A stretch of 35,132 nt of DNA from positions 1 to 35,132 of IMG/VR virus record IMGVR_UViG_3300042383_001511; one strand, written 5' to 3'. Source of the DNA: a virus. Below, piece after piece: positions 1-35,132 of the stretch (positions within the stretch are counted from its first letter, which is position 1; each line of letters opens with the position of its first letter). The position numbers were made by a program, and so were the translations under genes. The notes beneath the pieces are model-generated. The model worked only from the letters and a program-made list of their open reading frames with translations, made no database searches and had not been told where the DNA came from.

Positions 1-328
1 TTATTTTTAAAACCTCTTCATATTTCCAATGTTTTGTTAATAAATGATTAATTTGTTCTGGCTTATAAACATCAAAAAGAGAAACGCCCGCAGGATAATT
101 GCTTGCGATCAAGTAAATTTCAAGCCAGTCGTGATAACGGAAGTTGATTGCAACACCTAAATCATCCCATTGAACAAATATACGTTCATCTTTGGCACCA
201 ACTTCTGGTGGCGGCAAACCACCGGATAATAGTTCAGAAAGAAACAATTTTACTTTCTTTTTCTGGTCAACAGCCCATCCATCTGAGCCAAGGCTATCAA
301 TTTGTTTGCCTAATTCTTTAGATAACAC
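1..328 (-). CDS. Hypothetical protein, C-terminus beyond the window
   Basis: This reading frame stays open from the window edge to a GTG at 326-328, giving at least 109 codons (starting MLSKELGKQIDSLG). It contains no ATG, so GTG is the only reasonable start. The start overlaps the end of the upstream gene by 11 bases, as is usual in this operon. The product looks soluble, with aromatic-rich stretches such as WDDLGVAINFRYHDW. I do not recognise the family. It is the last visible gene of the transcript expected from the promoter at 1170-1196. Confidence 0.7.
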   Translation of the reverse strand, partial: MLSKELGKQIDSLGSDGWAVDQKKKVKLFLSELLSGGLPPPEVGAKDERIFVQWDDLGVAINFRYHDWLEIYLIASNYPAGVSLFDVYKPEQINHLLTKHWKYEEVLKI

Positions 329-689
329 GAGAATATATGTCCACCATAAGTTTTTTGATTATTGGCAAATCTTCGTAGCAACGATCTGCCCTAAATTCAT
401 ATAAAATATGTCGAAACACTGGATCTGTTAACTCTTCTAGAAAATAGGCATACGGTGCTATCGACGTCTGATAAAACTCTAAAAGAATAGACTGGTATCC
501 GTCTTCCCCATTACCATTAAATCTCCACCTGACTGATATTGGAATACCATCTGCTGGAATGATTATGTTTGTTGGGAGCGGAAGGTCGGTATTCTCCAAT
601 AACTGCTGCACAAAGCGTTCTGCTTTTTCTTTGAGGATCTTTTTATCCTGTTCAGATATTTTTAGGTGGTCGGGAAGATCGTATTTCAT
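318..689 (-). CDS. Hypothetical protein, 123 aa
   Basis: The chosen start is the ATG at 687-689, which overlaps the TGA of the upstream gene (ATGA), implying translational coupling. The N-terminal third is charged and probably helical (KISEQDKKILKEKAERFVQQ). The rest mixes beta-like segments (IPISVRWRFNG) with aromatic residues. There is no signal peptide or membrane segment and I do not recognise the family. A longer GTG start 12 bases upstream is possible but lies inside the preceding gene. Confidence 0.7.
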   Translation of the reverse strand: MKYDLPDHLKISEQDKKILKEKAERFVQQLLENTDLPLPTNIIIPADGIPISVRWRFNGNGEDGYQSILLEFYQTSIAPYAYFLEELTDPVFRHILYEFRADRCYEDLPIIKKLMVDIYSRVI

Positions 690-901
690 ACGTCTACCCA
701 ACTACCGACTAAATCAAACTGTTCAATATCATAGCGATGGGCATAAGAATCCCAACCTTTTTCTTTACATTGTTGTATGTGACTTTGTCGAACTTCTTCT
801 AGTTTGCGCTCGGCATCTTCCCTTTGAAGGAAAATTGTGGATTCTAGGCCGTCAACAAACTCCCATCCTGCTCCGTCAAATAAAACCATATAGGCTTTCA
901 T
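686..901 (-). CDS. Small hypothetical protein, paralogue of the gene at 898-1140
   Basis: This 71-residue protein starts at an ATG overlapping the TGA of the neighbour (ATGA). It resembles that neighbour along its length: both begin MKxxMV, share an FLQ..DA..k.E block followed by a helix with a conserved His and Cys, and end in GSWxDV. The two are therefore a tandem duplication. The function is unknown. It is soluble, acidic and without membrane segments. Confidence 0.75.
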   Translation of the reverse strand: MKAYMVLFDGAGWEFVDGLESTIFLQREDAERKLEEVRQSHIQQCKEKGWDSYAHRYDIEQFDLVGSWVDV

Positions 902-1140
902 ACGTCTATCCAGCTTCCTTTTAATTCAAGTTGAATGTGGCTAAATTCATAATGTTCTCTTTCTTTGTATCTTTCACAAAAAGACTTATGAGCCTCGGTA
1001 AGATGTTCTACTCGCTTAAGAGCATCTTTTTCTTGCAAGAAAACAAAGTCGTCAAACCAGTTATCGGGAAATCGGGTGACGTTTCCCATAACATCCATAT
1101 CATGATGGATTCTCATTCGATACACCATAAAAACTTTCAT
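898..1140 (-). CDS. Small hypothetical protein, first gene behind a sigma28-like promoter
   Basis: An 80-residue protein starting at the ATG at 1138-1140, preceded by AGGGTGG at workable spacing. An upstream in-frame GTG would place the start inside the Shine-Dalgarno region and is less likely. It is a paralogue of the 71-residue neighbour downstream (shared FLQ..DA motif and GSWxDV ending). It is the first gene after the sigma28-like promoter at 1170-1196, so it probably heads the transcript running to position 1. Function unknown. Confidence 0.75.
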   Translation of the reverse strand: MKVFMVYRMRIHHDMDVMGNVTRFPDNWFDDFVFLQEKDALKRVEHLTEAHKSFCERYKEREHYEFSHIQLELKGSWIDV

Positions 1141-1169
1141 GAAGACCACCCTTTGTTCCTTATATATAC

Positions 1170-1196
1170 TTATCGGAACAATACAATCTAACTTTA
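1170..1196 (-). promoter_or_regulatory. Sigma28-like promoter
   Basis: Read on the minus strand, the -35 box is TAAAGTTA (1189-1196), the spacer is exactly 11 bases, and the -10 box is TCCGATAA (1170-1177). The known sigma28 (FliA) consensus is TAAAGTTT-N11-GCCGATAA. A leader with AAGGAAC then leads to the ATG at 1140. Two other promoters here (3274-3300 and 3680-3706) have the same -35 box and spacing. The match is seen directly; use by sigma28 is inferred. Confidence 0.7.
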
Positions 1197-1259
1197 GGAT
1201 ATGTTTATTTCATCGACACATAAGAATGGATTTGTCGATAAATTGACAATTTATGAACA
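1197..1259 (-). repeat. Inverted repeats between two operons
   Basis: This short gap between the end of the gene at 1260 and the promoter at 1170-1196 contains ATCGACA/TGTCGAT arms about 14 bases apart and an adjacent palindrome ATAAATTGACAATTTAT. Neither is followed by a clear U-tract, so this is a weak terminator candidate or a binding site rather than a certain intrinsic terminator. Confidence 0.35.
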
Positions 1260-1481
1260 TTAACTGACCCATTCGTAATCAAAATTTTTGATCTCGTAGC
1301 CAAATTCATTTATCAAAATTCTTATTGCCCGCCATTTGTATTGAGCAAATTGAGCAAGCATGGGGATTTGTTCTTCCGTCCATACGACTTCTTTAGGCAA
1401 GGAAGTAGTGTCTCGAAGGTAGTATTCATGGATAGGGTCTTCCGACCATTCGATATTAAAGATTCGAATTATCATTCCCAT
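1260..1481 (-). CDS. RFYNI/EWV small-protein family, copy 1
   Basis: A 73-residue member of the six-copy family in this operon. It begins MGMIIRIFNIEW and ends FDYEWVS, matching the family pattern: a beta-like N-terminus (V/I-R-F-Y-N-I-x-W), a central LPKEVV segment, and a C-terminal strand with EWV. The ATG at 1479-1481 overlaps the upstream TGA (TGATG); an in-frame ATG at 1475 is an alternative. It is the most diverged copy. Function unknown; probably a compact soluble protein. Confidence 0.7.
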   Translation of the reverse strand: MGMIIRIFNIEWSEDPIHEYYLRDTTSLPKEVVWTEEQIPMLAQFAQYKWRAIRILINEFGYEIKNFDYEWVS

Positions 1482-1738
1482 CAATTCACCCATTCAATAT
1501 CAAATGAATCTACTCCGTACCAGCTATACAATTCATTCAAATACTCAACGGCAACTTGTTCGTTGAACAGCTTGTCGTGTTTTTCGTCTTGTTCGATAAA
1601 TATGCGTTCTTTTGGGAGTTGATGATATATTTCCAAATCTCTCTGCCAACCCCCATAATTGAATTCACCGCTATGATAGACGTAATCTTCTTGTTTGGGC
1701 TTGCACCAAACAATGTTATAGAAGCGAACTACAAGCAT
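1481..1738 (-). CDS. RFYNI/EWV small-protein family, copy 2
   Basis: An 85-residue protein starting MLVVRFYNIVW and ending DSFDIEWVN. The ATG is preceded by CGGAGAG. The middle is longer than in most copies and acidic/aromatic, with the conserved LPKE segment followed by a helix (VAVEYLNELYSWYG). The same arrangement (strand, LPKE, acidic linker, helix, strand) occurs in five neighbours, so the family arose by local duplication. I recall similar small proteins in other phage genomes but no established function. Confidence 0.75.
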   Translation of the reverse strand: MLVVRFYNIVWCKPKQEDYVYHSGEFNYGGWQRDLEIYHQLPKERIFIEQDEKHDKLFNEQVAVEYLNELYSWYGVDSFDIEWVN

Positions 1739-1748
1739 AGACTCTCCG

Positions 1749-1961
1749 TTAGTCTACCCATTCAACGTCAACAGATTCAACGCCACACCAGTTGTACATT
1801 TCAAGGAATGAGATGGCCATTTTTGCATCAAATTGGTTTTTGTGTTCTGGTTCAATAAACAAATCCAAAACCACCTCTTTAGGTAGTTGGTCGTATGCGG
1901 TTAAGTCTTGTTGTTCTGGTAATCGCCAGACGATGTTATAGAATCTTACTAAATAGTGCAT
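1749..1961 (-). CDS. RFYNI/EWV small-protein family, copy 3
   Basis: A 70-residue protein. The ATG at 1959-1961 sits behind AGGGGGG, making it a better start than the in-frame codon further upstream. It begins MHYLVRFYNIVW, contains QLPKEVVLDL and ends ESVDVEWVD. A Trp-Cys pair (YNWCGVES) in the last third is shared in position with the copy at 1970-2185. Function unknown. Confidence 0.75.
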   Translation of the reverse strand: MHYLVRFYNIVWRLPEQQDLTAYDQLPKEVVLDLFIEPEHKNQFDAKMAISFLEMYNWCGVESVDVEWVD

Positions 1962-1969
1962 AGACCCCC

Positions 1970-2185
1970 CTAGTCCACCCATTCGATATCTGCTTTATCA
2001 ACACACCAATTAAATTTATAAGACAAGGCATCAAGCCAAGAATCAAGGTCGTTCATTTCTTTTTCATCAAATTTTGCATCAAACTCCATGACGTGTTCAT
2101 TGGGAAGATCATTTGGGCGGCTGCCTTCCTCAGAACAATCTGGACAGCCATAATCCCATTGAATGTTATAAAAACGAACTATCAT
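1970..2185 (-). CDS. RFYNI/EWV small-protein family, copy 4
   Basis: A 71-residue protein beginning MIVRFYNIQW and ending KADIEWVD. Its ATG overlaps the TGA of the upstream membrane-protein gene (ATGA), and its Shine-Dalgarno site is weak, so coupled translation is likely. Unlike the other copies it has a CPDC pair near residue 15, which could bind a metal or form a disulphide. This is visible but unproven. Function unknown. Confidence 0.75.
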   Translation of the reverse strand: MIVRFYNIQWDYGCPDCSEEGSRPNDLPNEHVMEFDAKFDEKEMNDLDSWLDALSYKFNWCVDKADIEWVD

Positions 2186-2427
2186 TTTTTGGACTCGTCA
2201 TCTTGCGGGACATCGGGAACGCGTGACCACACTCCTCGTTTGAACATCCATAAAGTATTGTCATCACACAATACTAAGTCTGCTTCCTCGCAAGAGGCTA
2301 TTTGTACAATCTGGCGTTTCTTTTTGGTAACAAGAGGCAATATTATTAGATTAATAGTAAACCAAATACAAAAAACAATTATAAATATACAGCCCGTGAT
2401 CGGCAGAAGCATTCTGGCAATTTCCAT
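2182..2427 (-). CDS. Small single-pass membrane protein
   Basis: An 81-residue protein. A long hydrophobic stretch at about residues 7-33 is followed by a basic VTKKKRQ segment, which by the positive-inside rule suggests a cytoplasmic C-terminal domain of about 45 residues. It sits between copies of the RFYNI/EWV family and overlaps the next gene by ATGA. There is no lipobox or cleavable signal. Possible membrane partner for its neighbours; function not recognised. Confidence 0.7.
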   Translation of the reverse strand: MEIARMLLPITGCIFIIVFCIWFTINLIILPLVTKKKRQIVQIASCEEADLVLCDDNTLWMFKRGVWSRVPDVPQDDESKK

Positions 2428-2439
2428 AAGACCCTCTCG

Positions 2440-2649
2440 TTAATCTACCCATTCGACATCGACTGATTTAACCAAATAGCCATAGATCTCGGAAAGAACC
2501 TCTGGGGCATCTTCGGCATCAAACTCAATGCCCTCCGCCCACTCCCCCACAACAGATTTAGGAAGTTCGTCACGGGGCCGTATGTAATCCACATAGTCAA
2601 ACGACTCGTCAACATCCCCCCATACAATGTTGTAGAAGCGGACTATCAT
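2440..2649 (-). CDS. RFYNI/EWV small-protein family, copy 5
   Basis: A 69-residue protein starting at the ATG at 2647-2649 behind a strong GGGGGGTGG site. An in-frame GTG six bases upstream would lie inside that site. It begins MIVRFYNIVW, has DELPKSVV in the middle and ends KSVDVEWVD. The helix before the last strand (LSEIYGYLVKS) is nearly identical to that of the next copy (LSEIYGFYVKS), so these two are the most recent duplicates. Function unknown. Confidence 0.75.
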   Translation of the reverse strand: MIVRFYNIVWGDVDESFDYVDYIRPRDELPKSVVGEWAEGIEFDAEDAPEVLSEIYGYLVKSVDVEWVD

Positions 2650-2661
2650 ATCCACCCCCCC

Positions 2662-2913
2662 TTAGCTGATCCACTCCACCTTTACGCTCTTAACATAAAA
2701 GCCATATATTTCTGACAGGTGTTCTGGGGCACTTTCTACATCGTATTCTGTGTGATAGTCGTCATCAAGTTCAAAAATAGTTTCTTTGGGCAAGGCTTCA
2801 AAATCATCGCAGGCTTGATAATACTCCACCCATTCATCATGAGTGCTTTGGTAAATATAATCATATTTAGTTGGATTGATCCATTCGATATCATAAAACC
2901 TAACTGTCAACAT
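2662..2913 (-). CDS. RFYNI/EWV small-protein family, copy 6
   Basis: An 83-residue protein starting MLTVRFYDIEW behind GGGAGGT and ending KSVKVEWIS. The central insertion is rich in Tyr and Asp. The ALPKETIFEL segment and the LSEIYGFYVKS helix place it firmly in the family. It is the second gene of the transcript starting at the promoter at 3274-3300. Function unknown. Confidence 0.75.
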   Translation of the reverse strand: MLTVRFYDIEWINPTKYDYIYQSTHDEWVEYYQACDDFEALPKETIFELDDDYHTEYDVESAPEHLSEIYGFYVKSVKVEWIS

Positions 2914-2930
2914 AATACAGACCTCCCGTA

Positions 2931-3224
2931 TCAGCCCACCCTCTTACCAGCACGGCTCTCGAGGTACACGGTGTTATCAGCAATAACCATTTTCTCCATG
3001 ATGGCCAATCCAAGAACACCCGAAACTGATATTCCGTCAGCGGCTAATTTAGCTAGTGAAGTAGAACCCAAATACTCATTGCCAGCCCCATGAGTCTTGG
3101 GATTAAATTCACCAACCAATTCAAAATTACAATCAACAACAAGCCAGCAAGTATCAGGGCGACCAACCAACAAGAGCTTATTACCATTGCTCAACTTAAC
3201 CATTCCAATTCCACGGTCAATCAT
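2931..3224 (-). CDS. Hypothetical protein, first gene of the minus-strand operon
   Basis: A 97-residue protein starting MIDRGIGMVKLSNGNKLLLVG, preceded by AAGGGGG. Alternating hydrophobic segments (LLLVGRPDTCWLVVDCNFELVG) suggest a beta-rich N-terminal half and a small helical part after it (TSLAKLAADGISV). It is unrelated to the RFYNI/EWV family downstream. It lies directly behind the sigma28-like promoter at 3274-3300 and probably has the highest transcription in this operon. Function unknown. Confidence 0.7.
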   Translation of the reverse strand: MIDRGIGMVKLSNGNKLLLVGRPDTCWLVVDCNFELVGEFNPKTHGAGNEYLGSTSLAKLAADGISVSGVLGLAIMEKMVIADNTVYLESRAGKRVG

Positions 3225-3241
3225 AATGGCCCCCTTGTTTT

Positions 3242-3264
3242 ATTCCTTAAAGGAAACATTTCCT
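3242..3264 (-). promoter_or_regulatory. Leader hairpin in the 5' untranslated region
   Basis: Between the sigma28-like promoter and the start at 3224, the minus-strand leader contains AAGGAAA/TTTCCTT arms overlapping a TTCCTTTAAGGAA palindrome, followed by AAAACAAGGGGG and the start codon. The hairpin-then-AAAACAA-then-G-rich arrangement resembles the leaders at 4432-4470 and 6686-6723. Confidence 0.4.
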
Positions 3265-3273
3265 TCCCTATCC

Positions 3274-3300
3274 TTATCGACCAAAACAAATCTAACTTTA
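3274..3300 (-). promoter_or_regulatory. Sigma28-like promoter
   Basis: On the minus strand the -35 box TAAAGTTA (3293-3300) is followed by exactly 11 bases and the -10 box GTCGATAA (3274-3281), against the FliA consensus GCCGATAA. It points at the gene at 2931-3224 and the run of small paralogues beyond it. The first 27 bases closely match the promoters at 1170-1196 and 3680-3706. Confidence 0.65.
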
Positions 3301-3348
3301 ACTAAAAAAACGAACAAATAAATCATTTTAATAAATAAAACAATAAAA

Positions 3349-3663
3349 TGTCTATAGGGGAAAACAATTGGTTAAGACCTAGCCAATCTGTGGGATGTAT
3401 AGATCGTTAATGGGCATATGGTAGTAACGGAATCACCTTTATATCTTTAAGGGGTTCATGCCTATAAGACGACCAACGAAGAGTGGTTACAAGCCACAGG
3501 ACTTCGCTATACCAAGGATCTATATATAAGGAAATTTCTAGATTGCTTTAGCAATCAATTCTTAGGGAGTAACTTCTAGCCTAAACGCCCAGAAGTAGCT
3601 TCAAACTCAGGGCGATCTTGACCACTCCCAAGACGCTACTAGCTTAAAGATCTTCTTTTTTTT
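3349..3663 (+). ncRNA. Candidate structured non-coding RNA with pseudoknot
   Basis: About 315 bases without a convincing gene, dense in base-pairing potential. An 8-bp hairpin lies at 3367-3387 (one G-U pair, 5-base loop). ATGGGCAT/ATGCCTAT (3410-3417 with 3458-3465) form an 8-bp stem. GTGGT/GCCAC pair at 3483-3497, GATTGC/GCAATC at 3541-3556, and ACTTCT/AGAAGT at 3572-3596. The loop of the last hairpin contains CGCCC (3586-3590), complementary to GGGCG at 3610-3614, a possible pseudoknot. GCG-A-TCTTG/CAAGACGC form a bulged stem at 3612-3636. The element ends in an 11-base mostly-T tract at 3653-3663, just before the next promoter. The strand is chosen from that T-tract. It does not show the hallmarks of tmRNA, RNase P RNA or a tRNA. 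Confidence 0.5.
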
Positions 3664-3679
3664 GTGTCGAAAATAACCC

Positions 3680-3706
3680 TAAAGTTAGATTTAATAGTGC
3701 CGATAA
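3680..3706 (+). promoter_or_regulatory. Sigma28-like promoter, near-perfect match
   Basis: The -35 box TAAAGTTA (3680-3687), an 11-base spacer and the -10 box GCCGATAA (3699-3706) match the FliA consensus at all -10 positions and 7 of 8 -35 positions. It is followed by GTATAGGGAGG and the gene at 3731. It is the best of the three sigma28-only promoters in the window. Confidence 0.75.
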
Positions 3707-3730
3707 GTATAGGGAGGGAGGAAATAAGCC

Positions 3731-3961
3731 ATGAATAACAGCTTAATAGACAGCTTTTTAGCAGCGATCAATACGGTATCTTACCATAATGCAGCAGAAG
3801 GCAAAAGCTATACAGAGGAAACAACCGCTAGAAATAAAGCCAAGGTGCAACTTCAAGAGCTAAAGCGGCAAATGGTAGAACAATACGGTGTAAAGGAGAC
3901 GCTGAGAATAGCTAGTAGTAAGCCACATCTTGCATTTGCCGAGTTGTGTGACCTAGAATAA
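3731..3961 (+). CDS. Small hypothetical helical protein
   Basis: A 76-residue protein with a strong Shine-Dalgarno site (GGAGG, 8 bases before the ATG). It is basic and helical in the middle (ARNKAKVQLQELKRQMVEQYG), with no membrane segment. It lies directly behind the near-perfect sigma28-like promoter and is followed after 25 bases by a 33-residue acidic protein, with a terminator after both. The two form one early-type unit. Function not recognised; size and charge would suit a host-takeover or regulatory protein, but that is only inference. Confidence 0.75.
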   Translation: MNNSLIDSFLAAINTVSYHNAAEGKSYTEETTARNKAKVQLQELKRQMVEQYGVKETLRIASSKPHLAFAELCDLE

Positions 3962-3986
3962 TTTTTCCCTATAGGAGATTTTTACT

Positions 3987-4088
3987 ATGGAAGAAGTTTA
4001 CGACGAACTAGAAGATATTCCTGTATGGGGTGACGGTGTTACTATCCATGATTTATACGACTTTGTAGATTTCGAGTGGGAAGATTAA
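3987..4088 (+). CDS. Acidic microprotein, 33 aa
   Basis: A short gene with a good ribosome site (AGGAGA, 8 bases before the ATG). The product starts MEEVYDELEDIPVWGDG and ends DFEWED; about a third of residues are Asp or Glu and there is almost no positive charge. It lies between a sigma28-driven gene and a strong terminator, so it is very likely transcribed. Strong acidity in such a small phage protein is compatible with DNA mimicry or inhibition of a basic partner, but nothing in the sequence proves this. Confidence 0.6.
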   Translation: MEEVYDELEDIPVWGDGVTIHDLYDFVDFEWED

Positions 4089-4150
4089 TCCCACTATTCC
4101 CCTTTTAGAACTGGGGGCATGGAAATAAGTTCTATACTCCCCTGTTAGTA

Positions 4151-4188
4151 GACATCCCCTAGTTGCTGGGGGGTGTCATTTCTTTTTA
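4151..4188 (+). terminator. Intrinsic terminator
   Basis: GACATCCCC (4151-4159) pairs with GGGGGTGTC (4169-4177) in a 9-bp stem with one G-U pair and a 9-base loop, followed by ATTTCTTTTT. It closes the unit at 3731-4088. A weaker AGAACT/AGTTCT inverted repeat lies just upstream (about 4117-4139). Confidence 0.8.
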
Positions 4189-4199
4189 TATATAGGAAA

Positions 4200-4376
4200 A
4201 AGTCTGTTTAGTTGGTTGATTAGATTAGGCATCTAGAGTTGATACTAGGTTTAGACGTCTTTTTTGTTGACTATAGGGAGACATCTTGTGGTTGGTTGAC
4301 CAGATTTTGTTGGCATAAAGATTGCTATAGGGAAATTTCTGTACAGGGGAAAATCTACTATAGGGGAAAATTGGGC
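4200..4376 (+). repeat. Non-coding repeat cluster before a composite promoter
   Basis: No gene is visible. The stretch holds two copies of a GTTGGTTG motif (about 4211 and 4291), the palindrome AGACGTCT (4253-4260), and three plus-strand copies of CTATAGGG (4271, 4325, 4358) followed by A-rich bases. A related CAGGGGAAAAT lies between the last two. The same short motifs recur at 3352, 4950-5008 and 5357-5620. They look like dispersed regulatory or recombination sites. Confidence 0.5.
4310..4326 (+). promoter_or_regulatory. Sigma54-like promoter without the sigma28 element
   Basis: TTGGCATAAAGATTGCT has GG and GC at the exact -24/-12 spacing of the RpoN consensus TGGCACG-N4-TTGC. Unlike the five composite promoters, no CCGATA follows 26 bases downstream. 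It would read into the region before the gene at 4471. A near copy (TTGGCACAAAGATTGCT) occurs at 5654-5670. Confidence 0.4.
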
Positions 4377-4424
4377 TGGCACGGTACTTGCTAGGATTTA
4401 ATGTTTTTGGAAATGCTCCGATAC
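4377..4424 (+). promoter_or_regulatory. Composite sigma54-like plus sigma28-like promoter
   Basis: TGGCACG (4377-4383), four bases, then TTGCT (4388-4392) is a perfect RpoN consensus. A sigma28-type -10 box TCCGATAC begins at 4417, 26 bases beyond the C of the -12 element. TTAATGTT lies at its -35 position with an 11-base spacer. Four further copies with the same 26-base distance exist on the minus strand (5294-5342, 6215-6262, 6730-6778, 6838-6886). Confidence 0.7.
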
Positions 4425-4431
4425 CTTTAAT

Positions 4432-4449
4432 GTAGGAAATATATCCTAC
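4432..4449 (+). promoter_or_regulatory. Leader hairpin conserved with the paralogous gene
   Basis: GTAGGA pairs with TCCTAC around a 6-base loop, in the leader of the gene at 4471. The leader of the paralogue (6705-6722 on the other strand) has GTGGGA pairing with TCCCAC around a 6-base loop. One pair has changed A-T to G-C with pairing kept. Both are followed by ACAAAA and a G-run ribosome site. Confidence 0.5.
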
Positions 4450-4470
4450 TACAAAAAACGGGGTGCTATT

Positions 4471-4872
4471 ATGTTTAGCAAGAAAAATACCGACCACGTT
4501 GATACAGTTATGGCTGCAATCATGCTTGCTTTTGCTGGCAAGACTGTCCACAATGCAGAACTTAAAGCCTTCCTGACCACCACATTGCCTGAACTATTTC
4601 CATCGGGTCGTGCTGATGGCTGCATTGAGTTCCTGTCCAATGTTGATTTTAGCTCCACAATGTCCAAGAAGTCGGGCGCTGCAGGAGTCGCTTTCCTTGA
4701 GGGCATTAAAGATGGTGGCAAACGCTACTGGAAAGTTCCAGAATCGCTCGACAATGTAGTTGCCAAGAGCGACTGCACAGAGCTTTCTGCTCCTATTCCA
4801 ACCAAGAAGCGGGTAAATATCCGCTTTGGAGAATATGTTGCTCGCCAAAAAGAGGAGGCTATTGGGGAATAA
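4471..4872 (+). CDS. Hypothetical protein, 133 aa, AT-richer paralogue
   Basis: The ATG at 4471 follows CGGGGTG. This protein and the one at 6284-6685 are both 133 residues and align without large gaps. Shared blocks are TVHNAELK..LP, ELFPSGRADGCIEFL, VDFSS, FLEGIKDGGKRYWKVP and NIRFGEYVA. The middle (GxA.LEGIKDGGKRYW) and the preceding helix suggest a small winged-helix-like or other compact fold. I do not recognise the family and claim no function. It has its own composite promoter, leader hairpin and terminator. Its codon use is far less GC-rich than that of the paralogue. Confidence 0.8.
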   Translation: MFSKKNTDHVDTVMAAIMLAFAGKTVHNAELKAFLTTTLPELFPSGRADGCIEFLSNVDFSSTMSKKSGAAGVAFLEGIKDGGKRYWKVPESLDNVVAKSDCTELSAPIPTKKRVNIRFGEYVARQKEEAIGE

Positions 4873-4882
4873 TAGATTCCCC
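4864..4882 (+). terminator. Hairpin across the stop codon
   Basis: GGGGAAT (4864-4870) and ATTCCCC (4876-4882) pair around the stop codon of the preceding gene. It has no U-tract of its own and precedes the stronger terminator at 4891-4930; it may shield the 3' end. Confidence 0.4.
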
Positions 4883-4890
4883 CTATAAAA

Positions 4891-4944
4891 ATATCTTATG
4901 GGCTGCCAAGAACGGTAGCCTGTAAGATATTCCTTTACGTTTTT
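4891..4944 (+). terminator. Intrinsic terminator
   Basis: ATATCTTA (4891-4898) pairs with TAAGATAT (4923-4930), and inside it GGCTGCC pairs with GGTAGCC (one G-U pair) around AAGAAC. TCCTTTACGTTTTTA follows. It ends the single-gene unit 4471-4872. Confidence 0.75.
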
Positions 4945-5018
4945 ATTGTAGACGTCTGGTGGAATTGTGACAAGATGGTCCGGCTTATCGCCTAGACGTC
5001 TATAGGGAAATAAAAAAA
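4945..5018 (+). repeat. Intergenic AGACGTCT palindromes
   Basis: The palindrome AGACGTCT occurs at 4950-4957 and 4994-5001; the second runs directly into CTATAGGGA (5000-5008). The stretch separates the convergent terminators of the genes at 4471-4872 and 5032-5262. No gene is visible. Confidence 0.5.
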
Positions 5019-5045
5019 AGACCCGGAGTTGTTACTCCGAAGTCT
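5012..5045 (-). terminator. Intrinsic terminator overlapping the stop codon
   Basis: On the minus strand, CGGAGT/ACTCCG arms (5024-5039) with outer AGAC/GTCT pairs (5019-5022 with 5042-5045) are followed by eight T. The TAA of the gene at 5032-5262 lies in the loop/stem, so terminator and coding end are merged. Confidence 0.8.
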
Positions 5046-5262
5046 TGTCTCCCCTAGGAGGGGGTGGGGGTGTAGGATTCTTACGTTGTATCTTAAAAGA
5101 CTCCATTACTCTTTTGTTGTGGGCGGCTCTATCAAATTTGTTGTCAATAGGTTGCGTAGTCTGTACAAGATTTTGCTGTGGTTGGTTGTCAAATCTAAGT
5201 TCTTCTTTAGGCTCAGTTTTCTTTTTGCGATACTCGTTAAGGTCAATAACATTGTTAGCCAT
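5032..5262 (-). CDS. Small proline-rich-tailed protein with VIDLNEYRKKK motif
   Basis: A 76-residue protein with the ATG at 5260-5262 behind GGGAGGA. An open frame extends upstream to 5370 but passes through the promoter, so the shorter start is right. The N-terminus MANNVIDLNEYRKKK resembles a short basic N-terminal motif seen in several phage and bacterial small proteins. The middle is Gln/Asn-rich and probably disordered, and the C-terminus has five prolines (NPTPPPPPRG). It forms a single-gene unit with a composite promoter and a terminator. Function unknown. Confidence 0.75.
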   Translation of the reverse strand: MANNVIDLNEYRKKKTEPKEELRFDNQPQQNLVQTTQPIDNKFDRAAHNKRVMESFKIQRKNPTPPPPPRGDKTSE

Positions 5263-5293
5263 ACTGCTTCCTCCCTTGTTTTGTCCATTATAT

Positions 5294-5342
5294 ATATCGG
5301 AACAATTAAAATAAACTAAAATGTAAGCAAATAGCGTGCCAA
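5294..5342 (-). promoter_or_regulatory. Composite sigma54-like plus sigma28-like promoter
   Basis: On the minus strand TTGGCACG, four bases, then TTGCT (about 5326-5342) is a perfect RpoN consensus. TCCGATAT (5294-5301) starts 26 bases beyond the -12 C, with TTTAGTTT at its -35 position and an 11-base spacer. It drives the gene at 5032-5262. Confidence 0.7.
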
Positions 5343-5528
5343 ATATTTTTGTGTCCAGACGTCCGTCCAAGATTCGCCTAGGAAATTTTGCTTATTGGGG
5401 TACCAACCAACCAAAAACTATAAACAGATCCCTATAAAAATTAACCAGAAAGGTATTTAATTTAGTTGGTTGTTACAGTATGTTACACACCCCCTCTCCT
5501 TGGGGGGTGGGGCTAGACGTCTGCACAA

Positions 5529-5548
5529 TTGGTGGTATAAATCTTGCT
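5529..5548 (+). promoter_or_regulatory. Weak sigma54-like site
   Basis: TGGTATAAATCTTGCT has GG and GC at the exact RpoN spacing, but positions 3-6 differ from the consensus. It lies in the non-coding region and points towards the convergent gene at 5754-5930. No CCGATA element follows. Confidence 0.25.
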
Positions 5549-5582
5549 TATATTAAGGCGAGGCGTCTGACAAGACCAGACA

Positions 5583-5730
5583 AGATTTGTGACTAGCCCA
5601 AATTAACTGGCCAACCAACCAATAAACTGGCTAGCCAGCCAACGCAGACGACCTTGGCACAAAGATTGCTATAGCAAAAACCATGCCAACAGATTTGTGA
5701 CTCGCAAAAATTAACTGGCCAGCCGACCAA
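5583..5730 (+). repeat. 40-base direct repeat pair, 108 bases apart
   Basis: Copies at 5583-5622 and 5691-5730 are identical at 35 of 40 positions. Both begin AGATTTGTGACT, contain AATTAACTGGCCA and end in a CCAACC/CCGACC-like segment. They flank the palindrome CTGGCTAGCCAG and the sigma54-like site at 5654. Confidence 0.65.
5654..5670 (+). promoter_or_regulatory. Sigma54-like site in the non-coding region
   Basis: TTGGCACAAAGATTGCT matches the RpoN -24/-12 consensus closely (TGGCAC, correct spacing, TTGCT). The site at 4310-4326 differs by a single base over 17. It runs into GCTATAGC and the second 40-base repeat and faces the convergent gene at 5754-5930, so any product would be a short RNA or antisense transcript. 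Confidence 0.4.
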
Positions 5731-5739
5731 AACGTGGGC

Positions 5740-5762
5740 AAAAATAGAGGAGGTTACTCCTC
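5740..5762 (-). terminator. Terminator overlapping the stop codon
   Basis: On the minus strand GAGGAG (5757-5762) and CTCCTC (5747-5752) pair around TAAC, which contains the TAA of the gene at 5754-5930. TATTTTTG follows. The layout is the same as the terminator at 5012-5045. Confidence 0.65.
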
Positions 5763-5930
5763 CTCGGTTTCCTCCAACACTTCGACCTTACAAAATTCGC
5801 TTGTCGGGGTATCGTGGTGTATCCGTAGGGTGGTGCCCCCACGGGAAAATTTAATTAACATTGCCCCCGTATCGGGGCACTCGTCGATTGTTGCATTTTC
5901 GGTTATAAAAATTGGAATAAACTCGTCCAT
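5754..5930 (-). CDS. Acidic hypothetical protein, 58 aa
   Basis: The ATG at 5928-5930 follows GGGAGGTGG and is clearly the start; the open frame upstream runs through another gene. The product begins MDEFIPIFITENATIDE and ends EVLEETEEE, strongly acidic, with a small beta-like core (TLRIHHD). It is the second gene of the unit driven by the promoter at 6215-6262. Base composition is GC-rich compared with most of the window. Function unknown. Confidence 0.65.
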   Translation of the reverse strand: MDEFIPIFITENATIDECPDTGAMLIKFSRGGTTLRIHHDTPTSEFCKVEVLEETEEE

Positions 5931-5949
5931 ATCCACCTCCCGTGGGGGC

Positions 5950-6171
5950 TTAGTGCCCCAGGAAATTTTGCATTTTTGTGTCGATTTCGAAACCCTGCTC
6001 CACCGACCCGGGGCCTGCGTGGAGGATTTCGACGACGTTACCCGTATCGTCGGTACCAAGGATAAGCTCCTCCCCCGTGGGGGCATGGATGTGGATAACA
6101 CTCCTCCCGTGGGCACCCTGTGCAACGGAAATTTGGCACTGTTCCAAAATTTCGAGCAAGCTGTTAACCAT
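5950..6171 (-). CDS. Hypothetical protein, 73 aa
   Basis: Starts at an ATG behind CAGGAGG. The N-terminal helix (MVNSLLEILEQCQ) is followed by a His-rich beta-like segment (RSVIHIHAPTGEEL) and a Gly/Asp-rich part. It is the first gene of a two-gene unit with its own composite promoter and terminator. Composition is GC-rich. I do not recognise it. The IHIHAP segment could coordinate a metal, but nothing else supports that. Confidence 0.65.
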   Translation of the reverse strand: MVNSLLEILEQCQISVAQGAHGRSVIHIHAPTGEELILGTDDTGNVVEILHAGPGSVEQGFEIDTKMQNFLGH

Positions 6172-6214
6172 AGCATCCTCCTGTAGGGGGGAACTACCCG
6201 CCCCCCTGTATTTA

Positions 6215-6262
6215 GTATCGGAACATCCACGGAAAACTTAAACACTAGCAAGTACCGTGCCA
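6215..6262 (-). promoter_or_regulatory. Composite sigma54-like plus sigma28-like promoter
   Basis: On the minus strand TGGCACG-GTAC-TTGCT (6247-6262) is a perfect RpoN consensus, with the same four spacer bases as the promoter at 4377. TCCGATAC (6215-6222) lies 26 bases beyond the -12 C, and TTAAGTTT sits at its -35 position (7 of 8 against TAAAGTTT) with an 11-base spacer. It drives 6171 to 5754. Confidence 0.75.
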
Positions 6263-6283
6263 GCCCCCCGGAGGGGGAGGGCC
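6263..6283 (-). terminator. GC-rich hairpin after the 133-aa gene
   Basis: CCCCC/GGGGG arms lie between the stop codon at 6284 and the -24 element of the next promoter. The stem is strong but has no U-tract, so termination is plausible rather than certain. Confidence 0.4.
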
Positions 6284-6685
6284 TTAGCCCTCGTCCGCTA
6301 CCTTGCCCTTAGCCACATACTCGCCAAACCGGATGCAACGGCGGGCCTTGGTGGGGAGGGGGGCTTGCATTGCATCCACATCGGCCATGTGCTTAGCGTC
6401 GGCTGCCGTGGTGGTGGGGACTCGCCAAAAACGCTTGCCACCGTCCTTAATCCCTTCGAGCAGGGCGATGCCCCGGGGGCCGGCCTTGGTGTAGCAGGAT
6501 GCAAAGTCCACGGATGCGAGGAACTCGATAGCCGCATCGGCCCGTCCCCCCGGGAACAGCTCGGGAAGTCCCTGTACCAGGGCCTCCTTTAGGGCGGCAT
6601 TGTGGACAACGTTTCCGCCGAATTTTTCGACAATGTAAGCTGCAACGACTTCGATGTTTTCGCGCCAAGCTGCTTGTTTTGCCAT
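6284..6685 (-). CDS. Hypothetical protein, 133 aa, GC-rich paralogue
   Basis: The ATG at 6683-6685 follows CAGGGGGC. The frame stays open further upstream but there runs through two promoters, so the short start is preferred. The protein is the same length as, and alignable to, the product of 4471-4872: VVHNAALKEAL, LPELFPGGRAD, VDFAS, ALLEGIKDGGKRFWRVP and IRFGEYVAKGK. Its gene is much richer in G and C, especially in third codon positions, than its paralogue. Two tandem composite promoters lie upstream. Function unknown. Confidence 0.8.
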   Translation of the reverse strand: MAKQAAWRENIEVVAAYIVEKFGGNVVHNAALKEALVQGLPELFPGGRADAAIEFLASVDFASCYTKAGPRGIALLEGIKDGGKRFWRVPTTTAADAKHMADVDAMQAPLPTKARRCIRFGEYVAKGKVADEG

Positions 6686-6703
6686 GGTAGCCCCCTGTTG
6701 TTT

Positions 6704-6723
6704 TGTGGGACACATTTCCCACA
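6704..6723 (-). promoter_or_regulatory. Leader hairpin conserved with the paralogous gene
   Basis: TGTGGGA/TCCCACA arms with a 6-base loop lie between the promoter at 6730 and the start at 6685. The hairpin matches the one at 4432-4449 in position and loop size, with one compensatory base-pair change, and is followed by the same ACAAAA and G-run. Confidence 0.5.
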
Positions 6724-6729
6724 TTATTA

Positions 6730-6778
6730 GTATCGGAACAAAACCCAAAACCTTAAATCCTAGCAGGAAGCGTGCCAA
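6730..6778 (-). promoter_or_regulatory. Composite promoter, proximal copy
   Basis: On the minus strand TTGGCACG, four bases, then CTGCT (6762-6778) differs from the RpoN consensus by one base. TCCGATAC (6730-6737) follows at the standard 26-base distance with TTAAGGTT at its -35 position. The initial transcript (AATAATGTGGGAAATG) is shared with the distal copy. Confidence 0.65.
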
Positions 6779-6837
6779 CACACACGCGCTTGCATGTTTG
6801 CCGCGCTTGCTTGCTTGCTGCATTTCCCACATTATTA

Positions 6838-6886
6838 ATATCGGCACTCGCGCAAAAATATAAAATTTAAGCAAGCTCCGTGCCAA
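6838..6886 (-). promoter_or_regulatory. Composite promoter, distal tandem copy
   Basis: On the minus strand TTGGCACG-GAGC-TTGCT (about 6870-6886) is a perfect RpoN consensus, and GCCGATAT (6838-6845) begins 26 bases beyond the -12 C. The sigma28-type -35 position is poor (TTTATATT). It lies exactly 108 bases upstream of the proximal copy and shares the AATAATGTGGGAAATG start, so the promoter itself is duplicated. Confidence 0.65.
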
Positions 6887-6910
6887 GCCTGTTAGTCGGC
6901 CAGCCAGCCA

Positions 6911-7065
6911 ACAGGGTGTGTCGAATTTTTATACAGGGATGCCCAAATCGTGGACAGTGTGTCGAATGTTTAAACAGTGTATAAAAAGTTTACAACTGTA
7001 CAAAAAATATACAGTGTCCAAACCTTAAACAGTGTAAAAAAGTTATACAGTGCAAAACTTTTAGT
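6911..7065 (+). repeat. Iteron-like array, about 8 units of 18-22 bases
   Basis: Units starting ACAGTGT or close variants begin at 6911, 6933, 6954, 6974, 6992, 7011, 7029 and 7047. Spacings are 22, 21, 20, 18, 19, 18 and 18. Each ACAG core is usually followed by an A-run and then a T-rich segment (for example ACAGTGTATAAAAAGTTT). The first two units are more diverged. Such arrays are typical of replication origins bound by an initiator, or of a clustered operator. There is no gene inside it. Confidence 0.6.
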
Positions 7066-7165
7066 CAGTAGCGGGGGCTGGGTAATCGGTATATATAGTT
7101 TTCAAAGAGCAAGGGGCAGGATATTACCCCTCAAGTATTTGCCAAAATTACATCAAACGCAATAT
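7066..7165 (-). terminator. Non-coding end of the minus-strand operon with hairpin
   Basis: Between the iteron array and the stop codon at 7166, AGGGG/CCCCT arms (near 7110-7130) can pair around a 10-base loop, and GGGTAAT (about 7080) is complementary to ATTACCC (about 7122). A T-rich but interrupted tail follows on the minus strand. This is a possible terminator for the operon ending at 7166. Confidence 0.35.
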
Positions 7166-7744
7166 TTAAAAAAGAGTTCGGACGTTAAACGAAACGGTTG
7201 TTCGCTCGTTTTGCACCATAGGTACATAATGTCCAAGGGATGACGGAAATAAAAGAATACTTCCTTCTGCTGCGTAGTCGGTTCTGTGTAGTTCGTTTTC
7301 ATAAAAACCGTTTGTTAAAACAAATGTAGTTGGATTGTTTTCGGTAGATTCTAATACATATAATCCGCTTATTCCGGTTGATAAACCGTGTGAATGAAAG
7401 TCTGCACAATCGCCATGATTATAAACATTCCACCAGATATTTTGTATTTTAGTTTTCACCTGCTTTTGGCTCAGCACGGGATGGGAAGTAATGAGCTCGT
7501 CTATTGCTTTATAAATAACTTGGTCGCAAAAATTTGCATCAAAAAATACATTATTGTCAATGTGGTAACTTGTTTTCATATTCGACACCGTAACTGCCGA
7601 CCAGTTGTATTTAGCATCGCTTTGGTGCTGTTTGTAAAAATCTTTTATTTGAGGCAGATAACGCTGTTTTATTTCATTATGATTTGGCAGTCGATAATGA
7701 AAAACATATGGTGGGGTAAATTGGAATAAGTTTCCCATCATCAT
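7166..7744 (-). CDS. Putative 2OG-Fe(II) oxygenase (PF13759-like)
   Basis: A 192-residue protein whose C-terminal half resembles the double-stranded beta-helix oxygenases common in phages. WWNVYNHGDCADFHSHG contains the likely metal ligands (His117/His119), SGLYVL is the following strand, and LLFPSSLGHYVP with His172 and then Arg181 in ERTTVSFNV form the distal metal and 2-oxoglutarate site. Family members hydroxylate protein, nucleic acid or small-molecule substrates; the substrate here is unknown. Three consecutive ATG codons begin the gene, overlapping the TGA of the upstream lipoprotein gene. It is the last gene of a long minus-strand operon. Confidence 0.7.
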   Translation of the reverse strand: MMMGNLFQFTPPYVFHYRLPNHNEIKQRYLPQIKDFYKQHQSDAKYNWSAVTVSNMKTSYHIDNNVFFDANFCDQVIYKAIDELITSHPVLSQKQVKTKIQNIWWNVYNHGDCADFHSHGLSTGISGLYVLESTENNPTTFVLTNGFYENELHRTDYAAEGSILLFPSSLGHYVPMVQNERTTVSFNVRTLF

Positions 7745-8202
7745 TGCTTCCTAACAAACACTTCTTTTTGTAGGCGGCGAAAGACTTTTTCGACATAGAA
7801 GTCAAAGTGGTTCATGATTTCTTGGTCGTTGCTTGAATCTGTATTCATAATGTCGATGTCTTCGGTGTAGTGGTCGACATCAAAAACACAATGAATAAGC
7901 TCATGGAATACTACTAGACGGCGATTGCTTTCGGTTAACACTTCTTTATCGATAATCACTCTAAGTTTTTTATCGGAGTAAATAGTACACTCACCAATAG
8001 AGGGCCCCGGTAGTCGACCTACATATACTTTTAGATCGGTATTGGGAATACAAAACATTGCGGGAAAGTATAGTTGACATGTATCAAAAAATTCCACTAC
8101 ATCTTTCTGTAGCCGTGCATCTATTGTGTGGACGTTGCCAATATCCAATGTACGGCACGAAGACGACAACAACAGCAATGCCAGTAAAATTATTTTTCCC
8201 AT
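7741..8202 (-). CDS. Putative lipoprotein zinc metallopeptidase
   Basis: A 153-residue protein. Residues 1-16 form a lipoprotein signal (MGKIILLALLLLSSSC, lipobox LSSSC), so the mature protein should be lipid-anchored on the envelope of a diderm host. HELIHCVFDVDH (residues 100-111) contains an HExxH zinc site with a further His seven residues on, and DIDIMN (115-120) resembles the Met-turn of metzincin-like enzymes. The H-to-H distance is one residue longer than the classic HExxHxxGxxH. The role could be envelope remodelling, lysis or superinfection exclusion; none is shown. The ATG follows AAGG and overlaps a 32-codon reading frame. Confidence 0.7.
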   Translation of the reverse strand: MGKIILLALLLLSSSCRTLDIGNVHTIDARLQKDVVEFFDTCQLYFPAMFCIPNTDLKVYVGRLPGPSIGECTIYSDKKLRVIIDKEVLTESNRRLVVFHELIHCVFDVDHYTEDIDIMNTDSSNDQEIMNHFDFYVEKVFRRLQKEVFVRKQ

Positions 8203-8288
8203 TGTTCAAACCTTAATTCGTCTACGGACATAGGGCACTCTAGTATTGCTAGAGCTGTTTTTGCAATTATGAGGGCCAAACAATACAT
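8190..8288 (-). CDS. Possible microprotein, 32 aa
   Basis: The frame runs from an ATG just after the 20-codon gene at 8292-8354 to a TAA inside the start of the lipoprotein gene. The product has a hydrophobic N-terminal half (MYCLALIIAKTALAILEC) and a charged tail (VDELRFEQWEK). It fills the only gap in an otherwise continuous operon, which favours a real gene, but the ribosome site is weak. Confidence 0.4.
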   Translation of the reverse strand: MYCLALIIAKTALAILECPMSVDELRFEQWEK

Positions 8289-8291
8289 ACT

Positions 8292-8354
8292 TTAGCCAAG
8301 TAGCAATACAAACAAAACAACTGCCAAGCCGACGATTACAAGTTCTACTGTCAT
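8292..8354 (-). CDS. Membrane microprotein, 20 aa
   Basis: Twenty codons, starting MTVELVIVGLAVV and hydrophobic to the end (LLLG), enough for one membrane helix. The ATG overlaps the TGA of the upstream gene (ATGA), so translation can be coupled. A 25-codon membrane protein at 11853-11930 has the same coupling. Small phage membrane peptides often act in lysis, exclusion or toxicity; this one has no recognised family. Confidence 0.5.
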   Translation of the reverse strand: MTVELVIVGLAVVLFVLLLG

Positions 8355-8554
8355 TGTTTTATCCTCAAATGTTTGAATACGCCTCTTCCTTGTGGATAGG
8401 CAATTATTCCTTCTTGGCGGAGTAGGCGACACAAGTCTTCTATAAGATAGTCGGTTAATGCATTGCGTGACAAGCTGGCTTTTCGCTCTAGGTCTTCTAT
8501 GCCAATCACTTTTTTATTGGCAGCTTTTATTATCTCGACCAATTCCTCTAGCAT
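8351..8554 (-). CDS. Small winged-helix-like protein
   Basis: A 67-residue protein with the ATG at 8552-8554 overlapping the upstream TGA (TGATG), behind CGAGGAAA. The pattern is helix (LVEIIKAANKK), short strand (IGIEDLERK), helix-turn-helix (ASLSRNALTDYLIEDLCRLLRQE) and a strand-turn-strand (GIIAYPQGRGVFKHLRI). This suits a minimal winged-helix DNA-binding fold. The family is not recognised; a small transcription regulator is the natural guess. Confidence 0.6.
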   Translation of the reverse strand: MLEELVEIIKAANKKVIGIEDLERKASLSRNALTDYLIEDLCRLLRQEGIIAYPQGRGVFKHLRIKQ

Positions 8555-8937
8555 CAAATTTCCTCGGCCAAGTTTTCTAAAAATTTGGCTTTTAGTTTTG
8601 ATGCCGCTTTACCGTCGATAATTATTTCCTGCATAAGATTCATCCGCGCTTCGGCCACTTTTGCCCACTCATGTAGGGCTGCAATATATACAATCAAACT
8701 TTCGTTTTCGGGCGTAGCGGGAAGGTCAATTAACGTATCAAGGTCGGAAGAAAGCTCTACCGTAGCAGGCTTATGATCTTTTGGATTCAATACGTACAGG
8801 ACACTAAAGTTGTGCTCCATCCAATTGATTGAACCTTTGCAGCTTTCGTCTAGATCCTTCTTTCGGCGGTTATATAGGTCGAACATTATCTCTTTATACA
8901 TCAGTCGGTCGTCCTTAAAGAGAGGCGCTGGCTTCAC
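8554..8937 (-). CDS. Hypothetical protein, 127 aa
   Basis: Starts at a GTG (8935-8937) inside the end of the upstream gene, or alternatively at the ATG at 8901 (MYKEIMFDLYNRRKK), which follows AAGGA at a longer spacing. Mostly helical, with a charged N-terminus and two amphipathic C-terminal helices (ALHEWAKVAEARMNLMQEI and KLKAKFLENLAEEI). No membrane segment or known motif. It may assemble with its overlapping neighbours. Confidence 0.6.
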   Translation of the reverse strand: MKPAPLFKDDRLMYKEIMFDLYNRRKKDLDESCKGSINWMEHNFSVLYVLNPKDHKPATVELSSDLDTLIDLPATPENESLIVYIAALHEWAKVAEARMNLMQEIIIDGKAASKLKAKFLENLAEEI

Positions 8938-9259
8938 ATATGATAAATGTGAGGCTCAAATATTTGTGCACCTTATGGAATTCTGCTTGGAAGTGGTTAT
9001 GGGTCACAACGTCAAACATATCGGTGTCGGCTACGGTACGCAACAAGTCGGCAGCAAACTCTCGCATTTCTTCTATAGACGGGGTGTAATCTACTTTTTT
9101 GAGGGACAAGGGCTTAGAAGAAACAAACAGGCGGTCCCATTTTAGATTGAGCGTTGTGATAACTTTGTGAGCAGTTTCAAAATCAAACTCGGCCAAACAC
9201 TGGTCAATAAGCTTGTCAACATCGGCTCGCGTAAGTGTTTGTATTAATTGAGAGTTCAT
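8915..9259 (-). CDS. Hypothetical helical protein, 114 aa
   Basis: The ATG at 9257-9259 follows GGAAAA. The product is almost all helix (LTRADVDKLIDQCLAEFDFETAHKV) with a His-rich stretch (VTHNHFQAEFHKVHKYLSL) and a hydrophobic end. It overlaps the next gene by 23 bases if the GTG start there is used. I do not recognise the family. Confidence 0.65.
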   Translation of the reverse strand: MNSQLIQTLTRADVDKLIDQCLAEFDFETAHKVITTLNLKWDRLFVSSKPLSLKKVDYTPSIEEMREFAADLLRTVADTDMFDVVTHNHFQAEFHKVHKYLSLTFIICEASASL

Positions 9260-9286
9260 TTTTATTTTTTCCGCGTTGCCGTCTTA

Positions 9287-9700
9287 TTATTTATCTTTAT
9301 TTTCGTCATCTTTGACAATTTTTAAATGTTTTGCATCTGGTTTTTTAAGTTTTTCTAAAGGACGTTTTTTAGGCGGGGGAGGTGTTGGACGTTTTTTATT
9401 TTCGGTTTGTGGTGGGGCAATAGCCTTTTCTAAAAAAACTGCCTCAAAAATAAAATTGTACCAATCAGTTGCCTCTTCTTTAGAAGAAAAGAAAATTCTA
9501 TCAACGTTTTGAACCCCTTTTTCATTTTTATAGGCAAACTTTAGGAACCACGCGAGAGGTAATAGTTGTATACCTATCAGTTTGGCAAGAAATATCAGTA
9601 TAGGGTTAGTTTTTTTATGATTTATTTCTAATAGAACGGGCTGTACGTTTTTATATGCTACGTTGTATATTCTAAATGAAAACAATCTCATATTTGCCAT
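9287..9700 (-). CDS. Hypothetical protein with hydrophobic segment and proline-rich tail
   Basis: A 137-residue protein starting behind AAGG. Residues about 33-56 are hydrophobic (ILIFLAKLIGIQLLPLAWFL) and may insert into the membrane. A segment resembling a PH-like or PilZ-like core (VDRIFFSSKEEATDWYNFIF) follows, then a basic proline-rich tail (KKRPTPPPPKKRPLEKLKK), likely disordered. A similar proline run occurs in the protein at 5032-5262. Function unknown. Confidence 0.65.
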   Translation of the reverse strand: MANMRLFSFRIYNVAYKNVQPVLLEINHKKTNPILIFLAKLIGIQLLPLAWFLKFAYKNEKGVQNVDRIFFSSKEEATDWYNFIFEAVFLEKAIAPPQTENKKRPTPPPPKKRPLEKLKKPDAKHLKIVKDDENKDK

Positions 9701-9716
9701 TATAAAAGCGCCTTCT

Positions 9717-9734
9717 AATAATCTGTAGATTATT
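9717..9734. repeat. Perfect inverted repeat in an intergenic gap
   Basis: AATAATC-TGTA-GATTATT forms a 7-bp hairpin in the 96-base gap between the genes at 9287-9700 and 9797-10060. On the plus strand it is followed by TTAATAAT, on the minus strand by AGAAGG. It is a weak terminator or an operator. Confidence 0.35.
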
Positions 9735-9796
9735 TTAATAATAACATTTTACATACGCCTATAACTGCCTATAAATAAATGAAAATAAATAACCGA

Positions 9797-10060
9797 TTAC
9801 AAGATATTCTTATTTTTCAACGCTATTCCAAAATTTGGATCTGCTTTGATTGATGTAAATGTATCATCAAGAATTTCCACTATTCTTAGCTTTTTATTTA
9901 GGTCGGGTTCACAGACCCATGCGCGGGCAAGATCGTAAAAATGGTCGTGTAAAACGGCATAATAAGTCAAATCGTCAATGAATTCACTCGAAACATTTTG
10001 ATAGTTCATCATCTTGGCGATAAAATCCATTTGTCTTTTTTTAACTTGTAATGGAACCAT
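9797..10060 (-). CDS. Hypothetical helical protein, 87 aa
   Basis: Starts at an ATG directly after the stop of the upstream gene (TAAATG), using GGAAAAAA as ribosome site. Helical, with aromatic and His residues (YYAVLHDHFYDLARAW) and a charged second half. Function unknown; operon position suggests a partner of the DUF1353-like protein upstream. Confidence 0.65.
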   Translation of the reverse strand: MVPLQVKKRQMDFIAKMMNYQNVSSEFIDDLTYYAVLHDHFYDLARAWVCEPDLNKKLRIVEILDDTFTSIKADPNFGIALKNKNIL

Positions 10061-10426
10061 TTATTTTTTCCAAAATGTGCTACCAAGCAGCCTAACTGCG
10101 GCCCAGTATGAATAAATAATGGGTGTATTTACCATTTTTGAATACCATTTATGCTGAGCTAAATTTTTCTTCATAAGTTCTAGAAAAATATCATCAGCCT
10201 CTTTACGAGAAAACTCTGACTGGTTTGAATAGATACTATATAGATAGTCGTGAACATTAGCGCCAAGCGTTACGGAAAATTTAAAAAACCATTTATCGCG
10301 TACCCAGTTTCCAAATTTTTGCGGACCCGCACCATTTATATGCTCTTTATATAAATCAGGATAGTTCTGTTTGAATTTTAAATATTCTATAACCGCTTGG
10401 TCTGTTTTATTGCCATTAATTTTCAT
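10061..10426 (-). CDS. DUF1353-like phage protein
   Basis: A 121-residue protein. The arrangement VTLGANVHDYLYS, then a charged stretch ending SRKEADDIFLELMKKN, then YWAAVRLLGSTFW resembles the conserved core of DUF1353 proteins found in many tailed phages, which have a His-Asp pair and the ADxxFLExM and YWAVRLxG motifs. The family has been discussed as peptidase-like or structural, but its function is not settled. Its ATG overlaps the TGA of the 50-codon gene upstream. Confidence 0.6.
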   Translation of the reverse strand: MKINGNKTDQAVIEYLKFKQNYPDLYKEHINGAGPQKFGNWVRDKWFFKFSVTLGANVHDYLYSIYSNQSEFSRKEADDIFLELMKKNLAQHKWYSKMVNTPIIYSYWAAVRLLGSTFWKK

Positions 10427-10575
10427 TTAGCCTCTTCTGCATCTCTAATAACCTTGATAATTTCCTGTATTTTTGCGGGACTCATCCCTTTTTGGATCAG
10501 AAGTAGTGATAAATGTGCAATGGTTTTATTTAATATTTTTATTTCTTTTTTCTTTTTACCGAATAAATCTAACAT
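10423..10575 (-). CDS. Small helical protein, 50 aa
   Basis: The ATG at 10573-10575 is preceded by TGAGGC and the gene ends with TGA overlapping the next ATG. The product is a lysine-rich helix followed by a hydrophobic segment and a second helix (MLDLFGKKKKEIKI, then SPAKIQEIIKVIRDAEEAK). Tight coupling on both sides supports a real gene. Function unknown; it could be a coiled-coil or small scaffold protein. Confidence 0.6.
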   Translation of the reverse strand: MLDLFGKKKKEIKILNKTIAHLSLLLIQKGMSPAKIQEIIKVIRDAEEAK

Positions 10576-10582
10576 ATTAGCC

Positions 10583-10885
10583 TCATGTAATTTTTGCTGG
10601 TGCAGTTGTCATGCCGGTGCCAGGACCAACAGTCACTTGGCTTGCTGGAGAACCCGCTGTTGGTATTCCTGGATTAACTGTAACTGCAATCCCGGGAAGA
10701 ATTTCCGCATCTGTTTGGATAGCAAGCACAATATCTTCTGCAATTTCGGAAATTGCCGTGGCCATTTTCTCCCAAGAAGCGGAGGCTGTTTTATTTTCCG
10801 CTTGGTCGCCTTGAAATTGTGATTGAAAAGACTGTAGTAGACGTGCCTTCATGGCTGCTTTTAGTTTTGCTGCTACTAATGGCAT
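10583..10885 (-). CDS. Phage virion-associated protein, Gly/Pro/Thr-rich
   Basis: A 100-residue protein. The N-terminal helix (MPLVAAKLKAAMKARLLQ) and amphipathic middle (ASWEKMATAISEIAEDI) are followed by a low-complexity tail rich in Gly, Pro, Thr and Val ending GTGMTTAPAKIT. Small late phage proteins of this type are common near baseplate or neck genes, but a precise role is not known to me. Confidence 0.6.
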   Translation of the reverse strand: MPLVAAKLKAAMKARLLQSFQSQFQGDQAENKTASASWEKMATAISEIAEDIVLAIQTDAEILPGIAVTVNPGIPTAGSPASQVTVGPGTGMTTAPAKIT

Positions 10886-10887
10886 AT

Positions 10888-11091
10888 TTACTCCTTTAAA
10901 TCTAAAATTTCAGCTGTTTTGTTGCCTATCATTTCGTTGTCATAAATCACAACACTTAATGGGCCTAAAGCATATATCTTTAGACATTCTCCGCTACGAA
11001 TATACCAATTCCAATGCGTAAAACTTATAGTAATTTCGTAATTTTTTTTCTTAGTATCAACGCATAAGGTGCAAAAAAAGTGAACACTCAT
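10888..11091 (-). CDS. Hypothetical beta-rich protein, 67 aa
   Basis: The ATG overlaps the TGA of the upstream gene (ATGA). The sequence alternates hydrophobic and polar residues (YEITISFTHWNWYIRSGE, LSVVIYDNEMIG), implying a small beta barrel or sheet. There is a Cys-x-x-Cys near the N-terminus (CTLC). Function unknown. Confidence 0.65.
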   Translation of the reverse strand: MSVHFFCTLCVDTKKKNYEITISFTHWNWYIRSGECLKIYALGPLSVVIYDNEMIGNKTAEILDLKE

Positions 11092-11342
11092 GGATTAATT
11101 CTCAAAAAAAGAGTACCGTTGTTTTGTAAATCGTAAATATTTACAACTGGTTTAAACCATTTATCATTAATACGGTGAATTCTATAGTCACTTATGTCCA
11201 TGTAGTAACTTAGATGTGGTTTAATCGTTTGAAAAATTTCTTGATTAGTTGGAAATTGGCTCATACGTACAGTTTCTAAATATTCTTCGGATGAATATTT
11301 AATATTAAAAACTTTGTAATCATGTTTATCTGCAAAAGACAT
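11088..11342 (-). CDS. Hypothetical protein, 84 aa
   Basis: The start is placed at the ATG at 11340-11342 (MSFADKHDYKVFNIKYSS) because GGAGA lies at ideal distance and the upstream gene ends 13 bases before. A longer reading from 11390 would overlap that gene. The middle is helical (SQFPTNQEIFQTIKPHL) and the end beta-like (FKPVVNIYDLQN). Function unknown. Confidence 0.65.
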   Translation of the reverse strand: MSFADKHDYKVFNIKYSSEEYLETVRMSQFPTNQEIFQTIKPHLSYYMDISDYRIHRINDKWFKPVVNIYDLQNNGTLFLRINP

Positions 11343-11355
11343 ACATTCTCCAAAA

Positions 11356-11601
11356 TTAATCGATGTCAGATGTAGCTTTATTACATTCACTCCAAATTTC
11401 TTGTATCATCCTAGACATTTTTTGAGCCCACTCGTTAAAATCTTGTCCTTCTTCTGGCGGATCGATTCCCATATCGTATTTTTCAAATGCTCGAATTTTC
11501 TGGCTTATATCGTATAGAGAAATATAAAGATTTCTAGCACGAGTTGTTAATATATATTCATTATTATCTTCGGGAAGATTAAATTCCAAAATAGCTTTCA
11601 T
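11356..11601 (-). CDS. Conserved phage-type small protein (LEFNLPED motif)
   Basis: The ATG at 11599-11601 (MKAILEFNLPEDNNEY) follows GAGGGTG and lies inside the end of the upstream gene. The pattern LEFNLPED...ARNLYISLYDISQKIRAFEKYD resembles a small helical protein often seen in phage genomes in the form LEFxLPEE...LxDLxxxLRxxxKY. I know of no assigned function. The second half (FNEWAQKMSRMIQEIWSE) is another amphipathic helix. Confidence 0.65.
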   Translation of the reverse strand: MKAILEFNLPEDNNEYILTTRARNLYISLYDISQKIRAFEKYDMGIDPPEEGQDFNEWAQKMSRMIQEIWSECNKATSDID

Positions 11602-11866
11602 CTTCGTCACCCTCGTATAAATATTTGTCATAATAAAGATGCAATTCACGCAAGGAGCAGCCAATCATGCCAGCACATTTACCTTGGCTTATATATCCAT
11701 TGCGATACAAATATTTAATGATTGTAAATGAGGTACATACTTTGTACATGCGAAACAGTTCTTCTAACTGACTTTCAGGAGCGTCTGGATCACCCAGCAC
11801 GGAAAATAACACACTGCGTGCCATGTTTTGACGCAATATTACTGCTTTTCTTTTATAGAGATTCAT
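11579..11866 (-). CDS. Hypothetical protein, 95 aa, with helix-turn-helix-like part
   Basis: The ATG at 11864-11866 follows CGGGAGC. After a basic N-terminus (MNLYKRKAVILRQ), the segment IIKYLYRNGYISQGKCAGMIGCSLRELHLYYDKYLYE has the spacing of a helix-turn-helix (ISQGKCAGMIGCSLRELHLY), so DNA binding is possible. The C-terminus is acidic. It overlaps the 25-codon membrane gene upstream by 14 bases and the next gene by 23. Confidence 0.6.
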   Translation of the reverse strand: MNLYKRKAVILRQNMARSVLFSVLGDPDAPESQLEELFRMYKVCTSFTIIKYLYRNGYISQGKCAGMIGCSLRELHLYYDKYLYEGDEDESYFGI

Positions 11867-11930
11867 GAAAAAGCTCCCGTAATACCGCTGCAATAACAAG
11901 GATAATAAAAATTACAAATATGTCTGTCAT
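11853..11930 (-). CDS. Membrane microprotein, 25 aa
   Basis: The ATG overlaps the TGA of the aminotransferase gene (ATGA) and the frame ends inside the start of the next gene. The product (MTDIFVIFIILVIAAVLREL...) is one hydrophobic helix with a short charged tail. Coupling on both sides supports translation. It resembles the 20-codon gene at 8292-8354 in design but not in sequence. Confidence 0.5.
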   Translation of the reverse strand: MTDIFVIFIILVIAAVLRELFHESL

Positions 11931-12955
11931 ATAGACTCACATAGATTAAACAAATACATGTTTAATCTAAACATAGCTTCGTTCCAATTTTCTGACGAGG
12001 CACACAAGTTTATGCGTAAAAACCCTTTCTTATCAGCTCCGCATTTTCGACCGTCCATGAAATTGATTTCAGAGTACAAAAACGCATTATGTTCATCATT
12101 AATCCAGCCAAACATACCATTATCAATCATAAAATTTTTATTATTGAATTCCATTCCATGAATATCGGAAAATTTTTTTAACACCTCACGCAGCTCATCT
12201 TTTCTTGCGTCTAGAAGTTTTTTATATTCACTTCCAATATCTTTTTCCATAAATACTTCTAGCACTGTGGCAGCACGGGCCTGAGCTTCTACAGATACTC
12301 CGCTAGTATCGTATTCAACGTATGAGTTTAAATAGTTGGCTAAATGGTGATCGCTGTTAATTACCGCCCATCCAATTCGAGATCCACAATGTCCTGTGCA
12401 TTTTGAAAGACTAAAAATAGCAATTTCTGGAATTGGCGGCAGAGGATTCTTTTCCCAGTCAGATTGATTTCTAAAATACCATGGCCAATGATAAACAGCG
12501 TCGTACCATACATTTGGCCAACTTCCAAAATTACCTAAAATTTTTCCGTCGGGATTATTTGGATATGTAATTAGTTGTACTTGACTTTCTGTTTGAATCT
12601 GATCTGTGATATTGGCATGTTGCATTTTTGCCATGTCTGGAATTCTAAACCAATATGGTTTTGGAACATAAACAGAAGAATAAGTATCGGCAGCCAATGC
12701 AAGCAATGCCATTAGCATATGTGTTGCGCCGTTTGACACAATAATTTTGGAGCCAGGCATGATTATATTTGGATGATATTTTTCGTGAAGCCGTCTAATC
12801 TGCAACTCAAGTTCTGGTAAAATTCCAGTTTTGTTATACGGCATCAGTTCGTGCATTTTAATAGATTTACTAGCCCCGGCTTCAAACAGCCCCGGCGAGG
12901 ATTGCAGATATTCTTTGAATAAATCTGGGGCTCCAATCAATAAATCCGCACTCAT
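11927..12955 (-). CDS. PLP-dependent aminotransferase, alliinase/TAA1-like
   Basis: The ATG at 12953-12955 (MSADLLIGAP) is preceded by AGGGTG; a GTG 27 bases upstream is less favoured. The 342-residue protein is a fold-type I PLP enzyme. TYPNNPDG, YDAVYHWPWY and SLSKCTGHCGSRIGWAVI match the pattern of the alliinase C-terminal/TAA1 tryptophan aminotransferase family (SKxTGHAGSRxGWA). Lys185 is the expected internal aldimine lysine and Arg in GSRIGW the phosphate contact. The N-terminal EGF-like domain of plant alliinase is absent. The substrate cannot be read from sequence. In known thymine-hypermodifying phages other PLP enzymes remodel amino acids attached to thymine; the aGPT-Pplase homologue at 28391 makes that role worth testing here. 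Confidence 0.75.
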   Translation of the reverse strand: MSADLLIGAPDLFKEYLQSSPGLFEAGASKSIKMHELMPYNKTGILPELELQIRRLHEKYHPNIIMPGSKIIVSNGATHMLMALLALAADTYSSVYVPKPYWFRIPDMAKMQHANITDQIQTESQVQLITYPNNPDGKILGNFGSWPNVWYDAVYHWPWYFRNQSDWEKNPLPPIPEIAIFSLSKCTGHCGSRIGWAVINSDHHLANYLNSYVEYDTSGVSVEAQARAATVLEVFMEKDIGSEYKKLLDARKDELREVLKKFSDIHGMEFNNKNFMIDNGMFGWINDEHNAFLYSEINFMDGRKCGADKKGFLRINLCASSENWNEAMFRLNMYLFNLCESI

Positions 12956-12983
12956 TCTTTTCACCCTACTTATTTTTTGCACC

Positions 12984-13208
12984 TTAAATTTCTTTTTCGT
13001 CTATAATCTGCAATGTACCATCAAAAATAAAACCAGCGCCACGCAATGTTTGCTCAAAACAACGAATAAGTTCGTGGAGAGATTCGTTGTAATTTTCTGC
13101 GGTATATTTTTCAACCGTTTGATTATTTAGATTTCGGTGTTCAATTATGATTGTGGTTTTCATAGAAAATATTTCTTCTTGATTGGCTTGATAACTTTTA
13201 TTTTTCAT
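12984..13208 (-). CDS. Hypothetical protein, 74 aa
   Basis: The ATG at 13206-13208 overlaps the upstream TGA (ATGA) with GGAG in front. A second ATG (MKTTIIIEHRNLNNQ) 15 codons on is an alternative start. The core ESLHELIRCFEQTLRGAGFIFDGTLQII resembles a small phage protein pattern (FxxxLxGAGFxFDG) that I have seen but cannot name. Function unknown. Confidence 0.6.
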   Translation of the reverse strand: MKNKSYQANQEEIFSMKTTIIIEHRNLNNQTVEKYTAENYNESLHELIRCFEQTLRGAGFIFDGTLQIIDEKEI

Positions 13209-13528
13209 ATAAGCTCCATACAAAATTTAATGAACGATTTAATTGAGTATCTATTTTTTGTCGGGTTATTCCAGTTTTGAAAATATACTGCATCTTCCAT
13301 TTTGGCCAGTAAAGATATTCCTTCTTCTATAGACAAAGTTGTGTCTTTTGTAAAAAGATATGCGTACTCTGGAGTTTTTTGCGCAAAACACACTTTTTTT
13401 GTAAGAGTTTCTCGAAAGTCATCGTCATTTGGGCCTTTTGGATAATATTTAACTAAAAGTATTTGATTGTAATTTAAATCTGGAGAATCTTTTAGAAAAA
13501 TAATGCCATATTTATCCACAGCTACCAT
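13205..13528 (-). CDS. Hypothetical protein, 107 aa
   Basis: Starts at the ATG at 13526-13528, or at the GTG at 13519, which is better placed after AAAGGATGG. Alternating hydrophobic residues (YGIIFLKDSPDLNYNQILLVKYY) then helical and aromatic segments (SIEEGISLLAKMEDAVYFQNW). The product ends in FCMELI. No motif recognised; it overlaps both neighbours by a few bases. Confidence 0.6.
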   Translation of the reverse strand: MVAVDKYGIIFLKDSPDLNYNQILLVKYYPKGPNDDDFRETLTKKVCFAQKTPEYAYLFTKDTTLSIEEGISLLAKMEDAVYFQNWNNPTKNRYSIKSFIKFCMELI

Positions 13529-13733
13529 CCTTTGGCAGGATGATTACTTCACGTTTTACAATCCATATATTGTATTTATATATTTCATGTAAACCTAAAA
13601 TTGAATAATCAGCTAGGCAATCTTCTACCGAAGAATAAACATGATTGAAGTTTAGATCTTGAGCATCTCTTATAGGATCAGGAGTATAAATGGTTACTTC
13701 AATTAACTCGTTTTCGTTTTGATTTATGGCCAT
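13512..13733 (-). CDS. Hypothetical protein, 73 aa
   Basis: The ATG at 13731-13733 (MAINQNENELIEVTIYTPD) lies inside the end of the RNase H gene, with AAGGAG about 10 bases before it. The N-terminus is acidic and beta-like, the middle contains SSVEDCLADYSILGLHEIY, and the end is basic and hydrophobic (IWIVKREVIILPK). Function unknown. Confidence 0.6.
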   Translation of the reverse strand: MAINQNENELIEVTIYTPDPIRDAQDLNFNHVYSSVEDCLADYSILGLHEIYKYNIWIVKREVIILPKDGSCG

Positions 13734-14169
13734 TTGTACGTGACTCCTTAGCTCGTAGGTCAACGTACTCGTTATGGTACACACCACTATGACCTTTGAC
13801 CCATTCCCAGCTTATATTTTGGGATTTGACGAGTGGTAAGAGTTGTTGCCATAAATCTTTATTACGCGCCGGCTTGCCATTACAGGTTTTCCACTCGTTC
13901 TTTTCCCAACGCTCTACCCATTTATTTGTAAACGCTCTTATAAGATATTGACTATCTGTTTTAATAACCACCGAGCTGTTTTTAGGCAGGCATTTAAGGG
14001 CTTCTAGAACTGCAACTATTTCCATACGGTTGTTTGTGGCGTGCTCATGATGACCGGCGCCTTCTGTAAGAGTACTGCCGTCTTCTTTTAGAATAATAAA
14101 AGCGTACCCTCCTGCCCAAGAGTTGTGGTGCCCTTGAGAAGATGATCCATCCGTATATATAATGAACAT
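13699..14169 (-). CDS. rnhA: Ribonuclease HI
   Basis: A 156-residue protein matching RNase HI in length and in the four acidic catalytic residues: Asp7 (IYTDGSS), Glu50 (NNRMEI), Asp72 (KTDSQYL) and Asp137 (NEYVDLRA), with His127 in the flexible GHSG loop. The WKTCNGKPARNKDLW segment corresponds to the basic protrusion that binds RNA/DNA hybrids. It removes RNA from hybrids during phage replication, for example primers. A basic tail (NGHKSKRKRVN) extends past the usual end. Its ATG overlaps the end of the connector-like gene by one base. Confidence 0.92.
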   Translation of the reverse strand: MFIIYTDGSSSQGHHNSWAGGYAFIILKEDGSTLTEGAGHHEHATNNRMEIVAVLEALKCLPKNSSVVIKTDSQYLIRAFTNKWVERWEKNEWKTCNGKPARNKDLWQQLLPLVKSQNISWEWVKGHSGVYHNEYVDLRAKESRTNGHKSKRKRVN

Positions 14170-15011
14170 TAAATCCCCGCAAACTCGCAGGTAATCTGTT
14201 TTCCGTAGTAGCCGGAAACTAACTGTTTATTTTTTTCAATTCGCATAAGTAGCGAATTTAACCGAGCCTCAAATATGCGAGGACCAGGAAGTTGGCCAGA
14301 TTGCGAAAGGCTATCCATACTTACAGTAATCCCCGTTGTTGGAAACAACAATGGGCCTAGTTCGGACAACATGTTGTATGTTGTTAGATCCAAAATAAGC
14401 TGCCATACAATTACTGGTAGCTTATCCTGATCAAAGCCTGCTTGATAAGCCATGCGAATGCCAGAAGGCCGGTAGGATGTAAGTGAGAGGTTGAACATAG
14501 GAATGTTTGCACTGCCTTGTACAACAGTTGGGGCTAGAACACCTGTAGTTGCAATTACGTTTACCTTGCTGATATTAGGTTCCCAGCTAATCCATGAATC
14601 AGGAATTCTATAAACTAAGGTAGATGGGTCGCGAGTACCATTAGGGAATCGCAATTCGATGTATTCAACTTTTCTTAACGGATACTTTTTAGGCAACATT
14701 GGAAAGAAGCGAGTTCCTCCCAAGCCCTCATCATTGAAGTCTTCAATCATATAAGTGATGATTGGGCTGAGGATCATTCCTTGCATTTCTAGCTGAGAAA
14801 TTGCCGCCTGAAGATGGAAGGCAACGTACTCTTCAGTAATCTGTTCATTAGTCATTGGGAATGTTTTAGGAATACCAACAAGACCAAATTGCAAAACATC
14901 GCTAGGAGTTACCATTTCTTTAAAACGTTTAAAACTACCTTCGATTTCTACAAATTCATTATCATCTGTGTTTGAATAATGTGGAAATGTAGAACCGATA
15001 TTAATAGTCAT
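14169..15011 (-). CDS. Putative virion neck/connector protein
   Basis: A 280-residue protein. It is helical at the N-terminus (VTPSDVLQFGLVG, EYVAFHLQAAISQLEMQG) and has a beta segment with VYRIPDSWISWEPNISKVNVIATTG. The VYRIPxxW...INVxATG type pattern occurs in phage head-to-tail connector and neck proteins. The helical C-terminus (RLNSLLMRIEKNKQLVSGYYG) fits as well. No catalytic motif. The assignment rests on pattern resemblance and on virion-type neighbours. Confidence 0.5.
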   Translation of the reverse strand: MTINIGSTFPHYSNTDDNEFVEIEGSFKRFKEMVTPSDVLQFGLVGIPKTFPMTNEQITEEYVAFHLQAAISQLEMQGMILSPIITYMIEDFNDEGLGGTRFFPMLPKKYPLRKVEYIELRFPNGTRDPSTLVYRIPDSWISWEPNISKVNVIATTGVLAPTVVQGSANIPMFNLSLTSYRPSGIRMAYQAGFDQDKLPVIVWQLILDLTTYNMLSELGPLLFPTTGITVSMDSLSQSGQLPGPRIFEARLNSLLMRIEKNKQLVSGYYGKQITCEFAGI

Positions 15012-15344
15012 TTAAACACCAAACAAAATTTTTACAAGTAATGCTATGCCGCCAGACACAAGAATGCCAATACCCCATTTAATAAAACTCACTACGGATT
15101 TAAATCCAATTGAATCTTTTTCAAGAAGATCTGTACGGCGCATGTGTTCTTTTAGTGATTCGGTATTTTGCTCAAGAATTTTTTCTTGTTGTTCTAGAAT
15201 GAAATTTTGTTTTACCCCGAGGACAGCTAGAGTGTTTATCGTTTCATTAATTTTTACTAATTGTTCATCAATATTATGTATTTTGTCAGAAATATTACAG
15301 ATTTTTTCTGCAAGAACTAAATTATTAACAGATTTTTTTTCCAT
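15012..15344 (-). CDS. XhlA-like membrane protein
   Basis: A 110-residue protein. A long heptad-rich coiled coil (residues about 8-80, with NIDEQLVKINETINTL) is followed by EHMRRTDLLEKDS and a C-terminal membrane helix (FIKWGIGILVSGGIALLVKIL). The E-H-x-R-R-T-D-x-L-E motif before a terminal transmembrane segment is typical of haemolysin XhlA-type phage proteins, which sit near holin/lysin genes and may help lysis. Orientation would leave the coiled coil on one face of the inner membrane. Confidence 0.65.
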   Translation of the reverse strand: MEKKSVNNLVLAEKICNISDKIHNIDEQLVKINETINTLAVLGVKQNFILEQQEKILEQNTESLKEHMRRTDLLEKDSIGFKSVVSFIKWGIGILVSGGIALLVKILFGV

Positions 15345-15401
15345 AATATAAATCCATGCAAAATTAATTATTAATTATAATAACATATTCATTGATTATA
15401 A
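15345..15401 (-). promoter_or_regulatory. AT-rich gap, possible promoter
   Basis: Nearly pure AT with two TTATAATnAAT repeats and a TATAAT on the minus strand upstream of the XhlA-like gene. No convincing -35 hexamer and no CCGATA element are present. It could be a sigma70-type promoter. Confidence 0.3.
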
Positions 15402-15959
15402 TTAATCTTTTACAACTATGGTAACGACTTCTCCAGGTTCTACCGCTTGATTTCCGCTCTGAGTAAGATCATTTATAAAATAAAGATATTTTCTAGAACC
15501 TAGAATTTGTAATTCATAGTCAATGTTTTGTACTAAACAAACTCTATCTAGAGCCAACATCAAAATAGAAAAATTTCCATCTTGAGTGACATCGATTCTG
15601 TTTTCGACACATTGTTCGGGCGTAAGAACATATTGGAGTTGCCGTGTATTTGATTCTGTTGCTACGGAATTATATACAAAAGTAAGAACTTCACCAGCTT
15701 CTAGAGCTGAAATGCCAGAAGGCGCTAATTCATTCATAAATTGAATGAATGTTGAAGAATTTTCTTTAACGATTTGATAATCTATGTTCTGGACTAGGCA
15801 CAATCTGTCTAAAGTCAGAAATAGCGGTGTGATTTCATGAAAATAAGTAATATCAATTCTTCCAGAATTGGCATTTTCTTCTGTTATATATATAAGCGAT
15901 TGCTCAGTTGTATTGAATAAGCTGGGATTTATCGCATATGATATAAACGGAGCTGGCAT
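15402..15959 (-). CDS. Virion-type protein with internal duplication
   Basis: A 185-residue protein made of two similar halves of roughly 80 residues. Each contains RIDxT, LxLDRxCLVQNIDYxx, FxNxLxxSG and AxEAGEVLTxVx or its equivalent (about residues 33-112 and 120-184). The beta-rich repeat with DRVCLVQNIDY suggests tandem immunoglobulin-like or fibre domains. Its start codon shares a base with the stop region of the previous gene. It is probably a fibre or decoration protein. Confidence 0.65.
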   Translation of the reverse strand: MPAPFISYAINPSLFNTTEQSLIYITEENANSGRIDITYFHEITPLFLTLDRLCLVQNIDYQIVKENSSTFIQFMNELAPSGISALEAGEVLTFVYNSVATESNTRQLQYVLTPEQCVENRIDVTQDGNFSILMLALDRVCLVQNIDYELQILGSRKYLYFINDLTQSGNQAVEPGEVVTIVVKD

Positions 15960-16345
15960 TAGCTAAGTTCTCCAACAGAAATCTGGCCCGTTCCTGTTAC
16001 AACTTTAGCGTAAAGTGTAATGTTTGACCCACAGGGGAGCATTACAAATTGATTTTTAAAAATATCAAAAGGTTGACTTTCTTCTGAAAAGCCCCAGACA
16101 ACAGAATTAGTTAATCCCTGAAGAATTATGTATTTTCTGTTTTCTAAATTAGAAACGTTTATTCGTAAGGGCACCGGGGTAGAAGTGAGAGATATAACTC
16201 CGCTGACTGCGGCTGTGTTCATGATATCTGTAGTTTGTAGATCGCCATTGGGTGACGCATTTACAAAATTAGTTTCTTGACCAGAGCCATTAGCTCCCGC
16301 AATTTTTATGGTATCAGAGGATTCTAGAGAATTTAAATCACCCAT
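15959..16345 (-). CDS. Putative virion decoration/fibre protein, 128 aa
   Basis: The N-terminus (DTIKIAGANGSGQETNFVNASPNGDLQTTD) follows the pattern of phage structural proteins with polar Gly/Asn/Ser repeats. The rest is predicted beta (YIILQGLTNSVVWGFSE, NITLYAKVVTGTGQISV). No catalytic residues stand out. It belongs to a run of five beta-rich proteins (15402-18578) that probably share an origin or role. Confidence 0.6.
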   Translation of the reverse strand: MGDLNSLESSDTIKIAGANGSGQETNFVNASPNGDLQTTDIMNTAAVSGVISLTSTPVPLRINVSNLENRKYIILQGLTNSVVWGFSEESQPFDIFKNQFVMLPCGSNITLYAKVVTGTGQISVGELS

Positions 16346-16372
16346 TGAAAATAATACCTTTCAATAAAGTTA

Positions 16373-16410
16373 TAGCCGAGTGATTTCTCCTCGGCTACTA
16401 CTTTTTTGCA
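16373..16410 (-). terminator. Hairpin terminator, possibly bidirectional
   Basis: TAGCCGAG (16373-16380) and CTCGGCTA (16390-16397) form an 8-bp stem with a 9-base loop. On the minus strand it is followed by TAACTTTATTG, a weak tail; on the plus strand by CTACTTTTTTG. It separates the genes ending at 16432 and starting at 16345 and may lower expression of the downstream part. Confidence 0.6.
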
Positions 16411-16431
16411 TTAATTATTAATTAATGACTA

Positions 16432-17193
16432 TTAAATTTCGTGGCCGCAAATTGTGCAGTACAAATCCATGGGAGAAGTATCTCTATTGGTAATTGTAAC
16501 GCGAACTTTAGCGCCGGCAGAAACTGAAACGTTTTCATGAATGGATGCAAGAATGTTGGGGTTTGCAGAAGAGTTGAACATAACAAATTTAGTGATAAAA
16601 GAACCAGATCCGGCAGCTGATTCAACTTTGATTTCTGCCTTAACTTTTCCTGATGCAGAAACATGAATTTGGGATAATTTTAAAACCTTACTCGCAGAAA
16701 CGACATACTCGACATCAGCAGAAGATCCGGCAGCAACGGAGGCGGCGGAATCAAATGCATTTACTTCATCCCCTTCTGAGTCTACAGAGGTTACGGGGAG
16801 AGGATTTGATGCAGAAAATACTTGACCATTTTCGTCATGGATAGAGACATCAAGTAAACGTTTGCTGCCTTGCGTAACGGAAGTTAGCCTTTGAGTCTGG
16901 GTGTTATGATCCGGACTTTCGCTACGTTCACTTGCGACCAAACCAACGTTACCTGGCTTGCTGTTACCAGTAGCGCTGTAAACGCCGTCAGGTGTTAATG
17001 CGCCTTCTTCGCTTAATCTTAAAACTTGGTCAGATGAAGATGGATCATTGCCATGCATTTCTACATGAGAATTGCCGTCAGCATCAACGATCTGGCCCTT
17101 AGAAGGGTCAGTAAAGTCAACAATTTTAGACTGTACCTTTTCTTGTGGATCGCCTTCGGTTCTAATAGGGAGACTTGAATTATAATCAGCCAT
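16432..17193 (-). CDS. Putative virion structural protein, 253 aa
   Basis: The N-terminus (MADYNSSLPIRTEGD) is followed by a polar middle with SQRLTSVTQGSKRLLDVSIHDENG-like segments, then a beta-sandwich-like C-terminal domain (VEYVVSASKVLKLSQIHVSA ... KVRVTITNRD) ending with a Cys pair (YCTICGHEI). Ser/Asp/Gly-rich and free of catalytic motifs. Similar beta domains in phage fibres bind receptors or decorate the capsid. Its position near fibre-type genes supports a structural role. Confidence 0.6.
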   Translation of the reverse strand: MADYNSSLPIRTEGDPQEKVQSKIVDFTDPSKGQIVDADGNSHVEMHGNDPSSSDQVLRLSEEGALTPDGVYSATGNSKPGNVGLVASERSESPDHNTQTQRLTSVTQGSKRLLDVSIHDENGQVFSASNPLPVTSVDSEGDEVNAFDSAASVAAGSSADVEYVVSASKVLKLSQIHVSASGKVKAEIKVESAAGSGSFITKFVMFNSSANPNILASIHENVSVSAGAKVRVTITNRDTSPMDLYCTICGHEI

Positions 17194-17241
17194 TTTATAA
17201 AACTCCTAAAAAAATGTCTAAAGAATGATAGCATAAATTAA

Positions 17242-17418
17242 TCAAGGATTCATTTTTTGTCTCAGCTCTTCTTCTTTTTGGCTTTGAATACCAATTTCTT
17301 TTTTAATCCTTTCAATCGCTTCTTCTAACTCGCAAAGTTTTACTTCCATTTCTAATCTAGCCGCTATAACACGAGCCAGTTCGGCGGATGCTTTCTTTTT
17401 TTGAATTTCAAGAGACAT
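17242..17418 (-). CDS. Small coiled-coil protein, 58 aa
   Basis: The ATG at 17416-17418 follows AAGGTG at good distance; a GTG three codons upstream is possible. Nearly the whole protein is a charged coiled coil (SAELARVIAARLEMEVKLCE, ELEEAIERIKKEIGIQ). A protein of this size between structural genes could be a fibre chaperone or assembly factor; this is inference from position and shape. Confidence 0.65.
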   Translation of the reverse strand: MSLEIQKKKASAELARVIAARLEMEVKLCELEEAIERIKKEIGIQSQKEEELRQKMNP

Positions 17419-17429
17419 AACATACACCT

Positions 17430-18170
17430 TTATACGACTGTGATTTGTTCTACTATCTGAATTCGTCCATCGAACTGACCTAGTCCTGGGCGATTATGCA
17501 CGACTGTGATCTTAACAGTCGATCCACCGGGGGCAATCATACCCGAAGAAATTGCATCTGTAAAATCAAACTGGCCTGTTAACCCAATTCCATGATGAGT
17601 GCGCCTGGCTGCCTGTTGGATATTATCTATATAAACTTTATATAATCCAATTTGTTCGCCAGAATATTCGGCACGAACGATAACCGCTCTTTTCCCCGGG
17701 GGTACTACGTATTGTACAATCTGAGTTTCAATGTTTGCCGGCACTCCAGTTACAGAACCAAAAAAGTTTCTGGAAATGTCAGAATCTTCAACTGATGTTG
17801 CAGAAATATTTACATTAATTGAGCCATCTTGATTGATTTTTGGTGTAACGTTGCTAGTATCACCCTTCCAATAAATCTGGTATGGCGTTCCAGAAAAATT
17901 ATCTGGTTTAATTTTTGCATAAACCCAATTATGAACCGAGCAGAAAAATGGCGTATTTCCCATAACTGTTTGAATGGTAGAAAAATTTATACCATCCATT
18001 GACACCAGAACTGAAATACTATCAGTAGAAAGTGCGCCTATCGCCTGAATTCGTATGGCGTTCAAGCCAGTGCAATTAAAAATTATTTGATCGTTTATGC
18101 CGCCAATAGTAGAGCTGCTTGCCTGCGTAAGCTCAAAGCTTGGCGGAATATTTATTGCATAACCGCCCAT
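17430..18170 (-). CDS. Putative virion structural protein, 246 aa
   Basis: Beta-rich throughout. An N-terminal domain (IIFNCTGLNAIRIQAIGALS, SVLVSMDGINFSTIQTV) looks like a jelly-roll or carbohydrate-binding module. A second domain (VVPPGKRAVIVRAEYSGE ... GRIQIVEQITVV) ends the protein. A short GSINVNISATSVEDSD linker lies between. No enzyme motif is visible. Probably a tail-fibre or head-decoration protein. Confidence 0.6.
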   Translation of the reverse strand: MGGYAINIPPSFELTQASSSTIGGINDQIIFNCTGLNAIRIQAIGALSTDSISVLVSMDGINFSTIQTVMGNTPFFCSVHNWVYAKIKPDNFSGTPYQIYWKGDTSNVTPKINQDGSINVNISATSVEDSDISRNFFGSVTGVPANIETQIVQYVVPPGKRAVIVRAEYSGEQIGLYKVYIDNIQQAARRTHHGIGLTGQFDFTDAISSGMIAPGGSTVKITVVHNRPGLGQFDGRIQIVEQITVV

Positions 18171-18173
18171 CGA

Positions 18174-18578
18174 TTAACCCCATGTAAATAGTCTGATACG
18201 CGTATTTGGGTAAGAAAGAGCAGATCCACCGCCGCTGTAACTGACATAAATTTCAGTTCCGGCTTCTAGCAGAAGATTATTTGATGCTAAATCAAAGTTA
18301 AATGCTTGACCAGGACCAATCGACATCCATCGTTGTCTAGTTTTAGCTGGGTCTGTCGCAACAACCCAAATATCAAGTTCTACATTCATACCGTTGTGAA
18401 TATAAAGAATTTTAGATTCTTGGGATGTTTTAAGAAGGCGTTTTGCGGTAGAAGAATCAACAGCTGTAAGAGGCAGAAGGGCTGCAGATGGTGGAATTGA
18501 TGTTGCACCGGGGGCCCATAACTCTGCATACTCGCTTCTGATTTGTGAGTTATCTTTAATAAATAGTCCTGAAGACAT
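18174..18578 (-). CDS. Putative virion structural protein, 134 aa
   Basis: A beta-rich protein (ILYIHNGMNVELDIWVVATD, GTEIYVSYSGGGSALSY) starting with MSSGLFIKDNSQIRSEYAELWAPG, without signal or membrane segments. It lies three bases after the gene at 17430-18170 and follows the prohead-protease gene, fitting a capsid-decoration or fibre protein. The family is not recognised. Confidence 0.6.
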   Translation of the reverse strand: MSSGLFIKDNSQIRSEYAELWAPGATSIPPSAALLPLTAVDSSTAKRLLKTSQESKILYIHNGMNVELDIWVVATDPAKTRQRWMSIGPGQAFNFDLASNNLLLEAGTEIYVSYSGGGSALSYPNTRIRLFTWG

Positions 18579-18590
18579 TTTTTAATCCTC

Positions 18591-19352
18591 TTAATCAGCT
18601 TTTTGGCACATAGCTTTATAAATATCGGACATAGTAAATCGTTCATTACATGCAGAACACCTATTGGGTAGCCTGCTTTTCATAAACATTTTACCTTCAC
18701 CACAATTCCAACACTTCATTACAGTAGCACCAAAAATTTCTGGTTCATTATTTGATTTAGCTAAATCTGTTAATTCTTTTAATAACTCACTCTTTGCTAA
18801 GAGCCTTTTTGCCTTAGAAGGCAGTTCACGGAATTGTTTTCGGCTGTCGTGTACATTTTTGTACTTTTCTGGCAAATCAACTTTTTCAAAGTTTTTAGTT
18901 AAATCTGTTTTAGCAAAGATTTTGCATTCTGGGTTTGCGGGTTTGATAGTGAGGGAAACGTTTTTAACTTTTGTCTTTAATAATTTATTCCCTTGTCTCT
19001 CAACAGTCATCCCTTCTACAGAAAGACCAACGGGATAATTAGGGTTTTGAATGCTGTATTTAATCAACGCGGCTGCACTTTGAGCATTTGGATGATCGTC
19101 CATCAACTTGCCGGCTATATATAAAAATGGTTTTTTTAAAGCATTCCAGCACTTACGTTGGTATTCGTCTTCGCAATCTTTTTCAGAAAAGATTTTTTTA
19201 GCTTCATCAATGTAGCCAAGAATTTCAAAAAAGCGATCAGAGCTGTGCTCGTCATTTAGAAGGCGGACGTCAGAAATATCCATTCCGTTCAAGTCGATGG
19301 ATTCACCTGTGCGGTCTTTTGTTTCGGTGGCGGCAATTCCATAAATGAGCAC
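18591..19352 (-). CDS. Prohead serine protease with C-terminal zinc ribbon
   Basis: A 253-residue protein starting at a GTG behind AAGGAG. LLNDEHSSDRFFEILGYIDEAKKIF carries the likely catalytic His36, and YPVGLSVEGM the likely catalytic Ser111, in the order and spacing of T4 gp21-like prohead proteases, which cleave scaffold and capsid proteins during head maturation. After the protease part, VMKCWNCGEGKMFMKSRL...RCSACNERF (about residues 212-242) is a CxxC...CxxC zinc ribbon, an addition not typical of the basic enzyme. It may recruit scaffold or nucleic acid. It lies on the opposite strand from terminase and portal. Confidence 0.7.
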   Translation of the reverse strand: MLIYGIAATETKDRTGESIDLNGMDISDVRLLNDEHSSDRFFEILGYIDEAKKIFSEKDCEDEYQRKCWNALKKPFLYIAGKLMDDHPNAQSAAALIKYSIQNPNYPVGLSVEGMTVERQGNKLLKTKVKNVSLTIKPANPECKIFAKTDLTKNFEKVDLPEKYKNVHDSRKQFRELPSKAKRLLAKSELLKELTDLAKSNNEPEIFGATVMKCWNCGEGKMFMKSRLPNRCSACNERFTMSDIYKAMCQKAD

Positions 19353-19391
19353 GGTTACTCCTTGAGCTTTTTGATAACATTATATCAGGGA

Positions 19392-19886
19392 TTATTGTGG
19401 ATTATTATGCCCTGAAGTATTTTTATCAATAAAAACTAATTCATCATTAAAATATACCACTTTATCTGAATGTGTTGCAATATGGTTATTTAATTCTGAA
19501 ACGTTACCCATTTTTTTTATTGTTAAAATTTCCCCATTATCTGATTTCACATACATGTTTTCTGTGTTTCGGCTATAATTCACGCCTAAATAAATCTTAG
19601 GCTCTTCGTTTAACATCCGAAGTTCTTCTTCCAAACATTTATCTGTTCGGCCAATCAAAATTTTTCGTTTTAATGAAGAAATATTGTTTTTAGCAATGTC
19701 GGATGCGTAGTCTGGAATGCCTGATTCATAGATAAGATTACATCTGTCTAAAAGATGAACAACTTCTTTCAATAATTCATTGTCAACGCCAGATGCTTCA
19801 AGCTCTTCAAGAACTGGGGCAGATTCAACTCCTGTCGTTTTTTGAATTATAGACGCCACGAGAGCTTTTGCGATTTTTGAGTACAT
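19392..19886 (-). CDS. Hypothetical protein, 164 aa
   Basis: The ATG at 19884-19886 follows GAGGTAGAAGAA, giving a 62-base overlap with the upstream gene. The N-terminal half is helical (KIAKALVASIIQKTTGV, LLKEVVHLLDRCNLIYE), the C-terminal half beta-like (IYLGVNYSRNTENMYVKSDN, KVVYFNDELVFIDK). It precedes the prohead protease and may be a head or tail assembly protein. No motif recognised. Confidence 0.6.
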   Translation of the reverse strand: MYSKIAKALVASIIQKTTGVESAPVLEELEASGVDNELLKEVVHLLDRCNLIYESGIPDYASDIAKNNISSLKRKILIGRTDKCLEEELRMLNEEPKIYLGVNYSRNTENMYVKSDNGEILTIKKMGNVSELNNHIATHSDKVVYFNDELVFIDKNTSGHNNPQ

Positions 19887-20382
19887 ATTCTTCTACCTCA
19901 GTTTCGTCTAAAAACATATCTTCATGACGTTTTTTATTATTATTTTTATTTTTAAATTCCAAATTTTGCAACTTGGATTTAATCTCTGCTTGTTCGGCTG
20001 CATCTATTTCGGGAGATCTTGCAAATTTTTTAGGTCTGGCAACGTAGACAACGCTCCCCATTTTTGCCACCATATGGTCGCCCATGAGTGTTTCTACGTT
20101 CCAAAGGATTTTCTGCGTTAGTTCTATGCTAAAAACTTCTTTTCTTTCTGGGCTAGAAAGAATTGCCGCTACATTTTCTAGATCTAAGCTTTCAATTGTG
20201 CCTAAATATTCCGCTTCTTCTAGACAAAATTCATTATCAAATAAGACCTCTTGGATTTCATCAATTTCGTAAGCCCAAATGATTTTTTCGTTTTTTGTTT
20301 TTGTGATAAAGACCCTTGGTAGATTTTCGTAAAGTGGATTTGAATGGACAAGATAAATTTGAAAAGAAGGCTTTGAAGACAA
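19825..20382 (-). CDS. Hypothetical protein, 185 aa, first gene of the minus-strand virion operon
   Basis: Starts MSSKPSFQIYLVHSNP. The N-terminal part is beta-rich (RVFITKTKNEKIIWAYEID), followed by acidic helices (EVLFDNEFCLEEAEYLGTI) and a basic, Asn/Lys-rich stretch (FKNKNNNKKRHEDMFLDE). It is the first minus-strand gene next to the divergent promoter region at 20383-20495. Function unknown; a structural or assembly role is suggested by its neighbours only. Confidence 0.6.
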   Translation of the reverse strand: MSSKPSFQIYLVHSNPLYENLPRVFITKTKNEKIIWAYEIDEIQEVLFDNEFCLEEAEYLGTIESLDLENVAAILSSPERKEVFSIELTQKILWNVETLMGDHMVAKMGSVVYVARPKKFARSPEIDAAEQAEIKSKLQNLEFKNKNNNKKRHEDMFLDETEVEEYVLKNRKSSRGVYNSKNDRS

Positions 20383-20495
20383 GTCCGTACCCCCAATTAG
20401 AGAGTTTATTTTTAATAGTATGTATCATTTCAATTGAAAATAAATACCAGCCCCCTGATAAATTGTGTGTGATAATAGAAAATAAGAGGTAATTC
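20383..20495. promoter_or_regulatory. Divergent promoter region with central palindrome
   Basis: This 113-base gap separates the two structural operons. The palindrome TTTCAATTGAAA (20428-20439) places a TTGAAA -35-like box on each strand. On the plus strand a GATAAA -10-like box lies 17 bases on, and TGTGATAATAG further downstream is an alternative extended -10. The gene at 20496 follows AAGAGGTAATTC. Such symmetry could let one regulator switch both operons. No sigma28/sigma54 elements are present. Confidence 0.45.
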
Positions 20496-21368
20496 ATGGT
20501 CGATAAAAAACCCCCAAATTTTTTGACTGGCGTAAAAACGGCAAACGAATATAAAGGACTGCCGGGAGGATTCCATCCGTATGGTCCAGCGGTACCGGGG
20601 GGAATTTTTAGCGACGAAGCGCATGACAACTTAGTTAGGTCTAAGGGATTTAAAGCTCTGCACTGGAGACACGCATTAGTAGCTAACAGAGAAACTCCTG
20701 CGGCTGGTGTCTTTCTAGACGAGAAGACAGATATTCCTGGTTATAACCTCTATGACCCTAAACCTTTTTATATTGCCATCCAACAACTTAACTGGCAAGA
20801 CCAATACATCATCCAAGGTGTACATGGCACTCATGCAATTTCTTCGGTTAATTACACGTCTTACTACGAAGAAGATCGACCTGACAAAGAACGAGTTTAT
20901 TTAAGAAAAAATGATATTATTACAATCGATAATGATGTTACAGTGTTAACTCAAGAACTGTTTGAATATAAACCAAACGGTTTACAAAGATTAAAGTTTC
21001 CTATTATCGATGTCGATTATTTAGTTGATAGCCGCAACAATCGTTACGAAAACGGTATTGATTTTGTTATCACCAATAATATGATTGAATGGATTGGCCA
21101 AAAGCCACTCTGGGATTCCGGAAAGGGGCGTGGTGAAAGTTTGTCGATAGTATATTGGACCAAGCCCTACTTTTCTGTCCTATCTACTCCCAGAGTGTTT
21201 AGAACAGTATTTTCAAACGAGTCTGGAAACGATTCAAAACCTAGTTTTCCTACTTACGTTGCGGGATCAGCTGTGCTAAAAATGTTATGGATTGATTCTG
21301 CTGGGATTGATTTACCAGAGTGGCCAAAAAATATTGAACCTGAAAGAACTTCGAACTCAAGGAGCTAA
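20496..21368 (+). CDS. Putative virion structural protein, 290 aa
   Basis: The first gene of the plus-strand structural operon. It starts MVDKKPPNFLTGVKTANEYK, with a Gly/Pro-rich segment (GLPGGFHPYGPAVPGGIF) and many aromatic residues in beta-like stretches (FYIAIQQLNWQDQYIIQGV, ESLSIVYWTKPYFSVLS). No enzymatic motif. The aromatic beta-rich composition and its place upstream of neck genes suggest a neck, tail or capsid-associated protein. It ends TAATG, overlapping the next start. Confidence 0.6.
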   Translation: MVDKKPPNFLTGVKTANEYKGLPGGFHPYGPAVPGGIFSDEAHDNLVRSKGFKALHWRHALVANRETPAAGVFLDEKTDIPGYNLYDPKPFYIAIQQLNWQDQYIIQGVHGTHAISSVNYTSYYEEDRPDKERVYLRKNDIITIDNDVTVLTQELFEYKPNGLQRLKFPIIDVDYLVDSRNNRYENGIDFVITNNMIEWIGQKPLWDSGKGRGESLSIVYWTKPYFSVLSTPRVFRTVFSNESGNDSKPSFPTYVAGSAVLKMLWIDSAGIDLPEWPKNIEPERTSNSRS

Positions 21369-21970
21369 TGATGAAAGATCCAAAAATCCTCTCCATGAAG
21401 GTTTACACCATGCACGACAAGCCGGTTTACTACGGCCATGGTGAGAACGAAGATGGTCTTTATAGCCTTTTGGAAAAGAAGCACGTTCCGATTCCCATGT
21501 TCTTTAACTTGCTTCAATCTCGTGATGTTATGCCTGAAGACCTTGGCGATCTCATTCTTCACGACCAATTAAGCTATCACGATTTTAAAGCTTTAAGAGA
21601 TCAAGAGCTAATGCCAAAAGATTTGGAAATTTTATTTAATAAAATCCAAGATCTAAAACGTGAAGTGAACATGCTCAAGCGCACTATGACAAAAGAAAAG
21701 AAAGCTCATGAACAAGCGCTTGCGGATGCTTCCGCCCCAAAACTAGAAGATCTTGCTCAATCAGCGACGACCGAACCGATGGTTAAAAATGTTGAAGAAG
21801 CTAAACCACAATCTCTTCTTGAAGCTGTGTCTGCCATGATTGGAGTTGAGGCTTCGCCTGATGCCGGTGATAACATCTATCAAAAAATTATCGACAGCTG
21901 CACCGGTTTGACAGATCAAGAGAAACAAGTTCTAGAGTTAGTTAAAAATAATCTATTGAGTTTATCTTGA
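21368..21970 (+). CDS. Hypothetical helical protein, 200 aa
   Basis: The start lies in TAATGATG behind CAAGGAGC, coupled to the preceding gene. The N-terminus is compact (KVYTMHDKPVYYGHGENEDG), followed by a charged coiled coil (IQDLKREVNMLKRTMTKEKK) and a Glu/Ala-rich disordered region with a short helical end. The layout resembles assembly chaperones or scaffolds. No motif identifies it. Confidence 0.6.
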   Translation: MMKDPKILSMKVYTMHDKPVYYGHGENEDGLYSLLEKKHVPIPMFFNLLQSRDVMPEDLGDLILHDQLSYHDFKALRDQELMPKDLEILFNKIQDLKREVNMLKRTMTKEKKAHEQALADASAPKLEDLAQSATTEPMVKNVEEAKPQSLLEAVSAMIGVEASPDAGDNIYQKIIDSCTGLTDQEKQVLELVKNNLLSLS

Positions 21971-22048
21971 TAGATTACTTTCTTTTCCTTAGCTATCCTT
22001 CACAGTTGGCTTTAAGTAATATGGGGTATATATATAAGGAAATGAAAG

Positions 22049-22903
22049 ATGGCAAAAGATAGAATAGACGAACTCTATGAACAACAATCTTTCTACGAAG
22101 AATACATAAGATACATCCAAGCATTCGAGACAGATCAAGTCAAAAAGACAATCCAAGACATTACACAAGAGATAGTCAAAACTCGACTAGAACAGGCAAT
22201 TTTTGCAATTGTCTTACAGAGTGTGGATAATCCCGACCTAATTGGTTCCTATGTTGCCTCGTTCCAAATTTTTACAGTTGGAAACAGAAACCAAATTTAT
22301 TTCTCACCAGCAACACCCTTGGTTGGTATGACCGAGTATGGTGTCAAGCCATTTAGCATGAAAGAAAAATTGCTTAGCACTGGAAGCGTAAAAATCTCAA
22401 AACAGGGCCACCCCTATAAAACTGTTCCAATATCTAGAGAAATGCCGGGCAAAAATGCAAAACTAGATACTTTGCGTAGTGTGCAAAAAAGAAGCATACC
22501 GGTTTCTAACCAACAGTCGGTTATTTCTTCTAAAGAAATACAAATGCAGGCACGAGTGAACGCTGTTTTGCAAAACGCAAAATTTTCATTTGTTTCTAAG
22601 GCCAAGGATGCCGAGGGGCGGACAATACAAAGATCTGTGGCAAGAGACTTAGACGTCGGAACGCTCATCAAAGAAGAAACTTTTGACGTAGCAACCAAAA
22701 CGGCAAAACCAATCAAGACAAAATACGTAATCTTTAGGACTATGAGTGCCAAGCCAGGTTCCGCTGACTGGATGAACCCGGGCTTTTCAGGAAAAGACCT
22801 ATACGCTAAAGTTTTAAATTGGCAAAGTGAAAATGAGGAAAGAATTTTTGAACAGACGTACAATGAAATAATAAGCAAGGCTATTCGAGGCGATGAGTCA
22901 TGA
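22049..22903 (+). CDS. Putative neck or tail-completion protein, 284 aa
   Basis: The ATG follows AAGGAAATGAAAG. The N-terminus is helical (ELYEQQSFYEEYIRYIQAFE). A basic middle contains VKPFSMKEKLLSTGSVKISK, and the C-terminus has FRTMSAKPGSADWMNPGF, a pattern reminiscent of HK97 gp10-type head-tail joining proteins. It ends ATGA, coupled to the next gene. Position between virion genes and the sheath fits a connector role. Confidence 0.55.
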   Translation: MAKDRIDELYEQQSFYEEYIRYIQAFETDQVKKTIQDITQEIVKTRLEQAIFAIVLQSVDNPDLIGSYVASFQIFTVGNRNQIYFSPATPLVGMTEYGVKPFSMKEKLLSTGSVKISKQGHPYKTVPISREMPGKNAKLDTLRSVQKRSIPVSNQQSVISSKEIQMQARVNAVLQNAKFSFVSKAKDAEGRTIQRSVARDLDVGTLIKEETFDVATKTAKPIKTKYVIFRTMSAKPGSADWMNPGFSGKDLYAKVLNWQSENEERIFEQTYNEIISKAIRGDES

Positions 22904-23814
22904 TTCTTTTGCCACATCTTTATATTTTGCAATATCTTAAAAAACAATTCTCTTTTTTAAGAGACAAACCCGAGCATCTTGAGTTTTTGCTTAGAGGTTT
23001 TTTGATAAATGACGAAATGAACGATATTTATGGAGCGCCTTATATCGATAAGGCTATGAAGTGGATTTCTGAAAACGAGTTTTACTTTACGCTGGGTTAT
23101 AGGCTAGATTTGGATAAATTACCAAATATTTGTGTTACTTATGAGGGTGGCTCAGAAGAACGACAGTTTATTGGTGACTATGCCGATACACAAAAAGTAA
23201 CAATAAATTCTAAAACTTACGCATCTTTTGATATTAAAAGCATTGATGCGGATGGCAATTTGGTCGTAAGTAAGGATTTAAACTTAACAAATAAGGTTTG
23301 GCGAAGATTATTAGCTAAAAATAAGAAATTTGAATCACAAATTATTGACCTACAAACCAATGCAGATGGCGATTTAGTTTTAGTTTTAGACCTAAAAGCA
23401 GACGCATCATTACCATTAATGGATTGGAAGGCGATAAGTCCTCTTAAAGCAAAAAACCTAGTAGTTGGAAGCTCTTTTGACCGCGCTCGCGTGACTGTTT
23501 ATATGAATATTGCGGGAGATCCCGAACTAGCAGAGCTAATGTCTTGTATTGTTCGCTACTTATTAAAACAAAGTCGTCCATATCTTTTAAAAAATGGCAT
23601 GGAGGATATTTCTTATTCGCATTCAGCGTTAAGTCGTAGCGCGGATTTTCCGGAATCAAATGTTTGGATAACGCAACATTCTATAAATGGCGCTTTACAA
23701 GACCAGTGGATTATTACAGAATCGAATGGTGCGGATAAAATTGAATTGACTGTTAAAGCAAAACAGAAGACCGAGCCCGACACTGTAATCGTCTACGACC
23801 AGGGAATTATCTAA
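22900..23814 (+). CDS. Putative neck/tail-terminator-type protein, 304 aa
   Basis: The ATG overlaps the upstream TGA (ATGA). It opens with a hydrophobic/amphipathic helix (MILLPHLYILQYLKKQFSFL), then shows a mixed alpha/beta pattern with VTINSKTYASFDIKSIDAD, ARVTVYMNIAGDPELAELM and ELTVKAKQKTEPDTVIVYDQ. In contractile phages proteins of this size before the sheath often cap the tail tube or neck. The family is not recognised directly. Confidence 0.5.
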   Translation: MILLPHLYILQYLKKQFSFLRDKPEHLEFLLRGFLINDEMNDIYGAPYIDKAMKWISENEFYFTLGYRLDLDKLPNICVTYEGGSEERQFIGDYADTQKVTINSKTYASFDIKSIDADGNLVVSKDLNLTNKVWRRLLAKNKKFESQIIDLQTNADGDLVLVLDLKADASLPLMDWKAISPLKAKNLVVGSSFDRARVTVYMNIAGDPELAELMSCIVRYLLKQSRPYLLKNGMEDISYSHSALSRSADFPESNVWITQHSINGALQDQWIITESNGADKIELTVKAKQKTEPDTVIVYDQGII

Positions 23815-24386
23815 TGGCAAAAGTGGTTATAAAAAATAACATACTTTGGATTCCAGAAGATATTGAGACTTACAAAGATCTTCAATTTGTCTATAATCGT
23901 TTTTATGAGCTACAAAACGATCCAAAGATCCCATGGATACTCATGAACATTAATTGTTCGGGATCTTCAAACGTAGAATTTGCTAAACCTGTTTATCATT
24001 TGCTCAGTAGCAGCAAAAAACCTATCAAAACTCAAGTTATGTCAGTAGCTCAAAGCTATGGCCTTGTTCTTGCCTGTATAGGAGAAGAGCGTGTTGCATG
24101 GCCTGAAGCTCAATTCATGCATCATAATTACATCGTGAGTTACGAAGACGCTAATTTTGAAAAGGTCAAAAAAGATATACAAAATCTTGAAAACGAAGAA
24201 AAAGTATTTTTAAAATACGTTGAAAAATACATTGGCGTTAAAAATTACAAAAAATTTATTCAGGATTTTAAAAAGAACGGATCTGTGGATATGTTTTTTG
24301 ACGCTAAAAAAGCAGTGGATTATAATATAGTTAACCGAATAGGTATTATTGAACCATTTTATTACGAGGAAATAACAGATGGCTAA
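23814..24386 (+). CDS. ClpP-like serine protease
   Basis: A 190-residue protein with the ClpP fold signature. MNINCSGSSNVEFAKPVYHLL corresponds to the Gly-rich loop, VAQSYGLVLACIG to the catalytic-Ser block (Ser81), FMHHNY to the His block (His104), and VDMFFDAKKAVDYNIVNRIG to the Asp block (Asp159) and end of the fold. ClpP-like enzymes in phages often act as prohead or scaffold proteases, but this one is separate from the gp21-like protease at 18591. The pairing of two candidate morphogenetic proteases is unusual. It overlaps the next gene by 8 bases. Confidence 0.75.
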   Translation: MAKVVIKNNILWIPEDIETYKDLQFVYNRFYELQNDPKIPWILMNINCSGSSNVEFAKPVYHLLSSSKKPIKTQVMSVAQSYGLVLACIGEERVAWPEAQFMHHNYIVSYEDANFEKVKKDIQNLENEEKVFLKYVEKYIGVKNYKKFIQDFKKNGSVDMFFDAKKAVDYNIVNRIGIIEPFYYEEITDG

Positions 24387-24645
24387 GGAAAAGAAAACCA
24401 AAAAGGTGGCCGAAGAACAATCACAGGTCGTTGAAAATAAAGCCAGTGAAGCAGAGCCAGCGCAGCCACAAGTACTTTCTCTAGAGCAAGTTGCCACTAT
24501 GGCTGCTGACAAACTTGTGCCAAAATACAAACCAAGCCATCTCAATGGCTTACTCGCCTTTTGTAATCATAAAGGGTACCCTACTAGCGGAACATCTGAA
24601 CAAATGCTGGATGTTATGAAACAGTACGGGTATATTCTTAAGTGA
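24379..24645 (+). CDS. Small structural-cluster protein, 88 aa
   Basis: The ATG lies inside the end of the ClpP-like gene. A Lys/Glu-rich N-terminus (MAKEKKTKKVAEEQSQVV) precedes a compact C-terminal part with HLNGLLAFCNHKGYPTSGTS and MLDVMKQYGYILK. It is the last gene before the sheath leader. Function unknown; it could be a tail or head assembly factor. Confidence 0.65.
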   Translation: MAKEKKTKKVAEEQSQVVENKASEAEPAQPQVLSLEQVATMAADKLVPKYKPSHLNGLLAFCNHKGYPTSGTSEQMLDVMKQYGYILK

Positions 24646-24671
24646 TTAAAAACAAAAGCATCATTATATTA

Positions 24672-24699
24672 TTGACTATAATATTTTAGATACTAATCT
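24672..24699 (+). promoter_or_regulatory. Possible promoter of the sheath gene
   Basis: In the 77-base gap before the sheath gene TTGACTATAAT contains a perfect TATAAT (24677-24682). Alternatively TTGACT acts as -35 with TAATCT 16 bases on. ATGGGGTTTTTTC then forms the ribosome site. No CCGATA element occurs. An extra promoter for the most abundant tail protein would be sensible. Confidence 0.4.
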
Positions 24700-24722
24700 T
24701 AACCTTAAATGGGGTTTTTTCA

Positions 24723-27575
24723 ATGACTTTATCTGCTGTAATCAATGGAACAAGAGTTGTAGTTCCAGGAGTTTATTCTTCTGTAAAAGTGGAAGACAAC
24801 CTTGCAAACGTTGCTCCTGGTCCAAGAAATATCCTAATTATCGGTGAAGCGACTAAAGGCGTTCCTGGTGCTCTACTCGATCTTGGAAGAACCTTTTTCA
24901 CTGATTATCAGTCTGTAAAAAATTATTACGGCTCTGGCCCAATCGTTGATGCGGCAAGAATGCTTTTTTCAAACCAAGCAAGCCCTGTATTTGCTGGATC
25001 ACTTAATAGCCTTTATGTTTATAAAACGAACGATTCAGGCTTAGCTTCAATGAACATCATGCGCGGAGCTAGCCTCTACGCAACTATCGCTGCTGCTGAA
25101 TATGGCGAAGACGGTAATGCAATTTCTGCAAAAATCGAGCAAGCCTCTGCTGAGATTAAGCCTAAAGCAACCGCTAGAGCTTTAATGAGTACAGGAGGTG
25201 GTGCTTATAAAGTTCGTGTATCTGGTGGTGCTGAACAAGAATTTATTGCTCCCCCAGAAGCAACTGTCGCTGAAGTAGTAGCCGTTTTCAATGCGACAGC
25301 AGTCGGATTTTCCGCTACCGGTGGTGAATTAAAATCACTAGCTCTTGTTGATGGTCAAACTTTGACTCTTTCACCAGATGTCGATCACCCAACAAAAATA
25401 ACAATTTCTAGATCGGCAGGATCTTTTCCAGCTTCTATTGTTGCGGGAGACATTGTTTATATTCCCGTGGGTTCTGCTCTTTCCGGCCCAGCTGACGAAA
25501 ATTGTGGTAATTACGAAATTCAATCTACTTCTTCCGCGTCCATGGTTCTAGACCGTCTCGATGCTTGCGTCGCTGCTGGCCAAAGGACAATCCAAGAATG
25601 TGTTGCAATCTCAGGTGCTGTTTCTGGTGACCAAACAGCAGTAGCAACTGCTGAGATGATGGTTTTTGCTCCAGTTACGATTGAAGTGACAGAAGCTACA
25701 AAAAATGGTGCCGCTGCATCCCTAGAAATTTATGCTCCAGACGGACAGATTTGGGCGCCTTCTAAATTTATGGCAACTTCTGCTAAAAAGGCAGCAGTTT
25801 CAAGCAATGTTTCTCTCTCTGCATCTATTTCATTGACAATGAACGGTTCCGAAGGATCGTTTGCTCTTAGCAGTGGTGCTTTTGCTGTAGCTCCTAAAGT
25901 TGGTGAATTACTTATAGTGCCTTCTGACAGTGTTCTTAAGGGAGACGATTCTAAAAACGTCGGCGCTTGGTTGGTTGTATCAGCGGGTGCTTCTGTTATC
26001 AAGGCTGTTAAGTGCATTACTGGATTCCCAGTTAGCAATCCAGTTTCTGTTGCAGCTGTAGCTTTAGACGGCCAGACAATGCCCTTTTATATTAAAGAAA
26101 ACGGTATTAGTTCTGTAGTTGGTCCAGTAATTATTCGTTCTGCTACTGAAAAACAAGTAAGAATCATTGCTTCTCGCTTGACTGACGGTGCTCAATTTCC
26201 TAATTCACCAGTTGGCGGTCGCGTTGTCCTCGAATTAGGATATGCAGGTACTTCTGGTACAGTTACAATTACAAAAGATAAACGACTAAAAACTTCTGTT
26301 GTAGGCGGTTCTGGTGTTAATCTTGATGTATTGTTATCAAAATATAATACAATTGGCGATTTAATTGCATTTATCAATACAAAAACAGGTTATTCAGCAC
26401 GCGTTTCAGACAGCCGCTGGCGCAGCCTTAGTCCATCAGTAATTGACCAAGTTGAAGCTGTTGGTATTTGCGCAGGCCACGAATCTAATTCATTCCCAGG
26501 GCTCTTGAAATCAGACTATTTTGATTTCAAATCACTTGTCGATAACAATTTTGGTTTGATTAGCTTTGTTGAGAACTCTGCATCTCCTGCTTTTGCTGGT
26601 CTTCCAGATGTAATGTCAGCACCCAAATTCCTTGAAGGTGGTTCGGTAGGAGCAACTTCTGGTATTGCCATTCAAGCAGCTCTTGATGCAGCTCTCAAAA
26701 TTGATGTATCACAAGTGATCCCCTTGTTTAGCCGCGATTCCGACAAAGATATCGAAGACGGCCTAACAGACCAAGCAAGTGAATACGCAATTGATGCTAT
26801 TAACTCTGCCGTAAGAGGTCACGTTCAAACAGCTAGCTCTGTACAATTCCAACGTGAACGTTTTGCACTATGTAGTGTCCACAGCTCTTTTGCCACTGCT
26901 AAGCAAAAAGCTGCAGAATTAAGCAGCGAACGTGTTCAAATGGCATTCCAGCAGGTTCGTTCTATTAATTCAAACGGCGATGTCCAATGGTTCTTACCAT
27001 GGATGCTTGCATGTGCAATGGCAGCCGGTCGTGCTCAGGCAATTCTCGGTACATCTCTTCTTAGAAAGAGCTTCCAAGTTTCTAACGTTAAACACGTTGG
27101 CGACCTTAGCCTCTTCTCTGATGTTTTTGTTCCCGACTTTGATGCCGATACTAAAGAATTGGACGAGGCAATCGAAGCTGGTTTGATTGTTCTAAGATCA
27201 GTAACTGGCTTTGGTGTTCGTATGGAATCGCCAGATCTTTCTACTCGTTCAAGACAAAACGATCCAAAAGGCTGGTACTACGAGCGCGTTAACGTTCAGT
27301 TTGTTGTTGATGAAGTTGTAAAAACACTTCGCTCAACCCTCGATAACTTCATTGGCGAAAGAACAACGGATGTTTCACCAACCGTAGTATCTAAGTCAGT
27401 ACAAGATATCTTGGCAAGTTTTGTTGCTCAGGGCGCTCTTAGACAATTCAGTGTTGATTCAATCATTCTCGATGGTAATACATACAAAGTGACAATTAGT
27501 GTATTCCCAGTAGAAGCTGTTGAATTTATCACGGTAGATGTTCTTGCCCGTAGATCAACTGGCGTAACGGCTTAA
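24723..27575 (+). CDS. Tail sheath protein
   Basis: A 950-residue protein, longer than the T4 sheath (about 660). The N-terminus VINGTRVVVPGVYSSVKVEDN and the C-terminal third are typical of sheath proteins: ERFALCSVHSSF, an AGRAQAILGTSLLRK-like segment, GLIVLRSVTGFGVRM, YYERVNVQFVVDEVVKTLRS and KVTISVFPVEAVEFITVDV. The middle (about residues 150-500) is a large beta-rich insertion that would project from the tail surface. It polymerises around the tube and contracts on infection. It is followed by a strong terminator. Confidence 0.88.
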   Translation: MTLSAVINGTRVVVPGVYSSVKVEDNLANVAPGPRNILIIGEATKGVPGALLDLGRTFFTDYQSVKNYYGSGPIVDAARMLFSNQASPVFAGSLNSLYVYKTNDSGLASMNIMRGASLYATIAAAEYGEDGNAISAKIEQASAEIKPKATARALMSTGGGAYKVRVSGGAEQEFIAPPEATVAEVVAVFNATAVGFSATGGELKSLALVDGQTLTLSPDVDHPTKITISRSAGSFPASIVAGDIVYIPVGSALSGPADENCGNYEIQSTSSASMVLDRLDACVAAGQRTIQECVAISGAVSGDQTAVATAEMMVFAPVTIEVTEATKNGAAASLEIYAPDGQIWAPSKFMATSAKKAAVSSNVSLSASISLTMNGSEGSFALSSGAFAVAPKVGELLIVPSDSVLKGDDSKNVGAWLVVSAGASVIKAVKCITGFPVSNPVSVAAVALDGQTMPFYIKENGISSVVGPVIIRSATEKQVRIIASRLTDGAQFPNSPVGGRVVLELGYAGTSGTVTITKDKRLKTSVVGGSGVNLDVLLSKYNTIGDLIAFINTKTGYSARVSDSRWRSLSPSVIDQVEAVGICAGHESNSFPGLLKSDYFDFKSLVDNNFGLISFVENSASPAFAGLPDVMSAPKFLEGGSVGATSGIAIQAALDAALKIDVSQVIPLFSRDSDKDIEDGLTDQASEYAIDAINSAVRGHVQTASSVQFQRERFALCSVHSSFATAKQKAAELSSERVQMAFQQVRSINSNGDVQWFLPWMLACAMAAGRAQAILGTSLLRKSFQVSNVKHVGDLSLFSDVFVPDFDADTKELDEAIEAGLIVLRSVTGFGVRMESPDLSTRSRQNDPKGWYYERVNVQFVVDEVVKTLRSTLDNFIGERTTDVSPTVVSKSVQDILASFVAQGALRQFSVDSIILDGNTYKVTISVFPVEAVEFITVDVLARRSTGVTA

Positions 27576-27598
27576 TTAGGTTAAGTTGTTTTTTTAAC

Positions 27599-27641
27599 AA
27601 TGGCTCTGAGGGCAGAAAAGTCTTCAGAGCCATTTTATTTT
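27599..27641 (+). terminator. Strong intrinsic terminator
   Basis: AATGGCTCTGA (27599-27609) pairs with TCAGAGCCATT (27624-27634), an 11-bp perfect stem, followed by TTTTATTTT. It ends the sheath transcript, so genes from 27687 onwards probably have another promoter or rely on read-through. Confidence 0.92.
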
Positions 27642-27686
27642 CTCTAAAAATACTATATATTTAAATAAAATTTTTGAGGTTTGGTT

Positions 27687-28394
27687 GTGAAAAAGAATAA
27701 TAATAAAAACGGAATTACACCAAATTATTCGGAATCGTCATTTATCAAAAGAGAAGATCCTCTTAGTTGCTTTGATGAGCGACCCGTAGATATGACTGCA
27801 GAAGAATTTGAGCTTGCAAAAACTACAGCTAAGAATATAGGCAGTCGATTACCCTCTCAAGTAGAACAATCTGCTTTTTACTTTTATTACATGGGTGCAA
27901 GCTGGGAAGAAATTGCCAATAAATTAAACATTCCACTTGGAATTCTTCTTTACACAGGTATTTTTTATAAATGGCAAGAGCGAAAGAAGCTAGTCACTAG
28001 TGTGCGTGCAGGCGAGAAGGTTACTAGAGCAGACGCTGCAGCTATCGATTTAGTTACTGACGCTATTGTTGCGACCGCCGCCTTATATAAGCAACAAATA
28101 GCAGAAGTCATCAAAGATCCTACGCAGGCAAAAAACTGTCCGCTTATACCTAAAAACTATCGGGATTTTATGACTTTGTTAGATATGTTGCAATCTTTGC
28201 AGACTAAAGAAGCAGAAGGCAAGTCAGCAAGCGGCACTGTAGTTAATGTGAACGTTGCAAATTTAAATAATTCTCCAAAAAATAAAGTCGAAACAATTGA
28301 AGCACAACCAGTTGATGCTCTTTTAATTGAAGAAAAATCAGATAAAGACCGATTAGAACTTTTAGAATTACTGGAAAAGGTAAAAACTAGATGA
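27687..28394 (+). CDS. Possible small terminase subunit
   Basis: The GTG at 27687 is the best start (TGAGG seven bases before); a TTG two codons upstream is also in frame. The 235-residue protein contains YYMGASWEEIANKLNIPLGI, a helix-turn-helix-like segment, then KWQERKK, a long helical part (AIDLVTDAIVATAALYKQQIA) and a Lys/Glu-rich helical end. A small terminase is expected near the large subunit at 29889, and helix-turn-helix plus oligomerising helices fit. There is no direct sequence match that I can name. Confidence 0.5.
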   Translation: MKKNNNKNGITPNYSESSFIKREDPLSCFDERPVDMTAEEFELAKTTAKNIGSRLPSQVEQSAFYFYYMGASWEEIANKLNIPLGILLYTGIFYKWQERKKLVTSVRAGEKVTRADAAAIDLVTDAIVATAALYKQQIAEVIKDPTQAKNCPLIPKNYRDFMTLLDMLQSLQTKEAEGKSASGTVVNVNVANLNNSPKNKVETIEAQPVDALLIEEKSDKDRLELLELLEKVKTR

Positions 28395-29320
28395 GCGCAA
28401 AATCTAAGGCTTTAAATCTATATAAACATTTTGATCAATATCAAGAATTTGCATGGATGGATGGCCGAGAAGTTGCGATAGATTCAGTAATAGAGCAAAA
28501 ATATTGGGATTTTGCCATTGAAAGAATGAAAATTTTTCATCTTAAAGACAGTGGTCAGCCTAGACCTTGGACCGAAGATGTAATTTTAAATAGAAATTAC
28601 TTCACAAACTGTTACAGAGAACTTGATAAAGTTTCTTTGTGGATTCACGAGTGGCTACAACCATGCCTTTATGATAAGAAGATAGCTTTACTTAATATTA
28701 TGTTCGCTAGATATATCAATTTACCCCAAACTCTTGAAATTGTAGGGAACATTTCTTTAGATAAATCTGAAAATTTAGAATCTCGAGCTAGATTTGCCGC
28801 CATCGAAGGACCTAAATTTAACACAGCTTATTTGTTTCCTCAAGCAGGGTTATCTATTATTGGGGCTAAAACTCGCGAAGAGTTTTTATACGAAAAACTA
28901 CCAGAGCTTGTTCATCCTATTTATGAACTGTTGATGTCCGATAAAAAACATAGTATTCAGCATCTTACAAACAGCATTCATGCAATTTTAGGGTTTAAAA
29001 ATCCATTCCATATGACAGAAATTATGATGGATTTTGGTTACCAATTTCCTGAATATATTGATGAATTTAAATATTTGGAAATGGGTCGTGGAGCAGCACC
29101 CACTTGTAAGATACTCAATCCTAAAGCTAAGCCAGAAGATGTAGCATTCACTTTAATGAAACATCAGCCGGTAGAAAGTTTTCCTTATCTTACACTTAAT
29201 GATAAAAAGATATTAATTACAACATGTAACATTGAAGGGATTGCCTGTGAATTCAGAAAATATTGCAGCCTTCTTGAAGGAAAAGGAAGAAACCGCAAGT
29301 ATTATGGGCAGCCCCTTTGA
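28391..29320 (+). CDS. Alpha-glutamyl/putrescinyl-thymine pyrophosphorylase-like protein (aGPT-Pplase, HMUDK_hel domain)
   Basis: A 309-residue protein coupled to the preceding gene by ATGA. YWDFAIERMKIF (39-49), QPRPWTEDVIL (56-66), NYFTNCYRELDKVSLWI (69-85), GRGAAPTCKI (232-241) and the C-terminal NIEGIACEFRKYCSLLEGKG (280-299) with RNRKYY match the helical domain shared by phage aGPT-Pplases and related 5-hmdU kinases (known family pattern: FxNVYRELDRVT, then LCEFDKYxR..GEGRxRxxY). In known phages these enzymes replace the pyrophosphate of activated hydroxymethyl-thymine in DNA with an amine or amino acid. The kinase, hydroxymethylase and other partners are not in this window. Its place directly before the oxygenase and terminase suggests a step late in DNA maturation. 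Confidence 0.8.
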   Translation: MSAKSKALNLYKHFDQYQEFAWMDGREVAIDSVIEQKYWDFAIERMKIFHLKDSGQPRPWTEDVILNRNYFTNCYRELDKVSLWIHEWLQPCLYDKKIALLNIMFARYINLPQTLEIVGNISLDKSENLESRARFAAIEGPKFNTAYLFPQAGLSIIGAKTREEFLYEKLPELVHPIYELLMSDKKHSIQHLTNSIHAILGFKNPFHMTEIMMDFGYQFPEYIDEFKYLEMGRGAAPTCKILNPKAKPEDVAFTLMKHQPVESFPYLTLNDKKILITTCNIEGIACEFRKYCSLLEGKGRNRKYYGQPL

Positions 29321-29882
29321 AAAAACTAATCTTGGCTCATGTATTACCGAGTACATTCTTCCATCTGAATATGAAAATGTTTTTAAACAGTTAATTAAAA
29401 ATATGCCAGATGAACTTTGGGAAAAAGCAGCTATAGGAGCGGGCCAAAGGCTTGTTCCATCTGCCAGACAATGCGATATATTATTTTTAACCGCCGGAGC
29501 TCAAAATAATAGTATTCTAAAAACATTAGATACCTATGTTTTAAACGTTTTTAAAAAAGTTATGAATTCTTATCAAGAAGAAAATCATGTTCTAATCACC
29601 GCAGATGAAGGCTTCCAGATACTCAAATATCATGAAGGCGGCTTTTATAAAGTTCATGTTGATGGTGGTGAAAACTTTTTATATAGAAAAGTTTCTGGTA
29701 TTTTATATATAAACGATGATTATGATGGAGGCGAATTAGAATTTACTAAATTTAATTTAAAAATTAAACCCAAAAAAAATTCAATTTTATTATTTCCATC
29801 AAATTATGCATACGAACATATTGCTCATACGGTTACAAAAGGTGAAAAAATATGTATAGTTTCGTGGTTTTTTTCAAGATAA
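29247..29882 (+). CDS. Prolyl-4-hydroxylase-type 2OG-Fe(II) oxygenase
   Basis: The GTG at 29247 follows AAGGGA at ideal distance and overlaps the aGPT-Pplase gene by 74 bases; the ATG at 29304 would overlap by 17 but has a poor ribosome site. The 211-residue protein carries LKYHEGGFYKVHVDG (His137 and Asp139, the HxD metal pair), RKVSGILYINDDYDGGELEF, and HIAHTVTKGEKICIVSWFF with His194 and Lys201 in the 2-oxoglutarate-binding position. This is the P4H-like fold. Substrates in phages are mostly unknown. Adjacency to the thymine-modifying enzyme makes a modified base, or a protein bound to DNA during packaging, a reasonable guess. Confidence 0.78.
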   Translation: MNSENIAAFLKEKEETASIMGSPFEKTNLGSCITEYILPSEYENVFKQLIKNMPDELWEKAAIGAGQRLVPSARQCDILFLTAGAQNNSILKTLDTYVLNVFKKVMNSYQEENHVLITADEGFQILKYHEGGFYKVHVDGGENFLYRKVSGILYINDDYDGGELEFTKFNLKIKPKKNSILLFPSNYAYEHIAHTVTKGEKICIVSWFFSR

Positions 29883-29888
29883 ATAAAT

Positions 29889-31808
29889 ATGAGTAAAAAA
29901 CAGCAATTAACAAATGAAAATCAATTAAATGCAGCACTAAACCAGCTGTATGAAGAGCAGTTTTTTGCTGTTTGTGAAAGTAAAGCCCAGCTTAAACAAT
30001 GGATTAAGACATTTTTAGATATTGATTTGCCAGACTGCACTGTGGATGAAAACAGTAACTCTAATCCAATGGATTTTATTTGGGATGTCTACTCAGCAGC
30101 TAAAGACGGCGACCCTAACAGAACTACATTTGTAGTAGCTGCGAGTCGTAACTCGGCAAAAACGCTCGCATCTTCTATCATTGAATTCTTATTAATGGTG
30201 CATTTTGCCCGAGACATAGTACACATGGCAGCAATTTTGGACCAATCTTTAGCGGCGATTCGATACTTAGATAAATATCTAGCTCTGCCGATTATTTCTA
30301 ATTTTGCCAAAACCGACAGCAAACGTATTAAAGAGCTTAATAGACTACCGCCGTCGCCTCATCGACCCGTTGGTTACAGCAAACTACAAGTCGTTGTGTC
30401 GACTAAAAAATCTGCAAACGCGCAACGTGCGTCTTGTTTGATATTTGATGAGCTAGATCTTATTGATAAAGACATTCTTTCCGAGGCCACTTTTATTGCA
30501 GACCCAGACCGCTCTGGTAAACCTCCAATATTTATTTACCTTTCATCTCGTAAATCCGGTTCTGGACCAATTCAACAAAAAATTGACGAAGCAGATATGC
30601 CAAATTCGGGCATCAGATTGCACAAATGGTCGATTGTAGATTGGATGCAAGCTTGTCCGTCAGAGCGCCATAAGCCAGAATTGCCACAAAGCATGCTCCA
30701 TGTCCATCCCGAAACGCTAGAAGTATTGCCAAATAATGCATTCAATGCTCTTAATCCGGAATCTAAGGCTGTATATTCGTCTATTTTGGCATACGAAGGG
30801 TGCAAAACCTGTCCAGTGTTTTCTATTTGTCGCACCAAATCTGTTAAACAACAGTCTAAATCAAAAATGTTACGCGATTTAGGCTTTGTTAAGAACACTT
30901 TACTCAATGCTGGTGATCCAGATAAGATTAATGCACAGATTCTTAATTTAAAACCTGAGTCTTCGGGCATTGTTTTTAACAAATTTAATCGAAATATTCA
31001 CGTAAAATCAGCACAAGAATGCTGGAATTTCGCTTTCAATAGTTTTCCAACAGACCGTTTTGGTAATATACGAGATATTTCAAAAGACGAGTTGGTTAGG
31101 GAGCTCAGAGCAAATGGTTGGCGATTGCATTGTGGTGTAGATTTTGGATTCATTGACCCAGCAGTAGCCGTTTTAATAGCGTATAAAAAATCCGATGATA
31201 AAGTACTTGTTCTACACACAGAACATTCAACTGGATACGCTAACCCAGACTGGCTAGCTTTTGTAAAAGAAAACGTATATTTGCGATATGGATTTGATTT
31301 GTTATGCCCAGATACTGCAGATAAGTCTTCAACTTCTGTAGCGGGTAGCATGAATATGCCAGCTAGGGGCGAAAAACCATTAACAATCGATACAGGTGTA
31401 TCGTGGATTCGTTCAAAATTGTGGAATGCAATGAGACAACAAGCCCATTTCATTATTTTAGATGACCCTAAAAATTTGTTTTTGATTAAATGCATGGAAA
31501 ATTGGACATACGCAAAAGGCGCCATGGGGTATGATTACTCCCGTTTTGCTGACGACGACTTTACTCACGGACCTGACGCCCTTCGTTATGCAATTGACCC
31601 ATTTATAACCAGCAATGCATCTGTTATTCAAGCTTCTCAAGCCGATCAGTTTGATTATACTAAAAAGCCTAGCTTTACTACTGTCGAAGGCATGCAAGAA
31701 GCGTTGCGTATGCATTATGCTGCTGAATACAATATAGATATTAAGAAAAAGAACCAAGAAGACGAAGAAAAAATGTTAAAATCGGGTAGCGCAACTATTT
31801 TATTTTAG
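29889..31808 (+). CDS. terL: Large terminase subunit (TerL)
   Basis: A 639-residue protein. The ATPase Walker A segment is FVVAASRNSAKT (81-92), with Ala where many enzymes have Gly. Walker B is CLIFDELDLID (183-193). The C-terminal nuclease has three expected acidic residues: Asp418 in GVDFGFIDPAVAVLIAY, Asp475 in DTADKSS and Asp563 in FTHGPDALRYAI. A Cys-rich insert (YEGCKTCPVFSICR, about residues 300-315) lies between the two domains. The enzyme pumps and cuts phage DNA into heads at the portal. The gene follows the oxygenase closely and precedes a structural gene and the portal. Confidence 0.92.
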   Translation: MSKKQQLTNENQLNAALNQLYEEQFFAVCESKAQLKQWIKTFLDIDLPDCTVDENSNSNPMDFIWDVYSAAKDGDPNRTTFVVAASRNSAKTLASSIIEFLLMVHFARDIVHMAAILDQSLAAIRYLDKYLALPIISNFAKTDSKRIKELNRLPPSPHRPVGYSKLQVVVSTKKSANAQRASCLIFDELDLIDKDILSEATFIADPDRSGKPPIFIYLSSRKSGSGPIQQKIDEADMPNSGIRLHKWSIVDWMQACPSERHKPELPQSMLHVHPETLEVLPNNAFNALNPESKAVYSSILAYEGCKTCPVFSICRTKSVKQQSKSKMLRDLGFVKNTLLNAGDPDKINAQILNLKPESSGIVFNKFNRNIHVKSAQECWNFAFNSFPTDRFGNIRDISKDELVRELRANGWRLHCGVDFGFIDPAVAVLIAYKKSDDKVLVLHTEHSTGYANPDWLAFVKENVYLRYGFDLLCPDTADKSSTSVAGSMNMPARGEKPLTIDTGVSWIRSKLWNAMRQQAHFIILDDPKNLFLIKCMENWTYAKGAMGYDYSRFADDDFTHGPDALRYAIDPFITSNASVIQASQADQFDYTKKPSFTTVEGMQEALRMHYAAEYNIDIKKKNQEDEEKMLKSGSATILF

Positions 31809-31816
31809 GGGCAATC

Positions 31817-32803
31817 ATGGCTCTTTTGAATTTTTATATGTCAAGACTTTGCTACAATGACGCAAATCCGTCGCAAAGTCCAAAACAACGTAATTTTGAC
31901 TTTTTGTCTTCTGTAGAAGGCTTGTCGGTTACTAACCCTATTAGCGAAACGCGGTCTATTCTGCCTGGCCAGACTATTTTGCTACAGTCAACTGCACGAT
32001 CTATCGCCCCTAATCTTGCCGCATCTGAGTTCTCTATAACCCTTCCTAAAATGGGAGCAGATTTAGCTAGATTGCGTTGGACAGGTGTTGGACCTGCCCC
32101 CGCATTTAGAACAGCACGAAGTACTGCCCATTCTGCGACAACGCAGTATTCTGCTCAAAGAATGAGCCCTTCTGCGGTGCAAATTTTGCTTGTCGGAGGT
32201 GGAGTTAACTTAGCCTCAGTGGTTGAAGGCGATATAGTTTATTTGCAGGAAAGCGATTCATCGTTTACGTCACCACTAAACCCCTCTTCGGTTGGTCGCA
32301 GTTACGTAGTTTTATCCAAAGACGCTAACTCTGTTATCGTCCGAGATAATGGCATGATTTCTGAAGAAGTAAATATTGTGTTGGGAGCCGATTTTTCCTC
32401 GGTCATTAGGTTTTTCTCTGCCGATGGTGTACAAGTTGGCGATAAAATTAGAATTGCCAAAAATTCTGCATTTAATTCTGAAAATAAAGTAAAAGATTTT
32501 CAGGTAATTGATGTTACAGATAGAGATATTATCTTTTATAATCCACAAGTTATCCCGGAAACAAAAGTAGCTGGCGTGGCATCTCCGTTTTTGTTTTATT
32601 CTAGATTGATTAATTTTGTTTGTATTGAAGCCGATAGCACAATCTATTTAGATTTTGATAGTTCAGGAAATGAATTTCCAGTTATTAATGGAAATTCAGG
32701 TTCTGCATTATTTTCAGCCACAACTAATTTAATTAGTATTGCTGCTACAAATAAAAACTCAGAACCAATAACTGTGTCGGTTCAGAGCTGCACTATTGAA
32801 TAA
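31817..32803 (+). CDS. Virion structural protein between terminase and portal
   Basis: A 328-residue protein with LPGQTILLQSTARSIAPNLA and a beta-rich body containing VNLASVVEGDIVYLQES, SYVVLSKDANSVIVRDNG and VQVGDKIRIAKNSAF. These stretches resemble repeated small barrel modules. No enzyme motif. It is separated by only a few bases from terL and the portal gene, so it is probably a capsid, collar or internal head protein. Confidence 0.6.
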   Translation: MALLNFYMSRLCYNDANPSQSPKQRNFDFLSSVEGLSVTNPISETRSILPGQTILLQSTARSIAPNLAASEFSITLPKMGADLARLRWTGVGPAPAFRTARSTAHSATTQYSAQRMSPSAVQILLVGGGVNLASVVEGDIVYLQESDSSFTSPLNPSSVGRSYVVLSKDANSVIVRDNGMISEEVNIVLGADFSSVIRFFSADGVQVGDKIRIAKNSAFNSENKVKDFQVIDVTDRDIIFYNPQVIPETKVAGVASPFLFYSRLINFVCIEADSTIYLDFDSSGNEFPVINGNSGSALFSATTNLISIAATNKNSEPITVSVQSCTIE

Positions 32804-32814
32804 TAGGTGTTAAG

Positions 32815-34833
32815 ATGGGACTTTTTGACTTTTTGAAGAAAAATAAAAAAGGGGAAGTCTCCTTTTATGTTGATGATTTATCAAAATCAGTCAAACCGCT
32901 CGAAGACAACGAGCTTATTAAAGATAAAATTGAACAAAGCAAAGCTGTATTTAGTCTAGAATCTAGAAATGCTAGTTCAAATAGCCTTTTTGAGAAAAAA
33001 GGGCGCATGTCCGATAAGGAATTGCGTGAGTTAGCATATTACGACTCCATAATTTCGTTAATCATTGACACCCGCGCTAACCAATCCATGTCGTTTGGAA
33101 GAAAATCTGCAAATAAATATGATCGTGGATTCGTTTTGCGAGAAGTAATCCCTGTTCAAATTGATAGTATGATTTCCCAACAAGAAAAAGAAGAGGAAAT
33201 CAAATTTCGTACAGAGCTTTCAAATGTAATTTTTAAATATGTTTTAAACTGCGGCTCAACCAATAGGTCAATTCTTGACCATGTGTTCCAAGGCTCTGAT
33301 ACTACGTTTAAAACATGTAATTTAGCCGAATTTTTAGGCGCTCAATCGCGCAACCTACTCGTCTATGGTCGTTGTGCTACGCAAATAATTAGAAGTAAAG
33401 AAGGTGTGCCTGTTCTTTTCCGTCCAGTTCCGGTTGAGTCTATTTTTAGAGTTTTAGACCAAGCAGATGTAGCTTTGTCTGGTAACGATAGAGATGTTGC
33501 AGACCAATCAGAAGATGACCTAAAAGATTATAAAAATATCGAAAAAGGTCGTCGCCCAATTGCATATGTTCAAAGAATTGATGGTAAAAACGTAGCATTC
33601 TTTACGGAAGATGATTTGGTCGTCACCTATCTTCAAAAACAAGCACATGAAAACCTTGATGGTTATCCAATGGCACCAATCGAAAAGGCTTTTTATGCCG
33701 TTTCGATGCATTTCTATGCTCAACAATACCTCCAGAATTCTTTTACTAAGGGTTTAGCGACTAAAGGTATTATTAACCTTAAAACACAAGAAACCGGCGT
33801 AGTAAGCCCAGAGCAAGCGGAAGCTTTTAGAAAACTTTTCAGCAATTATGTAGCTCGAAATGATAACTCTGCTACTATTCCAATTGTTGCTGGTCCAATT
33901 GACGTAGAATTTGTGCCGCTTAACATTACTGCCAAAGATCTTGAATTTAATAATTTATATCAACGCGTTTTAATGATTGTTTGTGGAGCATTCCAAATTT
34001 CCCCACAAGAAATTGGCTTTGGTGCCCTTGATTCCGCCAAACCAACTATGGGCGATGCTGGAAAACAAGAGCAGATTGTCCAAGGCGAAGAGCGCGGCCT
34101 CCGTCAGCTTATGGAAACTTTGTTCGATTTGCTTAATGACCTAGTTGCAGATTCGTTTCCTCAATCAAAAGACATTCTTCGATTAGAGCCTATTGGTTTA
34201 GGCCAAAACACTAAAGAAGCCGATCTAGCTATTTACAAAGAAGAGCTACAAACTTCTGGTACATTTGGAAAAATTTGGTCCGACAGCGAGCGGCTGGACG
34301 TGTTTCCTTTTGGTGGTGACGTGCCAACATCGCCCATTTTTCATCAATCTGTTGCTAAATACATGAAAATGTCTGAGTTAAGACATTATTTTTTTAAAGA
34401 AAAAGATGCATTAAAAAAACCAGAATTTGATTTTTTCATTGATCCAGCAATTAACGACGCTTATCAAAAACAAAAAGGCAAAGTTCCGCAAATGCAAGCA
34501 GAGCAGATGAAGCTGCAAACAGAGCAGCTAGAAATGCAAGCTCAGCAGATGGAAACTCAAATGCAAGCTCAGCAACAGCAGGGTGGGCAACAACAGCAAA
34601 ATGAACAACAAGGCGAGCAAGCTCAGACTGAAAACGAGCAAAACGAGAGTGAAGAGCAATTAAAACAAATGCAGGAAAAGCATGAGCAAGAAATGAAAAT
34701 GAAAAAAGAGCAGCATGAGCAAAAAATGCAACATGCAGAAGAAAAACATTCGGCTACGATTGAATCAAAAGGCAAAAAGTCTATAGGTAAATCCCTAAAA
34801 CAACTCCTAGAAGAAGCCGCTAAACCCAAATAA
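32815..34833 (+). CDS. Portal protein
   Basis: A 672-residue protein. The N-terminal part includes RELAYYDSIISLIIDTRANQ and SFGRKSANKYDRGFVLREVI. The middle has the portal-type GRCATQIIRSKEGVPVLFRP and PMAPIEKAFYAVSMHFYAQQ. FQISPQEIGFGALDSAKPTM then GDAGKQEQIVQGEERGLRQL correspond to the hairpin-clip region of phage portals. The C-terminus (after about residue 560) is an extremely Gln/Glu/Met-rich, repetitive coiled coil, longer than usual and likely a barrel or disordered extension. The protein forms the dodecameric ring through which DNA enters. Confidence 0.87.
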   Translation: MGLFDFLKKNKKGEVSFYVDDLSKSVKPLEDNELIKDKIEQSKAVFSLESRNASSNSLFEKKGRMSDKELRELAYYDSIISLIIDTRANQSMSFGRKSANKYDRGFVLREVIPVQIDSMISQQEKEEEIKFRTELSNVIFKYVLNCGSTNRSILDHVFQGSDTTFKTCNLAEFLGAQSRNLLVYGRCATQIIRSKEGVPVLFRPVPVESIFRVLDQADVALSGNDRDVADQSEDDLKDYKNIEKGRRPIAYVQRIDGKNVAFFTEDDLVVTYLQKQAHENLDGYPMAPIEKAFYAVSMHFYAQQYLQNSFTKGLATKGIINLKTQETGVVSPEQAEAFRKLFSNYVARNDNSATIPIVAGPIDVEFVPLNITAKDLEFNNLYQRVLMIVCGAFQISPQEIGFGALDSAKPTMGDAGKQEQIVQGEERGLRQLMETLFDLLNDLVADSFPQSKDILRLEPIGLGQNTKEADLAIYKEELQTSGTFGKIWSDSERLDVFPFGGDVPTSPIFHQSVAKYMKMSELRHYFFKEKDALKKPEFDFFIDPAINDAYQKQKGKVPQMQAEQMKLQTEQLEMQAQQMETQMQAQQQQGGQQQQNEQQGEQAQTENEQNESEEQLKQMQEKHEQEMKMKKEQHEQKMQHAEEKHSATIESKGKKSIGKSLKQLLEEAAKPK

Positions 34834-34883
34834 CCTTGCTTTATTTCCTTTTATGAATAAAAAATTTGTAAGAGGAAATAAAC

Positions 34884-35132
34884 ATGTCTAATATTTTTGA
34901 ATTTAAGCAAAAAGATAAATCAAAAAAAGAAGACGATTCTAGTTACGAACTCAGTCTTGCCAAACAAATGATTCAATCCGATAAGCAGCTTTCAGGTAAT
35001 ATCGAAAAACTTGGTATTGATAAAACACAGGCGGCTAAATGGATAGTTTGGCTATCCGATATGATTCGTGAAATTGATGAGGTTGTTTTAAAATACACCG
35101 ATAAAGCCGAAGACGATAAAAAATTCAGCGTT
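34884..35132 (+). CDS. Hypothetical protein, 3' end beyond the window
   Basis: The ATG follows AGAGGAAATAAAC and 83 codons are visible without a stop. It starts MSNIFEFKQKDKSKKEDDSS, charged and probably disordered, followed by helices (YELSLAKQMIQSDKQLSGNI and WIVWLSDMIREIDEVVL). Position after the portal suggests a scaffold, prohead-core or head protein. The sequence does not prove it. Confidence 0.6.
   Translation, partial: MSNIFEFKQKDKSKKEDDSSYELSLAKQMIQSDKQLSGNIEKLGIDKTQAAKWIVWLSDMIREIDEVVLKYTDKAEDDKKFSV

Follow-up and report, generated by a model that had tools for sequence, protein, structure and literature searches.

Sigma54-type elements beside FliA-type promoters in a phage lineage, candidate docking sites for a host RNA polymerase

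Composite units in the window and their two modules

A 35,132-nt stretch of viral DNA (the window) carries short sites in which a sigma54-type element stands a fixed distance ahead of a box resembling the -10 element of flagellar (sigma28, FliA) promoters, raising the question of whether the two parts form a single recognition unit, and of which factors read them. A motif scan recovered all five copies of the element, TGGCACG-N4-(T/C)TGCT, that an earlier note had described, and in each the distance from the -12 C to CCGATA is exactly 26 bases; three of that note's minus-strand positions are offset by one base, falling just ahead of the T that opens TGG. The T-rich -35-like box, 11 bases ahead of (T/G)CCGATA, is present in all five copies (TTAAGTTT, TTTAGTTT, TTAATGTT, TTAAGGTT and TTTATATT). 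On the plus strand, the element (C)TGGCACGGTACTTGCT at 4377-4392 is followed 4 bp later by the sigma28-type promoter TTTAATGTTTTTGGAAATGCTCCGATA (4397-4423) and by a 133-aa gene (4471-4872) with a weakly predicted winged-helix-like fold. The remaining four composites are on the minus strand: (T)TGGCACGCTATTTGCT at 5326-5341 with TTTAGTTT-N11-TCCGATAT at 5295-5322, upstream of a 76-aa gene (5032-5262); (C)TGGCACGGTACTTGCT at 6247-6262 with TTAAGTTT-N11-TCCGATAC at 6216-6242, upstream of a 73-aa gene (5950-6171); and two in tandem, the inner comprising (T)TGGCACGCTTCCTGCT at 6762-6777, the single copy with CTGCT instead of TTGCT, and TTAAGGTT-N11-TCCGATAC at 6731-6757, and the outer (T)TGGCACGGAGCTTGCT at 6870-6885 and TTTATATT-N11-GCCGATAT at 6839-6865, which has the weakest -35 box. 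Downstream of the tandem pair lies a 134-aa paralogue of the 4471-4872 gene (6284-6688, minus strand). The composites thus stand before small phage genes, and all five elements are oriented toward their gene. Overlooked previously were a single element without its own sigma28 box at 4311-4326 (+) and a 34-bp inverted pair of elements with a gap of 2 at 5655-5688, a form common to many other phages.

Matches to TGGCACGN4TTGCT with up to two mismatches number 10 in the window as compared to 2.1 expected, a count reached in none of 100 shuffles, and CCGATA occurs 25 times (10.8 expected). The five composites are 60-73% identical over ~66 nt, and are related by duplication; the fixed spacing, which had been taken as a sign of selection with a reservation for recent duplication, therefore does not represent five independent events, and it weighs less than is apparent.

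The downstream module conforms to the FliA consensus, TAAAGTTT-N11-GCCGATAA (PMC2859248). Three stand-alone copies in the window, also missed earlier, match it at 14-15 of 16 positions: TAAAGTTAGATTTAATAGTGCCGATAA at 3680-3706 (+; 15/16), TAAAGTTAGATTTGTTTTGGTCGATAA at 3274-3300 (-) and TAAAGTTAGATTGTATTGTTCCGATAA at 1170-1196 (-). Composite -35 boxes are weaker; the promoter at 6216-6242 matches 13 of 16 positions, two others match 12 and two score lower. A 169-kb relative, G004, contains ~18 sigma28-type promoters (19 sites score at least 13/16 with a spacer of 11, versus 1.4 in shuffles). The exact sequence TAAAGTT-N13-CCGATAA occurs twice in the window and three times in G004, where 14 more copies have one mismatch, and its controls gave at most one match per strand at two mismatches. 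In both genomes these promoters directly precede an RBS and ATG, and the sigma28-type promoter is a recurring promoter of this phage lineage. Sigma70-type promoters, by comparison, show no excess over chance in the first 9 kb of the window (21 versus 22.4). The phage promoters share the -35 and -10 boxes and the 11-base spacer between them with flagellar FliA promoters. They differ in driving small phage genes, in occurring as multiple near-identical copies and in that their -35 core is followed by a conserved AGATT.

The composite consists of two separate modules, as the sigma54-type element is not tied to the sigma28-type promoter. In G004 the sigma54 part is a 34-bp inverted pair located 9, 19 or 37 bp from the T-rich box, and in other phages the element appears in either orientation without any sigma28 box. 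A scan of viral contigs for the exact composite pattern returned 26 matches, approximately the number estimated by chance and mostly unrelated, and no direct DNA relatives of the window were found among named phages. The earlier RpoN/FliA-type interpretation is supported for each half, with a -10/-35 part that fits the FliA consensus and an upstream part that fits sigma54 statistics, and is unsupported for a joined element recognized as one unit.

The upstream element and its recurrence in other phages

The window elements fit TGGCAYR-N4-TTGCW with strict spacing, apart from the CTGCT copy. Scored against 50 sigma54 sites defined by ChIP-seq in E. coli, they fall between the 58th and 98th percentiles, the highest being the element at 4377-4392. 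In 33 phage records, exact half-sites with N4 spacing occur 142 times, whereas every other spacing tested and the reversed pattern gave 0-2 matches each. A PWM built from the E. coli ChIP-seq sites (PMC4591121) produced 166 matches, as compared to a mean of 5.75 for column-permuted matrices. Positions left free in the search behave similarly in the phage elements and in E. coli: C/T frequencies at column 6 are 0.52/0.42 and 0.48/0.42, G/A frequencies at column 7 are 0.67/0.29 and 0.54/0.34, and A/T frequencies at column 16 are 0.46/0.41 and 0.56/0.32, respectively. In strict pairs, all 51 of 51 half-sites have a purine at column 7, a preference that the search did not require. Every degenerate column of the element agrees with sigma54, which suggests, at the level of sequence, that sigma54 is the protein that binds it.

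Inverted pairs of the element are present in more than 100 stretches of other viral DNA, and where it recurs in phages it usually forms such pairs or arrays, with preferred gaps that are mainly 1-5 for convergent and mainly 6-10 and 15-20 for divergent arrangements. A search of 257 Gb of bacterial genomes returned no strict gap-2 pair, and hosts are thus not known to use it. A hairpin does not explain the 34-bp pair, since the N4 bases are generally unpaired between its halves. Cyanophages with a related TerL have no elements, and cyanobacteria are not known to possess sigma54; the agreement is weak, because Aeromonas phage phiA008 is also without elements.

The elements usually lie upstream of sigma70- or sigma28-type promoters, often directed away from the gene, and this orientation bears on whether they are promoters themselves. 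In a tandem arrangement, one of the readings offered in the earlier note, host E-sigma54 with a host activator would initiate 12 nt beyond the -12 C and host E-sigma28 further down, so that either sigma factor could switch the gene on and tie it to the motile state. The five window elements face their gene and match the consensus, sigma54 drives phage genes in YuA, and in Vibrio phage 11895-B1 TTGGCACGATTCTTGC is positioned shortly before an RBS and ATG in the layout of an ordinary sigma54 promoter. Elsewhere, however, the element is mostly not gene-facing, as the nearest one is directed away from the gene at 45 of 55 terminase loci and in G027 minus-strand elements lie ahead of plus-strand genes; since the phages also encode no activator, we consider tandem promoters unlikely.

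Proximity to terminase genes could instead indicate an array that terminase binds for packaging (cos/pac) or that an initiator binds as a replication origin, with the nearby promoters incidental. Of 220 loci, 74 have a large terminase gene whose transcription leads away from the array, in 57 loci a gene in the small-terminase position begins ~290 bp away, and the regular alternating arrays resemble iterons. In the window, however, TerL is at 29.9 kb, far from the elements, and in G004 it is at ~78-79 kb versus 102-105 kb for the arrays. The phage groups that have the element share no such protein, and the match with sigma54 statistics would have to be coincidental, making this function very improbable.

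Candidate readers and a docking model

The phage-encoded sigma factor or enhancer-binding protein that the earlier note proposed to look for was not found, which agrees with host factors. No match to Sigma70_r2 or sigma70-ECF was found in G000 or G004, records that are possibly incomplete, and neither contains a homologue of the Mx1 sigma, whose own Pfam score is below the cut-off. The only sigma-like candidate in the two is a weak region-4-like HTH protein. The weak Sigma70_r4 match, to a 188-aa protein by the portal gene in relatives, yielded a structure model of unusable quality (mean pLDDT of 39). As no phage sigma with a region 2 was found, host FliA is the likeliest reader of the sigma28-type promoters. 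None of the phages examined encodes a sigma54 activator (AAA+ enhancer-binding) domain, and a host enhancer-binding protein could possibly serve the elements. No RpoN DNA-binding domain was detected in 23 records and, within the sensitivity of BLASTP, no protein family is common to all array phages; together these results favor a conserved host protein. A host search by aligning the portal against genome contigs returned no relative.

A dimeric regulator, either of the phage or a non-RNAP host protein, might also recognize a site that resembles the sigma54 consensus and activate or repress the adjacent sigma28- or sigma70-type promoter, in the manner of CRP at aer. The gap preferences of the inverted pairs and alternating arrays suit such a protein, as do elements upstream of promoters in both orientations. 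The window elements are centered at an estimated ~-47 of the sigma28 start, near the CRP position at aer (PMC2859248), and the downstream 133-aa paralogues, with their weak winged-helix-like model, could be autoregulators. Against this, all degenerate columns agree with sigma54, the BLASTP comparison revealed no shared protein, the 133-aa family is restricted to this lineage, and a host regulator should have operators in host genomes, none of which has the gap-2 pair. We regard a dimeric regulator as doubtful, although less so than tandem promoters. Several observations count against docking of polymerase: the inverted-pair geometry would be expected of a dimeric regulator sooner than of a sigma factor, which is monomeric; bacterial genomes were found to lack the strict gap-2 pair; the weaker -35 boxes of the composites would equally suit an activator; and duplication of the window units lessens the weight of their fixed spacing.

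Our tentative preference is for a host FliA-type promoter with an adjoining docking site for E-sigma54 that competes with or gates it. In each unit, a FliA-type promoter read by the host would drive a small phage gene, and the upstream element would dock host sigma54 RNA polymerase. About 4 bp separate the end of the sigma54 -12 box from the T-rich -35 region of the sigma28 promoter, so that both holoenzymes should be unable to bind at once. The closed complex of E-sigma54 is silent without an AAA+ activator, and polymerase bound at the element would hold down the sigma28 promoter until E-sigma54 is activated, titrated away or displaced. Other phages, with their inverted pairs and arrays, may carry a denser form of these docking sites beside sigma70-type promoters. 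With somewhat more reserve, we suggest that consensus sigma54 pairs and arrays in unrelated phage groups capture silent host E-sigma54 to gate or insulate promoters or to titrate E-sigma54, the window composites being the flagellar-sigma version.

Related systems and implications

Parts of this arrangement have precedents. Host sigma54 is required by Pseudomonas aeruginosa phage YuA (Ceyssens et al. 2008, cited in PMC5053324), whose record (AM749441) carries -24/-12 features; it likewise has -24/-12 sites read by host sigma54, which differ in being single and in driving structural genes. The YuA sites are also further from consensus, as its first 50 kb contain none at zero mismatches and only one, elsewhere, at one mismatch, and neither arrays nor inverted pairs nor a sigma28 partner were seen. 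E. coli E-sigma54 represses overlapping sigma70 promoters (PMC4551910), where a -24/-12 element similarly overlaps or abuts a -35/-10 promoter and retains the consensus -12 C; those cases are chromosomal, individual and have a sigma70 partner, whereas here a repeated phage module has a sigma28-type partner. The E. coli aer promoter is sigma28-dependent and activated by CRP from -49.5 (PMC2859248), and it too combines a weak core with an upstream protein site at approximately the same distance, a CRP site in place of the sigma54-type element. Text searches, run largely on papers outside subscription journals, returned no previous description of sigma54 arrays in phages or of phage promoters read by FliA. 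That phages can use sigma54 is known from YuA, and as far as we found sigma54-sigma28 composites and phage arrays of sigma54 elements are apparently new.

The use of sigma54 by phages has been described as rare (PMC5053324). Since the element recurs in more than 100 other phage stretches, phages may be wired to a form of the host polymerase thought to be relevant to very few of them. If another protein binds, there would be a regulator still to be found that is widespread, linked to phages and similar to sigma54 in its specificity. If the elements bind E-sigma54, a silent polymerase would couple many kinds of phage to the control of nitrogen, the envelope or flagella, and the present lineage would additionally be coupled through the flagellar sigma factor, which could make the outcome of infection depend on the motility state.

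The window phage and its relatives

The window, 35 kb long, covers part of a myovirus, with genes for the tail sheath (24723-27575), TerL (29889-31808) and portal (32815-34833). Its nearest kin are the metagenomic phages G004 (169 kb), G005 (107 kb) and G001 (105 kb), identity to metagenomic relatives being 79-90% for the sheath and 85-91% for the portal. Among isolates, Myxococcus phage Mx1 comes closest at the protein level (28-32%). The records compared are fragments, in which orientation and promoters were called by pattern. A match to the 5-hmdU DNA kinase helical domain at 28391-29320 (PF18723, E 1.5e-22) suggests that the DNA is hypermodified; a 2OG-Fe(II) oxygenase gene follows (29232-29882), and a weak HORMA-domain match, under the cut-off (E 9e-4), lies at 22049-22903.

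Composite units and their sigma28-type promoter

Five units at 4377-6886, described in the earlier note as a sigma54-type element set 26 bases from its -12 C to the CCGATA box of a sigma28-type promoter, were confirmed in the window sequence. They share 60-73% identity over ~66 nt with unrelated upstream flanks, so duplication accounts for part of the fixed spacing. As a general rule this spacing was not borne out: in G004 an inverted pair of elements lies 9, 19 or 37 bp upstream of the sigma28-type T-box, and the 26-base distance is thus a trait of the window's family. The T-box to -10 spacing beside the G004 pairs also exceeds that of the window by 2 bp. Behind the composite promoters lies a ~133-aa paralogue family (window 4471-4872 and 6284-6688; G004 102244, 104457 and 105494) with a weak winged-helix-like model (pLDDT 73; best PDB E 0.12).

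With 11 bases between its -35 and -10 boxes, the promoter agrees in boxes and spacer with the FliA consensus, TAAAGTTT-N11-GCCGATAA (PMC2859248). Stand-alone copies at 1196 (-), 3300 (-) and 3680 (+) score 14-15 of 16 consensus matches, as compared to at most 13 for the composites, and G004 carries ~18 at 106-137 kb, each directly 5' of an RBS and ATG. The first 9 kb of the window show no enrichment of sigma70-type sites. A profile search of the phage's lineage found no sigma region-2 protein, and the lineage holds no homologue of Mx1's own sigma. We infer host FliA to be the reader of these promoters, with a phage factor undetectable by profile as a possible alternative. Near the portal, relatives conserve a Cys-rich ~188-aa protein with a sub-threshold Sigma70_r4-like HTH (L079:1291-1857, L076:1294-1857 and L077:1297-1857, all -), whose gene is expected just beyond the window's right end.

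CTATAGGG, which recalls T7-type promoter cores, occurs six times within 1.7 kb of the window (3352-5007; 0.56 expected). At 4253-5522 the regulatory region is also crowded with AGACGTCT palindromes (AGACGTC, 11 versus 1.4 expected) and five GGTTGGTTG repeats (0.2 expected). In G004, AACAGARYTCTGTT palindromes, possibly a second operator, accompany the sigma54-type pairs (L055:3300-5100, 103.3-105.1 kb).

Specificity and spread of the sigma54-type element

Scored with a PWM built from 50 intergenic E. coli ChIP-seq sites (PMC4591121), the five window elements fall at the 58th-98th percentile of real E. coli sites. The matrix finds 166 sites in the phages, versus 5.75 on average when its columns are permuted, and with only GGC and TGC as anchors, the free columns near arrays match E. 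coli frequencies. These results are strong evidence on the specificity of the element, a candidate sigma54 binding site. Exact half-sites number 142 in 33 records (1.73 Mb); every altered spacing, like the reversed pattern, gives 0-2. Many of these records were picked for having a pair, which does not apply to the extra sites, G045, G038 or the window. Element positions shun long ORFs, with 39 of 95 inside versus 80 expected.

In G004 the element takes the form of an inverted pair, TGGCAY-N5-TTGCTAYAGCAA-N5-RTGCCA, and the window has its own pair at 5655-5688. The strict gap-2 pair was found in 29 stretches among viral contigs, and a scan of 257 Gb of bacterial genome contigs gave no match; convergent or divergent pairs of variable gap occur in at least 100 viral stretches. 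Among the matches listed, gaps cluster at 1-5 (convergent) and at 6-10 and 15-20 (divergent), and alternating arrays in some phages reach nine elements. A dimeric regulator with sigma54-like specificity, which ranks second among the readings of these elements, is possible but rather doubtful. BLASTP across the element-bearing phage groups, of which Demerecviridae phage 234P7B of Vibrio crassostreae is one named example, found no common protein family. In array phages of group B, one encoded protein gives a weak match to a sigma factor (L089:962-1666, -; phrog_351, E 5e-4), and G tracts like GGGGGAGGGGG lie beside several arrays (L094, L212, L090). In Vibrio phage 11895-B1, TTGGCACGATTCTTGC followed by an RBS and ATG (L200:17821) resembles an ordinary single sigma54 promoter.

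Position relative to genes and a proposed mode of action

In 45 of 55 loci with terminase-linked arrays, the nearest element is directed away from the gene, and in several of those loci a sigma70-like promoter separates the array from the gene. In phage record G027 elements in both orientations lie ~90-110 bp 5' of TATAAT boxes. These layouts indicate that the elements are not just promoters of those genes. Among the lower-ranked readings, true tandem promoters come third and are unlikely, and a packaging or origin role comes fourth and is very improbable. In the window composites, ~4 bp separate the end of the -12 box from the T-rich -35 region, so binding of E-sigma54 and E-sigma28 should be mutually exclusive. 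In E. coli, sigma70 promoters that overlap such an element are known to be repressed by E-sigma54, and every observed case has the -12 C (PMC4551910). Given this precedent, the layouts above and the expected exclusion, we tentatively favor a reading in which the elements would be docking sites for host E-sigma54, which may thereby gate these phage promoters.
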